From positions 62,001-126,000 of the forward strand of contig NZ_CAACVB010000001.1 in NCBI RefSeq assembly GCF_900659635.1: a DNA stretch of 64,000 nucleotides, written 5' to 3'. The notes beneath the pieces were generated by a model. That model saw only the letters and a program-made list of their open reading frames with translations. It was not told the origin of the DNA and searched no databases. Positions 1 to 64,000 of the stretch are shown one piece after another. The first letter of the stretch is position 1, and each line of letters opens with the position of its first letter. Source of the DNA: Actinomadura roseirufa (GTDB taxonomy: Bacteria; Actinomycetota; Actinomycetes; Streptosporangiales; Streptosporangiaceae). The position numbers and the translations under genes were made by a program.

Positions 1-731
1 AGCCACACCGTCGTCGTCTCGAACGCGGGCACCGTCCGGCCCGCGCGCGCGAGCACCGCCGCCACCGGCCCGGCCCCGTGGACGGGGGCCGGCGCCGCGG
101 CCGCGATCCCGCCGCCGTCGGCCACCAGGACCACGTCCGGCGCCATGGCCGCCAAGAGCTCCCGCAGTTCCCCGGTGCGCAGCGAGGCCAGGAAGCGCTC
201 CACGACGACCCGCTGTTCCGACCGGCTCACCTGCGCCCGCGGGCGGCGGGCCGCGACGTGCTCGCGGGCGCGCCGGCCGATCTGGCGGACCGCGGCGGCG
301 GACTTGCCGAGGGCGTCCGCGATCTCGCCGTACGGCATCTCGAAGACCTCGCGGAGCACGAACACCGCCCGCTCCGTGGGCCTGAGGGTCTCCAGGACGG
401 TCAGCATCGCGATCGAGACGCTCTCGGCGAGCTCGACGTCCTCGGTCAGGTCGGGGCCGGTCAGCAGTGGTTCCGGCAGCCATTCGCCGACGTAGTCCTC
501 GCGGCTGCGCGACAGCGAGCGGAGGCGGTTGAGCGCTTGACGGGTGACGATCCGGACGAGGTACGAACGCGGGTCGCGCACCTGCGCTCGATCGACGTCC
601 GCCCATCGCAGCCAGGACTCCTGCAGCACGTCCTCCGCGTCCGCCGCCGAACCGAGCATCTCGTAGGCGACGGTGAACAGCAGACCGCGATGGGCGACGA
701 ACGGATCGTCCGTCTCGACGTCATGAGCCAT
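1..731 (-). CDS. ECF41-family RNA polymerase sigma factor (SigJ-like), partial
   Basis: Reads leftward off the window edge; about 243 N-terminal residues are visible. The start is ATG at 731, giving MAHDVETDD. Sigma region 2 lies at about residues 10-75 (DVLQESWLRW near 34-43) and region 4 at about 108-160 (LRPTERAVFVLREVF, then the EIADALGKSAAAVRQ helix-turn-helix). The linker WLPEPLLTGPD and a C-terminal SnoaL-like extension with DGGG at 205-208 are the hallmarks of group ECF41, where this extension rather than a membrane anti-sigma factor tunes activity. It starts 4 bases after the upstream carboxymuconolactone-decarboxylase-like gene, the classic ECF41 partner, so the two form one operon. 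The C-terminal end of the extension lies outside the window. Confidence 0.93.
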   Translation of the reverse strand, partial: MAHDVETDDPFVAHRGLLFTVAYEMLGSAADAEDVLQESWLRWADVDRAQVRDPRSYLVRIVTRQALNRLRSLSRSREDYVGEWLPEPLLTGPDLTEDVELAESVSIAMLTVLETLRPTERAVFVLREVFEMPYGEIADALGKSAAAVRQIGRRAREHVAARRPRAQVSRSEQRVVVERFLASLRTGELRELLAAMAPDVVLVADGGGIAAAAPAPVHGAGPVAAVLARAGRTVPAFETTTVW

Positions 732-735
732 GGCG

Positions 736-1305
736 TCAGGCCGCGCCGGACGGCTTGGGACGCTCGGCCAGCGGGATCTCGCACGCCTCGGAGTAACCCT
801 GCGAGGTGATCCCGTGCGCCGTGTTGGCCCTGGTCGACATGTTGGCGAAGCCGATGAACACGGTGAGCTCGACCAGTCCCGCCGGGCCGAGCCGGCCGAG
901 CAGGCTCGCGGAGAGCTCGTCGGTGACCGTCGTCGGCGTGTTCGTCATCGCCTCCGCGTACTCCATCACCTCACGTTCCAGCGGCGTGAAGACGTCGGAG
1001 TCCCGCCAGCGCGGCACCTCGCCGGCCTTGGCCAGATCCAGGCCCTGGTGCAGCGCCGCGAAGTAGTTGACGTCCAGGCACCAGCCGCAGCCGACCTGCG
1101 CCGCGACCGCCATGTGCGCGAACGTCTTGAGGCCCTCGCCGGCCGCGTTCCACGCGGCGATCTTGGCCGAGAACTCCTGGGTGGACGTGGCGACCTCGGG
1201 GGCGTTGAACAGCACCTCGACGGGCTCGGGTACGGCACCCAGCCGCCCAATGAGAGCCTCCCGCATCTCGGCGGGCAGGTCGGCCTTCGGAATACGCGGT
1301 GTCAT
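736..1305 (-). CDS. Carboxymuconolactone decarboxylase family protein (AhpD-like), ECF41 partner
   Basis: 189 residues. ATG at 1305 is chosen because GAGGAGA lies just upstream; a longer in-frame extension exists but has no such site. An alpha-helical AhpD/CMD-type domain carries a CGWC motif (C73, C76), the redox pair of alkylhydroperoxidase-like members; the usual downstream His is replaced by Asn (CLDVN). Proteins of this family are the commonest genes linked to ECF41 sigma factors and are assumed to be their regulated targets, possibly in redox defence. Preceded by a match to the ECF41 promoter and followed after 4 bases by the sigma gene. The actual substrate cannot be told from sequence; true carboxymuconolactone decarboxylase activity is unlikely, given the CxxC. 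Confidence 0.93.
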   Translation of the reverse strand: MTPRIPKADLPAEMREALIGRLGAVPEPVEVLFNAPEVATSTQEFSAKIAAWNAAGEGLKTFAHMAVAAQVGCGWCLDVNYFAALHQGLDLAKAGEVPRWRDSDVFTPLEREVMEYAEAMTNTPTTVTDELSASLLGRLGPAGLVELTVFIGFANMSTRANTAHGITSQGYSEACEIPLAERPKPSGAA

Positions 1306-1349
1306 GGTGTTCTCCTCATCCGGTGAGTTCGCGGCCTGTCGGGCATGAA

Positions 1350-1376
1350 GACACCGCGAGGCCCACGAATGTGACA
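1350..1376 (-). promoter_or_regulatory. ECF41-type self-regulated promoter
   Basis: On the minus strand TGTCACA (1370-1376) is followed after exactly 16 bases by TGTC (1350-1353), about 45 bases before the CMD start codon. The published ECF41 consensus is TGTCACA-N16-CGTC, so only one base differs. Position and strand fit autoregulation of the CMD-sigma operon. Confidence 0.7.
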
Positions 1377-2209
1377 GCCTCTGCCGTCCACTGGTGAACG
1401 CCGCTGATTTCCGGGACCGGTGGAGGCCCGCCCGGGAAGGTCGAACTCTCTGGACGCAGAGTTCGAGGTCTCCATCAATCAGGCCGCTCTGTGAGATTGG
1501 TCTCGGTGATTTCACCGTGGCGCCGGAGGCGTGGGGGAACGGCAGATGCCCGGCGACGACGGGTGCACGAGCCGGCAGAACCCGCTTCGGTCACACAGCG
1601 ATCAATATGGCATCGGACCGTGTTCTCTCGCCGTTCGTTCATCTGTCGCGGAAAGGGGACGGTCGGGAACGGCCCGAGATTTCATCTCAGTCCGCTGCAT
1701 GGCGGACAGAACGGTTGAGATCGACACGAACCGGCATGCGACGGCATGGAAGCCGTGGTCGTGCAGGGGCCTTCCATAGGAAACCCTTCGCGGTCGAAAC
1801 GGTGTCCGAAGGGTCGCCGCCGTCCGTAACGCCGCCGCGAACTCGAGCCAGAGCACCCCCTTGGCCTCGCGAGCCTCACCGTGATCTTGACTCCCCGTCG
1901 CCGGCTCATCAAATGTTGATGAATTCTCAAGTTCAGGGCCTCTGGGCGGTCGTGCCGGTGCCGGGGCCTCCGTGTCCGTTTAAGTGTTTTCCGTCCGTTG
2001 TAACGCTTCTCGCCTTACATGGGAGCAAAGGATGCTTTCGCGGCTTAGGCCACAAGTGCCCGGTGGGCCCTGCATCGATACGATCTTCCAGTTCGTTTAC
2101 GGGCGCCTGGAACGATGGTTCCGGCGGGCCGGTGGGCCCCTGGACGACGGACGCGTCGAAATGACCCCGGTCGCGTGCGCCCATGCCGAACCCGCGCCGC
2201 CCTTTTGCC
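1377..2209. other. Gene-free interval
   Basis: About 0.8 kb between the divergent sigma-factor operon and the isonitrile cluster. It is noticeably less GC-rich than the flanking genes, and open frames on both strands lack GC3 bias, good ribosome binding sites or recognisable domains. I see no RNA gene or mobile element here; it may hold decayed sequence. Confidence 0.5.
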
Positions 2210-2239
2210 TTGACATTCCCGCGTAGGCTCAGTTTTGAT
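2210..2239 (+). promoter_or_regulatory. Candidate -35/-10 promoter of the isonitrile cluster
   Basis: TTGACA (2210-2215) and TTTGAT (2234-2239) are separated by 18 bases in an AT-richer stretch about 150 bases before the first biosynthetic gene. The -35 box is perfect and the -10 box matches 4 of 6 consensus bases. The implied leader is long, so this is only a candidate. Confidence 0.35.
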
Positions 2240-2392
2240 GGCGAACAGTTAAGTTTGACCACTGTTTCCGAGCGCCGATGTTCTTTGGTCGGCGTCGCCG
2301 TTTCGTGATTGGCGTCCGGTATTCGGCCGGTCGCTCCATGAAGTGATTACTGAGAATGTCCGCGAGTGTACGCGCGGTGGAATGGGGGGACG

Positions 2393-3484
2393 ATGGACGA
2401 CGCCCCGGGGAGCGCCCCGCCGGTGAGCATCGCGCCGCGTGCGGGCCGCACGGCCGTGCTGTGCGGCGTAAGCGGCCATGTGCCCGCTCCGGTACTGACC
2501 AACGAGGAACTGACCAGCCGGTTCGACACGTCCGATGATTGGATCGTGACACGGATCGGCATCCGTGAGCGTCACATCGTCGAGCCCGGCTCGGCGACCT
2601 CCGATCTCGCCGCGCGCGCCGGCGCGGCGGCGCTGGCGTCGGCGGGCGTGTCGGCGGTGGACATGCTGGTGCTCGCCACGACGACCCCCGATCATCCGTG
2701 CCCGGCCACCGCGCCGGCGGTCGCGCACCGGCTCGGTCTCGGCGGCATTCCCGCGCTCGACGTGAACGCCGTCTGCTCGGGGTTCGTCTACGGCCTGGCC
2801 ACATCCGCCGGGCTGATCGCGTCCGGGCTGGCGCGCAGCGTCCTGCTGATCGGAGCCGACACGTTCAGCACGCTGCTGGACCCCGGCGACCGCGACACCG
2901 TGACCGTGTTCGGGGACGGCGCGGGCGCGGTCGTCCTGCGCGCCGGGGACATCGGCGAGCCGGGCGCGGTCCTGGCGTTCGACCTCGGCAGCGACGGCGA
3001 GCTGGCCGACCTGATCACGGTCCCGGCGGGCGGCTCGCGCGCTCCGCTGCGGCCCGGGACGCCGGTGCCCGGCGACGCGCACTTCACCATGCAGGGCCGG
3101 GCCGTCTACCGGCACGCCGTCCGCCGGATGACGGAGTCGTCGCTGGCCGTGCTCGGCGAGGCGGGATGGAAGCCCGAGGACGTCGGCCGGTTCGTCGGGC
3201 ACCAGGCCAACCTGCGCATTCTCACCACCGTGGCCGAAGAGCTCGGGATCGGCGCCGACCGCGTGTACGCGAACGTGGACCGGGTCGGCAACACCGCCGC
3301 CGCGTCGATCCCGCTGGCCCTCGCGGACGCCGCGGACGCCGGGCTGCTGCGGGCCGGCGACAGGGTGCTGCTGACGGCGTTCGGCGGGGGCGCGACCTGG
3401 GGTTCGTGCGCGCTGGTGTGGCCCGAGCCGCCGCTCTCCGCGGCGGCCGGAGCCCCGGGGGCCGAGGCGTCCTCGACCCGGTAG
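2393..3484 (+). CDS. 3-oxoacyl-ACP synthase III (FabH/KAS III-like)
   Basis: 363 residues from ATG 2393, preceded by a G-rich Shine-Dalgarno stretch; an in-frame GTG at 2366 would add 9 residues. The thiolase-fold KAS III triad is complete: Cys128 in NAVCSGF, His270 in GHQAN and Asn300 in VGNTAAAS, with the TTTPDHPCP and GDGAGAVVL landmarks of the family. FabH enzymes condense an acyl-CoA starter with malonyl-ACP; cluster-associated KAS III proteins may instead transfer acyl groups. It opens the isonitrile operon, 35 bases before the ACP gene. The characterised scoA-E and Rv0097-Rv0101 sets work without a KAS III, so here it may supply a dedicated short acyl chain or acylate the product. That role is inferred. 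Confidence 0.92.
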
Positions 3485-3519
3485 CGACACGGTCCGCAAC
3501 GCCAACGAGGGAGCGGGAC

Positions 3520-3780
3520 TTGGACAGGGAACACACGCACGCCGTCATCACCAAGCTGATCCACCGCGAGGTCCCGGAGCTGACCGGCGACCTCACGCCG
3601 GCGGACGGCTTCGAGACGCTCGGCATCGACTCGATGACCATGATCGACGTGATCGTGGCCACGGAGCGGGAGCTCGGCGTGAAGATCGCCGACAACCGGC
3701 TCGCGGACGTCGCCACGGTCGGGGACCTCGTGGACGTCGTCCTCACCATTTCCAACGCACGGCAGGGAGACGAATCATGA
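3520..3780 (+). CDS. Acyl carrier protein (ScoB/Rv0100-type)
   Basis: 86 residues from a TTG start at 3520, chosen because GAGGGAG sits 7 bases upstream and no ATG or GTG gives a sensible N-terminus. The phosphopantetheine attachment motif LGIDSMT has Ser38, and length and helix pattern are typical of a discrete ACP. In isonitrile lipopeptide biosynthesis the homologous ACP carries the alpha,beta-unsaturated acyl chain loaded by the FadD10-like ligase and, later, the beta-isonitrile acyl group passed to the NRPS. Its TGA overlaps the next ATG (ATGA), showing translational coupling to the iron oxidase. Role is by family and context. Confidence 0.9.
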
Positions 3781-4664
3781 CCATTCAGACGCACACCGGC
3801 AGCCGCATCGGCACCACGGTCGAAGGGTTCGACCCGGTCAACGCGTCCGCGGACGAGATCGAGGAACTGCGGCGCACCGTCTACGAGAAGAAGATCGTCG
3901 TACTGCGCGGGCAGGACCTCGACCCGAAGGGGCTGCTGGCGCTCGGCCGCCGGTTCGGCCGCACGGAGGCCTACTACCAGCCGATGTACCGCCACCCCGA
4001 CGTCCACGAGGTCTTCGTGTCCTCCAACGTCGACGAGGACGGCCGGCAGATCGGCGTCCCGAAGACCGGAAAGTTCTGGCACTCGGACTACCAGTTCATG
4101 CCGGCCCCGTTCGACATCACGTTCATCTACCCGCGGGTGCTGCCCGAGCGCAACCGCGGCACCTACTTCATCGACATGGCGCAGGCGTACGAGCAGCTCA
4201 GCGACGAGCTGAAGGAGGCGGCCCACGACACCCGCGCGCTGCACAGCGTGCGCCGCTACTTCAAGATCCGCCCCTCCGACGTCTACCGGCCGCTGTCGGA
4301 GGTCTCGGCCGAGGTGGACGCCGAGACGCCGCCCAGCGTCCACCCGACCGTCATCGACCACCGGTTCACCGGGGAGAAGATCCTCTACATCAGTGAGGGC
4401 TTCACGCACGGCATCCAGGACGCCGACGGCCGGGAGCGTCCCGACCTGCTGAACGCGCTGCTGGAGGCGAGCGGGCAGCTCGACACCACGTTCCAGCACC
4501 CGAACATCCACCTGCAGACCTTCGAGAAGGGCGACCTGCTGGTCTGGGACAACCGGACCCTCGCCCACCGTGCGCTGCACACCACGACCCCCGAGCCCGC
4601 CGTGTCGCACCGCGTCACCGTCTACGACGAGACGGTGCGCGACTCGATGCTCAACGGCGAGTAG
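3777..4664 (+). CDS. Fe(II)/2-oxoglutarate-dependent isonitrile-forming oxidase (ScoE/Rv0097-like)
   Basis: 295 residues, TauD/TfdA fold. The iron triad is His102 and Asp104 (FWHSDYQ) and His264 (LAHRALH), with a C-terminal Arg in SHRVTVYD for 2-oxoglutarate. The Tyr-rich N-terminal stretch [17 protein letters not shown] and Lys in [12 protein letters not shown] match the substrate pocket of ScoE. ScoE converts an N-carboxymethyl-beta-amino acid (the glycine adduct of an enoyl chain) to the beta-isonitrile acid by two oxidative rounds with decarboxylation. Being flanked by the ACP, FcoT thioesterase and FadD10-like genes makes isonitrile formation far more likely than taurine or 2,4-D oxidation. 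Start overlaps the ACP stop. Confidence 0.93.
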
Positions 4665-4673
4665 GGGGCCGGC

Positions 4674-5216
4674 ATGGAAACGGCCACCGCCCTCTCGGCG
4701 GGCACCGAGCACGACAGCGAGCACGGCCACGAGCACGGGAACGACGCGCCGCTGCTGGCCGATGTCCTGCGCTGCTACAAACCGCACTGCCGGTACCTGG
4801 GCTCGATGACGGTGCGCGGCACCGGTGACCGGCTCACCGGCCGCGGTGAGCTGAGCATTCCCGAGTCCTGCTATATCGACGACACCGGCCATCTCAACGC
4901 GGTCGAGGTCAACATCTGTTACAACCAGATGCTCTACTACGTGATCGCCAAGGCCGTCGACGCGAAGCTCGTTCCGGCGTTCGCGCAGTGGACGATGGAC
5001 GACTACTGGGCGAAACAACTCCCTGAGATTCTCATCGCCCGGATGCAGTGCTCGTTCGTGCGTCCCATCGACGCCCGGCATTTCTACGGCGAGTTCGAAT
5101 TGCTGCGGAGCACGCGGTTGAGGGGTCTGCTGTCGCTGGAGACCGCCTTCCGCTACTGGGACGACGCGGACGGCCGGTGCGACGGCCGCGTCCGCGTCGC
5201 GATCACCAACGCCTAA
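4674..5216 (+). CDS. FcoT/ScoD-type long-chain acyl thioesterase (hotdog fold)
   Basis: 180 residues. The core from about residue 27 contains VLRCYKPHCRYLGS, ESCYIDDTGHLNAVEVNICYNQM and VRPIDARHFYGEFEL, diagnostic of the FcoT family (Rv0098). In isonitrile biosynthesis this family adds glycine to the beta-carbon of an enoyl-ACP and releases the N-carboxymethyl-3-aminoacyl acid. The first 26 residues are unusual: an acidic, His-rich tail (EHDSEHGHEHGND) absent from the family core that could bind metal. It lies 9 bases after the oxidase and 66 bases before the ligase. Assignment to the family is strong; the glycine-adding step is inferred from the cluster. Confidence 0.92.
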   Translation: METATALSAGTEHDSEHGHEHGNDAPLLADVLRCYKPHCRYLGSMTVRGTGDRLTGRGELSIPESCYIDDTGHLNAVEVNICYNQMLYYVIAKAVDAKLVPAFAQWTMDDYWAKQLPEILIARMQCSFVRPIDARHFYGEFELLRSTRLRGLLSLETAFRYWDDADGRCDGRVRVAITNA

Positions 5217-5282
5217 CGCCCGAGGGCGGGCGGACCGCCGACGCGCCGGTCCGCCCGCCCACCCGCGCACCAAGGAGATGCG

Positions 5283-6845
5283 GTGTACCACCCGCAGTTG
5301 CAGACCCTCGCCGCGACCGTGCGGTTCCACGCCGAGCACCAGCCCGATACGGCCGCCGTCGTGTGCGCGGACCGGCGGCTGACCTACGCGGAGTTGTACC
5401 GGGGCGCGCAACAGGTCGCCCGCGCGCTCCGCGCCGGCGGCCTCGCCCGGGGGGCGCGGGTCGCGTTCCTCGGCCAGGAGTCCGTCCACTACTACGAGAC
5501 GCTGTTCGGCTGCGCGCTCGCCGAGGCGGTGCTGGTGCCGATCAACTGGCGGCTCGCCGCCGGCGAGGTGGGGCACATCCTCGCCGACTCCGCCAGCGAG
5601 CTGCTGTTCGTGGACGCCGACCTGCTGAAACTGGCGGACAACGCCCGGTCGACGATGTCCGGGCCCGCCACCGTCGTCGTCCTGGACGGCGACGACTACC
5701 ACCGCTGGCGCGCCGCCGGGAACGACGACGGCCCGCCGCCCCACCCTGCCACCGGTCCGGACGACCCGATCGTCCAGCTCTACACCAGCGGGACGACCGG
5801 CCTGCCGAAGGGCGTCGTCCTCGCCCAGCGCAGCTTCTTCGCGATCAGGGACGCGCTGGCCTCGGCGGGACTCGACTGGATCGACTGGCGGCCCGGGGAC
5901 CGCAGCCTCATCGGCATCCCCGGCCTGCACGTCGGCGGCCTCTGGTGGGCCGTCCAGGGTTTCAACGCGGGCGTCACCAACGTCGCCATGCCGAGGTTCG
6001 ACAGCCGCGCGGCGGTGGAGCTGATCCGCGACCTCGGCGTCACCACCGCGTGCGTGGTGCCGTCGATGCTGCGGCTGATCCTCGCCGAGCCGCACGCCGC
6101 GCCGGCGGACTTCGCCACCCTCCGCAAGGTCGTCTACGGCGGGTCGCCGATCTCCGAGACGCTGCTGACCGAGGCGGTGAAGGGCCTCGGTTGCGAGTTC
6201 GCGCAGATCTACGGGCTTACGGAGACCGGGAACACCGCGGTGTGCCTGCCGCCGTCCGACCACGTGCCGGGCGGCCCGCGCATGCGCGCGGCGGGCCGTC
6301 CCTACCCCGGCGTCGAGGCGAAGATCATCGACCGGTCCGGCGCGCCCGTGCCGGCGGGAACGGTCGGCGAGGTGTGCCTGCGCAGCCCGGCCAACATGCT
6401 CGAGTACTGGCGGCGGCCGGAGGCCACCGCCGAGACGCTCGTCGACGGCTGGATCCACACGGGTGACGCCGGTTACCTGGACGAGGACGGCTACGTCCAC
6501 ATCCACGACCGGATCAAGGACATGATCATCGTCGCGGGAGAGAACATCTACCCCGCCGAGATCGAGCACGTCCTCGCCAAGCACGCCGCCGTCGCGGACG
6601 CCGCCGTCATCGGCGTGCCCGACGACCGCTTCGGCGAGGCCGTCCACGCGTTCGTGGCGCTGCGGGCCGGGCACGAGGCGGGCCCGCGCGACCTGCTGGA
6701 GTTCCTGCGCGACCGGATCGCCGCTTTCAAGATCCCGAGCCGGTTCGTGTTCGTCGACCAGGTGCCCCGCAATCCCAGCGGCAAGATCCTTCGGCGCGAG
6801 CTGCGCGACGAGCAGTGGCGCGGCCGGGAACGCAAGGTCAACTGA
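5283..6845 (+). CDS. Acyl-AMP ligase / fatty acyl-ACP ligase (FadD10/ScoC-like)
   Basis: 520 residues. GTG 5283 is used because AAGGAG lies 6 bases upstream and the nearby ATG is out of frame. ANL superfamily landmarks are present: P-loop [23 protein letters not shown], the adenylate-binding [16 protein letters not shown], hinge [18 protein letters not shown] and the C-terminal [11 protein letters not shown] lysine. In this pathway the FadD10-like enzyme activates the fatty acid and loads the stand-alone ACP, then reloads the isonitrile acid. It has the full two-subdomain length. Stop lies 14 bases before the NRPS start. A CoA ligase role cannot be excluded from sequence, but the cluster argues for ACP. 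Confidence 0.92.
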
Positions 6846-6859
6846 CGCGGAGGCCGATC

Positions 6860-9800
6860 ATGACACTGGACACACGCAGCCTCCGCCGGGACATCGGCGA
6901 GCTGCTCTACCTCGGCCCGGACGAGATCGAGGCCGACGCCGACCTGTTCGCGCTCGGCCTGGACTCGGTCCGGCTGCTCTCCCTGCTGGAACAGTGGCGG
7001 GAGGAGGGCGCGGACGTCAGCCTGGTCGAGCTGGCCGAGCGGCCCACGCTCGCCGCCTGGGAGGGCCTGCTGCTGGCACCGTCCGGCGGCCGCGCCTCGG
7101 CGGGGCCGGCCGCCGCTTCGAGCGGGCGGCTGGCGCTCACCGAGGCTCAGCTCGGCATCTGGACCGGGCAGCGTCTCGATCCCGCGAACCCGGCCTACAA
7201 CACCGCCGAGTACGCCGACATCGCCGGACCGGTCGACGCCGAGATGTTCGAGGCGGCGCTGCGCCGCGCGGTGCGGGAGACCGAGGCGCTGAACGTCCGG
7301 TTCGCCGAGGACGAGAACGGCGACCCCCGGATGGAGCCCGCCGAACACCACTGGACGCTGCACGTCGCCGACCTGTCCGCCGAATCCGATCCGCACGCCG
7401 CGGCGCTGCGGTGGATGCACGACGACATCGCCCGTCCGGTCGACCTCGCCGCCGAGCCGCCGTTCGGCCAGGCGCTGTTCCGCCTCGCGCCGGACCGTTT
7501 CCTGTGGTACCAGCGCGTCCACCACATCGCGCTGGACGGCTTCGGGCTGTCCCTCGTCGCACGGCGGGTGGCCGACGTCTACACCGCGCTGGCCTCGGGC
7601 AGTGACCCGGGCGAGCCCGGCTTCGGGCCGCTGAGCGCGGTGGTCGAGGAGGACGCCGCCTACCAGGCGTCGCCGGAGCGCGAACAGGACCGTGCCCACT
7701 GGCTCGCCCGGTCGGCCGGCCGGACCGAGCCCGCGGCGCTCAGCGGACGCTTCGCCCGGCCCTCCGCGACGTTCCTGCGCGAGATCTTCGACGTGGACGC
7801 CGGCACCGCCGAGAACCTGCGCGCCGTGGCGCGGCGGTGCGCGGCGACCTGGCCGGACGTCGTCATCGCGGCGTGCGCGGCCTACATCGGCCGGCTGACC
7901 GGCGCGGCCGAACCCGTCCTCGGCGTGCCGGTGATGGGACGCCTCGGCTCGGCGTCGCTGCGGGTGCCGAGCATGGTGCTCAACATCGTCGCGCTGCGGC
8001 AGCCGGTGGACCCGGCGGCGGGTCTCGCCGCTCTCACCGGCGCGGTCGCCGACCGGATGCGCGCGGACCGGCCCCACCACCGCTACCGCTACGAGCACCT
8101 GCGGCAGGAGCTCGGGCTGAGCGGCGAGCGCGGCGCGCTGTACGGGCCCGCCGTCAACATCATGCCCTTCGACTACGACCTCTCCTTCGCGGGAGGCCGC
8201 GCCGAGGTCCGCAACGTCTCGGCCGGCCCGGTCGAGGACGTGTCGATCAACGTCTACGACCGCGCGGACGGCAACGGCCTGCGCATCGCCCTGGACGCGA
8301 ACCCCGCGTGCCTCGACCAGGCCGGGCTGGCCGCGCACGGACGGCGGCTGCGGCGTTTCCTCGCCACCGCCACGGCCGAGCCGGACCGCCCGATCCGCGA
8401 CCTGGACCTGCTCTTCGAGGACGAGCGCCGCGCGCTCCTGGGCACCTGGAACGACACCGCGCGGGACCTGCCGCCCGAGCCGGTGACGCGCGTGTTCGAG
8501 CGGCAGGCCGCTCGCACCCCGCAAGCCTCGGCGCTCCTGTGCGGCGACGGCGCGTCCACCGCCGAGCTGTCCTACGCCGAGCTGAACGCGCGCGCCAACC
8601 GGCTCGCGCGGTACCTCATCGCCCGGGGCGCGGGACCCGAGCGCCGCGTCGCGCTGCTCCTGCCCCGGTCCGCCGACCTGGTCGTGGCGCTGCTGGCCGT
8701 GCTGAAGTCCGGCGCCGCGTACGTGCCGCTGGATCCCGGGCTGCCCGCGCAACGGCTCGACTGGATGCTCGGCGACGTCCGCCCCGCGCTCGTGCTGACG
8801 GACGAACCCGGCCCGGCGGACGCGGCGAACCGGGTGGCGCTCGCCGACCCGGCGGTGCGCGCGGCCGTCGAGGGCGAGGCGTCGCACGATGTGACCGACG
8901 ACGACCGATCCGCGCCGCTGCGGCCCGCGCATCCCGCCTGCCTCATCTACACCTCGGGGTCCACCGGCCGTCCGAAGGGCGTGGTCACCGAACACCGGGG
9001 CGTGGCCAACCTGTACCTGCACCACCGCGCGGGGATGATCTCCGAGGCGGACGGCACCCGGTTCCGCGCCGCGCTCACCGCCCCGCTGTCGTTCGACACC
9101 TCCTGGGAGGGGCTGCTGTGGATGTTCGCCGGGCACGAGCTGCACCTCGTCCCGGACGACGTGCGCCGCGACGCCGAGGCGATGGTGCGGTTCGCGGGCG
9201 AGCGGCGCATCGACTTCCTCGACATCACCCCGTCCTATGCCGAGGAGCTGCTGGCCTGCGGGCTGCTCGACCCGGACCGCCCGCACCGGCCCAGCGTGAT
9301 CGCGCTCGGCGGTGAGGCGGCGGGGCCGCTGCTGTGGACACGGCTGCGCGACACCGCCGGCGTCACCGCCTACAACCTCTACGGACCCACCGAGGGCACC
9401 GTCGACACGCTCAGCTGCCTCCTGTCCGACAGCGCCACCCCGATCGTCGGCCGCCCGCTCGGCAACACGCGCGCCTACGTCCTGGACGCCTCGCTGCGTC
9501 CGCTGCCGCCCGGCGCGACCGGCGAGCTGTACCTGGCCGGGGTCCCCCTGGCCCGCGGCTACCACGATCGGGCCGCGCTGACCGCCGCGCGCTTCGTCGC
9601 CGACCCCTACGGACCCGCCGGCACGCGGATGTACCGGACGGGCGACCTGGCCCGATGGCGCCCGGACGGCACGCTCGACTACCTCGGCCGTTCCGACGAC
9701 CAGGTGCAACTGCGCGGCTTCCGCATCGAGTACGGCGAGATCGAGGCGACGCTGGCGCAGCACCCGGCCGTCGACCGGGCCGCCGCCCTCGTCCGCGAGG

Positions 9801-11464
9801 ACGCGCCGGGCGTGCGGCGCCTCGCCGTCTACGTCGTCACCACGGACGGCGCGGACGCCGACCCGGCCGAGCTGCGCTCCTTCCTCGCCGACCGGCTCCC
9901 CGCCCACATGGTGCCGACCGCGTACCTGACGCTGGCGAAGCTGCCGACGAACCGCAACGGCAAGCTCGACCGCACCGCGCTGCCCGTCCCGCCCGACCTG
10001 GCGGGCGGCGGCCGCGCACCGCGCGACCACCTCGAACGCGAGCTGTGCGCGCTGTTCGCCGCCGCGCTCGGGCTCGCCGACGTCGGCGTCGACGACGACT
10101 TCTTCGAGATGGGCGGGCACTCGCTGCTCATCACCCGGCTGGTGCCGCGCATCCGGCAGCGGCTCGGCGTCGAGATGCGGGCCGGCCTGATGTTCGAGCG
10201 CGCCACCGTCGCGCGGCTCGCGGAGGCGCTGCGCGACGGGTCGTCCGGCGACGCGCCGCCCGACCTCGCCGCCGAGGCCGTGCTGGACCCCGGCATCCGC
10301 GCCCCCGCCGGGACGGCGGCCCGCGGTCCCGTGCGCCGGATCCTGCTCACCGGGGCCACCGGCTTCCTCGGCGCGTTCCTCCTGCGGGAGCTTCTCGAAC
10401 GGACCGACGCGCAGGTGTGGTGTCACGTCCGGGCCCCCGGCGAGCGGGAGGCCCGCGACCGCGTCCACGACGCGCTGGCCCGCCACGGGTTGCGGCACTC
10501 CGCGCTGGACGACCGGATCGCCGTGCTGCCCGGCGACCTGGAACGGCCACTGCTCGGTGTCGGCGAGGCCACGTTCGACCGGCTCGCCGAGGACATCGAC
10601 CTCATCGTCCACAACGGCGCGATGGTGAACCACATCGCCCCCTACGCCCGGCTGCGGGCCGCGAACGTGCTCGGCACCCAGGACGTCCTGCGCCTCGCGG
10701 CGACGACCCGGGTGAAACCGGTCCACTACGTATCGACCTGCGACGTGGCCGTCAGCGCGCGGGCCAATCCCGCCCTGCTCTCGGAGGACCGGCTGGCCCC
10801 GGCCGGCGAGGTCCTGCCGAACGGCTACGTGGAGAGCAAGTGGGTGGCCGAACAGCTGGTCCGGGCCGCGCGGGAACGAGGCGTTCCCACCACGGTCCAC
10901 CGCCCGAGCCGGATCAGCGGCGACACCGCCACCGGCGCCGGCGCGACCGACGACGCCTTCTGGACGATGGTGCGCGCCTCGATCATGCTCGGCGCCGTGC
11001 CCGACACCCTCGACGGCGACACCGTCGACCTCGTGCCCGTCGACTATGTGGCCGCCGCGATCGTCCGGCTGGCGACGCGTCCCGGCGCACCCGCCGCCTA
11101 CCATCTGACCAGCCCGGAACCGCTGCGCGCCGGGACCGTCGTGGAACGGCTGAGACGGTTCGGCTACACCCTGGCCCCCATGCCGCCCGCCGCGTGGCGG
11201 CGCGCGCTCGCCGAGCACGCCGACGGCGAGGCCGGCACGCGGGCCGACGGCGACCCGCTCGCCGTCGCGGCCATGCTCGGCGAGGAGTCCGAGGCGCTGC
11301 CCGGCGGCTTCGCCTTCGCCCGCGACAACGAGCGGCGGGACCTGCGGGACACTCCGGTCCAGTGCCCGCCCATCGACGGCGAGCTCCTCGACCGGTACGT
11401 CCGCGCGTTCGTCGAGACGGGCTTCTTCCCGGCTCCCCGCGGTGGCGCGAGCGTGCCGCGATGA
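6860..11464 (+). CDS. Nonribosomal peptide synthetase, T-C-A-T-R (ScoA-type, reductive release)
   Basis: 1534 residues; ATG 6860 has GCGGAGG upstream. Domain order: an N-terminal carrier domain (LGLDSVRLL, Ser36), condensation (HHIALDG, residues 221-227), adenylation (about 546-1035; A3 [11 protein letters not shown] near 695; [17 protein letters not shown]), a second carrier (GGHSLL, Ser1088) and a thioester reductase from about 1159 ([13 protein letters not shown]1323-K1327 in GYVESKW). Read against the GrsA positions, the specificity residues are D-T-E-D-I-L-L-V-D-K. Three acidic side chains in the pocket suggest a basic amino acid such as Lys or Orn, as in known isonitrile lipopeptides. 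The R domain would release an aldehyde or alcohol. The extra N-terminal carrier is discussed in the findings. The stop overlaps the MFS start. Confidence 0.95.
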
Positions 11465-12726
11465 CCGACGTCAGGAGCGACGGCTCGCCCGGCACCGCCA
11501 CCGGCGGCGCGTCCCCGGTCGGTCCGCTGCGCGCGTGGACGATCATCATCGCCCTCTCCGTCGGCTCCTTCCTGTTCGTCACCATCGAGACCCTGCCCAT
11601 CGGACTGCTGTCGGACCTCGCGTCGGACCTCTCGGTGTCCGACAGCGCGGTGGGACAGCTCGTCACGGTGTACGCGTTGTGCGTCATGCTCGCCGCCCTC
11701 CCGCTCACCGTGGCGTTCTCCCGGTTTCCGCGCCGGGCCCTGCTCGTCGGCGTGTTCGGGGTGTTCGTCGCCGCCACGGCGACGTCCGCGCTGGCCCGCG
11801 ACTACGCCGTCCTGCTCGCGGTCCGCGCCGTCATCGCGATGGCGCAGGCGCTCTTCTGGTCGGTGGCGGTGTCGCTGGCCGGGACGCTCGCGCCGCGCGG
11901 CCGCACCGGCAGGGCGATCGCGCTCGTCTACGCGGGCATCTCCTTCGCCCAGCTCCTCGGCGTCCCCGGCGGCGTCGCGCTCGGGCACTGGCTCGGCTGG
12001 CGGTGGGCGATGGGGACGCTGGCGCTGGCGGGGCTGCCCGTCCTGCTCGTGCTCGCGGCGGCCATGCCGTCCGTCCACGGGCACGCGCCGATCCGCGCGC
12101 GCGAGGTCGCCGCGCTGCTCGGCCGGCGGCGGGTGCGCGTCACCATGGCGGCCATCACCGTGGCCTTCACCGGAACCTATGTCGCGTTCACCTACATCAG
12201 CCCGCTGCTCCAGAGGGTCGGCCACGTCTCGGCGGGCATGATCTCGGTGTACATGCTGCTGTTCGGGGCGGCCGGCGTCGCGGGCAACGCGCTGGCCGGC
12301 GGGCTCGTGGACAGCAGACCGCGGACGACCGTGGTCGCCGCCATCGGCGGGATCTTCGCGGTCGTCGTGACGTTCGCGTCGCTGGGCGGCTGGACGCCGG
12401 TGACCGTCCTCGCCGTCGTGGCGTGGGGCCTGTGCGGATCGGCCCTGCCGACCGTGTTCACCGCTTGGGCGCTCCGCGTGGCGCCCGATGACCAGGAAAC
12501 GGCCATGTCGCTCCTGGTCATCGCGGTGAACTTCGGCCTCGGCGCCGGCGCGCTCCTCGGCGGCCGCCTCCTGGACGGCGTCGGCCCCCACGCCGTGGCC
12601 TGGGGCGCCGCCGTCCTGCTCGGCATGGCTCTGCCCACGGCCGTGTCCGCTTTGAGGACGACGACGGTTACGGCAAAGGAGGTCGCCCGCGCAAACCCGT
12701 CCGGGCACGATTCCCATCGTGCTTGA
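11461..12726 (+). CDS. MFS transporter (DHA1 drug/metabolite exporter type)
   Basis: 421 residues with about 12 hydrophobic segments starting at residue 27; no signal peptide. The pattern ([31 protein letters not shown] near the first loop, a motif-A-like basic loop [10 protein letters not shown], then [21 protein letters not shown]) is typical of AraJ/CmlR-like DHA1 proton-driven exporters. Its ATG overlaps the NRPS stop, so it is the last gene of the cluster and most likely exports the isonitrile product or confers self-resistance. If the compound is a copper-binding diisonitrile, the partner importer of the metal complex is not visible in this window. Confidence 0.9.
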
Positions 12727-12738
12727 GGACGGCGGCCA

Positions 12739-12879
12739 TCACGGGCACGGGCGGTACACGCCGACGGAAACGGAGCACGACGTCGTTCTGGGCGTGTGCT
12801 CCGCGGTGGACGACCACCACGGTCCACCCGATCGTCTGCGGGAGGCGTTGACCACATGGTCGAGTTCGATGGACGTCAT
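12739..12879 (-). CDS. Small ORF with very strong ribosome binding site, possibly frameshifted
   Basis: 46 residues (MTSIELDHVV...). AAGGAGGAGG (12885-12894) sits 5 bases before the ATG and directly after the stop of the ABC permease, so translation looks intended. From about 12845 another minus-strand frame becomes strongly GC3-biased and runs on to 12668 (QTIGWTVVVVHRGAHAQND...), overlapping the end of the MFS gene. This could mean a frameshift in a longer small gene. No family recognised. Confidence 0.35.
   Translation of the reverse strand: MTSIELDHVVNASRRRSGGPWWSSTAEHTPRTTSCSVSVGVYRPCP
12805..12828. terminator. Inverted repeat between convergent operons
   Basis: GGTGGAC (12805-12811) and GTCCACC (12822-12828) form a 7-bp stem with a 10-base loop between the end of the MFS gene (12726) and the end of the ABC permease (12895). 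Placement suggests a bidirectional terminator; there is no T-tract, and it overlaps the small ORF. Confidence 0.35.
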
Positions 12880-12894
12880 GGCGTCCTCCTCCTT

Positions 12895-13734
12895 TCACCC
12901 GTGCAGGGTGCTCGAGAAGCCCTTCATGACCGACCGCTGGGCGAACGCGAACAGCGCCAGCACCGGGGCCGCCGCGAGCAGCGCGGCGGCGAAGATCAGC
13001 GGCCATTCGGCCGTGAAGCGGCCGACGAACGAGTAGACGGCCACCGGAAGCGTGGCCTTGTCGGTGTCACCGGTGAACACGAGGGCGACGAAGAAGTCGT
13101 TCCACACGAACAGCCCGGTCAGCGTGGCGACGACCCCCGTGGCGGGTCGCATCAGCGGGAACACGATCTGGACGAAGACGCGGAGCGGCCGAGCGCCGTC
13201 CACCCGCGCGGCCTCCTCGTACGCCGTCGGCATGCCGCGGAAGTATCCGGTGTACAGGAAGACCGCCAACGGCATCTCCAGACCCAGGTAGACGAGGATC
13301 AGCCCGACGCGCGTGCCGGTGAGGCCCGCCTCCACCATGACGGCGTAGAGCGGGATCATCCCGATCTGGATCGGCATGATCAGCGCCAGCGTGAACAGCC
13401 CGAACACCACGGCGGACAGCCGCGACCCGCGCCGGGCCAGGACGTACCCGGCCGGCGCCGCGAGCACGACGAGCAGGAGCACGACGGCGCAGGTCGTCAG
13501 CACGCTGTTGAACAGGGCCTGCGAGAACGACTCGGTGCCGCCGCCCGCCTCGGTCCAGGCCCGCCGCATGTTGGAGAGCGTCGGCGCGGCCGGCGGCGCC
13601 AGCGTCGACCCCCCGGTCTCCGAGCGGTCCCGGAACGCCGTGGTGAGCACGAGATAGACGGGGGCGAGCATCGGCAGCGCGCCGATCCAGAGCCCGACCT
13701 CACGGAACGCCGTCCAGCGGCCGTACCCGTTCAT
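12895..13734 (-). CDS. Carbohydrate ABC transporter permease (MalG-like, CUT1)
   Basis: 279 residues from ATG 13734, which overlaps the stop of the other permease (ATGA). Six predicted membrane segments; the cytoplasmic EAA loop is EEAARVDGARPLRVFVQIVFPLMRPA, the binding site for an MsiK/MalK-type ATPase. Together with the neighbouring permease and lipoprotein it makes an importer for oligosaccharides or glycosides. No ATPase gene lies in this operon, as is common for actinobacterial CUT1 systems that share MsiK. The downstream position of GH78 in the same transcript suggests a rhamnose-containing substrate. Confidence 0.93.
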   Translation of the reverse strand: MNGYGRWTAFREVGLWIGALPMLAPVYLVLTTAFRDRSETGGSTLAPPAAPTLSNMRRAWTEAGGGTESFSQALFNSVLTTCAVVLLLVVLAAPAGYVLARRGSRLSAVVFGLFTLALIMPIQIGMIPLYAVMVEAGLTGTRVGLILVYLGLEMPLAVFLYTGYFRGMPTAYEEAARVDGARPLRVFVQIVFPLMRPATGVVATLTGLFVWNDFFVALVFTGDTDKATLPVAVYSFVGRFTAEWPLIFAAALLAAAPVLALFAFAQRSVMKGFSSTLHG

Positions 13735-14591
13735 GCGCGCCTCCCGCGCGGACCGCGGACCTGGACGAGCGCCGCCAGGCACACGCCGCCGACGAGCAGC
13801 AGCGCGACCGCCGCGCCGTAGCCGTACCGGCCGTTGACGAACGCCTGCTTGTACACGTAGGTGCCGAGGGTGTCCGTGCCTCCGGCCGGGCCGCCGCCGG
13901 TGAGGGCCATGACCTGGTCGAAGAGCATGAACGCCGAGATGGTGGACAGGGCGGTGCCGATGGCCAGGGCGGGCCGCAGGAGGGGCAGGGTGATGTCGCG
14001 GAACCGGCGCCACGCGCCCGCGCCGTCCACCTGCGCCGCCTCCAGCAGTTCGTCTTGGACGCTCTGCACTCCGGCGAGATAGATGAGCATGTGATAGCCG
14101 GAGAACTGCCAGATCATCACCATGACGATGGCCGTCAGCGCGGTGCCGCGCTGCCCCAGCCACGGCCGGACGAGCGAGTCGAGCCCGGCGTTCCCCAGGA
14201 CCTCGTTCAGGGGGCCGTCGACGTCGAGGATGAACTTCCAGATGTAGGCGACCACCAGCGGGCTCACCATCGCCGGGACGAGGAACAGGGCGCGGAGGAC
14301 ATGCCGGGTGCGCAGGGTGTTCGCCAGGCCCAGGGCGAGCCCGAGCCCGACGGCATTGACGCCGATCACGTACAGCGCGGCCAGGATGAGGGTCTGGACC
14401 ACGACGCCCGATCCCTCGCCGAAGAACTCGCCGAAGTTGGCGAGCCCCACCCAGCGGGGGGTCGTCAGCCCGTCCCAGTCGGTGAAGGCGGAGAGCGCCC
14501 CGAACAGGGACGGCCCGAGGACGCACAGCAGGGTCAGCGCGCCGGCCGGCACGACGAACGCCCACGGTGCCGATTGAGGATTCTTCGCCAT
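13731..14591 (-). CDS. Carbohydrate ABC transporter permease (MalF-like, CUT1)
   Basis: 286 residues. ATG 14591 has AGGAG upstream and gives a short cytoplasmic lead (MAKNPQSAPW) before the first membrane helix; a longer frame to 14723 overlaps the preceding lipoprotein gene and is rejected. Six membrane segments; the EAA loop is LEAAQVDGAGAWRRFRDITLPLLRPA. It heterodimerises with the MalG-like permease encoded immediately downstream. It follows the lipoprotein gene by 8 bases. Confidence 0.93.
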   Translation of the reverse strand: MAKNPQSAPWAFVVPAGALTLLCVLGPSLFGALSAFTDWDGLTTPRWVGLANFGEFFGEGSGVVVQTLILAALYVIGVNAVGLGLALGLANTLRTRHVLRALFLVPAMVSPLVVAYIWKFILDVDGPLNEVLGNAGLDSLVRPWLGQRGTALTAIVMVMIWQFSGYHMLIYLAGVQSVQDELLEAAQVDGAGAWRRFRDITLPLLRPALAIGTALSTISAFMLFDQVMALTGGGPAGGTDTLGTYVYKQAFVNGRYGYGAAVALLLVGGVCLAALVQVRGPRGRRA

Positions 14592-14599
14592 GCCGGCTC

Positions 14600-15850
14600 C
14601 TAGGGGGCCTTGCTCGACCAGGCCGAGTCCAGGGACCTCAGGACGTCGGCCGGAGCCGACCCGCCATTGAGGATCCTGACCATGCCGTTGTCGAACAGGG
14701 TGATCAGTTCGGGGTTCGGCCACTGCTGGTCCACGAGCGGGCTGGACTTGCCGGCGCTCAGGTACGGCTGCAGCGCCGCGGCGTAGCCGGGCACCCGTCG
14801 GGCGTCCGCGCCGTCCGGGATGGCGGGGACGGCGCCGTCGAGCGCGGCGTAACGGACGCGGTTGGCCGCGTAGTGGGCGATGAACCGCTGGGCGAGTGCG
14901 GGGGCGCCGGCCTTCGCCGGAACGACGAGGCCGCTGCTCGGACCGGCCGGGACGCGCACTCGCGCGGGATCGTCGTCACCGGGGAAGGCGAACATCGTCA
15001 GGTTCGCCTTGGGGGCGGCGGCCTGCCAGAGCGGCATGGTCACCGAGGGCGCGACGACCATCTCGGCCTTGCCCTCGGCGAGCGCACGCGCGGCCGCCTC
15101 CCGCGTCGTCCCGGCCGCTCCCGGGGAGAAGCAACGGGCGTTCTTCATCTGGACGAACCTCCGCACGGCCTCCCTCCAGCCGTTGGATCCGGCGAAGTCG
15201 ACCTGGTCCCGCAGCCGTTTCTCGCCGTAGTCGGGATCATCGGCGTAGACGGTGGACGCGGCGAGCGCGAACCCGAGGAGGTGCGGCATCTTCGAGTCCT
15301 CGTGCCCGGCCATCGCGAACGCGACCTTCCCGTTCGCCGCGGCGGCGCGGCACCGCGCGAGGACGTCGGAGAACGTCTTCGGCGCGGCCGTGCCCTCCTT
15401 CGCGACGACGCCGATCACCGTCGAGTCGAGCGGGAGGCCGTAGACCTTCGTGCCGTTCCCGACGACGGTGCGGTACTCCTTCGGGACGCCCGCGCTCCAG
15501 GACTCGCCGGTCAGGTCCCTGAGCAGGCCCTTGTCCTGCAGCGCGCGGGACGTGCCGGCCTCGCCGTAGCCGACGACCGTCATCGCGACGTCGGGGGCCC
15601 GGCCGGAGCCGAGCCGACGCCGAAGCGCCTGCAGATACTGGTCGAAGGGGGTCTTGCGCACCGTGACCGTGATTCCTGGGTTCGCCTTCCGGAACTCCCG
15701 GGCCGCGACGTCGATGGAACCGTCCCTGCGCCCGTCGTCCCAGGATGCGATGACGAGCCGGTCGCCGTGCCCGGATCCTCCGCCGCATCCGGTCGCCAGA
15801 AGGGGGGACAGTAATACGGCGCAGGCGAGAACCCCGCCTCGGTCATTCAT
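14600..15850 (-). CDS. Sugar ABC transporter substrate-binding lipoprotein (CUT1)
   Basis: 416 residues. Lipoprotein signal peptide with lipobox LLATGC (Cys about residue 22), followed by a flexible GGGSGHG linker and a family 1-type solute-binding fold (VIASWDDG, AAREFRKANPGITVTVRKTPFDQYLQ, RAPDVAMTVVGYGEAG). Anchored outside the membrane, it delivers substrate to the two permeases encoded downstream. The gene lies 33 bases after the alpha-L-rhamnosidase gene, so the likely cargo is rhamnose or a rhamnosyl oligosaccharide; the ligand is not readable from sequence. Confidence 0.93.
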   Translation of the reverse strand: MNDRGGVLACAVLLSPLLATGCGGGSGHGDRLVIASWDDGRRDGSIDVAAREFRKANPGITVTVRKTPFDQYLQALRRRLGSGRAPDVAMTVVGYGEAGTSRALQDKGLLRDLTGESWSAGVPKEYRTVVGNGTKVYGLPLDSTVIGVVAKEGTAAPKTFSDVLARCRAAAANGKVAFAMAGHEDSKMPHLLGFALAASTVYADDPDYGEKRLRDQVDFAGSNGWREAVRRFVQMKNARCFSPGAAGTTREAAARALAEGKAEMVVAPSVTMPLWQAAAPKANLTMFAFPGDDDPARVRVPAGPSSGLVVPAKAGAPALAQRFIAHYAANRVRYAALDGAVPAIPDGADARRVPGYAAALQPYLSAGKSSPLVDQQWPNPELITLFDNGMVRILNGGSAPADVLRSLDSAWSSKAP

Positions 15851-15883
15851 GAGAACCTTCTTCCTGGTCCGCCGGGGCCGGGC

Positions 15884-18772
15884 CTAGTCACGGCCCGTCA
15901 CCAGGGCGAACCGATGGGTGCCGCCGTCCACCGCGACGACGAGCCACTCTCCGTCGCGGCTGATCCCCCGAACGTCGAGCCCGGGCGGGCCCGGAACGCC
16001 GGGGGCGTCCCCGGAGCGCCAGAGGGGCCGGCCGTCCTTGGTCAGTTCCACCGCGTCCTCGGCCGGGAGCCAGATCTCCGCCTCGCTGGTGGAGGGCACC
16101 CGCACGACCAGACGCAGGTCGTCCTCACCGGTGCGCCAGTCGACGGCCGCCTCGCCGCGCGGCGTGCGCAGGGCGGCCCCGGCGTGCGTCAGCCGGTGCG
16201 TGAGCGAAGGCCGCACCCGGATGCGCCGCCATCCCGGGTCCGCCGGCGCGAGCCCGGCCACGTCGTTGAACAGGAACTTCTCGATCATGGCCATGAGCTT
16301 CATGTTCCGGCTGAAGGTCGGGTCGCCTCCCCAGGTCTCCCAGATCGTCGTCGCGCCCAGCTCGACCTGCTCGCCCCAGCTCGGATAGGTGGTCTTCGTC
16401 GCGATGCCGTACATGACGTCGGCCGCGCCGATGCCGGCCAGGACGTTCTGGAGCGCCGCCGTGCCCATCGTCCCGGTGCTCAGGTGGCCGCCGTCCGCCT
16501 CGATCCGCTCGATGAGCGCCCGCCCGACCCGGTCGCGGTGCTCACCGGGGACAAGGCCGAACCAGAGCGGCAGTGCCTGCGCGGTCTGCGAGCCGGTGGC
16601 GTAGCGGCCGGTCGCGGTGTCCAGGAACCGGTCGTTGAAGACGGCGCGGATCTCCTCCGCCAGCTCGCCGTAGTACCGGGCGTCGTCGTCCTCGCCGACG
16701 GCACCGGCGGCTCGGGCGACCATCGTGGTGACCGCGTGGAACCACGCCGTCGAGGTCAGCTCGATGGGCGTCCGCTTCGGGGTGACCGAGGACGTGCCGT
16801 CCGGCTGGGGCTCCATGTGGTCGCCGAGGCCTCCCGTGATCACGAGGTCCTTGGCGCGGGTTCGCAGAAATTCGAGACCTCGCCGCATTCCGGGGTAGTG
16901 CCGGCGCAGGATCGAGCGGTCGCCATAGAACTGGTAGAGGTTCCAGGCGATGCTCGGGTATGACGTCATGGCGAAGTCGGGAAGCGGCGCATACGGCCAG
17001 TAGATGACCGATGACCAGTCGTCGGGCAGTTCCTCGCGTGCCTTCTCCGCGTCCTCGAAGTCCGCTTCGTCGAGCGTCGCCCGCATGTCGACCCGGCCGC
17101 GCCACTGGAGCGGGCAGACGGTCGGGAAACGCCCGTCGGCGAGCTGGGTGTCGGCGAGGTCGTCCAGCCATTTGAGCCAGAAGGCGCGCGCCTCGAAGGT
17201 GTAGAGGTAGTCCTCGACCGACCAGCCGGGGTCGCCGACCCAGCCGACCCGCTCGGCGCGGTCGGCGGCGTCCTGAGGAAAGCCCTGGAAGCTGGCCCGG
17301 AACGTCCACAGCACGTTGCGGTGGATGCGGTTCAGCAGGTCGTCGGAGCAGCTGAACTGCCCCGCGGGCGCGAGGTCCGAGTGGACGACGCGGGCCCGCA
17401 CCTCGCGGACCTCGACCTCAGGACTGGAGGACGCGACCTCGACGTACCGGAAGCCGTGCAGGGTGAAAGAGGGTTCCCAGTCCTCCTCGCCGCCGCCGCG
17501 CAGCGTATAGACGTCGGTCTGCCGGGCGGCGAGCCACGAATGCATGGTGGCGCGGTCGTCCAGCCTCCCGTCCGCGTCGACCTCGCCCGCATGCCGCAAC
17601 CGGACCTGCGCGCCCGCCGGCCCGGCGACGCGGATCGCCGTCCAGCCGGACACGTGTTGACCGAAGTCCACGATCAGGCCGCCCTCGGCGGCCGTGGCGG
17701 TGGCCGTGGTCGTAGACGTGGCCGTGGACGTGATCGTGGTCGTGGCCACCGGCCGCAGCGTCTCGATCACCCGGGCGGGTTCGAGCAGCCCCGTCCGGAC
17801 CCGCCCCGCGGGAGGATCGACCACGGCCACCGGGCGCCACTCCCCCGCCGCGTGTCCGGCACGGTCCCAGCCGGGGATCTCGCGGCGTGCGTCGTACCTC
17901 TCACCGTGGACGTAGTCGTTGTAGGTGATGGGCCCGGCCGCGGCGCGCCATGCGCCGTCGCTGACGATCGTGACCGGCCGGCCGGAGTCGGTCTCGATCT
18001 CGATGCGCAGCAGGGCGGCGGGACGGTCGCCCCACGGCGTGCGCGGGAACGGGCCGGACACGACGTCGGGCTCCGCGCTGTACCAGCCGTGGCCGAGGAT
18101 CAGGCCGGCGGCGTTGTCCCCCGCCGTCACCAGGTCCGTCACGTCGTAGGTGGTGGACAGCACGCGCGGGTTCGGGATCCGCGCGGGCTCGCCCTCGCCG
18201 TCGCGCAGGTCGGGATCGTGGTCGTAGGTGCTGGTGGCGGGGTCGAGCACGCGGTCACCGACACGTTCGCCGTTGAGCCGCAGTTCGTAGTAGCCCAGCG
18301 CGGAGACGTGGGCGCGGGCTCGCGTGACCCGACCGGGCACGTGGAAGGCGGTGCGCAGCAGCGGTGACGATACGCCCGCGTCTCCGGCGATCCAGGCGGC
18401 CGTGCCCCAGTCGGCGATCTCCATCAGCCCCATCTCGAAGGTCGCCGGCGGAGTGAGGGGGCCCGGACGGCCGGCGCGGTCCCAGAGCCGGACGGTCCAC
18501 CAGCAGCGTTCGCGGGAACGCAGCGGCCGGCCCGCGTAGGCGATGCCGTTCACCTCGTCCCCCTCGCCCCGGCCGGAGTCCCACCGGTCCGCCGCCTCCG
18601 GCGTGAGGAGTTCGGGTGCGCTCGCGACCAGCACCTGGTAAGCGGTCTGCCGCTGCCCGCCCGGCCCGTCGGGCTCCCAGCCGAACACCGGCGCGGGCAC
18701 GTCCAGCCCGAGCGGGTCGTCCAGGTGCTGACAGCGCAGCCGTGCGGCGAGGAGTTCTCCGGTATCGGTCAT
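15884..18772 (-). CDS. Family GH78 alpha-L-rhamnosidase
   Basis: 962 residues, full family length. N-terminal beta-sandwich domains (LDVPAPVFGWEP, RQTAYQVLVAS, SALGYYELRLNGERVGDRVLDPATSTYD) are followed by an (alpha/alpha)6 barrel. The general acid is Glu507 in DRAERVGWVGDPGW and the probable base is Glu812 in TIWETWGGDPTFSRN, then a C-terminal beta domain (PGWRRIRVRPSL). There is no signal peptide, so it probably acts inside the cell on imported rhamnosides. A low-complexity Thr/Ala/Ser stretch around residues 340-362 is encoded by hexamer-like repeats. It sits in the leftward operon under the GntR regulator with a CUT1 importer. Substrate aglycone or linkage is unknown. Confidence 0.94.
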   Translation of the reverse strand: MTDTGELLAARLRCQHLDDPLGLDVPAPVFGWEPDGPGGQRQTAYQVLVASAPELLTPEAADRWDSGRGEGDEVNGIAYAGRPLRSRERCWWTVRLWDRAGRPGPLTPPATFEMGLMEIADWGTAAWIAGDAGVSSPLLRTAFHVPGRVTRARAHVSALGYYELRLNGERVGDRVLDPATSTYDHDPDLRDGEGEPARIPNPRVLSTTYDVTDLVTAGDNAAGLILGHGWYSAEPDVVSGPFPRTPWGDRPAALLRIEIETDSGRPVTIVSDGAWRAAAGPITYNDYVHGERYDARREIPGWDRAGHAAGEWRPVAVVDPPAGRVRTGLLEPARVIETLRPVATTTITSTATSTTTATATAAEGGLIVDFGQHVSGWTAIRVAGPAGAQVRLRHAGEVDADGRLDDRATMHSWLAARQTDVYTLRGGGEEDWEPSFTLHGFRYVEVASSSPEVEVREVRARVVHSDLAPAGQFSCSDDLLNRIHRNVLWTFRASFQGFPQDAADRAERVGWVGDPGWSVEDYLYTFEARAFWLKWLDDLADTQLADGRFPTVCPLQWRGRVDMRATLDEADFEDAEKAREELPDDWSSVIYWPYAPLPDFAMTSYPSIAWNLYQFYGDRSILRRHYPGMRRGLEFLRTRAKDLVITGGLGDHMEPQPDGTSSVTPKRTPIELTSTAWFHAVTTMVARAAGAVGEDDDARYYGELAEEIRAVFNDRFLDTATGRYATGSQTAQALPLWFGLVPGEHRDRVGRALIERIEADGGHLSTGTMGTAALQNVLAGIGAADVMYGIATKTTYPSWGEQVELGATTIWETWGGDPTFSRNMKLMAMIEKFLFNDVAGLAPADPGWRRIRVRPSLTHRLTHAGAALRTPRGEAAVDWRTGEDDLRLVVRVPSTSEAEIWLPAEDAVELTKDGRPLWRSGDAPGVPGPPGLDVRGISRDGEWLVVAVDGGTHRFALVTGRD
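17690..17751. repeat. Imperfect 6-bp tandem repeat inside the GH78 gene
   Basis: On the + strand the units read like GTGGCC / GTGGTC / GTAGAC / GTGGAC / GTGATC, repeated about ten times. On the coding (minus) strand they give an alternating Thr/Ala/Ser/Ile tract between two GH78 domains. It keeps the reading frame, so length changes would only shorten or lengthen a loop. Confidence 0.6.
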
Positions 18773-18812
18773 GTCTCTCCCAGATCGCGGACGGATTCGG
18801 ACGGGCGTGCGC

Positions 18813-18944
18813 TCAGTCCATGCGCGGGCGGCCGTTGACGTCGTCGGTGGCGCCCATCGTGAAAGCGGTCTCGGCCGAGGCGAGGGGCGCGGTCACGTGC
18901 GCGGCGCCCTCGCCCCCGGTGACCGCGGCGGTCCGGTTCGTCAT
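18813..18944 (-). CDS. Hypothetical 43-residue protein
   Basis: The ATG at 18944 overlaps the stop of the 2-hydroxyacid dehydrogenase (ATGA), and the frame ends 40 bases before the GH78 start, so it occupies the whole gap between two operon genes. The sequence begins MTNRTAAVTGGEGAAHV and ends NGRPRMD; codon third positions are GC-rich like real genes. No family recognised. It could be a small functional peptide, a translational linker or the remnant of a larger gene. Confidence 0.4.
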   Translation of the reverse strand: MTNRTAAVTGGEGAAHVTAPLASAETAFTMGATDDVNGRPRMD

Positions 18945-19915
18945 GCGTACTCCGGATTGACGATCGACCGGACGGGCCGCCTGTTCAGGAAGTCCACGAC
19001 CTGACGGGCCGTCGTCTCGCCGAGCTCGGTTCGGGCCTGTGGCGAGTACCAGGCGGCGTGGGGGGTGAGGATGACGCCGGGCAGGTCGCGCAGCGGGCTG
19101 TCGGCGGGCAGCGGCTCGGTCTCGAAGACGTCCAGCGCCGCTCCCGACAGACGCCCTTCGCCGAGCGCGGCGGCGAGCGCGGTCTCGTCGACGAGACCGC
19201 CTCGGCAGGTGTTCACGACCAGCGCGCCGCGCGGCAGCCGGGCGATCGCGGACGCGTCCAGCAGGTGGCGGGTCCCCGCGGTCAGCGGGGCGTGCAGGCT
19301 CAGCACGTCGGCCGCGGCGAGGGTCCCGGCCAGCTCCGCGGGCCGGTGTCCGGCCGCCTCGATGTCGTGATCGGGCACGTTCGGGTCATGGACGACCACG
19401 CGGAAGCCCAGCGCGGCCGCGTGCGCGGCGATGCGCGAGCCGATCCGGCCGAACCCGATGACGCCCACCGTGGTCCGGGACGGGCGGAACGCGGCGGGCG
19501 CGTCCTCGGTCACCGACCAGCGGTGCCGCCGCACGGCGTCGTCCAGCGGCAGCAGCCGCCGCCCGGCCGCCATGACGAGCGCCATCGTGTGGGCCGCGAC
19601 CTCCTCGACGCAGTAGTCGGGAGTGTTGGCGACCGCGACGCCGCGCGCGGTGGCGGCCGCGACGTCGATCATGTCGTAGCCGATTCCGAGTCGTCCGATG
19701 AACCGGCACCGGGGCAGCCCGTCGAGGACGGCGGCGGTGACGGGCGCCCACTGCACGACCAGCGCGGCGGCCTCCGCGGCCGCCTCGACGACGTCGCCCT
19801 CGGTGCGGCAGCGGGCCACTCTCGCCCGTAACCCGGCGGCGCGCAGGATCCCCAGGACGCCGTCGGCGCCGGGCAGGTCGATGTCGGTGATCACGACGAG
19901 GTCCCGGTCACTCAT
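18941..19915 (-). CDS. D-2-hydroxyacid dehydrogenase family protein (phosphoglycerate dehydrogenase/CtBP-like)
   Basis: 324 residues. ATG 19915 (MSDRDLVVITD) overlaps the end of the GntR gene; a longer frame is rejected as it runs far into that gene. NAD-binding Rossmann motif GVIGFGRIGSRIA; catalytic Arg in NTCRGGLVDE, Glu in FETEPLP and His in TPHAAWYS are all present. The enzyme interconverts 2-keto and D-2-hydroxy acids with NAD(H). Its place between the regulator and the rhamnosidase suggests a role in handling a 2-keto acid from sugar-acid breakdown, but the specific substrate is unknown. Confidence 0.92.
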   Translation of the reverse strand: MSDRDLVVITDIDLPGADGVLGILRAAGLRARVARCRTEGDVVEAAAEAAALVVQWAPVTAAVLDGLPRCRFIGRLGIGYDMIDVAAATARGVAVANTPDYCVEEVAAHTMALVMAAGRRLLPLDDAVRRHRWSVTEDAPAAFRPSRTTVGVIGFGRIGSRIAAHAAALGFRVVVHDPNVPDHDIEAAGHRPAELAGTLAAADVLSLHAPLTAGTRHLLDASAIARLPRGALVVNTCRGGLVDETALAAALGEGRLSGAALDVFETEPLPADSPLRDLPGVILTPHAAWYSPQARTELGETTARQVVDFLNRRPVRSIVNPEYA

Positions 19916-20582
19916 CGGCGGCCTCCGGCAGCGACGCGCGGATGCGTCCGGCGGCGACCTCGATGTGGCGTGCCATCTCCGCCTGCGCGACCGCGGGGTC
20001 GGTGGCGAGGATCGCATCGAGCAGTACGTCGTGCGTGGCGGCGTGCCGTTCGAGCTCCTCCGGTCGCAACGCGGCGGTGGCGGCGCGCAGGAAGGCGCCG
20101 ATCCGGCTGCGCAACTGGGTGACCAGTTCGCCGACCAGGTCGTGGTCGGCCATCTCCCAGAGCCGTTCGTGGAAGCGCTGGTCGATGCGCAGCACCTGCT
20201 GGAAGTCGCCGGCGGCCGCCTCGGCGCGCATCGCCGCGACCATCGCGCGCAGTTCCCGCTCGCCGTCGGGCGTCAGCCGTTCCCGGACGCGCCCGACCAC
20301 GAACTGCTCCAGCACGACGCGCAGCGTGCACAGCTCGTCCAGTTCCCTGTGGGTGAGCGTGGCGACACGCGATCCACGGCGCGGCTCCCGTTCCACCAGT
20401 CCCTCCTCGGCGAGCTTCGACAACGCCTCGCGGATGGGAATGTGGCTGACGCCGAGCTCGGCGGCCAGGCCGCGCTCGACCAGGCGCTTGCCGGGCGGGT
20501 AGCGGCCTTCGTGGATCGCCTCGCGGATGCTGCTCGCGACCCGGTCGGCGAGGTTCTCGGCAGGGAGTGGATCGAGTGTCAT
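19908..20582 (-). CDS. GntR-family (FadR/FCD subfamily) transcriptional regulator
   Basis: 224 residues. N-terminal winged helix (SSIREAIHEGRYPPGKRLVERGLAAELGVSHIPIREALSKLAEEGLVE, about residues 15-65) and an all-alpha FCD ligand domain with the usual metal-site residues (RIDQRFHERLW; TQLRSRIG; HDVLLDAI). FCD regulators usually sense sugar acids or organic acids and repress neighbouring catabolic genes. It is the first gene of the leftward operon and stands opposite the SDR operon; a duplicated palindrome lies between them. This suggests joint control of both arms, with a rhamnonate-type acid as a possible inducer (inferred). Confidence 0.93.
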   Translation of the reverse strand: MTLDPLPAENLADRVASSIREAIHEGRYPPGKRLVERGLAAELGVSHIPIREALSKLAEEGLVEREPRRGSRVATLTHRELDELCTLRVVLEQFVVGRVRERLTPDGERELRAMVAAMRAEAAAGDFQQVLRIDQRFHERLWEMADHDLVGELVTQLRSRIGAFLRAATAALRPEELERHAATHDVLLDAILATDPAVAQAEMARHIEVAAGRIRASLPEAADE

Positions 20583-20596
20583 GGCTCTGCTTCCAT

Positions 20597-20650
20597 GTTG
20601 CTATAGCATATAGCAACACCTTAGCCGAGTGCTATAGCATCCGGCAACAC
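20597..20650. promoter_or_regulatory. Duplicated GntR-type operator in the divergent promoter
   Basis: Copy one has perfect 9-bp arms GTTGCTATA (20597-20605) and TATAGCAAC (20609-20617) around GCA. Copy two starts at 20630 with the same palindrome TGCTATAGCA and continues to GGCAACACC; the two 22-bp units differ at only three positions and are 31 bp apart, about three helical turns. The site sits between the start codons of the GntR gene (20582) and the SDR gene (20666). Confidence 0.75.
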
Positions 20651-20665
20651 CGCGAAGGAGGCAGG

Positions 20666-21457
20666 GTGCGGATCGCGAAGGATCGCAAGGCGTTCATCAC
20701 CGGTGGCGGCTCCGGCTTCGGGCGGCACATCGCCCGCCGGTTGCACGCCGCCGGTGCCTGCGTGACGGTCGTGGACCTCGACGCCGACGGTGCCGTGGCC
20801 GTCGCGGACGAGCTGGGCCATCGGGCGCTGGCGGTGACCGCCGACGTCCGATCGACCGCGGACATGGTCCACGCGGTCGGGATGGCCGAGAACACCTTCG
20901 GCGGCCTCGACACCCTCGTCGTCTCGGCCGGCGTCTTCCACATCGGAGCCCTGGAGACCGTCACCGAGCGGGAATGGGACCGGACGCTCGACGTGAGCCT
21001 GAAGGGAGCGTTCATCACCGTCCAGGCCGCCGCCGCGGCACTGCGGGCCAGCGGCCGGGGCCGGATCGTGACCATGGGCTCGGACTGCGGCCGGCGCGGC
21101 TTCCCCCAGCAGGCGCCTTACACGGCCGCGAAGTTCGGCCTGATCGGCCTGACCGAGTCGGTCGCGGCCGAACTGGCCCCGGATCAGGTCACGGCCAACT
21201 GCGTCTGCCCGGTCGGCGTCCCCACGACCGGGATGGGGCAGGAGGTACTGAACTGGAAGGTCCAGCGGACGGGGAGGTCACCCGAGGAGGTCATGTCGGC
21301 GACCGCGCGGACCAACCCGCTCGGGCGCAACGCCGACGAGGACGACGTCGCCGACGCCGTGCTCTTCTTCCTGTCGGACCATGCCGGTTTCCTGACCGGC
21401 GTGACCTTGGACGTGGACGGCGGCGCGCGTCTCGGCACCGTGCCGGGAGTACGCTGA
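20666..21457 (+). CDS. SDR-family NAD(P)-dependent oxidoreductase
   Basis: 263 residues. GTG 20666 is chosen because GAAGGAGG is 5-6 bases upstream; the longer in-frame reading runs across the operator. Classical SDR motifs: TGGGSGFGRHIA cofactor loop, active-site Ser in TMGSDCG and YTAAKFG (Tyr/Lys). With the adjacent lactonase-like amidohydrolase it fits the non-phosphorylating L-rhamnose or L-fucose route, in which a sugar 1-dehydrogenase makes the lactone. That is a context inference; many SDRs share these motifs. Its stop overlaps the next start. Confidence 0.92.
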   Translation: MRIAKDRKAFITGGGSGFGRHIARRLHAAGACVTVVDLDADGAVAVADELGHRALAVTADVRSTADMVHAVGMAENTFGGLDTLVVSAGVFHIGALETVTEREWDRTLDVSLKGAFITVQAAAAALRASGRGRIVTMGSDCGRRGFPQQAPYTAAKFGLIGLTESVAAELAPDQVTANCVCPVGVPTTGMGQEVLNWKVQRTGRSPEEVMSATARTNPLGRNADEDDVADAVLFFLSDHAGFLTGVTLDVDGGARLGTVPGVR

Positions 21458-22341
21458 TGGCCGCCGTCCCGCTGGTGGACACGCACGTCCACTTCCACGA
21501 CCTGAGCCATCCGAAGCTGCGTTATGCCTGGCTGGAGCCGGACGCGCCGGTGGACGAGGTCACCGGCCCCGACGCGGCGATCCGCGCTCAGCGCTACTGG
21601 GCCGACGACTTCCTCGCCGAGACGCGCTTCCACAACGTCACGAAGGTCGTGCACGTCCAGGCCGCGATCGGAAGCGACGACCCGGTCGAGGAGACGCGAT
21701 GGCTCCAGGGCTTCGCCGACCGGCTCGGCGCCCCGCACGGCATCGTCGCCTACGCCGACCTCGCCCGCCCGGACGCGGCGGAGACCCTCTCCCGGCACGC
21801 GGAGTTCGCGAATCTGCGCGGTATCCGCGACCTGCGTCACGACGGCTACCTGACCGACCCGGACTGGCACCGGGGCTACGCCGCGCTGGCCCGGTACGAC
21901 CTGGTCTGCTGCGACGATCCCGCCGTCGAGGAGATGGGCGCCGCGCGGCGCCTGGCGGAGCGGCACCCCGAGGTCACCTTGTGCGTGGATCACGCCGGAT
22001 ACCCCCGCCGGCGCGACGTCGCGTACTTCGCGGAGTGGCGTGCCGCCATGCGCGACCTGGCCAAGGCCCCGAACGTCGTCGTCAAGATCTCCGGCCTCGG
22101 GCAGGCCGACCACCGATGGACGGTCGGCTCGCTGCGCCCCTGGGTCATCGAATGCGTCGAGGCGTTCGGCGCCGACCGCGCGTTCTTCGGCTCGAACTGG
22201 CCCGTCGACCGTCTGTACAGCTCCTACGGCGATGTGGTGAACGCCTACGCCGAGATCATCGCCGATTTCGGCGACGCCGAACGGAACGCGCTGTTCCACG
22301 GCAACGCCGAACGCGTCTTCCGTCTCGGGGAGAGGACATGA
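21457..22341 (+). CDS. Amidohydrolase family 2 protein (L-rhamnono-/L-fucono-lactonase-like)
   Basis: 294 residues, TIM-barrel amidohydrolase of the COG3618 type. Motifs: VDTHVHFHD after strand 1, CVDHAGYPRRRD, VVVKISGLG and the C-terminal FGSNWPVD with its metal-facing Asp. Characterised relatives hydrolyse sugar-derived lactones (fuconolactone, rhamnonolactone) or 2-pyrone-4,6-dicarboxylate. Next to an SDR and a rhamnosidase regulon, a sugar lactonase is the best guess. One-base stop/start overlap with the SDR and an ATGA overlap with the following Gfo/Idh gene. Confidence 0.9.
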   Translation: MAAVPLVDTHVHFHDLSHPKLRYAWLEPDAPVDEVTGPDAAIRAQRYWADDFLAETRFHNVTKVVHVQAAIGSDDPVEETRWLQGFADRLGAPHGIVAYADLARPDAAETLSRHAEFANLRGIRDLRHDGYLTDPDWHRGYAALARYDLVCCDDPAVEEMGAARRLAERHPEVTLCVDHAGYPRRRDVAYFAEWRAAMRDLAKAPNVVVKISGLGQADHRWTVGSLRPWVIECVEAFGADRAFFGSNWPVDRLYSSYGDVVNAYAEIIADFGDAERNALFHGNAERVFRLGERT

Positions 22342-23426
22342 CCTCGCCCTCCGCCCGAGGGGACGGCCGCCCTCCAGCGCGCATCGCGGTGGTGGGCTGC
22401 GGGTGGTGGTCCACCTACGCGCACCTGCCCGCGCTCGCGGCACACCCCGACGCGCGGATCGCCGCCCTGGTCGACCCGGATCCGGCGCGGCTCGCTGCGG
22501 CGGCCGAGGCGTTCGGCGTTCCGGCGACGTTCGCCGATACGGCCGATCTCCTCGACGAGGTAGCGGTGGACGGCATCGTGATCGCGGTCCCGCACACGGC
22601 GCACCACCCCGTGGCGCGGCTGGCCCTGGACCGCGGGGCGCACGTGCTGCTGGAGAAGCCGATGACCATCGAGCCCGCGCACGCCCGCGAGCTGGTCGCG
22701 CTCGCCCGCGACCGCGGTGCCGAGCTGCTCATCGACTATCCGTGGCACTACAACGCGCACGTGCTGCGGCTGCGCGACATGATCGCCGATGGGGCGGTCG
22801 GCCCGGTCGAACACGTGTCGGTGCTGTACGCGTCCACGGTCCGCGAGCTCTACCGGGGAGATCCCGAGCAGTACCGGAAGGCGTTCGGCTACACCGTCAA
22901 CGCGCCCGGCTCGCGCACCTACAGCGACCCCGTCCTCTCCGGCGGCGGGCAGGGGCAGACCCAGGTCACCCATGCGGCGGCGCTGCTGCTGTGGCTGACG
23001 GGACTGTGCCCGCGCGGCGTGGCCGCGTTCCGCGCCGACTTCGAGCTGGACGTCGACCTCGCCGACGGCATCGCGATCCGGTTCGACGGCGGCGCGATCG
23101 GGACGATGAGCTCCACCGGGTCCGTGCTCCCGGTCCACGAGGAGATCATGCGCGTGGAGATCTTCGGCCGCGAGGGGCACATCATGCTGGACGTCAACCA
23201 GGGCACGGCGAGCGTCCATCACGCCGGCGGCCGGACCGAGCTGCCACCGCTGCCGGCGGCCGAACGCAATCCCGAGCACGCGCCGGTCCGCAACCTGGTG
23301 GACCTCGCGCTCGGCCGGGGCCGCAACGGCTCCCCCGCCGACATCGGCCTCGGCGCCGTGCGGTTCGTCGCGGCGATGTACCGCTCCGCCCGGGAGAACA
23401 CGATCATCGACCCGGAACGGCTCTGA
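22338..23426 (+). CDS. Gfo/Idh/MocA family oxidoreductase
   Basis: 362 residues. N-terminal Rossmann fold (IAVVGCGWWSTYAHLPAL), then the family motif EKPMTI (residues about 114-119) whose Lys contacts the cofactor and sugar, and a C-terminal alpha/beta domain with GGGQGQTQVTHAAALLLWL, where the His is the usual catalytic residue. These enzymes oxidise or reduce sugars, inositols and related polyols using NAD(P). It is coupled (ATGA) to the lactonase-like gene and precedes a VOC protein. Substrate cannot be assigned. Confidence 0.92.
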   Translation: MTSPSARGDGRPPARIAVVGCGWWSTYAHLPALAAHPDARIAALVDPDPARLAAAAEAFGVPATFADTADLLDEVAVDGIVIAVPHTAHHPVARLALDRGAHVLLEKPMTIEPAHARELVALARDRGAELLIDYPWHYNAHVLRLRDMIADGAVGPVEHVSVLYASTVRELYRGDPEQYRKAFGYTVNAPGSRTYSDPVLSGGGQGQTQVTHAAALLLWLTGLCPRGVAAFRADFELDVDLADGIAIRFDGGAIGTMSSTGSVLPVHEEIMRVEIFGREGHIMLDVNQGTASVHHAGGRTELPPLPAAERNPEHAPVRNLVDLALGRGRNGSPADIGLGAVRFVAAMYRSARENTIIDPERL

Positions 23427-23437
23427 GAAGGACGGAA

Positions 23438-23881
23438 ATGCTCACAGGATTCTCGCACGTCGGTTTCACGGTCACCGATGTCTCCGAGGCAGCCGCGTTC
23501 TATCAGCGGGTGTTCGAGGCCGAGCCGCTTGTGCGGCGGGTCTATGACGCCCCGTACACCGCGCTTCAGGTGGGTTATCCGGACGCGCGACTGGACATCG
23601 CGATTTTTCGGATTCCCGGTTCGGACGGGTTGCTCGAACTCATCCAGTATCTGAGCCCCACCGGAGTCCCGGTGGATGTCGAGACCAAGAATCCGGGCAC
23701 CGCCCACCTGTGCCTCAACACCGACGACCTGGACGCCGAATACACCCGGTTGAGCCGGCTCGGAGCGGTCCCCCGCAGTGCCGCCCCGGTGGAGATCACC
23801 TCCGGCCCCAACGCGGGGCGCCGCGTGGCCTACTTCCGCGACCCGCAGGGGCTGACCCTCGAACTGATGGAGATCCGCTGA
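23438..23881 (+). CDS. VOC family protein (glyoxalase/epimerase-like)
   Basis: 147 residues, ATG with GAAGGACGGA upstream. Two beta-alpha-beta-beta-beta modules give four expected metal ligands: His in FSHVGFTV, Glu in DGLLELIQY, His in GTAHLCLN and Glu in LTLELMEI. Members include glyoxalase I, methylmalonyl-CoA epimerase and dioxygenases. The protein resembles the epimerase/lactoylglutathione-lyase group in length. Last gene of the rightward rhamnoside arm, 11 bases after the Gfo/Idh gene. Reaction unknown. Confidence 0.9.
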   Translation: MLTGFSHVGFTVTDVSEAAAFYQRVFEAEPLVRRVYDAPYTALQVGYPDARLDIAIFRIPGSDGLLELIQYLSPTGVPVDVETKNPGTAHLCLNTDDLDAEYTRLSRLGAVPRSAAPVEITSGPNAGRRVAYFRDPQGLTLELMEIR

Positions 23882-23929
23882 CGCGAACCTCGGCGACCGG
23901 CTCGCCTGCCGCCCCGCGGCGGAAAGGTC

Positions 23930-23947
23930 CGCCGGATGAATCCGGCG
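23930..23947. terminator. Candidate terminator hairpin after the VOC gene
   Basis: CGCCGGAT and ATCCGGCG form a perfect 8-bp inverted repeat with a 2-base centre, about 50 bases after the stop codon, followed by CTTCG and a CCTTTTCCC stretch. The tiny loop is unusual; in RNA the stem would open to a tetraloop or larger. Confidence 0.5.
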
Positions 23948-24488
23948 AGCGCTTCGTTACCTTTTCCCGATCCGTGTGCGAAGCGCGTCCATGATCACGA
24001 TGTCCCTCATCGATCCACCTCTGCATCGCCCCGGTCAATGGGGCGCCCAGCACAGGACCAAAGCCCTTCCGTGACCGCCCGGAGGGGTTCTGCGGAAGGC
24101 GCCGCCGTCCTCACCCGGGCGCGCGGCGCCTTCACGATGGCCCTCGGCAACCGCGAGGTCCCTCTGATCGCGGCGTGCTTGGTCACGCTCGCTCTCACCC
24201 CCCGGGGACGGCGCCGCGTGGCTGCCGCCCCGGGCCGTCCACAGGCCCCCGTCACCGGTCGAGGTTCTCGTCCCGTTGTCGACGCCATCGCGGCGAAGCG
24301 GTGGCCGGCAGGCCACCGGCGGTTGAAGCGGTCGTTCAGGCCGCCGCCCGGATACGCCGCGCTGAGGAAGGTCTGACCAGGTCACGGCCCTGGGAGAGAG
24401 AAATTCAGATAGTCGAAATCTGAGTTCTGGCCGATACCCGCGGACCGGGGACATGCCCCACAGTGTGCCGACCGGGAGGTGACGCCCC
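23948..24488. other. Gene-poor interval before the IclR locus
   Basis: About 540 bases. Overlapping frames on both strands show no convincing domain or ribosome binding site. The only structures noted are a GC-rich central part and the TCAGAT/ATCTGA inverted repeat at 24405-24423. Confidence 0.5.
24405..24423. promoter_or_regulatory. Inverted repeat upstream of the IclR locus (possible operator)
   Basis: TCAGAT (24405-24410) and ATCTGA (24418-24423) form a 6-bp inverted repeat with a 7-base spacer in an AT-rich patch, about 65 bases before the first start codon of the locus. Dimeric IclR proteins bind repeats of this size; the assignment is by position only. Confidence 0.35.
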
Positions 24489-24761
24489 ATGAAGGAGCGC
24501 TGGATCGACGAGCGGGTGCCCGCACATGCCGAGGCCACGGCCGAGGGTGCGATCGACCTCCCGTCCGCCACCGTACGGAGTGCCGCCGCCCGGGAACACC
24601 TGGCCGCGCGGCATTCCGGACGGGAGCAAAGCCCGGTCGTGGTGCTCAACGGACATGGGGACGTCCCGCCCGGTGAGGACATCGCCGATCGCGACGCCGT
24701 CAAGGCCGTGCGGGTGCTCGTACTGCCGCTGTGCCGTCTGGAGGTGACCCACCGTGACTGA
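24489..24761 (+). CDS. Hypothetical protein coupled to the IclR regulator
   Basis: 90 residues from ATG 24489 with GGGAGGTGAC about 7 bases upstream. The frame ends inside the IclR gene, overlapping its start by 8 bases (GTGACTGA), a typical coupling arrangement. The sequence (MKERWIDERVPAHAEATAEG..., VVVLNGHGDVPPGED) has no recognised domain, signal peptide or membrane segment. The good ribosome site, codon bias and overlap argue it is translated. It could be a small accessory protein or a leader that couples IclR synthesis. Confidence 0.5.
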   Translation: MKERWIDERVPAHAEATAEGAIDLPSATVRSAAAREHLAARHSGREQSPVVVLNGHGDVPPGEDIADRDAVKAVRVLVLPLCRLEVTHRD

Positions 24762-25566
24762 GACCGAGAAGGACGCCCCGACCGTCCTGCACACGCTCGA
24801 CCGCGGCCTGCAGGTGCTGGAGGCGGTCGCCGCGGTCGACGGCACCGCCACCGCGAAGGTGCTGAGCAGGCAGCTCGGCATCAAGATCGGGACCTGCTAC
24901 CACCTGCTGCGGACCCTGGTGGCGACGGGCTACCTCGTACGGCTCGCCGGCGGCGGCTACGACGTCGGTCCCCGGGCCGCGTCGCTGAGCCGGCACCTCC
25001 AGCGCCGCGCCGGGCCGCTGCCGGGACTGTCGGTGATCCTCACCCGGCTGCACAACAAGACCAAGGAAACGTCCTACATCTCCGGCTGGTATCACGGCAC
25101 CCCCGTTCTCCAGCACTACCTCACCGGCGCGCAGGCGCTCCGGGTCGGCACCCTCGACGTCGGATACAGCGGGAACATGCACGCCCGCGCGTCCTGCAAG
25201 GCCATCCTCGCCTTCCTGCCCACCGAACAGGTCGCCACCATGTTCGAGGGCGTGCCACTGGACGCGCTGACGCCGCGGACCATCACCGACTTCGACTCGC
25301 TGACCGTGGAACTGGCCCGCGTGCGCCACCGCGGATACGCCCTGGACCTGGAGGAGTACGCCTCCGGCGTGTCCTGCGTGGCCGCCCCGTTCTTCAACGG
25401 CGCCGGCACCCCGGCCGGCACCTTCACCGTGTCAGTGCCCGTGTCGCGGTTCACCGAGCGGCAGGCGCTGCTGACCCGCGAGGTGCGCGAGGCGGCGTCC
25501 ATGGCCACGACGCTGCTCCGCACCGGCCGCCTGGTCGTACCGCCGGCGACCCAACGGGCGCTCTGA
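24754..25566 (+). CDS. IclR family transcriptional regulator
   Basis: 270 residues, GTG start overlapping the preceding ORF. N-terminal winged helix (TLDRGLQVLEAVAAVDGTATAKVLSRQLGIKIGTCYHLLRTLVATGYLVR, about residues 13-63) and the C-terminal IclR effector domain (VGYSGNMHARASCKAILAFLP; GYALDLEEYASGVSCVAAPFFNG). These proteins sense small acids, aromatics or sugars. It lies just before a CUT2-type sugar importer operon on the same strand, which it probably controls; the inverted repeat at 24405 may be its own operator. Confidence 0.92.
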   Translation: MTETEKDAPTVLHTLDRGLQVLEAVAAVDGTATAKVLSRQLGIKIGTCYHLLRTLVATGYLVRLAGGGYDVGPRAASLSRHLQRRAGPLPGLSVILTRLHNKTKETSYISGWYHGTPVLQHYLTGAQALRVGTLDVGYSGNMHARASCKAILAFLPTEQVATMFEGVPLDALTPRTITDFDSLTVELARVRHRGYALDLEEYASGVSCVAAPFFNGAGTPAGTFTVSVPVSRFTERQALLTREVREAASMATTLLRTGRLVVPPATQRAL

Positions 25567-25634
25567 AGACCCCGGCCCACCAAGCCCTGCCCGGAACCAC
25601 CCACAACACAGATGTAAGGAGCGTGGGTCCAGCC

Positions 25635-25796
25635 ATGCCGAAAACCGCCGAACCGCTCGGCCTCCTGGAGCCGGTGCCGCGCAGCGGCCACGAGGCCGTC
25701 CACACCGATGCGTACACGGCCCCTGGCCTACGCCGGGACGACGTCCCCACCGTCGGCGACGTCGCCGACGCGACCGTCACGTCGGTCACGGCATGA
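25635..25796 (+). CDS. Small hypothetical ORF between the IclR gene and the ABC ATPase
   Basis: 53 residues from ATG 25635 (an in-frame GTG lies at 25623); TAAGGAG is about 13 bases upstream of the ATG. The sequence (MPKTAEPLGLLEPVPRSGHE...DVADATVTSVTA) shows no known domain. Its stop is 31 bases before the ATPase start. It may be a short leader or a remnant; translation is uncertain. Confidence 0.3.
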   Translation: MPKTAEPLGLLEPVPRSGHEAVHTDAYTAPGLRRDDVPTVGDVADATVTSVTA

Positions 25797-25827
25797 GCCG
25801 GGCCGGTTCCACGAGGAGGTACGACCA

Positions 25828-27348
25828 ATGCCGCCACCGGTGATGAGCCTTCGCTCCGTCCACAAACGGTTCGGCGCGAACGAGATCCTGCACGGGATCG
25901 ACCTCGACCTGGAGACCGGCGGCTGCGTCGCGCTGGCGGGTGAGAACGGCTCCGGGAAGTCCACGCTCGCCAAGATCATGAGCGGCGTCGAGCAGCCCAC
26001 CCGCGGGCGGATCAGCTGGGACGGCCGCGAGGTGCGGCTGCCGACCCCGCGGGCGGCGCGCGACCTGGGCGTCGCGGTCATCCCGCAGGAGCTCGCGTAC
26101 GTCGGCGGGCTCAGCGCGCTGGAGAACATCGCGCTGGCGAACTGGCCGAAGCGCCACCTGATCGCCTCCCGCCGCCGCTACCGGGCGTGGATCGGCGAGC
26201 GGTTCGCCGAGCTCGGCCTCGACCTGGACCTGCACTCCCCGATGGACGCGCTCGGCCTGGCCGAGCGGCAGCTCGTCGAGATCGCCAAGGCGCTCCTGCG
26301 GGACGCGCGGCTCATCATCCTGGACGAGCCGACCGCCTCGCTGCACCGCCCCGAGGCCCGCAGGCTGCTGACGCTGCTCGCCGACTGCAAGGCCAGGGGC
26401 GTGGCCCTGGTCTACATCAGCCACCACCTGGAGGAGTGCACCGAGATCGCCGACCAGATCACGGTGCTGCGCCACGGCCGGGTCGCCGCCGACCTGCCGG
26501 CCGCCTCGGCGACACCGGAGGAGATCGTCGGCCACCTGCTCGGCCCGGACCACTCCGCCGCCCCCGTCCCGGCCCAGGCCCGCCCGCCGGCGGCGGAGGA
26601 GGCGGACGGACCCGCGCTGCGCCTGACCGGCTGGCGGTCGGGACGGGTGCCCGCGCTGGACGGAGTCGACCTCAGCGTCCGCGCCGGCGAGGTCGTCTCG
26701 GTCTTCGGGATCCTCGGCTCGGGCGCGGAGACGCTGGCCCGGTCGCTCGGCGGGCATCAGGCGGGCACGGCCGGCCGCACCGAGGTGTGCGGGCGGGTGC
26801 TGCGCAGCGCCCCCCGGAGCCCGGCCGCGGCCCGCCGGCTCGGTATCGGGTACGTGCCCGCCGAACGCAAGACCGACGGGATCGCCACCGTCCGCTCCAT
26901 CGCCGAGCACCTCACCCTCATGACCTCCGGCCGCGTGTCACGGCTGGGGTTCACCACCCGGCGCAAAGAGGAGGAGATCGCGGCCGGCCTGGCGAAGGAG
27001 TACGGGGTCCGCTGCACCTCCCCGCGCCAGCGGATCGGCGAGCTCAGCGGCGGGAACCAGCAGAAGGTCCTGCTGGCCAGCCGGATCGCCGCGGCCCCCG
27101 CCGTCCTCGTCCTGCACGAACCCACACGCGGAGTGGACATCGCCGCCCGCGCCCAGATCCACCGCCTGATCGTCGCGGCGGCCCGTGCCGGAGCCGCCGT
27201 CGTGGTCGTCACCTGCGACGCCACCGAGGCGGTGGCGGTGGGCGACCGGGTGGTCGTCATCCGGGACGGCCGCGTCCGCCGGGACCTCGGCGGCGCCGAC
27301 AAGAACGAGAACGCGGTCATCACCGCGGCCACGGGAGGCACCCAGTGA
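25828..27348 (+). CDS. Sugar ABC transporter ATP-binding protein (RbsA-like, CUT2, duplicated)
   Basis: 506 residues; ATG 25828 has GAGGAGG upstream. Two fused nucleotide-binding domains: the first with Walker A GENGSGKST, signature LAERQLVEIAKAL and Walker B IILDEPTAS; the second with a degenerate Walker A (GILGSGAET), a normal signature LSGGNQQK and VLHEPTRGVD in place of Walker B Asp. One intact and one degenerate site is the normal state of RbsA/MglA proteins. It powers import of a monosaccharide-like ligand. Its TGA overlaps the permease GTG. Confidence 0.94.
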   Translation: MPPPVMSLRSVHKRFGANEILHGIDLDLETGGCVALAGENGSGKSTLAKIMSGVEQPTRGRISWDGREVRLPTPRAARDLGVAVIPQELAYVGGLSALENIALANWPKRHLIASRRRYRAWIGERFAELGLDLDLHSPMDALGLAERQLVEIAKALLRDARLIILDEPTASLHRPEARRLLTLLADCKARGVALVYISHHLEECTEIADQITVLRHGRVAADLPAASATPEEIVGHLLGPDHSAAPVPAQARPPAAEEADGPALRLTGWRSGRVPALDGVDLSVRAGEVVSVFGILGSGAETLARSLGGHQAGTAGRTEVCGRVLRSAPRSPAAARRLGIGYVPAERKTDGIATVRSIAEHLTLMTSGRVSRLGFTTRRKEEEIAAGLAKEYGVRCTSPRQRIGELSGGNQQKVLLASRIAAAPAVLVLHEPTRGVDIAARAQIHRLIVAAARAGAAVVVVTCDATEAVAVGDRVVVIRDGRVRRDLGGADKNENAVITAATGGTQ

Positions 27349-28421
27349 TCGAGAAGGTCAGAACGTTCCGGCCGGCGGGCACCGCCACGGCGGCCGGCGG
27401 GCCCGGCAAGGACGACGGCGGGCGCGCCGGCGAGGCCCGGTTCCGGCCCCGGGCGATCCCGGGCGGCTCGGCGGTCGTGGTGTTCTTCGTCCTCGTGGTG
27501 GCGGCCTTCACCGTGTCCGTGGACGGCTTCGCCACCTACAGCAACGTCACCGTCATCGCCTCGAGCTCCATGGTCATCATGGTCGCCTCGCTGGGCCAGC
27601 TGCTCGCCGTGATCTCGGGCGGGTTCGACCTGTCCATCGGCGGCGTGCTGCCGCTCGCGGCGGTCACCTTCGCGGTGCTGACCCACGACGGGACGGGCTT
27701 CGTACCCGCCGTCCTGCTGGCGATGCTGGTCGGGCTGGCGACCGGGGTGGTCAACGGCGTCGTGATCGGCGTGTTCAGGATCAACGCCCTGATCGCGACG
27801 CTGGCCTCCCTGTCCATCACCGGGGGCATGGCCTACGCGGTCTCGCACGGGCTGACCGTGCAGGTGGCGGCCGAGGCGGGCCGGCTCGGCGATCCGCTCT
27901 GGCTGGACCTGCCGGCCTTCGTCTGGCTCGGCCTGGTCCTCATCGTGCTCGCCCACCTGGTGCTGCGGTACACGATCTTCGGCCGCCGCATCTACATGAT
28001 CGGCGGCAACGGGCAGGCCGCCCTGCTGGCCGGTGTCCGGGTGGGACTGGTGACGGTCGCCGTCTACGGAGTCTCCGGCGTGCTCGCCGCGCTGGCCGGG
28101 GTGATGGCCGCCAGCCAGCTCCTGGCCGCCACCGGCGGAATCGGCGCGGACACCACGCTCACCAGCCTGACCGCGGTCGTCCTCGGCGGCGCGGCGCTCA
28201 CCGGCGGGCGCGGCGGGGTGTTCGGCGCGGTGACGGGCGTCGCGCTGCTCGGCGTGCTCGACAACGCGCTGAACCTGCAGCGGGTGCCGAGCTTCTACCA
28301 GCAAATCGTCGTCGGGAGCGTCCTCCTGCTGGCCGTCGGGGCCGGCCGGCTGGGGGACCTCTCACCGACCCGACGCATCCGGTCGGTCACACAACGGGAA
28401 ACGCCGAGAGAGGCAGAATGA
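27345..28421 (+). CDS. Sugar ABC transporter permease (RbsC-like, CUT2)
   Basis: 358 residues with a long Arg/Gly-rich cytoplasmic lead (about 40 residues) then about 9-10 membrane helices. Family motif SGGFDLSIGGVLPLAAV, GRRIYMIGGNGQAALLAGVRV and the C-terminal GGAALTGGRGGVFGAVTGVALLGVLDNALNL are typical of RbsC/XylH permeases. GTG start overlaps the ATPase stop; its own stop overlaps the binding-protein start. Forms the homodimeric channel of the importer. Confidence 0.93.
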   Translation: MIEKVRTFRPAGTATAAGGPGKDDGGRAGEARFRPRAIPGGSAVVVFFVLVVAAFTVSVDGFATYSNVTVIASSSMVIMVASLGQLLAVISGGFDLSIGGVLPLAAVTFAVLTHDGTGFVPAVLLAMLVGLATGVVNGVVIGVFRINALIATLASLSITGGMAYAVSHGLTVQVAAEAGRLGDPLWLDLPAFVWLGLVLIVLAHLVLRYTIFGRRIYMIGGNGQAALLAGVRVGLVTVAVYGVSGVLAALAGVMAASQLLAATGGIGADTTLTSLTAVVLGGAALTGGRGGVFGAVTGVALLGVLDNALNLQRVPSFYQQIVVGSVLLLAVGAGRLGDLSPTRRIRSVTQRETPREAE

Positions 28422-29548
28422 TGATGAGAACTCGTACATGGACGACCGCGGCCCTGGCCACCGTGCTGCTGGCACCGGCGGTCGCGGCGTGCGGAAGCGG
28501 CGCCGGCGCGAAGGCTCCGGCCAGCCGCGAGCTGAAGCGGGTGACCTTCGCGGCGCCCAACATGACGACGCAGATCTTCGCCGGCCAGGCGCGGAACTTC
28601 GCCAAGGCGGGCAAGCAGATCGGCGTGGACGTGCAGGTCTACGACAACTCCGGTGACGCCGCGACGGCCATCACGAACGCCAACCTGATGGTCTCCCGCA
28701 AGCCCGACCTGCTCGTCGAGTTCGCGCCGATCGCGGACGCGACCTCGCGGATCTCGGCCATCTTCAAGCGCAGCGGCATCCCCTGTGTGGCGGTCAACGT
28801 CCGCATCGACGGCTGTGGCTTCTTCAACTTCGACCAGAAATACCTCGCCGAGGCGCAGGCCCAGGTCATCGCGCAGAAGATGACGGCCAAGGGATGGAAC
28901 GGAGGCAACACGACCATCCTCCTCGAACAGGCCTCCAAGCTCGGCCCGTCCGTCAACATCGCGGTCACGTGGTTCTACCAGCAGCTCGTGGCGAAGGTCC
29001 CCGGCTTCACGAAGGTGCGGTCCGAGGAGATCACCCCGTCCACCACGACGATCGCGGGACGGGAGGGACTCCAGGCCGACGGCGGCGTCGACATCGACCG
29101 CGGGTTCACCGCCACGGCGCAGGCGCTCCAGACGATCCCCGCCGACCGCAACGTGGTCGTGTACACCGTCAACGACGACACCGCGATCGGCGCGCTGCGG
29201 GCCGTCAAGGCCGCCCGGCGGGAGGGCAAGGCCATGATCGCGGGCTACGGCGCGACCCAGCCCGCCATCGACGCGATGCGGACGCGCGGCCCCTGGGTGT
29301 CCAGCGCGAAGGGCTTCTGGGAGGACTGGGGCGAGTTCATCCTCGCGATGGGCACCGCCATCCTCCAGGGGAAGAAGGTGCCGGACCTGACGGCGCCGCC
29401 CATGGTGGCGGTCACCCCGGATAACCTGGACAAGGTGTACGCGCCCGGCATGACGAACGTCAAGCGCATGCCGCCCCTCCCGGAGGGGTCGCGCTACCTG
29501 CTGGAGACCGGAGTGCTTCAGCGTTTCGGCAACGTCGAGGGCGCGTGA
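28418..29548 (+). CDS. Periplasmic-type sugar-binding lipoprotein (CUT2 substrate-binding protein)
   Basis: 376 residues. Signal peptide [18 protein letters not shown] with lipobox APAVAAC, then a type I periplasmic-binding fold ([81 protein letters not shown]). It resembles ribose/rhamnose-type binding proteins. Ligand not determinable; the coupled hydrolase and oxidoreductase suggest it is not a simple pentose. Starts with three Met codons, overlapping the permease stop; the first is used here. Confidence 0.92.
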
Positions 29549-30276
29549 CCGTGTCCGAGACCCCTGTGACCGTCGTGCTCGTGCACGGGGCCTGGCACGG
29601 CGCATGGTCGTTCGAACGCCTCACCCCGCTGCTGCGGGACGCGGGCGTCCCGTGCGCGGCGGTCGAGCTGCCCTTCACGAGCTACACCGACGATGTCGCG
29701 GCCGCCCGGTCCGTCATCGAGTCCGTGCCGGGGCCCGTGCTGCTGGTCGGACACAGCTACGGCGGCTCGGTGATCAGCGCGGCCGGCGACCGGCCCAACG
29801 TGCGCGAGCTGATGTTCGTCGCCGGCAAGGTCGCGCCGGCCGGCGGGCCGCAGGACCTGGAGGCGTCCGACCTGCCGCCGGGCCACGCCTCGGTGCTGAC
29901 CCCGGAGCTGATCGACGCCATCCTCCCGGAGGCGGACGCGACGACCGTCGACCCCGGACGCGCGCACGACCTCTTCTACAACGACTGCCCGCCCGAGGAC
30001 TCGGCCGCCGCGGTACGGCGGCTCCGGCCGGTGTCGACCCGGTGCGCCGAGGGCGGGCCCGACGTCGCGGCCTGGGAGAAGCTGCCCGCGACCTATGTCG
30101 TCTGCGCGCTCGACCGCGCGATCCCGCCCGCCGTGCAGGAGGCCTACGCGGCGCGGCTGGGCGTCACCCCGATGGTCCTGCCGACATCGCATTCGCCCTT
30201 CTGGAGCCGGCCCCGGCTCCTCGCCGAGCGGATCGTCCACAGGACCCGATCGAGACAGGAGGTCACGGGACGATGA
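29545..30276 (+). CDS. Alpha/beta hydrolase (HNL/MES-type esterase fold)
   Basis: 243 residues, GTG overlapping the lipoprotein stop. The start [25 protein letters not shown] is the oxyanion-hole signature of the plant hydroxynitrile-lyase/methylesterase-like group common in actinomycetes. Nucleophile Ser is in GHSYGGS and the catalytic His in [10 protein letters not shown]. It would cleave a small ester or lactone in the cytoplasm. Full coupling to a sugar importer suggests the imported compound, or a product of it, carries an ester or lactone. Confidence 0.9.
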
Positions 30277-31190
30277 AGGCCCTGGTACATGACCCCGGCG
30301 CCGTCCACGGACTCCGCCTGGGCGAGGCGCCCGACCCCGTGCCCGCCGACGGGCAGGCGCTGGTCGAGGTGGCGGCCATCTCGCTGAACCGGGGCGAGGT
30401 GAACGACCTCGCCCAGGTCCCGGCGGGCCATGTCTCCGGCTGGGACGCGGCGGGCACCGTGGTGCGGGCCGCCGCCGACGGATCCGGGCCCCCGGCGGGG
30501 ACCCGGGTCGCGACCTTCGGCTGGACCGGTGCCTGGGCGGAGCTCCGCGCCGTCGACACCGCGGAGCTGGCGGCGGTGCCCGCCTCCCTCGATCTCGGTG
30601 CGGCGAGCGCCCTGCCGGTCGCGGGCGTCAGCGCCCTTCAGGCGGTGCGGGCTCTCGGACCGATCGGCGGGCGCCGCGTCCTGGTCACCGGTGCCTCCGG
30701 GGGCGTCGGCCGTTTCGCGGTGCAGCTCGCCGCCCGTGCCGGGGCGCACGTCATCGCGGTCGTCGGCGGTCCCGGGCGCGGCGCCGGCCTGGCCGACCTG
30801 GGCGCGGCCGAGGTGATCATGGGCCTGGACGACCGGCCCGCCCCGGTGCACGGGGTGATCGACAATGTCGGCGGGCCCCAGCTCGCCGACATCCTCACCC
30901 TGGTGGAGGACGGCGGCGTGGTCCAGTGGATCGGGCAGGCGTCCGGCCTGCCCACCACGCTCGACGCCGCGCAGCGCTCCGGTCACCGGTCCTGGCGGCT
31001 GGAGAGCTTCGCCGTCGCCGCGCCCTTCGGCCCCGACCTCGCCCATCTGGTCGGTCTGCTCGCCGCGGGCGAACTCGATCCGCAGATCGGCTGGCGCGGC
31101 TCCTGGGACCGCGCCGCCGAAGCCGCGGAGGCCCTCATCTCCCGCAAGGTCCAAGGGAAGGCGGTACTCGAGGTCTCCTCGGCGAGCTGA
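30273..31190 (+). CDS. Zinc-independent medium-chain dehydrogenase (quinone oxidoreductase-like)
   Basis: 305 residues, ATG overlapping the hydrolase stop. GroES-like N-terminal domain ([33 protein letters not shown]) without zinc-binding cysteines, and an NADPH Rossmann domain with [29 protein letters not shown]. These are QOR/acrylyl-type reductases acting on enones or quinones with NADPH. Last gene of the CUT2 operon; a hairpin follows 20 bases after the stop. Confidence 0.9.
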
Positions 31191-31209
31191 CCGCCATGTG
31201 ACGTCCTGG

Positions 31210-31231
31210 GGTTGCGCAATGGGGCGCAACC
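31210..31231. terminator. Bidirectional terminator hairpin between convergent operons
   Basis: GGTTGCGC and GCGCAACC form a perfect 8-bp stem with the 6-base loop AATGGG, placed between the end of the MDR gene (31190, rightward) and the end of the zinc-type dehydrogenase gene (31293, leftward). No T-tract follows, as is usual for high-GC actinomycetes. Confidence 0.6.
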
Positions 31232-31292
31232 GTCAGGCCGCACGGACCACCGCGCACCGCCATGGCCCTGGCGGCAGACCACCGACGGCGGA

Positions 31293-32267
31293 TCACGGCG
31301 GGCCGATGTCGAGGACGGCTTTGATGAATCCGGCGGGTTTGTCGTCGAGGGCGGCGAAGGCCCGGTCCACCTGCGCCAGCGAGTACCGGTGGGTGATCAG
31401 CGAGTCGAGGTCGAGGCGACCCGCCGCGGCCAGCGCCAGGCCGCGTTCGGTGCTGGTGCGCAGCCGGTCGGGATCCCGGACGTGGGCGTTGATGACGTCG
31501 ATGGCCTTGAAGTTCCATGCCTCCATGTCCACGCTGCGCGACCCTTGGTGGTAGCCCAGGATCGACACCGTTCCGTGTTGCCGGACCAGCCGGGTGGCGA
31601 GATCGAGACCGGCCTGGCTGCCGGAGGTCTCGAAGACCACGTGGAAGGCTTCGCCGGTCACGGGCTCGGTGCCGGCGGCAGGTGATCGGACGACGTCGGC
31701 GCCATGCTTCGCCGCGTGCTCGCGGGCCTCCGGGCGCGGGTCGATGGCCGTCACCCGGGCGGTGCGGCTGTGGCTCAGCAGCTGGAGCAGGCACAGGCCC
31801 ATGAAGCCGGCGCCGATCACCGCGACCTCGTCGGCCACGTCGATCGGGGTGCGGCGCAGGCACTCCACGACGCAGCCGACCGGCTCGCCGAGCACCGTGT
31901 CCGGGGACAGCCCGGACGGCACTCGCACCAGGTCACGCTGGTCGGCCAGCGCGTATTCGGCGAAGGAACGCAGGATGCGGCCGGTGACGATGTCACCGAC
32001 CTGGTGGGCGGTGACCCCTGGGCCGACGGCTTTGATCTCGCCCACGGCCTCGTGGCCCAGAACGTGGACCTGCGAACCCGGGCCCTCCTGCCAGGCGTGC
32101 AGCTCACTGGCGCAGATGCCGTTGTGCATGACTCGGATCAGGACCTCGCCGGGGCCGCAATCGGGCACGCTCGTGAGGCTCAGGGCGGACGTCCGGGGGC
32201 CGGTGAGGACACTGGTGCGGAAGGTGCTGGGAAGGCCGCCGTCTCGGCCGCCGGTGGTGCTGGTCAT
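31293..32267 (-). CDS. Zinc-type alcohol/sorbitol dehydrogenase family protein
   Basis: 324 residues from ATG 32267 with AAGGA 8 bases upstream; a GTG at 32333 overlapping the permease stop (GTGA) would add 22 residues and cannot be ruled out. GroES domain with catalytic-zinc residues Cys in NGICASELHAW and HE in VLGHEAVGEI; the four-Cys structural-zinc loop is missing. Rossmann motif VAVIGAGFMGLCLLQLL. Probably oxidises a sugar or polyol imported by the CUT1 system encoded just upstream. Last gene of the ROK-regulated operon. Confidence 0.9.
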   Translation of the reverse strand: MTSTTGGRDGGLPSTFRTSVLTGPRTSALSLTSVPDCGPGEVLIRVMHNGICASELHAWQEGPGSQVHVLGHEAVGEIKAVGPGVTAHQVGDIVTGRILRSFAEYALADQRDLVRVPSGLSPDTVLGEPVGCVVECLRRTPIDVADEVAVIGAGFMGLCLLQLLSHSRTARVTAIDPRPEAREHAAKHGADVVRSPAAGTEPVTGEAFHVVFETSGSQAGLDLATRLVRQHGTVSILGYHQGSRSVDMEAWNFKAIDVINAHVRDPDRLRTSTERGLALAAAGRLDLDSLITHRYSLAQVDRAFAALDDKPAGFIKAVLDIGPP

Positions 32268-32329
32268 GTTCGGGTCCTTGTCGTCCAGGTGGAAGTCGAT
32301 GACGCCGACGCGTTCACGGTGCTCTCCGA

Positions 32330-33163
32330 TCACCCCTTGACGCCGCCGGAGGCGATGCCCTGGATGAAGCTGCGTTGAAGCAGCACGTACACGACGAGCA
32401 CGGGGATGGTGACGATGACCGCGGCGGCGGCGAGCCCTGAGGTGTCGGTGGTGTGCTCACCGACGAACGAGGCGAGGCCGGCGGGCGCGGTCTGCACGTC
32501 GGGTGCCTGGGCCAGCACGAGCGCGAGCAGGAACTCGTTCCAGCTCCAGACGGTGAACAGCGCCATCATGGTGGTGATGGCCGGACGGGCTCCGGGCAAC
32601 AGGATCCGCCACAGGATGGTCCAGGGTCCGGCCCCTTCCATCTGCGCCGCCTCGATGACCGGCCGCTGTGCGGTCAGGAAGTGCGCCCGCATCCACAGGG
32701 TGCCGAAACTGAGGTAGAGCGCGGTCTCGGGAAGGATCAGACCGGGGTAGGTGTTGGCGAGGCCGAACTCACGCAGGTCGTAGTAGAGCGGGATGATGGT
32801 GGCCTCGAAGGGCATGACCAGGCCGATCAGGAACAGGTAGAACAAGGGCGTCTTGAAGCGGAAGTTCATGGTGCCGAAGACGTAGCCGTTGAGGACGCTC
32901 ACCAGGCTGGTCAGGGGGACGACGCACGCGGTGACGATCCCGCTGGATTTCGACAGGGCGGCGAAATTGCCGGTGGTCCACGCGTCGGCGTAGTTGCCGA
33001 AGTCCAGCGAGTGCGGCAGGGCCAGTCCGCTGATGGCCTGGTCGTGCGGGTACAGCGAGATCAGCAGGATGCTGACGAACGGCAGCAGCGCGACCGCGCT
33101 GAACAGCAGCAGGACGGCATGGGTGCCCGCGCGGGCCTTCGTGCGGGTCACGACGGCGTTCAT
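32330..33163 (-). CDS. Carbohydrate ABC transporter permease (MalG-like, CUT1)
   Basis: 277 residues; ATG 33163 overlaps the stop of the partner permease (ATGA). Six membrane segments. The EAA loop reads IEAAQMEGAGPWTILWRILLPGARPA, and the C-terminus LQRSFIQGIASGGVKG is the usual MalG tail (conserved F-GG-KG). Pairs with the permease encoded at 33160-34122; no ATPase gene is in the operon, implying a shared MsiK-type ATPase. Confidence 0.93.
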   Translation of the reverse strand: MNAVVTRTKARAGTHAVLLLFSAVALLPFVSILLISLYPHDQAISGLALPHSLDFGNYADAWTTGNFAALSKSSGIVTACVVPLTSLVSVLNGYVFGTMNFRFKTPLFYLFLIGLVMPFEATIIPLYYDLREFGLANTYPGLILPETALYLSFGTLWMRAHFLTAQRPVIEAAQMEGAGPWTILWRILLPGARPAITTMMALFTVWSWNEFLLALVLAQAPDVQTAPAGLASFVGEHTTDTSGLAAAAVIVTIPVLVVYVLLQRSFIQGIASGGVKG

Positions 33164-34122
33164 CGGCCCTCCCCGCTGATGCGAGTGATCAAGGCGGTGA
33201 CCATGAAGATCAGGACGGTCAGCACGACGGCCAGGGCGGCCGCGGAGCCGACCTGGCCGTTGGTGAAGGCGCGTTGGAAGATCGCCAGACCGGGAACCGA
33301 GGTGGCCGTCCCCGGACCGCCCTTGGTCAGCACGTACACGACGTCGAAGCTGCGCAGTGCGGCCACCACGGTGAGGGTGAGCGCGACCGCGAGTTCGGGC
33401 CGCAGGCCGGGGAGGGTCACGTGGCGGAACTCCTGCCAGGCGCCGGCGCCGTCGACCCTCGCGGCGTCGTACAGCGCGGGGTCGATCCTTTGCACGCCGG
33501 CCAGGAACAGCACCATGCACAGCCCGCTGAGGAGCCATGAGCCGATCAGCCCGATGGCCGGCAACGCCCAGGTGAAGCTGCCCAGCCAGGCGGTACGCGA
33601 GTGCGCGCCCGCCAGGCTCAGCAACTGGTTGACGACGCCGTCCTGCGCGTACATCCACTGCCAGGCCACGGCGACGACGACCAGTGACACCGCCTGCGGC
33701 AGGAACAGCACCACCCGGTAGGCGGTCATGCCGCGCACGCGGGTACGGCCCAGCAGGCTGGTCAGCAGCAGTCCGGCGGCGATGGGGATCGCGGCGTAGA
33801 AGACGATGAGCACCAGCGAATGGGTGAACAGCGCCCGCAGTTCCGGGTCGTCCAGGATGGCGCGGTAGTTGGCGAGCCCGGCCCAGGACCCGGGCGTCAC
33901 CCCGTCCCAGTGGAAGAAGGACAGGTAGAGGGTGTGCAGGACGGGCAGCACCACGAACGCGACCACCAGGGCGAGCCCCGGCGCCAGGAAGAGCAGAGGA
34001 GTGCCGGTCCTGGCGACGGGCCGTCGAGCCGGGCCGCGGGGGCGCTTCGGGCGGATGCGCGGGAGGCGGGGGGTGGCGGGCGGGACGGTCGCCCGCCCGC
34101 CACCATGAATGATCTTGGTCAT
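33160..34122 (-). CDS. Carbohydrate ABC transporter permease (MalF-like, CUT1)
   Basis: 320 residues with a basic, proline-rich cytoplasmic N-terminus (about 38 residues: RLPRIRPKRPRGPARRP) before the first of six membrane helices. EAA loop YDAARVDGAGAWQEFRHVTLPGLRPE. The gene starts 11 bases after the lipoprotein stop and overlaps the MalG-like gene. Imports an unidentified sugar; the neighbouring isomerase and two dehydrogenases point to an oxidised or inositol-like ligand. Confidence 0.93.
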   Translation of the reverse strand: MTKIIHGGGRATVPPATPRLPRIRPKRPRGPARRPVARTGTPLLFLAPGLALVVAFVVLPVLHTLYLSFFHWDGVTPGSWAGLANYRAILDDPELRALFTHSLVLIVFYAAIPIAAGLLLTSLLGRTRVRGMTAYRVVLFLPQAVSLVVVAVAWQWMYAQDGVVNQLLSLAGAHSRTAWLGSFTWALPAIGLIGSWLLSGLCMVLFLAGVQRIDPALYDAARVDGAGAWQEFRHVTLPGLRPELAVALTLTVVAALRSFDVVYVLTKGGPGTATSVPGLAIFQRAFTNGQVGSAAALAVVLTVLIFMVTALITRISGEGR

Positions 34123-34133
34123 GGCGCTCTCGG

Positions 34134-35480
34134 TCAGGAGTGGTAGTCGGCCCAGGTGGACTGGACGGTCTTGGCGACTTGGCCCGGTTGCAGCTTCCCG
34201 GCGATCAGCGACTGCAATGCCGGGAACATCGCGTTGCCCATGGCGGGTGCGGCGAAGTCCAGGTAGGGGACGAGCGAGTCGTTTCTGACGGCGTTCTTCC
34301 AGGCCGCCACGACTTCGCCGTTGACGGCGCCGGCCGGGGCGGGCGCGTTCTGGTCGAAGGGCAGGTATCCGGCGGCGGTGGTGATCGTGCTGTTGGCGGG
34401 GCTGGACAGGTAGTCCAGGAAGAACGCGGCGATGTCGGCGTGCTTCGACTTACTGGAGATCACGAACGGGTTGGCCAGCCAGCCGGTGGGGTGTCCGACG
34501 GCACCGGAGGCGCGGGGCGGCAGGGTGAAGAACCCGGCGTTGTCCCCCAGGGACTTGGCGAACAGCACCGACCGCCACGAGCCGGTGATGTCGAACACGC
34601 CTTCGCCCCTGCCGAACGCGGCCGCGGCGTCGTCGTCCCTGGTGCCGTTGGCCTGCGCGGGCAGGTATCCCTTCTTGCCCCAGTCGGCCAGGGTCTGCAG
34701 CGCCGCCTTGTTGCCGTCGGTGTCGAAGGTCGTCCCGGCGGTACCGTTGATCCAGGAGCGGACGGGCCGCGGGTCCGAGAACTCCGGCAGGACCGTCGAG
34801 AGCACGTGATTGGCGGGGTACTGCTCCAGGTTGCCCATCTGGATGGGCAGTTTTCCCTTCCGCCGGATGACGTCCAGTGCGTCCTGGAACTCGTCGAACG
34901 TGCTGGGGACCTTCAGGCCGAGCTCGGACAGGGCGCGCTTGTTGTAGTAGACGCCGACCATGTTCCCGCCGATGGCCTGGCCCCAGAAATGACCGGTACC
35001 GAAGGTCTTGCCGTTGTCGCTGCGCAGCAGTTGCAGCACGCTGCTGGGGTAGCGCCGCTCCCAGCCGTAGCCGGCGTAGTAGCGGTCGAGTGACGCGGTC
35101 AGCCCGGAGGGGATGAGCTTGCCGGCCATGGGCACGTTGGCCTCGGCCAGGTCGGGCGGGCTGTCGGCGGACATGGCCAGGTTGATGGTCTTGCCGTAGC
35201 CGTCGAAGTCCTTGGAGGACCGCTTGATGGTGATGTTGGGGTAGCGCGCCTCGAAGTTCTTGATCAGTTGGTCGAGCGCGGTCTCCAGCCCGCCCGCGGT
35301 CTCGAAGTCGGTCATGGTCAAGGTGACCCGGCCGGCCTTGGCGACCTGGTCGGAGGTCAGCGTGGAGCCGGAGGGGGTCACGGCCTTGCCGCCGGACGTG
35401 GAACCGGGGCTGCATGCCGCCAGAGTGAGCGCCGCGCCGCACATCGCGGCGAGGATGTGTGAGCGGAACGTGATGACCAT
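34134..35480 (-). CDS. Sugar ABC transporter substrate-binding lipoprotein (CUT1)
   Basis: 448 residues. Signal peptide with lipobox LTLAAC (Cys about 23), a Ser/Gly-rich linker, then the family 1 binding fold (VTLTMTDFETAGGLETALDQLIKNFEARYPNITI; SADSPPDLAEANVPMAGKLIPSGL; IGGNMVGVYYNKRALSELGLKVP). Binds sugar outside the cell for the permease pair downstream. A stem-loop lies in the 78-base gap before it, a frequent arrangement for highly expressed binding proteins. Confidence 0.93.
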   Translation of the reverse strand: MVITFRSHILAAMCGAALTLAACSPGSTSGGKAVTPSGSTLTSDQVAKAGRVTLTMTDFETAGGLETALDQLIKNFEARYPNITIKRSSKDFDGYGKTINLAMSADSPPDLAEANVPMAGKLIPSGLTASLDRYYAGYGWERRYPSSVLQLLRSDNGKTFGTGHFWGQAIGGNMVGVYYNKRALSELGLKVPSTFDEFQDALDVIRRKGKLPIQMGNLEQYPANHVLSTVLPEFSDPRPVRSWINGTAGTTFDTDGNKAALQTLADWGKKGYLPAQANGTRDDDAAAAFGRGEGVFDITGSWRSVLFAKSLGDNAGFFTLPPRASGAVGHPTGWLANPFVISSKSKHADIAAFFLDYLSSPANSTITTAAGYLPFDQNAPAPAGAVNGEVVAAWKNAVRNDSLVPYLDFAAPAMGNAMFPALQSLIAGKLQPGQVAKTVQSTWADYHS

Positions 35481-35526
35481 GACAACTACCTTTGTCCTTG
35501 AAGGGGGTGGGTGGGTCCCGGGGGAT

Positions 35527-35545
35527 GGCGGCCGAGTGGGCCGCC
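35527..35545. other. Intercistronic stem-loop
   Basis: GGCGGCC and GGCCGCC form a perfect 7-bp stem with loop GAGTG, between the sugar-isomerase gene (end 35559) and the binding-lipoprotein gene (start 35480). In mRNA it could stabilise the downstream lipoprotein message or attenuate transcription. Confidence 0.5.
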
Positions 35546-35558
35546 GGGATGCCCGTCG

Positions 35559-36482
35559 TCAGGGGATGAGAAGCGGTTGCAGGGTCCTTCGCGCGATCTC
35601 CAGACCGGCCAGCACCCGGTCGGTGGACCCGGACCAGACCGGGTCCTCGTGTTCGATGGAGATCGTCCCGTCGTAGCCGCCCTCGGCGAGGGCGTCGATG
35701 ACCGCGCGCCAGTCGACCTCGCCGCGGCCGGGCACGCGGTAACGCCACCAGCCGGTGTCCCAGGGGTTTGCCGCCCGGTTGACGGCCTTCCCCGGCCATC
35801 CGTAACGCTGCCTCTGGTGGGGCAGGATCTGGACGTCCTTGGCCTGGACGTGCTTGATCCATCGCGCGTAGGGGGAGATGGCGGCGGCCGGGTCGATGCC
35901 CAGCCACACGAGATGGGAGGGGTCGTAGTTGAGGTACAGCCCGAGGGTGAACATCCACTCCCACAGCTCGGGGCTGTAGGCCAGGTTGCCGGGGTAGCCG
36001 TCGGGATGCCAGCCCTCCATCACGCAGTTCTCGATCACGATGCCGACGCCCGCGCGTTCGGCGTGGTCGACGAGTTCGGGAAAGACCTGTTCGGCCTCCC
36101 GCAGGTTCCACTGCACACTGTGGCCGGGGTCACGGCCGATGAAGGTGCCGACGGTGGGGGCACCGACCGCGGCGGCGGCGTCGATGACCCGGTGCAGATG
36201 CGCGAGGACGGCGGTCCGCACGACCGGGTCGGGATGGAGCGGGTTGTCATAGTAGCCCAGCGACGACACCGTCAGCCGGTGCCGTTTCAGCAGGTCCAGG
36301 ACGTGTTCGGCCTCGCTCTGGCCGAACCGGGCGGCGTCCAGATGCGCGGCGGTGAACGGGCGGGAGTCGTGGCCGGGCCAGCAGGCGATCTCCAGGGAGG
36401 CGAACCCGCCCTGCTCCGCCCGCTGGGCGATGAACTCCAGCGACCGGTCCGGCATGCACGCGGTGAAGACCCCGAGTTTCAC
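35559..36482 (-). CDS. Sugar phosphate isomerase/epimerase (xylose isomerase-like TIM barrel)
   Basis: 307 residues. GTG 36482 is preferred: it follows GGAGGTGGAGGC and overlaps the preceding stop as GTGA. AP-endonuclease-2/xylose-isomerase-like TIM barrel with expected metal ligands Glu in VIENCVMEG, Asp/His in LNYDPSHLVWLG and His in IKHVQAKD, plus C-terminal Glu in ISIEHEDPVW. Relatives include IolE, IolI and 3-keto-glycoside processing enzymes. Beside a Gfo/Idh dehydrogenase this suggests inositol-like or 3-keto sugar metabolism. Confidence 0.91.
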   Translation of the reverse strand: MKLGVFTACMPDRSLEFIAQRAEQGGFASLEIACWPGHDSRPFTAAHLDAARFGQSEAEHVLDLLKRHRLTVSSLGYYDNPLHPDPVVRTAVLAHLHRVIDAAAAVGAPTVGTFIGRDPGHSVQWNLREAEQVFPELVDHAERAGVGIVIENCVMEGWHPDGYPGNLAYSPELWEWMFTLGLYLNYDPSHLVWLGIDPAAAISPYARWIKHVQAKDVQILPHQRQRYGWPGKAVNRAANPWDTGWWRYRVPGRGEVDWRAVIDALAEGGYDGTISIEHEDPVWSGSTDRVLAGLEIARRTLQPLLIP

Positions 36483-37624
36483 GCCTCCACCTCCACCCAC
36501 GTACCGGAGGCCGCCGAAGCCGTGACGGCGTCCATCACCATCACCGCGCGAGCTCCGTCCTCAAAGGTAGGCAGCCCGTCGGGCGGAGCGCCACCGGCCG
36601 ACTCGAGCGCGGTGATCTGGGCGTAGGTGTCGGCGACCAGCAGGTCCAGGGCATCTTGGAAGCCCTGCGGATGACCGGCCGGCACGGTCACGATCCGGCC
36701 CGGGCCGCGGGCGTCGCGGTCCGCCCGGGGCCACAACCGGCGATCGGCCCCGCGGGTGGCCCACCACAGCGAGCCCGGCATATCGAGTTCGAAGCGCGTC
36801 GTCGCGCGCGAGCCCGACACCTCCAGACGCAGATCGTTCTTGTGGCCGGGCGCGGCCTGGCTCAGCGCCGCGACCCCGGTCGCCCCGCCGCGGGTCTGGA
36901 AGATCACGGCCAGCTGGTCGTGGGTGGCGTCATGGTCGTCCGCCGCGCGCTCCACCGTGACGTCGCCGCGGGCCAGGACCCGGGTGATCCTTTCCCCGGT
37001 GACGAACTCGGCCAGATCGCACCAGTGGGTGCCGATGTCCCCGAACACCCGGGCGGAGCCGCCGAGGGCGGGGTTCAGGCGCCAGTCGGTGTCGTCCGGC
37101 TCGGCGAGCCAGTCCTGAAGGTAACCGCCGTGGATCAGGTTGACCCTTCCCAGCGAGCCGGCGGCGATCCGGGCCCGGGCCTCGAAGACCGCCGGGTTGT
37201 AGCGATAGACGAACGCCACCGTGCCCACCAGTCCGCGCGCCGCGGCGAGATCGCGCATCCGGCGCGCCGCGTCGGCGCCGGTCGCGAGGGGCTTCTCGCA
37301 GACCACGTGCTTGCCGGCCGCCAACGCGGCCGTCACCAGCGGCTCGTGAAGATGGTTGGGGACGCAGACGTGCACCACGTCGACGTCCTCGCTCCCGATC
37401 ACGGCCTCGGCGTCCGTGCTCGCGTGCTCGGCGCCCAGTTCCAGCGCCGCCGCGCGTGACCGCTCGGGCGAGGAGGCCGTCACCGTGACCAGTTTCGCTC
37501 CGGCCCGGCGCACCGCCGCGGCGTGCACCCGGGCCATGAAGCCGGCACCGAGTATGCCGACGCGCAGGTCGGCCGCCGTGCGAGCGGCCGCCGGGGCCGC
37601 CGGGGAGTCTGTGATGGAGGTCAT
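36479..37624 (-). CDS. Gfo/Idh/MocA family oxidoreductase
   Basis: 381 residues from ATG 37624; a TTG 36 bases upstream lies in the operator arm and is not used. Rossmann motif VGILGAGFMARVHAAAV, cofactor/sugar motif CEKPLATG and catalytic region VFGDIGTHWCDLAEF with the expected Asp and His. NAD(P)-dependent oxidation of a sugar or inositol. First gene of the leftward operon and divergent from the ROK regulator. Its stop overlaps the isomerase GTG. Both partners are common in glucoside-3-dehydrogenase-like pathways, but the substrate is unknown. Confidence 0.91.
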   Translation of the reverse strand: MTSITDSPAAPAAARTAADLRVGILGAGFMARVHAAAVRRAGAKLVTVTASSPERSRAAALELGAEHASTDAEAVIGSEDVDVVHVCVPNHLHEPLVTAALAAGKHVVCEKPLATGADAARRMRDLAAARGLVGTVAFVYRYNPAVFEARARIAAGSLGRVNLIHGGYLQDWLAEPDDTDWRLNPALGGSARVFGDIGTHWCDLAEFVTGERITRVLARGDVTVERAADDHDATHDQLAVIFQTRGGATGVAALSQAAPGHKNDLRLEVSGSRATTRFELDMPGSLWWATRGADRRLWPRADRDARGPGRIVTVPAGHPQGFQDALDLLVADTYAQITALESAGGAPPDGLPTFEDGARAVMVMDAVTASAASGTWVEVEA

Positions 37625-37643
37625 AGCGGGAACACTGGCAGCT

Positions 37644-37688
37644 TTTATGTCGATCGTCAAGCAAAAAGATGGTCTGTATCGCCATAAA
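37644..37688. promoter_or_regulatory. Inverted-repeat operator between the ROK gene and its target operon
   Basis: TTTATGTCGAT (37644-37654) and ATCGCCATAAA (37678-37688) are inverted repeats matching at 10 of 11 positions, with centres 34 bp apart. The AT-rich element sits between the divergent starts at 37624 and 37742 and overlaps the expected promoter area of the leftward operon. ROK repressors bind AT-rich paired half-sites of this type. Confidence 0.6.
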
Positions 37689-37741
37689 GGTGGGTGCCCT
37701 GCTCGCGTAGGATCGCTGTAGTCGGCGAGAGAGGGGCATAA

Positions 37742-38947
37742 GTGAGCGCGCAGGGGCTGCCCGGGACGTTGGTGAGGCCGTCACCGCCGGCCAACGGCGC
37801 CGGCGAGGTACTCGGCATCATCAGGACCCAGGGACCCTGTTCTCGTGCGGCCCTGGTCGATCTCCTCGGCGTGGCGCGCTCCACCGTCGCCCAGCGGCTG
37901 GACCTCCTGCTCCAGCGCGATCTGATCGTCGCCGAGCAGGGCGGCGGCGGAACCAGGGGCCGTCCGACGACCCTGTTCCGCTTCAACCACGCCCGCGGCG
38001 TCGTGCTCGCCGCGGATCTGGGCGTCACCCACGCCGGCGTGGCCGTCACCGACCTGGCCGGCACCGTTCTGGCCGACACGTCCCACGACCTGGAGATCGC
38101 CGCCGGTCCTCGGCACGTCCTGGACTGGCTCGTCCAGCGGTTCACCGAACTGCTGGACCGGATCGGCATGGACCCTTCGCGGGTCTTCGGCGTGGGCGTC
38201 GGCCTGCCCGGCCCGGTCGAGGCCTCCACCGGCACACCGGTCCGGCCGCCGATAATGCCGGGTTGGGACGGGTTCCCCGTCGCCCAGCACCTGGCCGACC
38301 ACTATCGGGTCCCCGTGCTCGTCGACAACGACGTCAACCTGCTGGCCCTGGGCGAACAGCGCATGCACTGGCCCGACAGCGAGCACCTGCTGTGCGTCAA
38401 GGTCGCCACCGGCATCGGCATGGGCATCATCACCGATGGCCGCCTGGCCCGCGGCGCTCAGGGAGCGGCCGGCGACCTCGGTCACGTGCACCTCGCCGAC
38501 AAGCAGGATTACCTGTGCGCCTGCGGGAACCACGGCTGCCTCGAGGCCGTGGCCGGCGGCGCGGCCCTGGCCCGGCGGCTGACCGAACGCGGCCTGCCCG
38601 TTCCCGACGCCCGCCACATCATCGGCCTGGCCAAACAGGGGAACACCGAGGTCGCCGACCTGCTCCGCCAGGCGGGCCGCCTGATCGGCGAGGTCCTGGC
38701 CACCGTGGTCAACGTGCTGAACCCGAGTTTGATCATCATCACCGGTGATCTCGCCCAGGCCCAGGAGCAGCTGCTCACCGGGATCCGCGAAATGATCTAC
38801 AGCCGGTCGCTGCCGCTGGCGACCCGCGACCTGCGCATCGTGGTCAGCTCGACGCCCGGCAGCACCGGAATCGTCGGAGCGGCCGCCATCGTCCTGGACA
38901 GGGTGCTGGCCCCGGCGGCCATCGACAGGTTGGTGTCCACCGGCTGA
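37742..38947 (+). CDS. ROK family transcriptional regulator (NagC/XylR-like)
   Basis: 401 residues, GTG start. N-terminal winged helix (VLGIIRTQGPCSRAALVDLLGVARSTVAQRLDLLLQRDLIVAEQG, about residues 23-67) joined to a ROK sugar-kinase fold: ADLGVTHAGVAVTD phosphate loop, VDNDVN, the LGHVHL histidine pair region and the zinc motif CACGNHGCLEAVA. Such proteins bind a sugar and release DNA. It stands divergently from the Gfo/Idh-isomerase-CUT1 operon with an inverted repeat between them, so it is the probable sugar-responsive repressor of that operon. Confidence 0.93.
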   Translation: MSAQGLPGTLVRPSPPANGAGEVLGIIRTQGPCSRAALVDLLGVARSTVAQRLDLLLQRDLIVAEQGGGGTRGRPTTLFRFNHARGVVLAADLGVTHAGVAVTDLAGTVLADTSHDLEIAAGPRHVLDWLVQRFTELLDRIGMDPSRVFGVGVGLPGPVEASTGTPVRPPIMPGWDGFPVAQHLADHYRVPVLVDNDVNLLALGEQRMHWPDSEHLLCVKVATGIGMGIITDGRLARGAQGAAGDLGHVHLADKQDYLCACGNHGCLEAVAGGAALARRLTERGLPVPDARHIIGLAKQGNTEVADLLRQAGRLIGEVLATVVNVLNPSLIIITGDLAQAQEQLLTGIREMIYSRSLPLATRDLRIVVSSTPGSTGIVGAAAIVLDRVLAPAAIDRLVSTG

Positions 38948-38989
38948 ACCGCCCCGGTCCTCCGGGCGCGCCGTTCGTTCATGATCGTT

Positions 38990-39211
38990 TCAACGCCGCC
39001 CCGCCCGGCGAGGCCGAGACCCCGGCCGTCCGAGGGGGGAGGGGCGGCCGGGGCGGCCCTCAGGCCGGCCGGACCCGAAGGGGTCGTCGCGGGAACCGCT
39101 GTCGGCGGCCGCGTCGGCCGATCCGTGCGACCCCGCCTGGGCCGGGGTCACCGGCGCCACGACGAGGCCGGCCACGGCCACGTTGCCCGGCACGAGGTGT
39201 TCGCGTGCCAT
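38990..39211 (-). CDS. Candidate small secreted Arg/Gly/Pro-rich protein
   Basis: 73 residues. ATG 39211 is preceded by AGGAGAG at the ideal distance. The N-terminus MAREHLVPGNVAVAGLVVAP resembles a short signal peptide with a possible cleavage after PAQA (about residue 26). The rest is low-complexity (DDPFGSGRPEGRPGRPSPLG, ending RPRRAGRR), highly basic at its end. No family recognised. It lies convergent to the ROK gene and divergent from the HEETH protein. The ribosome site and signal-like start favour a real gene; the composition could also arise from GC-rich noise. Confidence 0.4.
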   Translation of the reverse strand: MAREHLVPGNVAVAGLVVAPVTPAQAGSHGSADAAADSGSRDDPFGSGRPEGRPGRPSPLGRPGSRPRRAGRR

Positions 39212-39448
39212 TCGGGCTCTCCTGGGGTGGTGAGGAGAAATGGGGGGATGCCCCAATGATTCGAAATAGTGGACCACCTGCCCGCGGCCGACAATTAATC
39301 GAACTGAAGTGATTTTTCAGTGTGAATCGCGTTTCATTCGAACCCCTGCCCCGGCGGCGCGAAGCGAGATACCGTTCCCGATCAGACACGGGTCGCGCCA
39401 TGTCCGATCAGGTCGCGGCCGGCTCGGCACTACCGAAGCGAGGCTCCC
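39212..39448. other. AT-richer divergent intergenic region with inverted repeat
   Basis: Separates the candidate small secreted protein from the HEETH protein gene. The AT-rich part contains ACTGAA (39303-39308) and TTCAGT (39316-39321) as a perfect 6-bp inverted repeat with 7-base spacer, a possible operator. No -10/-35 pair is convincing. Confidence 0.4.
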
Positions 39449-40408
39449 GTGAAACGCACCGGCCGCCTGACCCTGCTGACCGCCACCGTCGTCCTGTCGC
39501 TGGTACCCGGCCCCTTGGCCGCGGCCTCCCCCGGGCCGAGCGGCCCGGCCGCCGAGGCCGCGAAGGCGGCGAACGCGCCCTTCTGCTACGGAGAACCGTC
39601 GACCCCGGGGGCCGACATCGGCGATCTCAAAGCGCGCTTCGGGGCGTCGAACTGGATGCCGATCCTTCAGGAGATGTACCGGCGGCGCTGGCCCAGCGGG
39701 GAAAAGCTGGCCGCCGCACAGGCGAGCGACAAATACTGGACCCAGTTCGTGAACACGCGGAGCTTCGAGGCTTTCGCCGAGTCGATGATGGTGGCGATCC
39801 ACGAAGAGACCCACATGTGGGACCTGGATCCGTCCCGGACTCAGTGGGACGTGCACATCGCATCCTGGATCAACGCTTCACAGCAGGCGGCCAAGGTGCC
39901 GCTGCGCGGCGGTTTCGCCCGCCGGGAGATCCTTCCGCTGATCAACGACAAGCTGAGCGACAGCATGGACGGCATCTATCTGCGGGACTCCCAGCAGGGC
40001 GCCTACCGATTGCAGGGCGTGCTGGCGGAGCTGAACGCGGGTCTGATGGGGCTGCCCGCGGCCCTGGCGGTACAGGAGTACATCAAGGGGGTCGGCGCCA
40101 GCAATGCCCGGGACATCGCGGCCACCAATCTCCGCTATCTGCTGCTCTACTTGCGCGTGGCCAAGGACAAGCACCCCGACTACTGGGCCCAGATCAAGAA
40201 CGAGCCGAAACTGCGCGAGCTCGTCCTCATCCAGTTTCTCCGCACCGCTTACTGGCTGGACAAGTCCGCGCCCTACACCGGCAAGCTCGGCGGCCCCGAC
40301 GCCGACCGGATCACCGCGGCGAACTACTCCGCGGCGAACATCGCCATCGTCGAGGAGTTCACCGGCGCCACCGTTCGCCGCGACGCCGACAAGCACTGCA
40401 CCACCTGA
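39449..40408 (+). CDS. Secreted protein with HEETH putative zinc-metallopeptidase motif
   Basis: 319 residues. A signal peptide (MKRTGRLTLLTATVVLSLVPGPLAAA) directs export. The mature part is mostly alpha-helical, without recognised domain. The stretch MVAIHEETHMWDL contains H118-E119-x-x-H122, the zinc-protease motif, and a conserved-looking Glu in VLAELNAGL (E194) about 72 residues later could be the third ligand of a gluzincin. Two cysteines (C46 and the third residue from the C-terminus) could form a disulfide in the secreted protein. It stands alone; the convergent DUF35 gene ends 28 bases after it. Peptidase activity is an inference from the motif only. Confidence 0.85.
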   Translation: MKRTGRLTLLTATVVLSLVPGPLAAASPGPSGPAAEAAKAANAPFCYGEPSTPGADIGDLKARFGASNWMPILQEMYRRRWPSGEKLAAAQASDKYWTQFVNTRSFEAFAESMMVAIHEETHMWDLDPSRTQWDVHIASWINASQQAAKVPLRGGFARREILPLINDKLSDSMDGIYLRDSQQGAYRLQGVLAELNAGLMGLPAALAVQEYIKGVGASNARDIAATNLRYLLLYLRVAKDKHPDYWAQIKNEPKLRELVLIQFLRTAYWLDKSAPYTGKLGGPDADRITAANYSAANIAIVEEFTGATVRRDADKHCTT

Positions 40409-40436
40409 CATGGACGATGCGGCGGCGTCGCCGTCT

Positions 40437-40856
40437 CTATAGGCGGGGACGGAAGCGGTAGAGGCGTGCGCGGACGTTGTCGTCCGCCTCGGGGGCGGTG
40501 TCCTCCGGAGGGTCGAAGAGCAGGGTCACGGGCTGGCCGATGTGGACGTCGGCAGGGTCGCACTCGATGATGTTGGTCAGGATCCTGGGGCCTTCGGCCA
40601 GCTCGACATAGGCCACGACGTACGGAGTCAGGTCGCGGTACTCGCCTCTGGCCTTGCGCACCACCGTGTAGGAGTAGACGGTGGCCTCACCCGACGCCGT
40701 GAACCGCGTGATGTCGCGGCCCCCGCAGTCCGGGCAGAACGGCCGGGGGTACCAGATCACGGTCGCGCAGGGCGTGCAGCGGGAGAGCAGAAGCCGTCCC
40801 TCGGCGGCGGCGGCCCAGAAGATCTCGTCCGCGCCGGGCGGCCGCGGTCCGCTCAT
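40437..40856 (-). CDS. Zn-ribbon and OB-fold (DUF35) protein
   Basis: 139 residues; ATG 40856 overlaps the thiolase stop (ATGA). A rubredoxin-like zinc ribbon (C27-x2-C30 ... C41-x2-C44: RCTPCATVIWYPRPFCPDC) is followed by an OB-fold (ATVYSYTVVRKARGEY, PYVVAYVELAEGPRILTNI). DUF35 proteins work as partners of thiolase-like enzymes; in steroid side-chain breakdown the ChsH2 DUF35 domain joins Ltp2 to form a retro-aldolase. The gene order here, directly after a thiolase-like gene lacking the nucleophile Cys, fits that model. Confidence 0.92.
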   Translation of the reverse strand: MSGPRPPGADEIFWAAAAEGRLLLSRCTPCATVIWYPRPFCPDCGGRDITRFTASGEATVYSYTVVRKARGEYRDLTPYVVAYVELAEGPRILTNIIECDPADVHIGQPVTLLFDPPEDTAPEADDNVRARLYRFRPRL

Positions 40857-42019
40857 GCGTCCTCCCGTCCAAGGATCAGGGTGGCCGCGGAGCCGCGGGT
40901 GGCCAGCCGGCCGCCCGAGCCGTGCACCACCGCCAGGCGGCAGTCGGGAACCTGAACCTCCGGCGCGGCCTCGCCGCGCAGCTGGCGGACCGCCTCGATC
41001 ATCCGGACCATCCCTCCCCGGTTGTCGGGCTGGTTGTTGCACAGCCCGCCGCCGTCGGTGTTCATGGGCAGCCGGCCGTGCGGGGCGACCAGCGCGCCGT
41101 CCTGGACGAACCGGCCGCCTTCGCCCTTCTCACAGAAGCCGAGATCCTCCAAGGCCATCAGGGCGGTGATGGTGAAGGAGTCGTAGATGGACGCGTAGTC
41201 GATGTCGGCGGGGGTCACGCCCGCCTCGGCGAAGGCCGCCGGGCCGGACTGGACCGCCGCGGTATGGATCAGGTCGGGACGGCCGTTGGCGGTGCCCTTG
41301 GCCGCCTCGCCGTGACCGAGGATCGCGACGGAGCGGCGCGGGAGCCGCCGGGCCACCTCCGCGGCGGCCACCACCACGGCGCCGCCGCCGTCGGTCATGA
41401 CGCAGCAGTCCAGCCGGTGCAGCGGGTCGCTGATCATCGGTGAGGAGACCACGTCCTCGACGGTGACGGGCGTGCGCAGGAACGCGTTCGGGTTGTGCTG
41501 GGCGTGCAGCGACGCGGCCACCTTGATCTCGGCGAGCTGCCGCCCGGTGGTCCCGAACTCGTGCATGTGCCGCATGGCGGCGAGCGCGTAGTTGTGGACG
41601 GTGTCGGTGATCCCCCACCGCGTCTCGTACGGGGTCTCCGGCGCCCCCGACAGGTCCGGTCCCGAGGCGCGCCGCAGGCTGCGCGGGCGCCCGCCCATGA
41701 CGCACAGCGCGACCCGGCACTTGCCCGTCGCGATCGCGGCGACGGCGTGCCCGACGTGCGACGGGTACGACGCGCCGCCGGTCTCGGTCGTGTCGAGGTA
41801 CCGGCAGCTCAGTCCCAGGTACTCCGCCATCGACAGCGGTCCGACCCCCGGGGCGTCGGAGTCGCAGAAGTACGCGTCGACGTCCGCCGGTGACAGGCCC
41901 GCGTCGGCCAGCGCCCCGAAGGCCGCCTCGGCGTGGATCTCCGCCACCGACAGGTCGGGGATGTCGCGGCGGGGGTGCTCCCAGGCGCCGACGACGAACG
42001 CCGCGCCGCGGACGGTCAT
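40853..42019 (-). CDS. Thiolase-like lipid-transfer/aldolase family protein (SCP2-thiolase fold, Ltp-type)
   Basis: 388 residues from ATG 42019, overlapping the preceding hydrolase stop. Thiolase fold with C-terminal landmarks DYASIYDSFTITALMALEDLGFCEKGEGG, MNTDGGGLCNNQPDNRGG and VVHGSGG. The position of the classical nucleophile Cys reads TETGGASYPSHVGHA, so ordinary thiolysis is unlikely. Ltp2-type proteins with this change cleave beta-hydroxyacyl-CoAs by retro-aldol chemistry together with a DUF35 protein, encoded next here. The acyl-CoA substrate is unknown but probably comes from the rest of this island. Confidence 0.91.
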   Translation of the reverse strand: MTVRGAAFVVGAWEHPRRDIPDLSVAEIHAEAAFGALADAGLSPADVDAYFCDSDAPGVGPLSMAEYLGLSCRYLDTTETGGASYPSHVGHAVAAIATGKCRVALCVMGGRPRSLRRASGPDLSGAPETPYETRWGITDTVHNYALAAMRHMHEFGTTGRQLAEIKVAASLHAQHNPNAFLRTPVTVEDVVSSPMISDPLHRLDCCVMTDGGGAVVVAAAEVARRLPRRSVAILGHGEAAKGTANGRPDLIHTAAVQSGPAAFAEAGVTPADIDYASIYDSFTITALMALEDLGFCEKGEGGRFVQDGALVAPHGRLPMNTDGGGLCNNQPDNRGGMVRMIEAVRQLRGEAAPEVQVPDCRLAVVHGSGGRLATRGSAATLILGREDA

Positions 42020-42834
42020 GACGCGATCCCGTCGAGCTCGCCGAAGTCCTTCACCCAGCGCTCGAACCGCGGGGCGAAGTCGGGGATCTCCTCTATCGGG
42101 TAGTGCCCGACGTCGGGCATCAGCTCGAAGACGGCGTGCGGGATGAGATCGGCGATGCGGCGGACCCGGCTCGGGGGGACGAAGAAGTCCTCCTCGCCGG
42201 TGAGGATCCGCACCGGGCAGGTGATGGCGGCGAGGGAGCCGCGGATGTCGTGGGTGAGCGCGCCGTGGATGTCGCTGACGGTGATGTGCCAGTCCTCGCG
42301 GCAGTGCATCTGCGCGATCATCTCGGCCCGCTCGGCCGGGACCGACCGGCCGCACGCCTCGATCGTGCCGAAGTAGGTGCGGTCGCGCATGCTCGGCGAT
42401 CCGGAGTCCTCCAGGAGCGGGGGCGGCGGCGGCCCGCCGTCGCCGCCGAGCACCCCGGACGGGTCGAGTGCGATGACGCCGGACAGGTCGCCGGGCATCT
42501 TCGTGGCGACGTCCAGCGCGATGCTGCCGCCGATCGAGCAGCCCAGCAGATAGGGGCGTTCCACTCGCAGAGCGGCGATCAGGCGCATGCACCAGTCGGC
42601 GTACCAGGACAGGTCGCCGACCGGCCCGCCGGGCGCGGGTTCGGAGCGGCCGTGCCCGGGGAGGTCGGCCACGATCACCTCGAAGCCCAGGGCGGCCAGC
42701 CCGGGCGCGACGTCCCGGTACTGCACGCCGCTCTGCCCGGCGGTGTGCACGCACAGGACGGGCGGACGACCGCCCGGCCAGGTCTCGACGAACGCGAGCC
42801 CGCCGTCGAGTTCCAGGTAGTGGGCGTTATGCAC
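42016..42834 (-). CDS. Alpha/beta hydrolase
   Basis: 272 residues. GTG 42834 follows GGAGG and overlaps the end of the preceding gene by 8 bases; longer readings run into that gene. Fold landmarks: VLCVHTAGQSGVQYRDVAPGLAALGFEVIVADLPGHGRSEPAP, nucleophile Ser in LGCSIGGSIA, acid Asp in LTGEEDFFVPPS and His in PDVGHYPIEE. Likely an esterase, C-C hydrolase or lactonase working in the cytoplasm on an island intermediate. Coupled to the thiolase-like gene by ATGA. Confidence 0.9.
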   Translation of the reverse strand: MHNAHYLELDGGLAFVETWPGGRPPVLCVHTAGQSGVQYRDVAPGLAALGFEVIVADLPGHGRSEPAPGGPVGDLSWYADWCMRLIAALRVERPYLLGCSIGGSIALDVATKMPGDLSGVIALDPSGVLGGDGGPPPPPLLEDSGSPSMRDRTYFGTIEACGRSVPAERAEMIAQMHCREDWHITVSDIHGALTHDIRGSLAAITCPVRILTGEEDFFVPPSRVRRIADLIPHAVFELMPDVGHYPIEEIPDFAPRFERWVKDFGELDGIAS

Positions 42835-43606
42835 CGGTCGCCTCCAGGGTCGCCCCGTGCGCCAGCGCGCGGGCATGGTCGATCATGATCATGACCGCCT
42901 TGATCATGCGCAGATACTGGTAGCCGCTGCCGCGGGCGCGGAACCGGCCCTCGCTGGTGCGGCGGATGAAGTCGTTGGAGCCGGCGGCGAGCAGCTCGAC
43001 CCACGCGAGGTCGGTGCCCTCGATCGTGAACAGCGCGCCGTCGAGGGACTTGCGCGCCACGTCGATCACCGCGCCGCGGTAGATCCGGAAGTGCGCCTGC
43101 CGGTCCTCGGCGGCGAAGGCGATCGCGCCGTCGAAGCCGCGGGTGGCGCGGGCGAAGCGGGCGTCGCCGTCCAGCCGCTCGCGCAGCCTCCCGCCCCAGC
43201 GCACCGACGCGAAGTCGGCGGCCTCCCATTCCGCGGCCGCGTCCGGGCTCAGCGTGACGGGAGCGTTCCACGCGACCGACGACCGGGCCCGCACGTGGTC
43301 GCGGTCGTCCACCACGCGCACCGACTGGTGGATCGTCGCGCGTCCCGGGCCCGCGCCCGGCACCCGCCTGGTGACGGTGGCCTCCAGCCGCACCGCCGTC
43401 GCGCCGGGGCCGTCGCCGCCCGGCGGCGGAGCCTGCCGGTCCCAGCGCAACGACACCAGCTCCGCGCCCGGGGCGGGGCGCACCTGTTCCAGCAGCTCCA
43501 GAAGGACCGGCAGCTCACCGGAGAACGGCATGGCGTCGCGGGTCTCCGCGACATGAGGCGCACTGCGCGAGCGCGTGCCCACGACCGGCGCGACCTCCTC
43601 GGACAT
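42827..43606 (-). CDS. Uncharacterised SCP2-like protein
   Basis: 259 residues from ATG 43606 with AAGGGGA upstream; an in-frame ATG at 43693, overlapping the M20 stop as ATGA, would add 29 poorly structured residues. Residues about 30-140 form a mixed alpha/beta region (LELLEQVRPAPGAELVSLRWDRQ; TIHQSVRVVDDRDHVRARSSVAW), and the C-terminal half (FDGAIAFAAEDRQAHFRIYRGAVIDVA...FTIEGTDLAWVELLAAGSNDFIRRTS) resembles SCP2 sterol-carrier domains that hold lipids or acyl-CoA. Function is unknown; it may present a hydrophobic or CoA-bound intermediate to its neighbours. Confidence 0.82.
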   Translation of the reverse strand: MSEEVAPVVGTRSRSAPHVAETRDAMPFSGELPVLLELLEQVRPAPGAELVSLRWDRQAPPPGGDGPGATAVRLEATVTRRVPGAGPGRATIHQSVRVVDDRDHVRARSSVAWNAPVTLSPDAAAEWEAADFASVRWGGRLRERLDGDARFARATRGFDGAIAFAAEDRQAHFRIYRGAVIDVARKSLDGALFTIEGTDLAWVELLAAGSNDFIRRTSEGRFRARGSGYQYLRMIKAVMIMIDHARALAHGATLEATGA

Positions 43607-43689
43607 CGGGTCCCCTTCCATGGTCGGGGTCGGGTTCGGGACGGCGCCGGGGCGGGCCGTCAGGCCGTCCTCGGCGGACGTGCGCCCGT

Positions 43690-45018
43690 TCATCGGGCGA
43701 AGAGGTGTTCGAGCACGTCGACGCCGAAGTGCAGGCTCTCGACCGGGAACCGCTCGTCGACGCCGTGGAACATGGCGGGGAAGTCGAATCCGTCCGGCAG
43801 CAGCATCGGCGTGAAGCCGTAGGTGGGGACGCCGAGCTCGGCGAACCACTTGTTGTCCGTGCCGCCGCTGAACACGAACGGCGCCACCCGGCAGCCGGGG
43901 GCGACCGCGGTCAGCGACCCGGCGAGGTGGTCGAACCACGTTCCGGCGTGGTCGGACACCACCGCCGGGCTGCGTCGCAGCAGCTCGGCGGCGGCCCGCC
44001 CGGACAGAGACCGCTCGATCATCTCGTGCAGGGCGTCCTCGTGACCGGGAACGTAGCGGCAGTCCACGCGGGCCCACGCCTCCGAGGGGATGACGTTCTC
44101 CTTGTATCCCCCGCCGACGCGCGTGACGTTGACCGTGTTCCGCGCGCCCGCCGCCAGCATCGGGGCGAACGGGCCCGTGGACGTCGCGAGCACCTCGTAC
44201 ACCTCGTCCGGTCCGGTCAGGGTCCGGCCGGACACGCTCTCGGCGAGGGTCCGCATCGGGTCGAGCACGGCCGGGACGGGCGGCGCCGACAGCAGGCCGC
44301 GCACGATCTCGGCCAGCCCGGCGATCGGGTTGTCCCGCGCCACCATGCTCCCGTGACCGGCGACGCCGGTCCGGCGTATCTCGTACCAGCGCAGTCCCTT
44401 GTCGGCCACCGAGATCGCGAACGTGGGCGTGCCGTCGGCCGAGGGGACGTTGAAGCCGCCGACCTCGCCGAGGGCCACCGCGCAGCCCTCGAACAGGTCG
44501 CGATGCTCGTGCACCAGGAACGCCGCGCCCTCGCGCCCGCCCGTCTCCTCGTCGGCGACGAAGGCGAGGACGAGGTCGCGCCGCGGCCGCCGCCCGGAGG
44601 CCAGCAGCCGATCCAGCGCCGCGAGCGTCATGGCGACGGCGTTCTTCATGTCGACCGCGCCCCGGCCCCAGACGCAGCCGTCGCTGATGTCGCCGCTGTG
44701 AGGGTGCTTCGACCACAGCTCCGGCTCGGCGGGGACGGTGTCGAGGTGCCCTTGAATCAGCAGTGCGGGCGCCGACGGGTCGTCACCGGGCACCCGCGCC
44801 ACCACGTTGCCGCGCCCCTGGGCGGCCTCCAGCACGACCGGCTCGACACCCGTCCGCGCCAGGCACTCGGCCACGTACTCGGCGGCCTCGCGCTCGTTCC
44901 CGCCGGGGTTGCCGGTATCGAACCTGATCAGGTCGCTGCAGATCCGCTCGACCGGCGGGAGCACGCCGCCCGGCCGCGCGGCCGCCGTGGTGCCGGCCGG
45001 GGCGCCGTCCGCGCTCAT
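43690..45018 (-). CDS. M20 family metallohydrolase (ArgE/DapE-like), gene 1
   Basis: 442 residues, ATG 45018 overlapping the stop of the other M20 gene. Metal-site motifs: IQGHLDTVPAEPEL (His, Asp), WGRGAVDMKNAVAMTLAA (bridging Asp), VADEETGGREGAAFL (catalytic Glu-Glu) and a C-terminal FSGGTDNKWFAELGVPTYGFTP ending in the FHGVDERFPVESLHFGV His ligand. M20 enzymes hydrolyse N-acyl or N-carbamoyl amino acids and dipeptides. With the imidazolone-type enzymes opposite, an N-formimino-, N-formyl- or N-carbamoyl-amino acid is an attractive but unproven substrate. Confidence 0.93.
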   Translation of the reverse strand: MSADGAPAGTTAAARPGGVLPPVERICSDLIRFDTGNPGGNEREAAEYVAECLARTGVEPVVLEAAQGRGNVVARVPGDDPSAPALLIQGHLDTVPAEPELWSKHPHSGDISDGCVWGRGAVDMKNAVAMTLAALDRLLASGRRPRRDLVLAFVADEETGGREGAAFLVHEHRDLFEGCAVALGEVGGFNVPSADGTPTFAISVADKGLRWYEIRRTGVAGHGSMVARDNPIAGLAEIVRGLLSAPPVPAVLDPMRTLAESVSGRTLTGPDEVYEVLATSTGPFAPMLAAGARNTVNVTRVGGGYKENVIPSEAWARVDCRYVPGHEDALHEMIERSLSGRAAAELLRRSPAVVSDHAGTWFDHLAGSLTAVAPGCRVAPFVFSGGTDNKWFAELGVPTYGFTPMLLPDGFDFPAMFHGVDERFPVESLHFGVDVLEHLFAR

Positions 45019-46235
45019 CCCCGCTCCCCGCGCGTGAGGCGCAGGGCCGCGACGGCGTAGGTCTTGATGGCCGTCAGGTAGTCGGCGACGGGCACGAACT
45101 CGTCGTCCCAGTAGCAGTCCATCGAGCCCGGCCCGTAGGTGGCGGCCTCGATCCCGGCCTCCCAGAAGATCGGGGTATCCGGCCACGCGCGGTGGCTGTC
45201 CAGGCCCGGATCGCCTCCGGCGACACGCCGGTGCGCCGCGCCGAGCTCGCGGACGATCGTCTCGTCGTCGCCGATCCGCAGCGAGCTGCGCGGGTTCTTC
45301 TCGCAGGTCGCCTCCAGCGTCACCTCGGCCGGGAACGCGTCGAGGTCGTCGAGCGCGCGGGTCACGGCCGCGCGGACGTCGCGCAGCACGCACTCCTGCG
45401 TCTGGTCGGCGGGGAAGCGGAAGTCGAAGGTGATCGCGCAGCTCTCGGGCACCAGGTTGTGCGCCACGCCGCCGGAGATCTGGGCGACGTTGCAGATCTT
45501 CAGGTCGGGCAGCACCCGCCCGTCGGGGCCGGTGATGGGCATGTCGAGGACCTCGCGCACCACCCGGGCCGCCCGGTCGACGGCGTTCACCCCGATGTCG
45601 AGCGCCGTGGTGTGGGCGGCCCGGCCGCGCACCGACACGTTCACGTAGGCGATCCCGCGCTGCCCGAGCAGCACGCGCATGTCGCTGGGCTCGCAGTTGA
45701 TCGCGTACCGGGCGCGCAGGCCGTCGCGCAGGGCCTGGCGGGTCCCCTCGCCGCCCTCGAAGTGGTTCGGCACGGCGAGCACCGTGATGTCGCGGCCGGG
45801 CCGCAGGCCGGCCTCGGCCAGCATCGTCACCGCCATGGTCATCGCGGCGGTGCCCGCCTTCATGTCCGCGACGCCGACGCCATGGACGCGCCCATCGGCC
45901 ACGTCGCCGCCGAAGGGATCCCGGCGCCACGACCGCGAGGGCGGGTAGACCTCCATGTGGCCGTTGAAGATGAGCCCGTCGTCACGGCCCGACCCCCATC
46001 TGGCCAGGACGTTCGGCATGCCGTCGGTGCCCGATCCGGGCAGGTCGACCGGTACGGACGCCGCGCGCAGCGGCCGGGCGAGGAACTCGGCCGCCTCGGT
46101 CAGCGCGGCCCCGTCGCCCCAGACGCTGGGGATGCGGATGAAGTCCTGGAGGAAGCCGACGAGGCGGTCGGCGTTGTCGTCGACGAGCTTCAGGACGCGC
46201 TCGACGTCCTCGCCGGTGGCTGGGGGGAATTCCAT
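45015..46235 (-). CDS. M20 family metallohydrolase (ArgE/DapE-like), gene 2
   Basis: 406 residues. Metal-site motifs: IFNGHMEVYPPSRSW (the usual Asp of GHxD is Glu), HGVGVADMKAGTAAMTMAV (Asp), VPNHFEGGEGTRQAL (Glu pair in an altered E-E context) and YGPGSMDCYWDDEFVPVADYL near the C-terminus. The lid domain (GRAAHTTALDIGVNAV) is full. Only about a quarter identical by eye to the neighbouring M20 protein, so not a recent tandem duplicate. It is the first structural gene after the IclR gene (20-base gap). Confidence 0.92.
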   Translation of the reverse strand: MEFPPATGEDVERVLKLVDDNADRLVGFLQDFIRIPSVWGDGAALTEAAEFLARPLRAASVPVDLPGSGTDGMPNVLARWGSGRDDGLIFNGHMEVYPPSRSWRRDPFGGDVADGRVHGVGVADMKAGTAAMTMAVTMLAEAGLRPGRDITVLAVPNHFEGGEGTRQALRDGLRARYAINCEPSDMRVLLGQRGIAYVNVSVRGRAAHTTALDIGVNAVDRAARVVREVLDMPITGPDGRVLPDLKICNVAQISGGVAHNLVPESCAITFDFRFPADQTQECVLRDVRAAVTRALDDLDAFPAEVTLEATCEKNPRSSLRIGDDETIVRELGAAHRRVAGGDPGLDSHRAWPDTPIFWEAGIEAATYGPGSMDCYWDDEFVPVADYLTAIKTYAVAALRLTRGERG

Positions 46236-46255
46236 GTGCGTCAGCTACTCCTTCG

Positions 46256-46936
46256 CTAGTGGCCGGCCGGGTCCGGCATCCCGAGTTCCAGGGACAGGGC
46301 GTGGGCGCGCGAGGCGACGAGCTTCCCGATCGTGTGCACCTGCGCGTCGGAGATCCGGAAGGTCGGGCCGACGACGCTGACCGCGGCCGCGACGCTGCCG
46401 TCGGGCCAGCGCACGGTCGCCGCGATGGCGGTCACGCCGTCCTCCAGGGTGTGGCTCGCGACGACGTAGCCCTGGTCCCCGCAGCGGTCGCTCAGCGCGG
46501 TGCCGATGGCGGTGCCCCGCAGCGGCACCGTCTTGCCGAGCCAGCCGCTGTGCCGGATCGACTTGTCGCTCTCGGCGAGGCGCGCGTACAGCACCGTCTC
46601 CTGCGGGCCGGCGACGCCCAGGTAGGCGCTCTCCCCCAGCTCGTCGCGCAGCGCGGCGAGGTGCGGTTCGGCGAGCCGGTACAGCGGGACGCTGCTCATG
46701 GACGTCACGGCCACCTGGATCAGGCGGCTCGCGCCGTGGTAGGCGCCGTCGTCGTCGCGCCGGACGAACTCGGTCGCCTCCAGCGTGCGCAGCAGCCGCG
46801 ACGCCGTCGCGGGCGACAGGTTGACCCGCCGCGCGAGGTCCACAAGGCCGAGTCCGTCGTTGGTGGCGACCTCCACCAGCAGGGTGAGAGCCCGCTCCAC
46901 GGTGCGCGTCGGCACCGGACCGTTGTCTGTCGACAC
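46256..46936 (-). CDS. IclR family transcriptional regulator of the catabolic island
   Basis: 226 residues from GTG 46936 with GAAGAGGG upstream; an upstream extension of ten mostly Arg/Lys residues is rejected. Winged helix at about residues 8-60 (TVERALTLLVEVATNDGLGLVDLARRVNLSPATASRLLRTLEATEFV) and effector domain (LRDELGESAYLGVAGPQETVLYARL; GKTVPLRGTAIGTALSDRC). It lies between the leftward M20/thiolase operon and the rightward imidazolonase operon and would control both through the inverted repeat at 47000-47031. Confidence 0.93.
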   Translation of the reverse strand: MSTDNGPVPTRTVERALTLLVEVATNDGLGLVDLARRVNLSPATASRLLRTLEATEFVRRDDDGAYHGASRLIQVAVTSMSSVPLYRLAEPHLAALRDELGESAYLGVAGPQETVLYARLAESDKSIRHSGWLGKTVPLRGTAIGTALSDRCGDQGYVVASHTLEDGVTAIAATVRWPDGSVAAAVSVVGPTFRISDAQVHTIGKLVASRAHALSLELGMPDPAGH

Positions 46937-46999
46937 CCTCTTCGTCCTCCGTCGTCGTCTTCGCACTGAGTGCTTGCCTTGCCCTCAGAGCCTGTGCTT

Positions 47000-47031
47000 T
47001 CATCTAGTGACCTTCGATTTTTACTAGATGA
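47000..47031. promoter_or_regulatory. IclR-type operator, divergent promoter of the island
   Basis: TCATCTAGT (47000-47008) and ACTAGATGA (47023-47031) are a perfect 9-bp inverted repeat with a 14-base AT-rich centre. It lies between the IclR start (46936) and the imidazolonase-like start (47043), inside the rightward leader, so a bound regulator would block it. Confidence 0.65.
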
Positions 47032-47042
47032 CAGGGTGGCAG

Positions 47043-48401
47043 ATGAGCGGCGAACTGTCCAGCGGCGAGGCCCCGGTGCGGGTCGACCTCGTGGTCGCCC
47101 ACGCGGCCGAGGTGCTCACGTGCCGGCCCGCGTCGGGACGGGGCGTCCGCGGTGCCGAACTCGGCCGTCCCGAGCGCATCGAGGACGGCGCGCTGGCGAT
47201 CGACGACGGCCGCGTCGTGGCCGCCGGGTCCTCCGCCGAGGTGCTCGCCCGCTACGCCGGGCGTACGGTGCTCGACGCCACCGGCAAGCTGGTCACGCCC
47301 GGGTTCGTGGACACGCACACGCACCTGGTGCACGAGGGCTCCCGGCATGGGGAGTGGGGCCGCAAGGTGCTCGGCGTCACAGGCGGCCCGCTGGGCGCGG
47401 GCATCGAGCACACCGCCCGCGTGACCGGGGCCGCCGGATTCCGGCGGCTGCGCGAGGGCGCGCTGGAGCGGCTGGACACGATGCTGGCGCACGGCACGAC
47501 CACCGTGGAGGCCAAGTCCGGCTACGGGCTGACCCCGGCGTCCGAGCGCCGGCTCCTTGAGGTCGTCGCGTCCCTCGACCATCCGGTCGAGGTGGTCGGC
47601 ACGTTCCTGGGCGCCCACGTCCCGCCGGGCGGGGTACCGGGCGGCGGTTTCGTCGACGACGTCATCGCCCAACTCCGCGAGGTGCGCGACCTGGCCGAGT
47701 ACTGCGACGTGTGCTGCGACCCGGTGGGCTTCACCCCCGCCGACTGCGCGAGGATCGCCCGCGCCGCCCGCGAGCGCGGGTACGGGGTGCGCGTCCACGC
47801 CGACCAGACCGGCTACGGCGGGGGCGCCGAGATGGCGATCGAGGCGGGCGCGGCGTCCGCCGACCACCTCGAGCACGTCTCCGACAGGGCGATCGGCATG
47901 TTCGCCGACTCGGCCACGGCCGCGACGCTGCTGCCCGGGGTCAGCTACCACCTCATGGACATGGTGCCCGGCCCCGGCGAGGGGGCCTGGACGGAGCCCC
48001 GGCGCCCCCGGCTGGGCAGCCGCTACCGGCGGCTGATCGACTCCGGCGCGCTGGTCGTCCTCGCCACCGACTTCAACCCCGGCACCAGCCCCACCCCGTC
48101 GATGCAGGCCGTCATGCAGCTGGCGGCCCGCCTCTACCGCCTCTCCTACGGCGAGGCATGGCACATGAGCACGATCAACGCGGCGGTCGCCCTGGGCCGG
48201 GACGCCTCCATCGGCAGTCTCGAAGCGGGCAAGCGGGCCGACGTCGTGATCTGGAACGTTCCGTCTCACGAGATGGTCATCAACCGGTTCGGAGTCAACC
48301 TCGTGGCATCGGTGATCAAGGACGGCGCCGTCGTGCACGACACCGCGCCGCGTCCGGCCGGACCGGTGCGCGTCACGAGCAACACGGAAGTGGAGTCCTG
48401 A
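47043..48401 (+). CDS. Imidazolonepropionase-like amidohydrolase (HutI family)
   Basis: 452 residues. ATG 47043 has AGGGTGG upstream; ATG 47028 lies inside the operator and lacks a ribosome site. HutI-type features in order: metal HTH in GFVDTHTHLVHEGSRHGEW (with the substrate Arg), EAKSGYGLTP, TFLGAHVPPGG, RVHADQTGYGGGAEMAIEAGAASADHLEH and ATDFNPGTSPTPSMQ (metal Asp). HutI opens the imidazolone ring of imidazolonepropionate to N-formiminoglutamate. At 452 residues it is longer than usual (about 400-410) with an extended N-terminal beta part. Followed two bases later by a urocanase-family gene whose active site is altered, so the ring substrate may be a modified imidazolone. Confidence 0.92.
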   Translation: MSGELSSGEAPVRVDLVVAHAAEVLTCRPASGRGVRGAELGRPERIEDGALAIDDGRVVAAGSSAEVLARYAGRTVLDATGKLVTPGFVDTHTHLVHEGSRHGEWGRKVLGVTGGPLGAGIEHTARVTGAAGFRRLREGALERLDTMLAHGTTTVEAKSGYGLTPASERRLLEVVASLDHPVEVVGTFLGAHVPPGGVPGGGFVDDVIAQLREVRDLAEYCDVCCDPVGFTPADCARIARAARERGYGVRVHADQTGYGGGAEMAIEAGAASADHLEHVSDRAIGMFADSATAATLLPGVSYHLMDMVPGPGEGAWTEPRRPRLGSRYRRLIDSGALVVLATDFNPGTSPTPSMQAVMQLAARLYRLSYGEAWHMSTINAAVALGRDASIGSLEAGKRADVVIWNVPSHEMVINRFGVNLVASVIKDGAVVHDTAPRPAGPVRVTSNTEVES

Positions 48402-48403
48402 GG

Positions 48404-50083
48404 ATGAGTGCGGGGAAGCGGCCTCCGGTCGAGGCCGCACGCGGACGGCGGTTGCGCTGCCGCGGCTGGCGGCAGGAGGGCCTGCTGCGAATGCTCGAGA
48501 ACACCCTGGAGAACGGCGAACGGCCCGAGGACCTGATCATTTACGCGGCCACCGGCAAGGCCGCCCGCGACTGGGACAGCTACGCGGCGATCGTCGAGGC
48601 GCTGACCGACCTGCGCGACGACGAGACGCTCGTCGTGCAGTCCGGCAAGCCGGTGGCCCGCTTCGCCACCTCCGCGGCCGCCCCGCGCGTGGTGGTCGCG
48701 AACACCAACCTGGTCGGCCAGTACGCCACCTGGGACACCTTCTACGACTTGCAGAAGCGCGGCCTGATCTCCTACGGCCAGTACACCGCCGGCGCCTGGC
48801 AGTACATCGGGCAGCAGGGCGTCGTGCAGACCACCTACGAGACGTTCGCCGCCGCGGCCCGGACGCACTTCGACGGCTCCCTGCGCGGGAGGTTCGTCGT
48901 GTCGGCGGGCCTGGGCGGGATGGGCGGCGCCCAGCCGCTGGCGATGAAGCTGCACGGCGCGGTCGCGGTCATCGTCGAGGTGGACGAGGCCAAGGCCGAC
49001 CGCCGTCTCGCGTCCGGCTACCTGGACGTGAAGGCGCACTCGGTCGCCGAGGCGATGGCGGCGGCGGAACGGGCCCTGGCCGATCGCTCGGCGCTGTCGG
49101 TCGGGCTCATCGCCAACGCCGCCGACGCGCTCCCCGAGATCGTCGCCGCCCGGTGCCCGGACCTGGTGACCGACCAGACCTCCGCGCACGACATGCGCGA
49201 CGGCTACGTCGCCGCGGGCATGTCGCCGGAGGAGGCGCGCCGGATGCGCCGCGACGACCCCAACGGGTACGAGCTCCGCGCGCTGGACACGGTGCGCCGC
49301 CACGTCGAGGCCATGGTCGCCGCGCAGGACGCCGGGGCCGTGGTGTTCGAGTACGGCAACGCGATCCGCTACCAGGCGGCCCGCGCGGGCTACCGGCGAG
49401 CCAACGACTTCGACGGTTTCGTCAAGAAGTACATTCGCCCGAACTTCTGCGTAGGCAAGGGACCGTGCCGCTGGGTAGCGCTGTCCGGCGACGAGAACGA
49501 CATCCGGCTCATCGACGAGGCGATCCTGGAGCGGTTCGCCGGCGACCCGTCGATCACCGGCTGGATCGCGGTCGCCATGAGCTCCATCCCGCACCAGGGC
49601 CTCCCGGCGCGCAGCTCGTGGTTCGGCTACGGCCAGCGCCTGGAGTTCGGGCTGATGGTCAACGACATGGTCCGCGACGGCGTCCTGGCCGGACCGGTCG
49701 CGATGTCGCGCGACCACCTCGACAGCGGGGCGGTGGCCCAGCCCACCCGCGAGACCGAGGGGATGCTCGACGGCAGCGACGCCGTGGCGGACTGGCCGAT
49801 CCTCAACGCCCTGCTCAACGCCTCGGGCGGCGCGGACCTGGTGGCGGTGCACCAGGGCGCGGGCAGCGGCATGGGCGGATCCATCTCCGCCGGCGTGACG
49901 CTGGTCATCGACGGCACCGCGGAGTGCCGGGCGAAGCTGGAGCGGGTGCTGCGCACCGACCCGGGCATCGGCGTGATCCGCCATGCCGACGCCGGATACC
50001 CCGAGGCGATCGCGGTGGCCGAGGACAGCGACCTCGTCGTGCCGCGGGTCGGCGGCGGGGCCACCGGGCCCCCGCGGCGGTGA
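48404..50083 (+). CDS. Urocanase-family protein with altered active site (HutU paralogue)
   Basis: 559 residues, full urocanase length; conserved blocks include QYTAGAWQYIGQQGVVQTTYETF, LVTDQTSAHDMRDGY, KYIRPNFCVGKGPCRWVALSGDENDI, GRDHLDSG-like SRDHLDSGAV, RETEGMLDGSDAVADWPILNALLN and GVIRHADAGY. Three sites deviate from canonical HutU: the YGGTGKAARNW block reads YAATGKAARDW (Y47), YGNNIR reads YGNAIR, and GLPARICW, which holds the catalytic Cys (Cys410 in the Pseudomonas putida enzyme), reads GLPARSSW with Ser405. The NAD-dependent hydratase fold is kept, but an ordinary urocanate reaction is doubtful. No histidine ammonia-lyase is nearby. A modified urocanate (for example thio- or methyl-urocanate) is a reasonable hypothesis. 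Confidence 0.9.
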   Translation: MSAGKRPPVEAARGRRLRCRGWRQEGLLRMLENTLENGERPEDLIIYAATGKAARDWDSYAAIVEALTDLRDDETLVVQSGKPVARFATSAAAPRVVVANTNLVGQYATWDTFYDLQKRGLISYGQYTAGAWQYIGQQGVVQTTYETFAAAARTHFDGSLRGRFVVSAGLGGMGGAQPLAMKLHGAVAVIVEVDEAKADRRLASGYLDVKAHSVAEAMAAAERALADRSALSVGLIANAADALPEIVAARCPDLVTDQTSAHDMRDGYVAAGMSPEEARRMRRDDPNGYELRALDTVRRHVEAMVAAQDAGAVVFEYGNAIRYQAARAGYRRANDFDGFVKKYIRPNFCVGKGPCRWVALSGDENDIRLIDEAILERFAGDPSITGWIAVAMSSIPHQGLPARSSWFGYGQRLEFGLMVNDMVRDGVLAGPVAMSRDHLDSGAVAQPTRETEGMLDGSDAVADWPILNALLNASGGADLVAVHQGAGSGMGGSISAGVTLVIDGTAECRAKLERVLRTDPGIGVIRHADAGYPEAIAVAEDSDLVVPRVGGGATGPPRR

Positions 50084-50162
50084 GGGCGGTGCGCACGGCG
50101 GGCCGGGCGGTCCGTCCCGCGACGAGATCGGGATCCGGCGGTTCCAGGGAGGCGAGGACAGG

Positions 50163-51335
50163 GTGGACGAGCAGGTAGCCGCGCTCGGCGGCATCAGGGT
50201 CCTCGACCTCGGGCGGGTGCTGTCGGGCCCCTTCTGCGGCCGGATCCTGGCCGACCTCGGCGCCGAGGTCATCAAGATCGAGTCCGCGGCCGGCGACGAC
50301 GGCCGGCACTTCGGGCCCTTCCACGAGGGCACCAGCAGCTACCACCGGCTCCTCAACCGGAACAAGTTCGGCATCACGCTGGACCTGAAGTCGGACGAGG
50401 GCCGCCGGACGCTGACCGCGCTCGTCCGGCGCTCCGACGTGCTCGTCGAGAACTTCCGGCCGGGGGTCATCGACCGGCTCGGCTTCTCCCCCGACCGGCT
50501 GCTGGAGATCAACCCCCGGCTGGTGGCGGTCAGCATCAGCGGCTTCGGCCGCACCGGGCCGCTGTCCGATCTGCCCGCCTACGACTTGATCGTCCAGGCG
50601 ATGTCGGGGCTGATGTCGGCGACCGGCCCGGACGGCGGTCCGGGGACGCGGATCGGCGTCAGCATCGGCGACATCGTGCCCGGCATGTACGCCGCGACCG
50701 CCGTGCTGGCGGCGCTGCACCAGCGGGAGAGGAGCGGGCGGGGCCAGCACGTCGACGTGGCGATGTTCGACGGGCTGCTGTCGGTCCTGGAGTCGGTCGC
50801 GATGCGCGCGCTGCTCACCGACGAGCCGATCGCGCCGACCGGGAGCCACCACGCGATCAGCGCGCCGTTCGGCACCTTCGCCACGCGCGACGAGCCGATC
50901 GCCATCGCGGTCGCGAACGACCCGCTGTTCGCCGCCCTCGCCTCGGCGCTCGGGCGTCCCGGGTGGACCGGCGACGCGCGGTTCCGCACCGACGCCGAAC
51001 GCGGGCGGCACCGCCACGAGCTGCGGACGGAGCTGGAGGCGGCGCTGGCCGGGTGGACCCGTGACGAAGCGATCGAGGTGCTGTCGGCGGCCGGTGTGCC
51101 GTGCGGGCCCGTGCTCGGCGTCCGCGAGTCCCTGGGCCACGCGCAGGCCGCCGCGCGCGGCATGGTGCGCACCGAGGCCGACGGCTTCCCGACGCTGGGC
51201 AACGGCTTCCGGATGGCCGGCTCACGCGAGGACACCATGATCGCGCCCGCCCTGGGACAGCACAACGACCTGGTCGCGGGCTGGGTGGGCGAGCCGGTCC
51301 GTACCGGGGGCCGAGGGGAGAACGACGATGTTTGA
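50163..51335 (+). CDS. CaiB/BaiF class III CoA-transferase
   Basis: 390 residues from GTG 50163 (MDEQVAALGG), with GGGAGGCGAGG upstream. Family landmarks: RVLDLGRVLSGPFCGRILADLGAEVIKIE at the N-terminus, the catalytic Asp in LPAYDLIVQAMSGLM, SGRGQHVDVAMFDGLLS and AAGVPCGPVLGVRE. These interlocked-dimer enzymes move CoA from one acyl-CoA to a carboxylate. Here it probably activates an acid produced by the ring-opening enzymes, feeding the overlapping acyl-CoA dehydrogenase gene (8-base overlap). Confidence 0.94.
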   Translation: MDEQVAALGGIRVLDLGRVLSGPFCGRILADLGAEVIKIESAAGDDGRHFGPFHEGTSSYHRLLNRNKFGITLDLKSDEGRRTLTALVRRSDVLVENFRPGVIDRLGFSPDRLLEINPRLVAVSISGFGRTGPLSDLPAYDLIVQAMSGLMSATGPDGGPGTRIGVSIGDIVPGMYAATAVLAALHQRERSGRGQHVDVAMFDGLLSVLESVAMRALLTDEPIAPTGSHHAISAPFGTFATRDEPIAIAVANDPLFAALASALGRPGWTGDARFRTDAERGRHRHELRTELEAALAGWTRDEAIEVLSAAGVPCGPVLGVRESLGHAQAAARGMVRTEADGFPTLGNGFRMAGSREDTMIAPALGQHNDLVAGWVGEPVRTGGRGENDDV

Positions 51336-52491
51336 CCTGCTCGACGACCAGAGGCGGGAGTTCCGCGACACCCTGCGGGAGTTCTGCGGCAAGGAGGTCA
51401 TGCCCGGCGCGGCGGCGCGCGACGCCGGGGCCGAGTACCCGGCCGGGCTGATCTCCCGGCTGGCCGACATGGGGCTCATGGGCATCACGATCCCCGAGGA
51501 GTACGGCGGCCTGGGCCTGGACATGACGACCCAGGTGCTCGCGATGGAGGAGATCGCCTACGCCGACGCGTCCCTGGGGTCGGTGTTCGCCGGCCACTAC
51601 CTCGGCATGGAGACGCTGCGCCAGTTCGGCTCGTCCGGGCAGCGCGAACGGTACCTGCCCGGCCTGGCCACCGGCGCCTTCCGGGTCTCCTTCGCCCTGA
51701 CCGAACCCGACGCCGGCTCGGACATCGGCCGCATCCGGACCCGCGCCGCCGCCGGGCCGGACGGCTGGACGCTGTCGGGGCGCAAGACCTTCATCAGCAA
51801 CGCCCGCGAGTCCGACGGGATGGTCGTGTTCGCGATGACCGACCCCGGCGCGGGAATCCGCGGCATCACCGCGTTCCTCGTCCCCACGGACGCGGAGGGC
51901 CTCGGCTTCTCCTCACCCATCGAGAAGCTGGGCATCCGCGGCGAGCACGCCTACGAGGTGTCCCTCGACGGCGTCCGGGTCGGGCACGGCGCGACGCTCG
52001 GCGAGCCCGGCGGGGGCGGGCGCATCGCGCTGGAGGTCCTCAACAGCGCCCGCATCGACGTGGCGGCGCTGGCCAACGGGGTCGCCATGCGCGCGCTGGA
52101 CCTCGCCACCGCGTACGCGTCGACGCGGGTCCAGTTCGGCGGGCCGCTCCGCGACCTCCAGGCGATCCAGGTGCTGCTCGCCGAGATCGACGCGCTGGTC
52201 CAGTCGGGACGCCTGCACGCCTACCACGCGGCGGCGCTGCGCGACCGGGACGAGGACGTACGGCGGGCCGGATCGCTCGCCAAGTACGTGGCGAGCGAGA
52301 ACTGCTTCCAGGCCGTCGACAGGGCACTGCAGATCCACGGCGGCTACGGCTACGTGAAGGAAAGCGAGATCGAGCGTCTCTACCGGGACTGCCGGATCTT
52401 CCGGATCTACGAGGGCACCTCCCAGATCCAGCTCCTCACCGTCGCGAAACTGCTGGCCCGGCTCCACGACAGGCACGGAACCGTGGTGTAG
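51328..52491 (+). CDS. Acyl-CoA dehydrogenase
   Basis: 387 residues, ATG overlapping the CoA-transferase end. FAD-dependent three-domain enzyme: ITIPEEYGGLGLD, SFALTEPDAGSDIGRIRTRA (FAD/substrate), RKTFISNA, QFGGPLRDLQAIQ, and the C-terminal QIHGGYGYVKESEIERLYRDCRIFRIYEGTSQIQ, where the Glu of IYEGTS is the catalytic base. Introduces an alpha,beta double bond into an acyl-CoA made by the neighbouring transferase. Chain-length specificity is not readable. A 200-base gap follows. Confidence 0.94.
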   Translation: MFDLLDDQRREFRDTLREFCGKEVMPGAAARDAGAEYPAGLISRLADMGLMGITIPEEYGGLGLDMTTQVLAMEEIAYADASLGSVFAGHYLGMETLRQFGSSGQRERYLPGLATGAFRVSFALTEPDAGSDIGRIRTRAAAGPDGWTLSGRKTFISNARESDGMVVFAMTDPGAGIRGITAFLVPTDAEGLGFSSPIEKLGIRGEHAYEVSLDGVRVGHGATLGEPGGGGRIALEVLNSARIDVAALANGVAMRALDLATAYASTRVQFGGPLRDLQAIQVLLAEIDALVQSGRLHAYHAAALRDRDEDVRRAGSLAKYVASENCFQAVDRALQIHGGYGYVKESEIERLYRDCRIFRIYEGTSQIQLLTVAKLLARLHDRHGTVV

Positions 52492-52693
52492 CCACGAGCC
52501 GCCCCCCGGTTCCGCCGTACGCGGGACACGGCCGGATCGACACCCCGACGACTCGACGAGACCACGACGGCCCGCGCGGCGCGCACGACGCGTCCGCGCC
52601 ATGGGCGACGCCCACCCCGGCGCGGGGACGCATCGCGCCCGGCGAGGGCACGACTCAATTCATGATCACCCATCGTCCCCTTCGGAGTTCGTG

Positions 52694-53704
52694 ATGGCAG
52701 AGACACTGAGAGAACCGGTGACCGGGCGGAGCGTGTGGACGGCGGCCGACATCGGCGGCGAGGACTCCTACGCGCGGAGGTTCACCGAGGACGACCTCCT
52801 GGAGTTCGACCGGGCCCTGGCCGGCGTCCGGGACACGCCGGCGCGGGAGCTGGCCAAGCGCGACTTCCCGCTGCCGGGCTTCGGCGACAAGGTCCGCGAC
52901 CTCGTCGAGGAGCTCGAACACGGCACCGGGTTCACGCTGCTGCGGGGCCTGCCGATCCACGACCGCTACAGCGTCGAGGAGGCCACCAAGATCTACTGGG
53001 CGATCGGCCTGCACATGGGCGAGCTGGTCCCGCAGAACCGCAGGGGCGAGCTGATCGGCCACATCCGGAACCTCGGCGCCAAGGGCCACAACGCGCGGGG
53101 GTACGCGACGGCCTCGGCCGCCGCGTTCCACACCGACCAGACCGACATCGTCGGGCTGATGTGCCTGAACCAGGCCCGCAGCGGGGGCATCAGCCTCGTC
53201 GCCAGCGCGATGACCGCCTACAACCTCGTCCTGGAAGAGCACCCGGAGTGGCTCGACGTCCTCTACAAGCGGTTCCCGACCGACTGGGTCAGCGAGGAGC
53301 CGCCCGGAAGCCCCGGCTGGTACTACTCACGGCTCTACTCCTACGTGGACGGCCTGCTGTCGGCGGCCTACCGCACCGGCCGGATCCTCAGCGCCACCCG
53401 GTTCCCGGACGTGCCGCGGCTCAGCGCGCGCGAGGTGGCGTGCCTCCTGTACCTCGACGAGCTGCCCACCCGGCCTGGGATCGCGCTGGACATGACGCTG
53501 GAGGTCGGCGACATCCAGTTCGTCAACAACTTCGTGACGGTGCACAGCCGGACCGGCTTCGTGGACGACCCCGACGACCCGTGGTTCCAGCGGCACCTGC
53601 TGCGGCTGTGGGTCAGCCGCCCCGACACCGGGCGCGTCGTGTGCCCCGAATACCACTACTGGCGCAGCGGCATCTCGCGCCTGGAGTGGGCGCGGTCCGC
53701 GTGA
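52694..53704 (+). CDS. TauD/TfdA-like Fe(II)/2-oxoglutarate dioxygenase, copy A
   Basis: 336 residues; ATG 52694 with CGGAG 8 bases upstream. Iron ligands His146 and Asp148 (FHTDQTD) and His284 (TVHSRTGF), with the 2-oxoglutarate Arg in LLRLWVSR. The family oxidises unactivated C-H bonds, often next to amino, carboxyl or sulfonate groups. Close in sequence to the gene directly downstream, suggesting a tandem duplication followed by divergence. Starts a new transcription segment after a 200-base gap. Substrate unknown; oxidation of a side chain before amidase or CoA steps is possible. Confidence 0.91.
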   Translation: MAETLREPVTGRSVWTAADIGGEDSYARRFTEDDLLEFDRALAGVRDTPARELAKRDFPLPGFGDKVRDLVEELEHGTGFTLLRGLPIHDRYSVEEATKIYWAIGLHMGELVPQNRRGELIGHIRNLGAKGHNARGYATASAAAFHTDQTDIVGLMCLNQARSGGISLVASAMTAYNLVLEEHPEWLDVLYKRFPTDWVSEEPPGSPGWYYSRLYSYVDGLLSAAYRTGRILSATRFPDVPRLSAREVACLLYLDELPTRPGIALDMTLEVGDIQFVNNFVTVHSRTGFVDDPDDPWFQRHLLRLWVSRPDTGRVVCPEYHYWRSGISRLEWARSA

Positions 53705-53735
53705 CCCCCGGCCCGACAGCGATCAGGAGTTCACT

Positions 53736-54719
53736 GTGACGACGGAAGTACTGACCCGGCCGGTGACGGGCCCGAGCGCGTGGACCGCCGCGGACCTCCA
53801 GTCCGGCGAGCCGTACGTGCGGCACCTCACCGGCGCCGAACTGGACGCGGCCGACGAGGCTCTCGAAACGGCGCCCGGCCGCCCGCTCCACGAGCCGGCG
53901 CGGCGGGACGTCCCCGGCCTGGCCGGCCTGGTCGCCGACCTGGTCGAGCGGCTGGAGAACGGTTCCGGCTACGCGCTCCTGCGCGGGCTGCCGCTGGGGA
54001 CCCGGTTCACGCCCGAGCAGGCGTCGCTGATCCACCGGGTGATCGCCCAGCACGTCGGCGAGGTCGTGCCGCAGAACCGCGACGGCGACCTGCTGAGCGT
54101 CCTGGAGGATCCCCGCCACCCGGCCCAGCCCGGCGGGGCGTACGCCAGCAAGGCCGGCGCGCCGTTCCACACCGACCCCACCGACGTCGTGAGCTACCTG
54201 TGCCTGGCACCGGCCAGGAGCGGCGGCGCACGGGTGGTGGCCAGCGCGGCGACGCTCTACAACGCCCTGCTGAGCGAGCACCCGGAATGGCTTGAGCTCG
54301 TCTACCGGGACTACGCCACCGACTGGGACGGGCAGGAGCCGGACGGCGAGCCCGGCTGGAGCCCCCGGCCCATCTTCTCCTATGCCGGCGACGCGCTGAC
54401 CTGCTCACTGTCGCCCAAGCGGATCATGAGCGCGATGCGGTTCGAGGACGTCCCCCGGCTGGGCGCCGAGGAGATGACCTGCCTGATGTACCTGGAGTCG
54501 CTGCTGCGGCGCCCGGGGACCGCCGTCCACGTGACCCTGCGCGCGGGCGACATGGAGTTCGTCAACAACCACGCGGTGATCCACTCGCGCACCGGGTTCG
54601 TCGACGACCCCGCCGACCCGGGCCATCGGCGCCGTCTGCAGCGCCTGTGGATCGGCCGCGGCGCCGCCGGGCGCGCGCTGGTGCCCGCGCTGCGGCGGTG
54701 GCGGGCCGGGATCTCATGA
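53736..54719 (+). CDS. TauD/TfdA-like Fe(II)/2-oxoglutarate dioxygenase, copy B
   Basis: 327 residues, GTG start with CAGGAG upstream. Iron ligands His145 and Asp147 (FHTDPTD) and His283 (VIHSRTGF), 2-oxoglutarate Arg in LQRLWIGR. It shares with copy A the opening VTG-S-WTAAD, HMGE/HVGE-VPQNR, EHPEWL, the VPRL block and the C-terminal RTGFVDDP motif. Gap to copy A is 31 bases. Two related oxygenases in one operon may work on successive positions or form a heteromer. The next plus-strand gene is separated by an oppositely oriented hydratase gene. Confidence 0.91.
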   Translation: MTTEVLTRPVTGPSAWTAADLQSGEPYVRHLTGAELDAADEALETAPGRPLHEPARRDVPGLAGLVADLVERLENGSGYALLRGLPLGTRFTPEQASLIHRVIAQHVGEVVPQNRDGDLLSVLEDPRHPAQPGGAYASKAGAPFHTDPTDVVSYLCLAPARSGGARVVASAATLYNALLSEHPEWLELVYRDYATDWDGQEPDGEPGWSPRPIFSYAGDALTCSLSPKRIMSAMRFEDVPRLGAEEMTCLMYLESLLRRPGTAVHVTLRAGDMEFVNNHAVIHSRTGFVDDPADPGHRRRLQRLWIGRGAAGRALVPALRRWRAGIS

Positions 54720-54735
54720 GCACCCCGGCGGCACC

Positions 54736-55476
54736 TCAGCCCGGCGGCTCGGGCGGCGCGGACGGCGCGGGCGGCCGCGCGAAGGACACGCGCGCCTCCG
54801 CCCAGTCGTCCAGCGGCCCCACGGCGTGGCCGGCCCACCGCCTCAGCCACTCCATGCCCGCGGTCACCACGTGGCGAGGCGCCGAGCCGAGCTCGGCGGC
54901 CAGGTCGCGGGCGAACCGCAGCGCCTCCCCGGCGGGCACGACGTCGGTGACCAGCGCGTGCGCCGCGGCCTCGGCGGCGTCGAGGTGCCGGCCGGTCAGC
55001 GCCCAGCGCAGCACGACGTCGGGGCGCACCCGCCGGATCACGTTGGGCACCGCGCCCATCGGGAAGAAGCCGAAGCGCGCCTCGGGGAACCCGAAGCGCG
55101 CCGAGTCGCCGGCCACCGCGTACGTGCTCGCGCCGACGAGCCCGGCCCCCAGGCCGAGCACCCAGCCCTCGACCGAGGCGACCACCGGCAGCGCGCTGGT
55201 GCGCACGGCACGGAGCAGCCGCGCATGAGGTGTCCGCCGCCACTCGACGCTCGCCGGATCCGGCAGGGGCTCGTCCATGTCGGCGCCCGAGGAGAGATCG
55301 CCGCCCTGGCCGCACAACACGATCGCCGTGACGCCGGGGTCGGCGTCGAGGCGGCCGACCGCCTCGACCAGGAGCTCGGCGGTCGCCGCGTCGACGGCGT
55401 TGCGCCGGTGCGGCCGGCGGATCTCGATCAGCCCGACCGAGCCGGTCACCTCGATCCCCACGACATCGGCGCCCAC
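54736..55476 (-). CDS. Enoyl-CoA hydratase/isomerase family protein
   Basis: 246 residues from GTG 55476 with GAGGAGGAG upstream; longer frames run over the next promoter region. Crotonase fold: IEIRRPHRRNAVDAATAELL, oxyanion-hole segments GGDLSSGADMDE and VEGWVLGLGAGLVGASTYAVA, and catalytic-position Glu in FGFPEARFGFFPMGAVP. Likely hydrates or isomerises an enoyl-CoA. It is inserted on the opposite strand between two plus-strand catabolic blocks, 16 bases from the end of the dioxygenase gene. The C-terminus (PPAPSAPPEPPG) is proline-rich and dispensable-looking. Confidence 0.92.
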   Translation of the reverse strand: MGADVVGIEVTGSVGLIEIRRPHRRNAVDAATAELLVEAVGRLDADPGVTAIVLCGQGGDLSSGADMDEPLPDPASVEWRRTPHARLLRAVRTSALPVVASVEGWVLGLGAGLVGASTYAVAGDSARFGFPEARFGFFPMGAVPNVIRRVRPDVVLRWALTGRHLDAAEAAAHALVTDVVPAGEALRFARDLAAELGSAPRHVVTAGMEWLRRWAGHAVGPLDDWAEARVSFARPPAPSAPPEPPG

Positions 55477-55614
55477 GGGCTCCTCCTCACGGTCGGCTCG
55501 CCCGGCCGATCGTACCGCCGGCCGGCGACTCCCGGCCGTGACCTGGAAGAACGTGACCGTGATCACCGCGACCACGGTCACCGCGGAACCCGCGAAGGAA
55601 GGGGCGACCCACCG

Positions 55615-55839
55615 GTGGACGACACGAACGCGGACGCGGACGCGGCGGTGCGCGCGCTGCGCGCCGCCGGGCTCTGGCTCTCCTGCGCCGAGATCGGCCG
55701 GATCGGTGCCCGCTACCGCGACCTGCGCGCCAAGGCCGACGCGCTGTCGGCGCTGGACCCGCGCGACGACCCGCCGGTCGACGCCGCCTCCCTGGCGGCG
55801 ACCCCCGTGCTCCCCGGTGAGGAGGAAGACCCGCGATGA
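55615..55839 (+). CDS. Small AtzG/DUF4089-like amidase partner
   Basis: 74 residues from GTG 55615, with AAGGAAGGGG about 10 bases upstream; its stop overlaps the amidase start (ATGA). Short helical protein (DAAVRALRAAGLWLSCAEIGRIGARYRDLRAKADALSALD) followed by an acidic Pro-rich tail (PVLPGEEEDPR). It resembles AtzG/GatC-like partners that wrap around an amidase-signature enzyme, as in the AtzE-AtzG complex. Size, order and coupling support this; homology should be treated as probable only. Confidence 0.75.
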   Translation: MDDTNADADAAVRALRAAGLWLSCAEIGRIGARYRDLRAKADALSALDPRDDPPVDAASLAATPVLPGEEEDPR

Positions 55840-57311
55840 CACCGGCCCTTCCCCTGACCATCGAGGACGCCGCCGCCGCGCTGCGCGCCGGCGCGGTGAC
55901 CTCGACGGCCCTGACGCGGACGGTGCTCGACCGGATCGCCCGGCTGGACGGCGGGCTGGGCGCCTACGTCACCGTCTGCGAGGCGGGGGCGCTCGCGGCG
56001 GCGGCCGAGGCCGACGCGGACTTCGCGCGCGGGCTCGACAGGTCGCCGCTCCAGGGGATCCCGCTGGTGGTCAAGGACGTCATCGCCACCCGCGACGCTC
56101 CCACGCGGGCCAACAGCGAGGTCCTCGACCCCGGCTGGGGCGCCGGTGCCGACGCCCCGGTCGTGGCGCGGCTGCGCGCGGCGGGCGGCGTCCTGGTCGG
56201 CAAGTCCACGACGAACGAGTTCGCCTGCGGCCTGCCGGACGGGACGGAGCGCTTCCCGTTCCCCCGCAATCCCTGGAATCCCGAGCACACCCCGATGGGC
56301 TCCAGCTCGGGGACGGCGATCGCGGTCAGCGCGGGGCTGGCCCTGGGCGGGCTGGGCACCGACACGGGCGGGTCGGTCCGCGGGCCCGCCGGCGCGAACG
56401 GCCACACCGGGCTGAAGGTCACCTTCGGCCGGGTGCCCAAGAACGGCGTCGTCCCGTGCGCGTTCAGCCTCGACACCGTCGGCCCCATGGCCCGCAGCGC
56501 CTTCGACTGCGCGCTGATCCTCGACGTCGTCGCCGGCCACGACCCCGGCGACCGGCACTCGTCGCCCCTCCCGGCCGGCCGCTACGCCGAGGGGACGCGC
56601 GGAGGCGGCGTCGAGGGGCTGCGGATCGGCGTGCCGACACGGTACTTCCTGGACTCGCCGCTGCTCGACGGCGAGGTCCGCGGCGGCGTGCTGCGCGCCG
56701 CCGGCGAACTGGCGCGGGCCGGCGCGACGCTCACCGACGTCGTCGTGCCCCACGCGCGGGAGGCGAACGACGCCAACAACGTCACGTTCCTCTCCGAAGC
56801 GTTCGCCTACCACCGGAAGAACCTGGTGGACAGGTGGGACGAGTACGGACGGGCGACCCGCGAGCTGCTCGCGCGGGCGGCGTTCTTCACCGGCGCCGAC
56901 TACGTCCAGGCCCAGCGGGTCCGGGCACTGTTCCGGCGACGCCTGGCGGAGGTCTTCGCGAGGGTCGACGTGCTCCTGACACCGGTGTCGCTCACCGCCG
57001 CGGCGCCGATCGCGTCGGCGGACATGGCCGCGGCGCTGACCCGGCCGGGCTTCCACGGCCCGTGGAACGCCGCCGGGCTGCCCGCGGCGGCCGTGCCCTG
57101 CGGGTTCACCTCGGCCGGGCTGCCCCTGTCGTTCCAGGTGGTCGGCCGGCCCTTCGGCGAAAGCACGGTGCTGCGCGTCGCCGACGTCTACCAGCGGCAC
57201 ACCGACTGGCACCTGCGGGTGCCGCCGACCGCGCGCGACGGAATCCACCGGAGGGTCGCACACCAGGGGGACGCACGGGCTTCACACACCGCACGAGAAG
57301 GAGCAGGCTGA
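55836..57311 (+). CDS. Amidase-signature family hydrolase (AtzE/GatA-like)
   Basis: 491 residues. The Ser-cisSer-Lys triad is present: Lys in PLVVKDVIAT, cis-Ser in PMGSSSGTAIAVSAG and nucleophile Ser in TDTGGSVRGPAGANGHTGLKVTFGRVP. It hydrolyses amides such as carbamoylated or ring-derived ureas. Encoded right after a small AtzG-like partner, as in the 1-carboxybiuret hydrolase complex. In the island it could release ammonia from an opened imidazole or hydantoin ring, and the PotD-like importer gene follows after 1 base. The tail beyond residue 470 is disordered. Confidence 0.93.
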   Translation: MTPALPLTIEDAAAALRAGAVTSTALTRTVLDRIARLDGGLGAYVTVCEAGALAAAAEADADFARGLDRSPLQGIPLVVKDVIATRDAPTRANSEVLDPGWGAGADAPVVARLRAAGGVLVGKSTTNEFACGLPDGTERFPFPRNPWNPEHTPMGSSSGTAIAVSAGLALGGLGTDTGGSVRGPAGANGHTGLKVTFGRVPKNGVVPCAFSLDTVGPMARSAFDCALILDVVAGHDPGDRHSSPLPAGRYAEGTRGGGVEGLRIGVPTRYFLDSPLLDGEVRGGVLRAAGELARAGATLTDVVVPHAREANDANNVTFLSEAFAYHRKNLVDRWDEYGRATRELLARAAFFTGADYVQAQRVRALFRRRLAEVFARVDVLLTPVSLTAAAPIASADMAAALTRPGFHGPWNAAGLPAAAVPCGFTSAGLPLSFQVVGRPFGESTVLRVADVYQRHTDWHLRVPPTARDGIHRRVAHQGDARASHTAREGAG

Positions 57312-57312
57312 C

Positions 57313-58434
57313 ATGTCTTCCCAGAGATCACACCCGCGCGGCGGCCGGCCGCGCCCCGGCCGCCTGACGGCCCTGCTGGCCGGCGCGCTCGCCACGGCCC
57401 TCACCGGCGTCACGGCCGCGTGCGGCTCGGACTCCGGCTCCGGCTCCGGCGGCAAGGACCGCACCCTGGTCATCGCCGGCTGGGGCGGGTCGTTCACGGC
57501 CGCCAACAAGGAGGCCTTCTACGACCAGTTCGAGAAGGACACCGGCATCAAGGTGACCGTCGCCACGCCCGGCGGCGGCTTCGCGGCCAAGGTCGCCGCG
57601 CAGCGCAGCGGCAACAACGTCGAATGGGACCTGCTGGAGGCGCCCGGCGGCGACACCGCCAAGCTCGTCCTGGACGGCAACCTGGAGAAGTTCCCCCAGT
57701 CGCTGGTCGGCGAGATCACACCGCTGGTGGCCGACGGCGCGATCCGGCCCGGCCCGTCGGAGGCGTACTACCTCGACCACGGCGGCACCGTGAACCTGAT
57801 CGGCTGCAACACCAAGCTGATCAAGAAGTGCCCGACGAACCCGCGTGAGTTCTTCGACGTCGCCGGATTCCCCGGCACGCGGGGCATCACGGCGAACAAC
57901 CCCATCTTCACGAGCCTGTTCGCGCTGGAGGGCGACGGCGTCGACGCCGAGCAACTCTTCCCCGTCGACGTGAACCGCGCGATGAACGCCCTCAAGAAGA
58001 TCAAGCCGCACGTGCCGGTGTGGTCGACCAGCCCGGCGCAGATGCAGCAGGCCGTCGTGGACGGCGAGGTCGGGATCATGCAGGCCCCCAACACCGTCCT
58101 GGCGTCGGCGATGAAGCAGGTCCCGACGCTGAAGCTGTACTGGGACGGCGGCCTGCTCTTCGACGAGGGCTGGTGCGTGACCAAGGGCGCGAAGCACAAG
58201 GACGCCGCGTTCGAGTTCATCAAGTGGTACGCCCAGCACCGGGAGAACCAGGCCAGGTTCACCGAGAAGATCTACAGCGGCACGGCCGGGCGCGACATGG
58301 CGAAGTACCTGTCGCCGGACGTGCTGAAGAACCTGCCCATCAACAAGCCCGGCGTGACCCTCGTCGACGGCAAGGCAGGGGCCAAGCAGCAGCAGGAACT
58401 CGGCAAGGCACTGCGCGAGATCCTCGTCGGCTGA
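57313..58434 (+). CDS. ABC transporter substrate-binding lipoprotein (PotD-like)
   Basis: 373 residues. Lipobox TGVTAAC at about residue 37 after a basic, RPGR-rich leader, then a Ser/Gly linker. Family 1-type binding protein of the polyamine/opine/iron class (LVIAGWGGSFTAANKEAFYDQFEKDTGIKVTVAT; WDLLEAPGGDTAKLVLDGNLEKF). Brings a charged nitrogen compound to the two permeases downstream. A strong GC stem-loop follows its stop. Ligand unknown; the linked enzymes suggest a cationic imidazole or amide. Confidence 0.93.
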   Translation: MSSQRSHPRGGRPRPGRLTALLAGALATALTGVTAACGSDSGSGSGGKDRTLVIAGWGGSFTAANKEAFYDQFEKDTGIKVTVATPGGGFAAKVAAQRSGNNVEWDLLEAPGGDTAKLVLDGNLEKFPQSLVGEITPLVADGAIRPGPSEAYYLDHGGTVNLIGCNTKLIKKCPTNPREFFDVAGFPGTRGITANNPIFTSLFALEGDGVDAEQLFPVDVNRAMNALKKIKPHVPVWSTSPAQMQQAVVDGEVGIMQAPNTVLASAMKQVPTLKLYWDGGLLFDEGWCVTKGAKHKDAAFEFIKWYAQHRENQARFTEKIYSGTAGRDMAKYLSPDVLKNLPINKPGVTLVDGKAGAKQQQELGKALREILVG

Positions 58435-58436
58435 CC

Positions 58437-58476
58437 GCGGGCGGGGCGCCGGTCCGGGGCGCCGCCCCGCCCCCGC
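58437..58476 (+). other. Intercistronic GC-rich stem-loop after the binding-protein gene
   Basis: The left arm GCGGGCGGGGCG pairs with CGCCCCG...CCCGC, leaving a two-base bulge and a loop of about 14 bases. It begins 2 bases after the PotD-like stop and lies 100 bases before the first permease. Such hairpins commonly raise the level of binding protein over permease by protecting or partly terminating the transcript. Confidence 0.6.
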
Positions 58477-58578
58477 ACACGAAACGTGCCCGGCCACCGG
58501 CCGTGTCCGGCCACGAACCGTTCGGCCACGAGCCGTCCGCAGACGAGCACGGATGGGAGAGGACCAGGAGATGAGCAC

Positions 58579-59457
58579 ATGCTTGGAATGAGGCGCCGTA
58601 CACGAGCCAGGGGATGGCAGTCCACCTTCTCCGGCCTGACCGGGCTGGGGTTGATCGCGCCGTTCCTCATCGCCGCCGGGGTGTTCATCGTCTACCCGTT
58701 CGTCGAACTGCTGCGGACGGCGTTCGGCGAGCCCGACGGGCTGGGCAACGTCACCGGCTTCTTCGAGAGCCCCGCGGCGCGGCGCACGCTGTGGACGACC
58801 TGCCTCACCTCGCTGATCGTGACGGTGATCGTCGTGGCGGTCGGCGCCGTCCTGGCCTGGTCGCTGCGCACGACCCGGAGCCGGCTGACCCGCATGGCGA
58901 TCGGCCTGTCGGTGTTCATGCCGCTGTGGATGGGCGCGGTGATGAAGATCTACGTCTTCACCGTGCTCCTGGAGCGCTTCGGCGTGGTCAACCGGACCCT
59001 GACGTCGCTGGGCGTCATCGACGAGCCGATGCGGCTGATGCGCACCCAGTTCGCGGTGGTGGCCGGCATGACCTACCAGATGCTGCCCTACGCGGTCCTG
59101 CCGCTGTACGCGGTCTACGTCACCATCGACCTGAACCTCGTCCTGGCCGCCGAGAGCATGGGCGCCTCGCGGGCGCGGGCGCTGCGCGACGTGGTGGCGC
59201 CGCTGGCGCTGCCCGGCCTGCTGGCCTCGACGGTGATCGTCTACGTGATCTGCATCGGCTACTACCTGACGCCGGTCCTGCTCGGCGGCGCCACCGCGCC
59301 GTTCACCGCGAGCCTGATCGCCGACGACATCTTCAACCTCTTCGAGCCGGCGCAGGCCGCGGTGTCCTCGGTGCTGCTGCTGATCGTGGCCGCCGTGGTC
59401 ATCCTCGGCGGGCTGCGCCTGGTCGGCAAGGAGCGGATGCGGAGGGCGCTGGGATGA
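58579..59457 (+). CDS. ABC transporter permease (PotB-like)
   Basis: 292 residues. ATG 58579 has AGGAG 8 bases upstream; a frame open from 58486 is upstream leader. Six membrane segments starting at about residue 20 (LTGLGLIAPFLIAAGVFIVYPFVELL). The EAA loop is AAESMGASRARALRDVVAPLALPGLLAS. It forms a heterodimer with the PotC-like permease, whose ATG overlaps its stop. Confidence 0.93.
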   Translation: MLGMRRRTRARGWQSTFSGLTGLGLIAPFLIAAGVFIVYPFVELLRTAFGEPDGLGNVTGFFESPAARRTLWTTCLTSLIVTVIVVAVGAVLAWSLRTTRSRLTRMAIGLSVFMPLWMGAVMKIYVFTVLLERFGVVNRTLTSLGVIDEPMRLMRTQFAVVAGMTYQMLPYAVLPLYAVYVTIDLNLVLAAESMGASRARALRDVVAPLALPGLLASTVIVYVICIGYYLTPVLLGGATAPFTASLIADDIFNLFEPAQAAVSSVLLLIVAAVVILGGLRLVGKERMRRALG

Positions 59458-60311
59458 CGGCCGGCACCCTGACCCCCGCCGCCGTGTCCGGGAAAGCTCC
59501 ACGGGAGGTGCGCGACACGGCCGGGCGGCGGGCCCTCGCCCGCGGCCTGAAGGCGGCCGACCTGGCGGTGCGCGCGGCCGCGATGCTGTTCCTCGGCGTG
59601 CCGATCCTCTGCGTCGTCGTCCTGTCGTTCTCCAACGCCGAGGTGCTCCAGTTCCCGCCCGAGGAGTGGGGGCTGCGCCAGTACCGGTCGTTCTTCGGAT
59701 CCGGCACCTGGATCGGCGCGATGACGCTGTCGTTCAAACTGGCCACGGTCTCGGCGGCGATCGCGCTGCTGATCGGCATCCCGGCGGTGTTCGCGCTGCA
59801 CCGCTCGCGGCTGCCGCTGAAGGGGCTGATCCAGGCCATCGGGCTGAGCCCGCTGGTGATCCCCGGCGTCGCCTACGCCGTCGCGCTCTACACGCTGTTC
59901 GTCCAGTTCCGGCTCACCAGCAACATGGCGGCGCTGGTGCTGACCTACGCGGTGCACGGCCTGCCGTTCGTCCTGCTGATCCTGGGCTCGGCGATGGCCC
60001 GTCTCCCCGCCGAGACCGAGCTGGTCGCGATGACCCTCGGCGCGTCACGTCCGCGCGCGATGGTCGGGATCACCCTGCGGCAGATGCTGCCGGCCATCGG
60101 CGCGGCCTACATCTTCGCGTTCATCACGAGCTTCGACGAGGCGGTGCTGATCAACTTCCTCGGCGGCCCGGGGACCGTGACGCTCCCCAAGGCCATCTTC
60201 GACAACGTCAAGACCGGACTGGATCCCAACATCACCGCGATCGCGACCCTGCTCATGGCGGGCACCGGGGTCGTCGGCTCGCTCGCTTTCATGCTGCGGA
60301 GGAAGGTATGA
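59454..60311 (+). CDS. ABC transporter permease (PotC-like)
   Basis: 285 residues, ATG overlapping the PotB-like stop. About 40 polar residues precede six membrane segments (AAAMLFLGVPILCVVVLSFSNAEVLQFPPEEWGLRQYRSFF). EAA loop VAMTLGASRPRAMVGITLRQMLPAIGAAYIF; the PotC-type FSSFDEA motif appears as ITSFDEAVLINFLGGPGTVTLPKAI. Overlaps the ATPase start by 4 bases. Confidence 0.93.
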   Translation: MTAGTLTPAAVSGKAPREVRDTAGRRALARGLKAADLAVRAAAMLFLGVPILCVVVLSFSNAEVLQFPPEEWGLRQYRSFFGSGTWIGAMTLSFKLATVSAAIALLIGIPAVFALHRSRLPLKGLIQAIGLSPLVIPGVAYAVALYTLFVQFRLTSNMAALVLTYAVHGLPFVLLILGSAMARLPAETELVAMTLGASRPRAMVGITLRQMLPAIGAAYIFAFITSFDEAVLINFLGGPGTVTLPKAIFDNVKTGLDPNITAIATLLMAGTGVVGSLAFMLRRKV

Positions 60312-61456
60312 ACGTCAGGGCACGCAAGGCGCCGCGGCGAGAGGCCGTGACCGGCCCCGGGCCCGGAGCCGCCGCGCCGCCCGCGCCGGCCGGGCTGGAA
60401 CTGCGCGGGCTGATCAAGCGCTTCGGCGGGACCGAGGCGCTGCGCGGCATCGACCTGGTCGCCGACCGCGGCACCTTCGTCACCGTGCTGGGGCCGAGCG
60501 GCTCGGGGAAGACCACGATCCTGCGCGTCGTCGCCGGGTTCCTCGCCCCCGACCAGGGCGAGGTGCTGATCGACGGCCGCGACGTCACCCGGGTGCCCCC
60601 GGCGGCGCGCGCGATCGGGATGGTGTTCCAGAACTACGCGCTGTTCCCGCACATGACCGCCGGGGACAACATCGCCTACGGCCTGAAGATGCGCCGCTGG
60701 CCGAAGGCCGACCGCGACCGGCGGGTGGCCGAGATGCTGGAGCTGGTCGGCCTGGGCGCGCTCGGCGGCCGGCTGCCGCGCGAGCTGTCGGGCGGGCAGC
60801 AGCAGCGGGTGGCCGTGGCGCGTGCGCTGGCCTTCCAGCCGCAGTTGCTGCTGATGGACGAACCGCTGGGTGCGCTCGACCGCGAGCTGCGCATGCGCAT
60901 GGCCGTGGAACTGCGCCGCCTCCACCACGAGGCCGCCGGGACGACCGTCTACGTGACGCACGACCGCGAGGAGGCGCTGACCCTCTCGGACTGGATCGTC
61001 ATCATGCACGACGGCCGCATCGACGCCGCTGGGACCGCCGAGGAGCTCTACACCCGTCCGCGCAGCGCCTTCGTCGCGGGCTTCTTCGGCGGGCACAACG
61101 TCGCCGAGGCGGCGATGACCGGCGTCACCGGCGCCCGCGCCCGGGTGGCGTTCGCCGGCTGCGACATGGAGGTGGCCTGCGGGCAGCCGCTGGAGCGGGC
61201 CGATCGGGTCGGCCTCAGCATCCCCGAGGAGGCGGTGAGCCTGACCCCGGCGGGGGCGGCGCCCGCCCGCCTCGAGCTGAGCGTGCTCGACGACCTGTAC
61301 CTGGGCAACGTCGTGCGCGTCACGCTCCGCACCGCGGAGGGCGTGCCGCTGCGCGCCACTCTTCCCCGCGACGCCCGCGAGTCGATCCGGCACGGCGGCA
61401 CGGTGACGGCCTATCTGGACACCACCCAGGTGACGGCGGTGCCCCATGAGCGGTGA
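60308..61456 (+). CDS. ABC transporter ATP-binding protein (PotA-like)
   Basis: 382 residues. Walker A GPSGSGKTT, Q-loop FQNYALFPHMT, signature LSGGQQQRVAVARAL, Walker B LLMDEPLGALD and switch His in VYVTHDREEAL, followed by a C-terminal TOBE domain (GLSIPEEAVSLTP; LYLGNVVRVTL). Energises the PotD/B/C-type importer. The N-terminal 30 residues are Ala/Pro-rich. Overlaps the acyl-CoA synthetase start by 11 bases. Confidence 0.94.
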   Translation: MNVRARKAPRREAVTGPGPGAAAPPAPAGLELRGLIKRFGGTEALRGIDLVADRGTFVTVLGPSGSGKTTILRVVAGFLAPDQGEVLIDGRDVTRVPPAARAIGMVFQNYALFPHMTAGDNIAYGLKMRRWPKADRDRRVAEMLELVGLGALGGRLPRELSGGQQQRVAVARALAFQPQLLLMDEPLGALDRELRMRMAVELRRLHHEAAGTTVYVTHDREEALTLSDWIVIMHDGRIDAAGTAEELYTRPRSAFVAGFFGGHNVAEAAMTGVTGARARVAFAGCDMEVACGQPLERADRVGLSIPEEAVSLTPAGAAPARLELSVLDDLYLGNVVRVTLRTAEGVPLRATLPRDARESIRHGGTVTAYLDTTQVTAVPHER

Positions 61457-63656
61457 CGTCATCGGCTACCGCCAGCCCGCGCTCGACGACCTGCTGAACC
61501 CGAAGAGCATCGTGATCGTCGGGCTGTCGGCGCGCGCCGGCTCGACCGGCCGCCGGATCCTGGCCAACCTCCGGCGGTCGGACTACGGCGGCGCGGTCCA
61601 CGGCGTGCACCCGAGCGGCCGGGACGTCGACGGCGTCGCGGTGTACCGGTCGCTGGCCGAGGTGCCGGACACCCCCACGGTGGCGCTCGTCTGCACGCCC
61701 GGCGACACCGTGCCGGCGCTGGTCGAGCAGGCGGGCGCGAAGGGCTGCCGGGGCGTGGTCGTCTACGCCTCGGGCTTCGAGGAGACCGCGGACGGCGCGG
61801 AGCGGGCCGCGCGGCTGCGCGAGCTCGCCGGCCGCCACGGCATGAGCGTGGTCGGCCCGAACTGCCTGGGCGTGTTCAATCCCGGCCGCGACCTGTGGCT
61901 GACCGCCACGCACTACGGCGCGGACCTGCGCGCCGGGCCGGTCGCCGTGGTGTCGCAGTCGGGGTCGGGGTGCATCCTGCTGACGGGCTCGGGGCGGCTG
62001 GGGTTCTCCTACGTCGTCTCCAGCGGCAACGAGACCGTCACGGGCCTGGCCGACTATCTCGACTACCTCGTCCAGGACCCGTCCACCCGGGCCATAGGCA
62101 TCGTGGTGGAGGGCCTCACCGACGCCGAGGGCGTCATGGCCGCGGTCCGGAAGGGACACGGCAACGGCGTCGCGGTGGTGGCCCTGAAGGTCGGCCGGAC
62201 CGAGCTGGGCGCCCGCAACGTCGCCTCGCACACCGGCGCGATCGCCGGGGACGCGCGGGCCTACGAGGCGTTCTGCCGGCGGGCCGGGATCGTGACCGTC
62301 ACCGACTTCGACGAGCTGACCGAGGCGCTGGTGGCGCTGTCGACCGTCCGGGCGCGCCCGGACGGGGACCGCGTCGCGTTCGTCGGGCTGTCCGGCGGCG
62401 AGATCGGGCTGGTCTCCGACGTCGCCGCCGACTTCGGTGCCGACGGGGCGTCCGGCGCCGTGCGGTTCGCGCGGATGTCGCCCGGCGCCCGGGAGGAGAT
62501 CGCGCGGATCCTGCCGGACTTCGCCACGATCGCCAATCCGCTCGACGCCACCGGCCAGCTCGTCGGCGAGCCCGAGCGGTTCGGGCGGCTCGTGGAGACC
62601 GTGGCCGGCGATCCGGGGGTCGATGTGCTCGCCGTCGTCCTGGACGCACCGCCGTCGCTGGGCGAGCGGCTGGCCGCGTCCTACACGCGCCTGCTGGCGA
62701 CCCTGCCCGGTGTCCGCAGGCGTTCCGGCAAACCGGTCATCGTTCTGTCGAACTACGGCGGCGGGCTGCATCCGTTCGCCGCCGAGGCGCTGGCCGGTTC
62801 CGACATCCCCGTCGTGCACGGCACCCGCGCCGGAATGGCCGCGATCGCCGCGGTCACCTCCGCGGCCGCGCGCGCCGGCGGCGCCACCGGGTCCGATGCG
62901 CCCCCGGGCACGCCGGCCGCCGGGGAGGACGCGGCGGAGTCCCTGCGCGCCGTGCGCCGGGCACTGGACGCCTCGCCCGCCGGGCAGGTGCCCCACGACG
63001 TGCTCGCGGAGCTGGCCGGGCGGTACGGGCTGCCGCTGCCCCGGCGGGTCCTCGCCGAGTCCGCCGCGGACGCGGCGGCCGCCGCCGCATCGGCCGGCTT
63101 CCCGGTCGTGCTCAAGACCGCGTCGCCGAAGGTGGTGCACAAGAGCGACGTCGGCGGCGTCGCGGTCGGGCTGACCACGCCGTCCCAGGTGATCGAGGCC
63201 TATGAGGCGGTGACGTCGTCGGTGGCGCGCCACCTCGGCGAGCCGGCGCCGCTCGTGGTGGTGGAGGAGATGGTCGGCGGCGGTGTGGAGGCGTTCGTCG
63301 GATGCGTCCACGACCCGGTGTTCGGGCAGATGCTGGCGCTCGGAGCCGGCGGAACACTGGTCGAGCTCCAGCCCGATCCCGCGCTGTCCATGCTGCCGGT
63401 GTCGCCTCGGGACGTGACCCGGATGGTGGACGGCACGCCGCTGGCCCGCCTGTTCGCGGGCTACCGCGGCTCCCCGCCCGCCGACGCCGGCGCCTTCGCC
63501 GACCTCGTCCTGCGCGTCGCGCGCATGGCCGCCGACCTGCGCGAGGCCGGGGTCGAGATCGACCTCAACCCGGTCGCCGTGCTCCCCGAGGGGCGGGGCG
63601 TGCGGGTGCTCGACCTCCGGATCGTCGCCGCGGCGGTCCCCCGGCCGGCGCCATGA
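61446..63656 (+). CDS. NDP-forming acyl-CoA synthetase (acetate-CoA ligase family)
   Basis: 736 residues. Domain order: CoA-binding Rossmann domain (LLNPKSIVIVGLSARAGSTGRRILANLRR), two succinyl-CoA-synthetase-like ligase domains with the phosphorylated His in ASHTGAIAGD, and a C-terminal ATP-grasp domain (GFPVVLKTASPKVVHKSDVGGVAVGL; VEEMVGGGVEAFVGCVHDPVFG). It converts an acid plus CoA and ATP to acyl-CoA plus ADP and phosphate, or runs in reverse to make ATP. In this operon it probably activates an acid from the imported compound. Starts inside the ATPase gene end. Confidence 0.94.
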   Translation: MSGDVIGYRQPALDDLLNPKSIVIVGLSARAGSTGRRILANLRRSDYGGAVHGVHPSGRDVDGVAVYRSLAEVPDTPTVALVCTPGDTVPALVEQAGAKGCRGVVVYASGFEETADGAERAARLRELAGRHGMSVVGPNCLGVFNPGRDLWLTATHYGADLRAGPVAVVSQSGSGCILLTGSGRLGFSYVVSSGNETVTGLADYLDYLVQDPSTRAIGIVVEGLTDAEGVMAAVRKGHGNGVAVVALKVGRTELGARNVASHTGAIAGDARAYEAFCRRAGIVTVTDFDELTEALVALSTVRARPDGDRVAFVGLSGGEIGLVSDVAADFGADGASGAVRFARMSPGAREEIARILPDFATIANPLDATGQLVGEPERFGRLVETVAGDPGVDVLAVVLDAPPSLGERLAASYTRLLATLPGVRRRSGKPVIVLSNYGGGLHPFAAEALAGSDIPVVHGTRAGMAAIAAVTSAAARAGGATGSDAPPGTPAAGEDAAESLRAVRRALDASPAGQVPHDVLAELAGRYGLPLPRRVLAESAADAAAAAASAGFPVVLKTASPKVVHKSDVGGVAVGLTTPSQVIEAYEAVTSSVARHLGEPAPLVVVEEMVGGGVEAFVGCVHDPVFGQMLALGAGGTLVELQPDPALSMLPVSPRDVTRMVDGTPLARLFAGYRGSPPADAGAFADLVLRVARMAADLREAGVEIDLNPVAVLPEGRGVRVLDLRIVAAAVPRPAP

Positions 63657-63804
63657 GAGACCGTGCCCCGGGACGGCCTTCGAGGCGCGCCGGGGCTTGA
63701 GAACCAGACCTTCCGATGACACCGCCGGCGGCAAGGGATCTTTCCGGGACGGCTATCCCGTCCGGATCCCGTGCCCGCCGCAGAAACGATGGGAACTCTC
63801 CGCC

Positions 63805-64000
63805 GTGGACTACGAAACGATCCTTTACGAGGTGGACGACGCCGTCGCCACCATCACCCTCAACCGGCCCGAGGTCATGAACGCCCTGTCGTTCGACCTG
63901 GAAAGGGAGATGCACGACGCGCTGCGCCGCGCCGGGGCCGACCCGGACGTCCGCGCGATCGTCCTGACCGGCGCCGGCCGGGCCTTCTGCTCCGGCTACG
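63805..64000 (+). CDS. Enoyl-CoA hydratase/isomerase family protein, partial
   Basis: The first 65 residues are visible; the gene runs off the window end. GTG 63805 gives MDYETILYEVDDAVATITLNRPEVMNALSF, the standard crotonase opening; the later ATVLTGAGRAFCSGY-type oxyanion segment (IVLTGAGRAFCSGY) follows. A 148-base gap separates it from the synthetase gene. It would act on the enoyl-CoA made by the acyl-CoA dehydrogenase. The ribosome site (GGGAACT) is weak. Confidence 0.88.
   Translation, partial: MDYETILYEVDDAVATITLNRPEVMNALSFDLEREMHDALRRAGADPDVRAIVLTGAGRAFCSGY

Follow-up and report, generated by a model that had tools for sequence, protein, structure and literature searches.

A seven-gene Actinomadura operon very probably devoted to diisonitrile biosynthesis

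What does a compact operon of isonitrile-forming and NRPS genes in Actinomadura roseirufa make, and where does its acyl chain come from? In the 64,000-nucleotide stretch of DNA analysed here (the window), open reading frames and family profiles define positions 2393-12726 as a single co-directional operon of seven genes, in agreement with an earlier note made from the sequence alone, whose gene list stands for the genes it named but overlooked the opening KAS III gene and an extra N-terminal carrier in the NRPS (Table 1). The ACP and ScoE genes overlap by 4 bases, as do those of the NRPS and the MFS protein, and the remaining intergenic gaps measure 9-66 bases. Between positions 1320 and 13000 no sigma-70-like promoter was found, and the one terminator-like site lies upstream (mean 2.0 in shuffled sequences). 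Very probably the operon's product is a small peptide that bears a pair of isonitrile groups and is akin to known copper-binding compounds of bacteria.

Table 1. Genes and NRPS domains of the operon, in order, with window coordinates
Feature	Position	Strand	Evidence
KAS III (FabH-like ketosynthase)	2393..3484	+	TIGR00747, 323 bits (cut-off 292)
Stand-alone ACP, predicted pair of KAS III; TTG start	3520..3780	+	PF00550; profile of cluster ACPs
ScoE-type Fe(II)/2-oxoglutarate oxidase/decarboxylase (predicted isonitrile former)	3777..4664	+	NF049937; active-site residues
FcoT/ScoD-type thioesterase (predicted glycine addition to enoyl thioester)	4674..5216	+	PF10862; tree
ScoC-type acyl ligase	5283..6845	+	PF00501/PF13193
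NRPS, carrier-C-A-T-R	6860..11464	+	Family profiles
NRPS N-terminal fused carrier domain (putative ScoB/Rv0100 equivalent)	6881..7078	+	PF00550
NRPS condensation domain	7127..8440	+	PF00668; HHIALDG motif by eye
NRPS adenylation domain	8495..9964	+	Pocket DT(E or W)DAGLVD
NRPS carrier (T) domain	10040..10231	+	PF00550
NRPS thioester reductase domain	10340..11425	+	TIGR01746; GATGFLG and YxxxK motifs by eye
MFS exporter (predicted)	11461..12726	+	PF07690

The oxidase scores 460 bits against the curated NCBIfam model NF049937 (cut-off 400), has 6dch as its best PDB match, and is invariant with the reference ScoE at 14 of 14 active-site residues checked in a five-sequence alignment. It keeps the metal triad, at what we take to be the ScoE positions, and the substrate residues Y96, Y97, Y101, K193, R195, and R310 (ScoE numbering). 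The roles of these substrate residues are those described in PMC7949033. A ScoE tree with a TauD outgroup had an outgroup branch (10) too long for rooting, and nothing is therefore drawn from its root. The thioesterase scores 192 bits against PF10862 (cut-off 27) and matches PDB 5wsx (E 6e-52), and it lies below the cut-off of the NCBIfam ScoD equivalog NF049938 (225.5 versus 250 bits). The FcoT tree places it among isonitrile-NRPS clusters, in a clade (96*) whose 11 rows come from clusters of Actinomadura, Pseudonocardiaceae, and Nocardia and which lies inside a 69-row set at 94 (unstarred). Another clade (98*), apart from that of the window, contains six FcoTs from Actinomadura genomes that have no ScoE; we take these to be probable members of the CmiS1/SAV606 type, the cremimycin-type thioesterases of macrolactam clusters, which have the FcoT family and glycine addition in common with the present system (PMC11284099). 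Both the ScoE-like TauD-type oxidase and the FcoT thioesterase recognised in the earlier note are thus borne out, neither having been placed outside its clade, and together with the shared gene order they support its classification of the locus as an isonitrile lipopeptide or diisonitrile NRPS cluster, the ScoD cut-off being the one score missed.

All seven genes recur in the same order in two further Actinomadura genomes (L022 and L026) at 55-85% identity (48-74% for the ACP), which is more than chance would keep; ScoE is present in 3 of 65 Actinomadura genomes. A. formosensis NBRC 14204 (L030) has this operon. No convincing upstream motif is common to the three Actinomadura operons. The wider comparison used 82 loci: L022, the window's own locus under the label L027, and 80 scanned loci, which were the best 80 of 156. 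A score rule counted 61 of the 82 as NRPS-type clusters (the scanned part being the best 80 of 156); L056 and L086 contain a KAS III yet fall below the rule, L056 having a 1515-residue ORF at the NRPS position and L086 stopping at a contig end. Comparison with other isonitrile clusters, as the earlier note had proposed, found the gene order common to dozens of named loci. A group of ScoE clusters without FcoT (L031, L033, and L034) was withdrawn, each genome having one FcoT adjoined by a ligase.

The ligase is an acyl ligase (PF00501), as had been noted, but the FadD10 type suggested fits it only loosely, with 278.6 bits against an equivalog cut-off of 726; its type is that of the Streptomyces clusters, and its counterparts in the 60 remaining NRPS-type clusters (in the set including the best 80 of 156) are 59-85% identical to it. 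The reductase-terminated NRPS was confirmed as C-A-T-R, with TIGR01746 at 325 bits (cut-off 213), and holds two PF00550 stretches. A second carrier lies between ligase and NRPS in 60 of 60 loci examined (the 61 NRPS-type loci without L042, whose carrier is in frame with the ligase; set including the best 80 of 156), and among these 60 (best 80 of 156) the three Actinomadura loci alone have it fused to the NRPS. This fused carrier is the likely ScoB/Rv0100 equivalent, and the stand-alone ACP is instead the likely partner of KAS III. In the mycobacterial cluster, Rv0100 is flanked by FadD10 and nrp (PMC11161019).

The diisonitrile clusters of Streptomyces (that for SF2768 in S. thioluteus and scoA-E in S. 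coeruleorubidus, whose reference clusters themselves stand outside the compared set) share ScoE, FcoT/ScoD, ligase, carrier, and C-A-T-R NRPS with the window. The window differs from them in its carrier-NRPS fusion, its adenylation pocket, a dissimilar MFS protein, and an importer and CopA that are not adjacent. The mycobacterial nrp cluster Rv0096-Rv0101, the product of which has very long acyl chains (PMC9600254), likewise shares oxidase, FcoT, ligase, carrier, and NRPS; five loci taken as mycobacterial (f4/g71) show 43-46% identity to the window in ScoE and 33-36% in both FcoT and ligase, with no KAS III match in them. In contrast to the window, the two loci chosen by species name to represent the amycomicin type (L077 and L083) have ScoE and FcoT without a ligase or NRPS nearby. 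New here are the accompaniment by KAS III and ACP, the carrier-NRPS fusion, the distinct adenylation pocket, and the absence of the importer beside the cluster.

We consider it highly probable that the operon directs diisonitrile (isonitrile lipopeptide) biosynthesis by the following route, in which the chemistry of FcoT, ScoE, and the ligase, carrier, and NRPS is taken by analogy from published work on relatives. KAS III would carry out a condensation between malonyl bound to the stand-alone ACP and an acyl-CoA that is probably acetyl-CoA, and housekeeping FabG/FabZ, neither of which was found within the cluster, would convert the product to an enoyl-ACP. FcoT would add glycine and free an N-carboxymethyl-β-amino acid, which ScoE would oxidise and decarboxylate to a β-isocyano acid. 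The ligase would put this acid on the NRPS-fused carrier, the C domain would acylate both amino groups of a T-bound diamino acid, with ornithine slightly favoured over lysine, the R domain would release an aldehyde or alcohol, and the MFS protein would export it. In published work CABA was treated with ScoE, after which ScoA, ScoB, ScoC, lysine, ATP, and NADPH were added (PMC7949033).

KAS III is full-length with Cys128, His270, and Asn300 intact, and is 83% and 70% identical to its partners in L022 and L026, respectively. Its best PDB match is 2x3e, which we take to be P. aeruginosa PA3333. Most relatives compared (best 80 of 156) also have KAS III-ACP upstream of ScoE, the KAS III gene occurring in 54 of 61 NRPS-type clusters (set including the best 80 of 156), and the Cys-His-Asn triad is present in all 61 rows of an alignment of KAS IIIs beside ScoE (60 genes, the window being entered twice). 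A cysteine occupies, in 60 of these 61 rows, the position that we presume to be Phe87 of E. coli FabH, and might admit longer acyl-CoAs. A KAS III with a neighbouring ACP, FabH2-Acp3, is likewise found in the P. aeruginosa aze NRPS cluster, the product of which is unrelated (PMC9040856 and PMC6158461). We infer that KAS III and the ACP act as a dedicated maker of a short enoyl chain. KAS III would instead be a self-resistance copy of FabH, tolerant to isonitriles, if the product hit FabH as amycomicin does; B. subtilis fabHB raised resistance to that compound (PMC13273461), a synthetic isocyanide destabilises FabH (PMC11290450), and the intact triad means that the copy could replace FabH. This we judge improbable, as KAS III comes with its own ACP, the two usually being missing jointly, no match to KAS III occurs within 10 kb in L077 and L083, the ScoE loci of the S. 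virginiae type, and SF2768 is described as acting as a copper chelator (PMC11290450).

The seven clusters lacking KAS III, five with no ACP detected and one with a weak ACP match, show that the pathway can do without a clustered KAS III. On a tree of 60 of the 61 NRPS-type rows (53 with and seven without KAS III; L058 left out), these gaps are scattered and need seven separate changes, matching shuffled data (mean 6.8), and loss and gain are indistinguishable from the tree. The KAS IIIs beside ScoE do not resolve as a single clade: two changes are needed, with own paralogues of L012 and L014 at the base. Other KAS IIIs at E <= 1e-60 occur in five of the seven genomes. Relocation of the clustered gene was considered for two of these five: the KAS III of L161 groups with L012, a paralogue outside the cluster (70%), that of L162 sits on a long branch, and the absence from the cluster itself stands. 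Carrier-like stretches beside or near these two KAS IIIs (50 and 41 bits, respectively) make it a real possibility that a different KAS III-ACP pair provides the chain in trans.

The adenylation pocket, in which position 239 is E or W by gap placement, bears on the diamino acid. An ordinary lysine-cored, SF2768-type diisonitrile, with the pocket merely a lineage variant of the lysine pocket, is quite possible, if somewhat short of probable: D235 and D278 are common to the window and all Streptomyces-type pockets, and T236 to part of them, and the NRPS resembles MxcG, which uses lysine, at a score below the MxcG model's cut-off. Against this, positions 299, 322, and 331 differ consistently, with 13 loci on one side and 49 on the other among the 62 yielding a code (set including the best 80 of 156), and Asp at 331 is likewise found in a signature that others read as ornithine (PMC3992020). 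No A motif was found from which to read codes of the mycobacterial type. The pocket is unlike the lysine-type Streptomyces pocket and weakly fits ornithine. The operon is therefore a candidate source of SF2369, a diisonitrile with an ornithine core that was described from Actinomadura (PMC9600254). SF2369 matches the window in genus and product class, no gene cluster for it is given in the literature consulted, and we hypothesise that this operon is that cluster. With C4 chains, the calculated [M+H]+ would be 307.1765 for an ornithinal and 309.1921 for an ornithinol product, and 321.1921 or 323.2078 for the lysine analogues.

The product may be metal- or copper-binding and exported by the MFS protein; among the 82 loci (including the best 80 of 156) and the window, no clusters but those of the three Actinomadura have a match to this protein at E 1e-10. 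A metallophore importer adjoins 54 of 56 long loci (best 80 of 156). Neither a PBP-FecCD-ATPase importer nor CopA was found near the window cluster, although they stand beside most relatives; this separation, an exporter without a match to those of other clusters, and the description of SF2369 as an antibiotic (PMC9600254) and antifungal (PMC11641416) would suit a product that serves this strain as an antibiotic or signal and not for acquiring copper. We regard that reading as possible but on balance doubtful, given a PBP-FecCD-ATPase set on contig C385 that is 70-73% identical to the set beside the L022 cluster. The genome contains a single PBP match, which lies on a different contig from the cluster. 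Exclusivity of the importer to cluster-bearing genomes was rejected: the PBP (at least 65%, nearly full length) occurs in 19 of 65 Actinomadura genomes (G017 fragments left out), 3 of 3 with ScoE and 16 of 62 without.

A broader proposal, which we offer tentatively and consider rather unlikely to hold in full, is that KAS III-ACP is a detachable starter module making short enoyl-ACP de novo, its presence or absence separating short-chain, self-supplied diisonitrile clusters from those using imported or recycled fatty acids; that the Actinomadura carriers are split by job, the free ACP serving chain making and glycine addition and the NRPS-fused one isonitrile delivery; and that the operon is the SF2369 cluster. 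If so, an orphan Actinomadura antibiotic would gain its gene cluster, an origin would be suggested for the short, unsaturated acyl chain found in copper metallophores of the Streptomyces type, and a compact carrier-fused NRPS would be available for diisonitrile production. KAS III-ACP-ScoE-FcoT is also found without ligase and NRPS, adjoining modular PKSs, which indicates a cassette moving between NRPS and PKS clusters that is useful for genome mining.

The operon of the A. roseirufa window consists of seven tightly packed genes, encoding a KAS III, an ACP, a ScoE-type oxidase, an FcoT-type thioesterase, an acyl ligase, an NRPS and an MFS protein (see table). The gene calls place oppositely oriented genes 5′ of it and minus-strand sugar ABC-transporter-like genes 3′ of it. 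The genes listed in the earlier note, which proposed an isonitrile lipopeptide or diisonitrile cluster, are all present, but the list omitted the first gene, that for KAS III.

The oxidase scores 460 bits against the ScoE equivalog (cut-off 400; next family 115 bits), its top PDB match is ScoE, and 14 residues are invariant in a five-sequence alignment: Y66, Y67, Y71, H102, D104, R127, K163, R165, D168, R171, E179, H264, H268 and R279, corresponding by our count to Y96, Y97, Y101, H132, D134, R157, K193, R195, D198, R201, E209, H295, H299 and R310 of ScoE, most of which are described in the available text of PMC7949033. Within the genus, three of 65 genomes carry ScoE. The thioesterase scores 192 bits against PF10862 (cut-off 27) and 225.5 bits against the ScoD equivalog (cut-off 250). 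In a tree of 94 FcoT rows it lies inside a strongly supported 11-row clade (96) of Actinomadura, Pseudonocardiaceae and Nocardia clusters; the sister is a 58-row, mostly Streptomyces clade (strong, 95), and the two are joined with support 94. Neither outcome named in the earlier note as refuting it, an oxidase outside the ScoE/Rv0097 clade or a thioesterase outside the FcoT clade, was observed. Six FcoTs of Actinomadura genomes without ScoE (L019–L021, L023–L025) form a separate strong clade (98) and perhaps belong to beta-amino-acid macrolactam clusters.

The relatives compared were the best 80 of 156 named ScoE loci from one scan, together with L022, an Actinomadura locus with identical gene order, and the window. 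ScoE, FcoT, ligase and NRPS occur together in 61 of these loci, and in 54 of the 61 KAS III lies directly upstream of ScoE. On a ScoE, FcoT and ligase tree of 60 of the 61 rows, the seven clusters lacking KAS III require seven separate changes, six forced by strong branches, a count that matches shuffling and cannot separate loss from gain, and so shows scattered absences and no more. Five of these clusters have no detected ACP either; L074 gives a weak ACP match, and L059 has the gene together with a KAS III remnant, which favours loss, apparently still in progress there. All 61 rows (60 genes) of ScoE-adjacent KAS III keep the Cys-His-Asn triad, and the tree resolves no single clade of these enzymes against the host paralogues L012 and L014. 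Another KAS III, 48% identical, adjoins an NRPS-like stretch elsewhere on the contig.

A second carrier lies between ligase and NRPS in 60/60 NRPS-type loci examined from the same set, and was also spotted by eye in L042; according to the available text of PMC11161019, Rv0100 of M. tuberculosis occupies the corresponding interval. Only three loci, all Actinomadura, have carrier and NRPS in one uninterrupted frame: the window, L022 and L030 (A. formosensis NBRC 14204). In the remaining 57 the two are separate. In the operon the NRPS N-terminus therefore corresponds to ScoB/Rv0100, leaving the free ACP to pair with KAS III. In L042 the second carrier shares a frame with the ligase, which could be an error of the draft sequence. 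Three further loci (L031, L033 and L034) carry ScoE, a carrier and an NRPS, ending in L031 in a thioesterase domain, with CopA and importer genes nearby; FcoT and ligase are encoded beyond the 20 kb examined.

On the simplest reading, KAS III and the free ACP probably form a starter cassette that would supply the chain used by FcoT and ScoE, with FabG and FabZ contributed by primary metabolism; where a cluster has no KAS III of its own, other KAS III-ACP pairs may substitute. As reported in available portions of the sources, FcoT-type enzymes attach glycine to an enoyl thioester, which they next hydrolyse (PMC11284099), and ScoE acts on CABA, with ScoA, ScoB, ScoC, lysine, ATP and NADPH then supplied (PMC7949033). 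Among the literature matches listed, judged partly by title and abstract opening, none linked KAS III to diisonitrile biosynthesis, which is not proof of novelty; the joint mentions inspected concerned FabH as a target. KAS III, ACP, ScoE and FcoT are also grouped in four loci without a detected NRPS (L085, L091, L094 and L100, from Saccharopolyspora and Streptomyces), which are candidate isonitrile polyketide clusters.

Coordinates of the operon, the KAS III-ACP-ScoE-FcoT cassettes and other features
Location	Feature	Neighbours or position	Basis
Window 2393-12726, plus strand	Seven-gene operon		
L085:8452-12397	Cassette	Type II thioesterase; PKS-sized ORF	Weak carrier hits
L091:8592-11411	Cassette	PKS-sized ORF	Weak carrier hit
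L094:8537-12416	Cassette	Type II thioesterase; modular PKS gene	Pfam
L100:8608-12235	Cassette	Type II thioesterase; modular PKS gene	Pfam
L059:9419-9742	56-residue KAS III remnant	Between MFS and ACP	
L042:2592-4553 (S. murinus)	Second carrier and ligase in one open frame		
G000:C1:32318-35267 (L028:4319-7268)	Another KAS III and adenylation-carrier NRPS-like stretch	~29 kb upstream of operon, beyond window	
Window 49983-57311	Region with TauD-family genes	CoA-transferase III, acyl-CoA dehydrogenase and amidase genes	
Window 52601-53704, 53736-54719	Neighbouring TauD-family genes	Within the preceding region	

Adenylation pocket codes, obtained from 62 loci, fall into two groups. Thirteen loci, those of Actinomadura, Pseudonocardiaceae and Nocardia plus the three of L031 type, read DTEDAGLVD or DTEDAGLID; the other 49 (Streptomyces and kin) have D[A/T]ED[I/V]GTVV-like codes. 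The available text of PMC9600254 gives a lysine core for the Streptomyces products and an ornithine core for the M. tuberculosis product and SF2369. DVGEIGSIDK, an ornithine signature according to other authors (PMC3992020, as available), also has Asp at position 331, and the comparison weakly favours ornithine, to which we give an even chance of being the amino acid of the product. SF2369 itself comes from Actinomadura (available text of PMC9600254 and PMC11641416), and a term search of the available part of an Actinomadura metabolite review (PMC10951976) returned no mention of isonitrile, isocyan, SF2369, SF-2369, copper or metallophore. That the operon makes SF2369 seems rather unlikely.

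A metal-binding product had also been proposed. Among 56 long loci from the same set, PBP is found in 54, FecCD in 53 and CopA in 40; all three occur at L022 and the importer at L030, and none of the three was found among the cluster's neighbours in the window. In the 9.03 Mb draft genome of the host, the sole PBP match, with FecCD and ATPase, is on contig C385 (70–73% identical to the L022 set over aligned parts) and CopA is on C40 (57% identical). Of the 62 Actinomadura genomes without ScoE, 16 also encode the cluster-type PBP (L148–L157 and further loci), so the importer cannot be tied to this product; such genomes possibly use the metallophores of other strains. Copper uptake is thus plausible, and a copper role for the product could equally be right or wrong. 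Elsewhere in the window, two neighbouring TauD-family genes lie among genes for other enzymes (see table).
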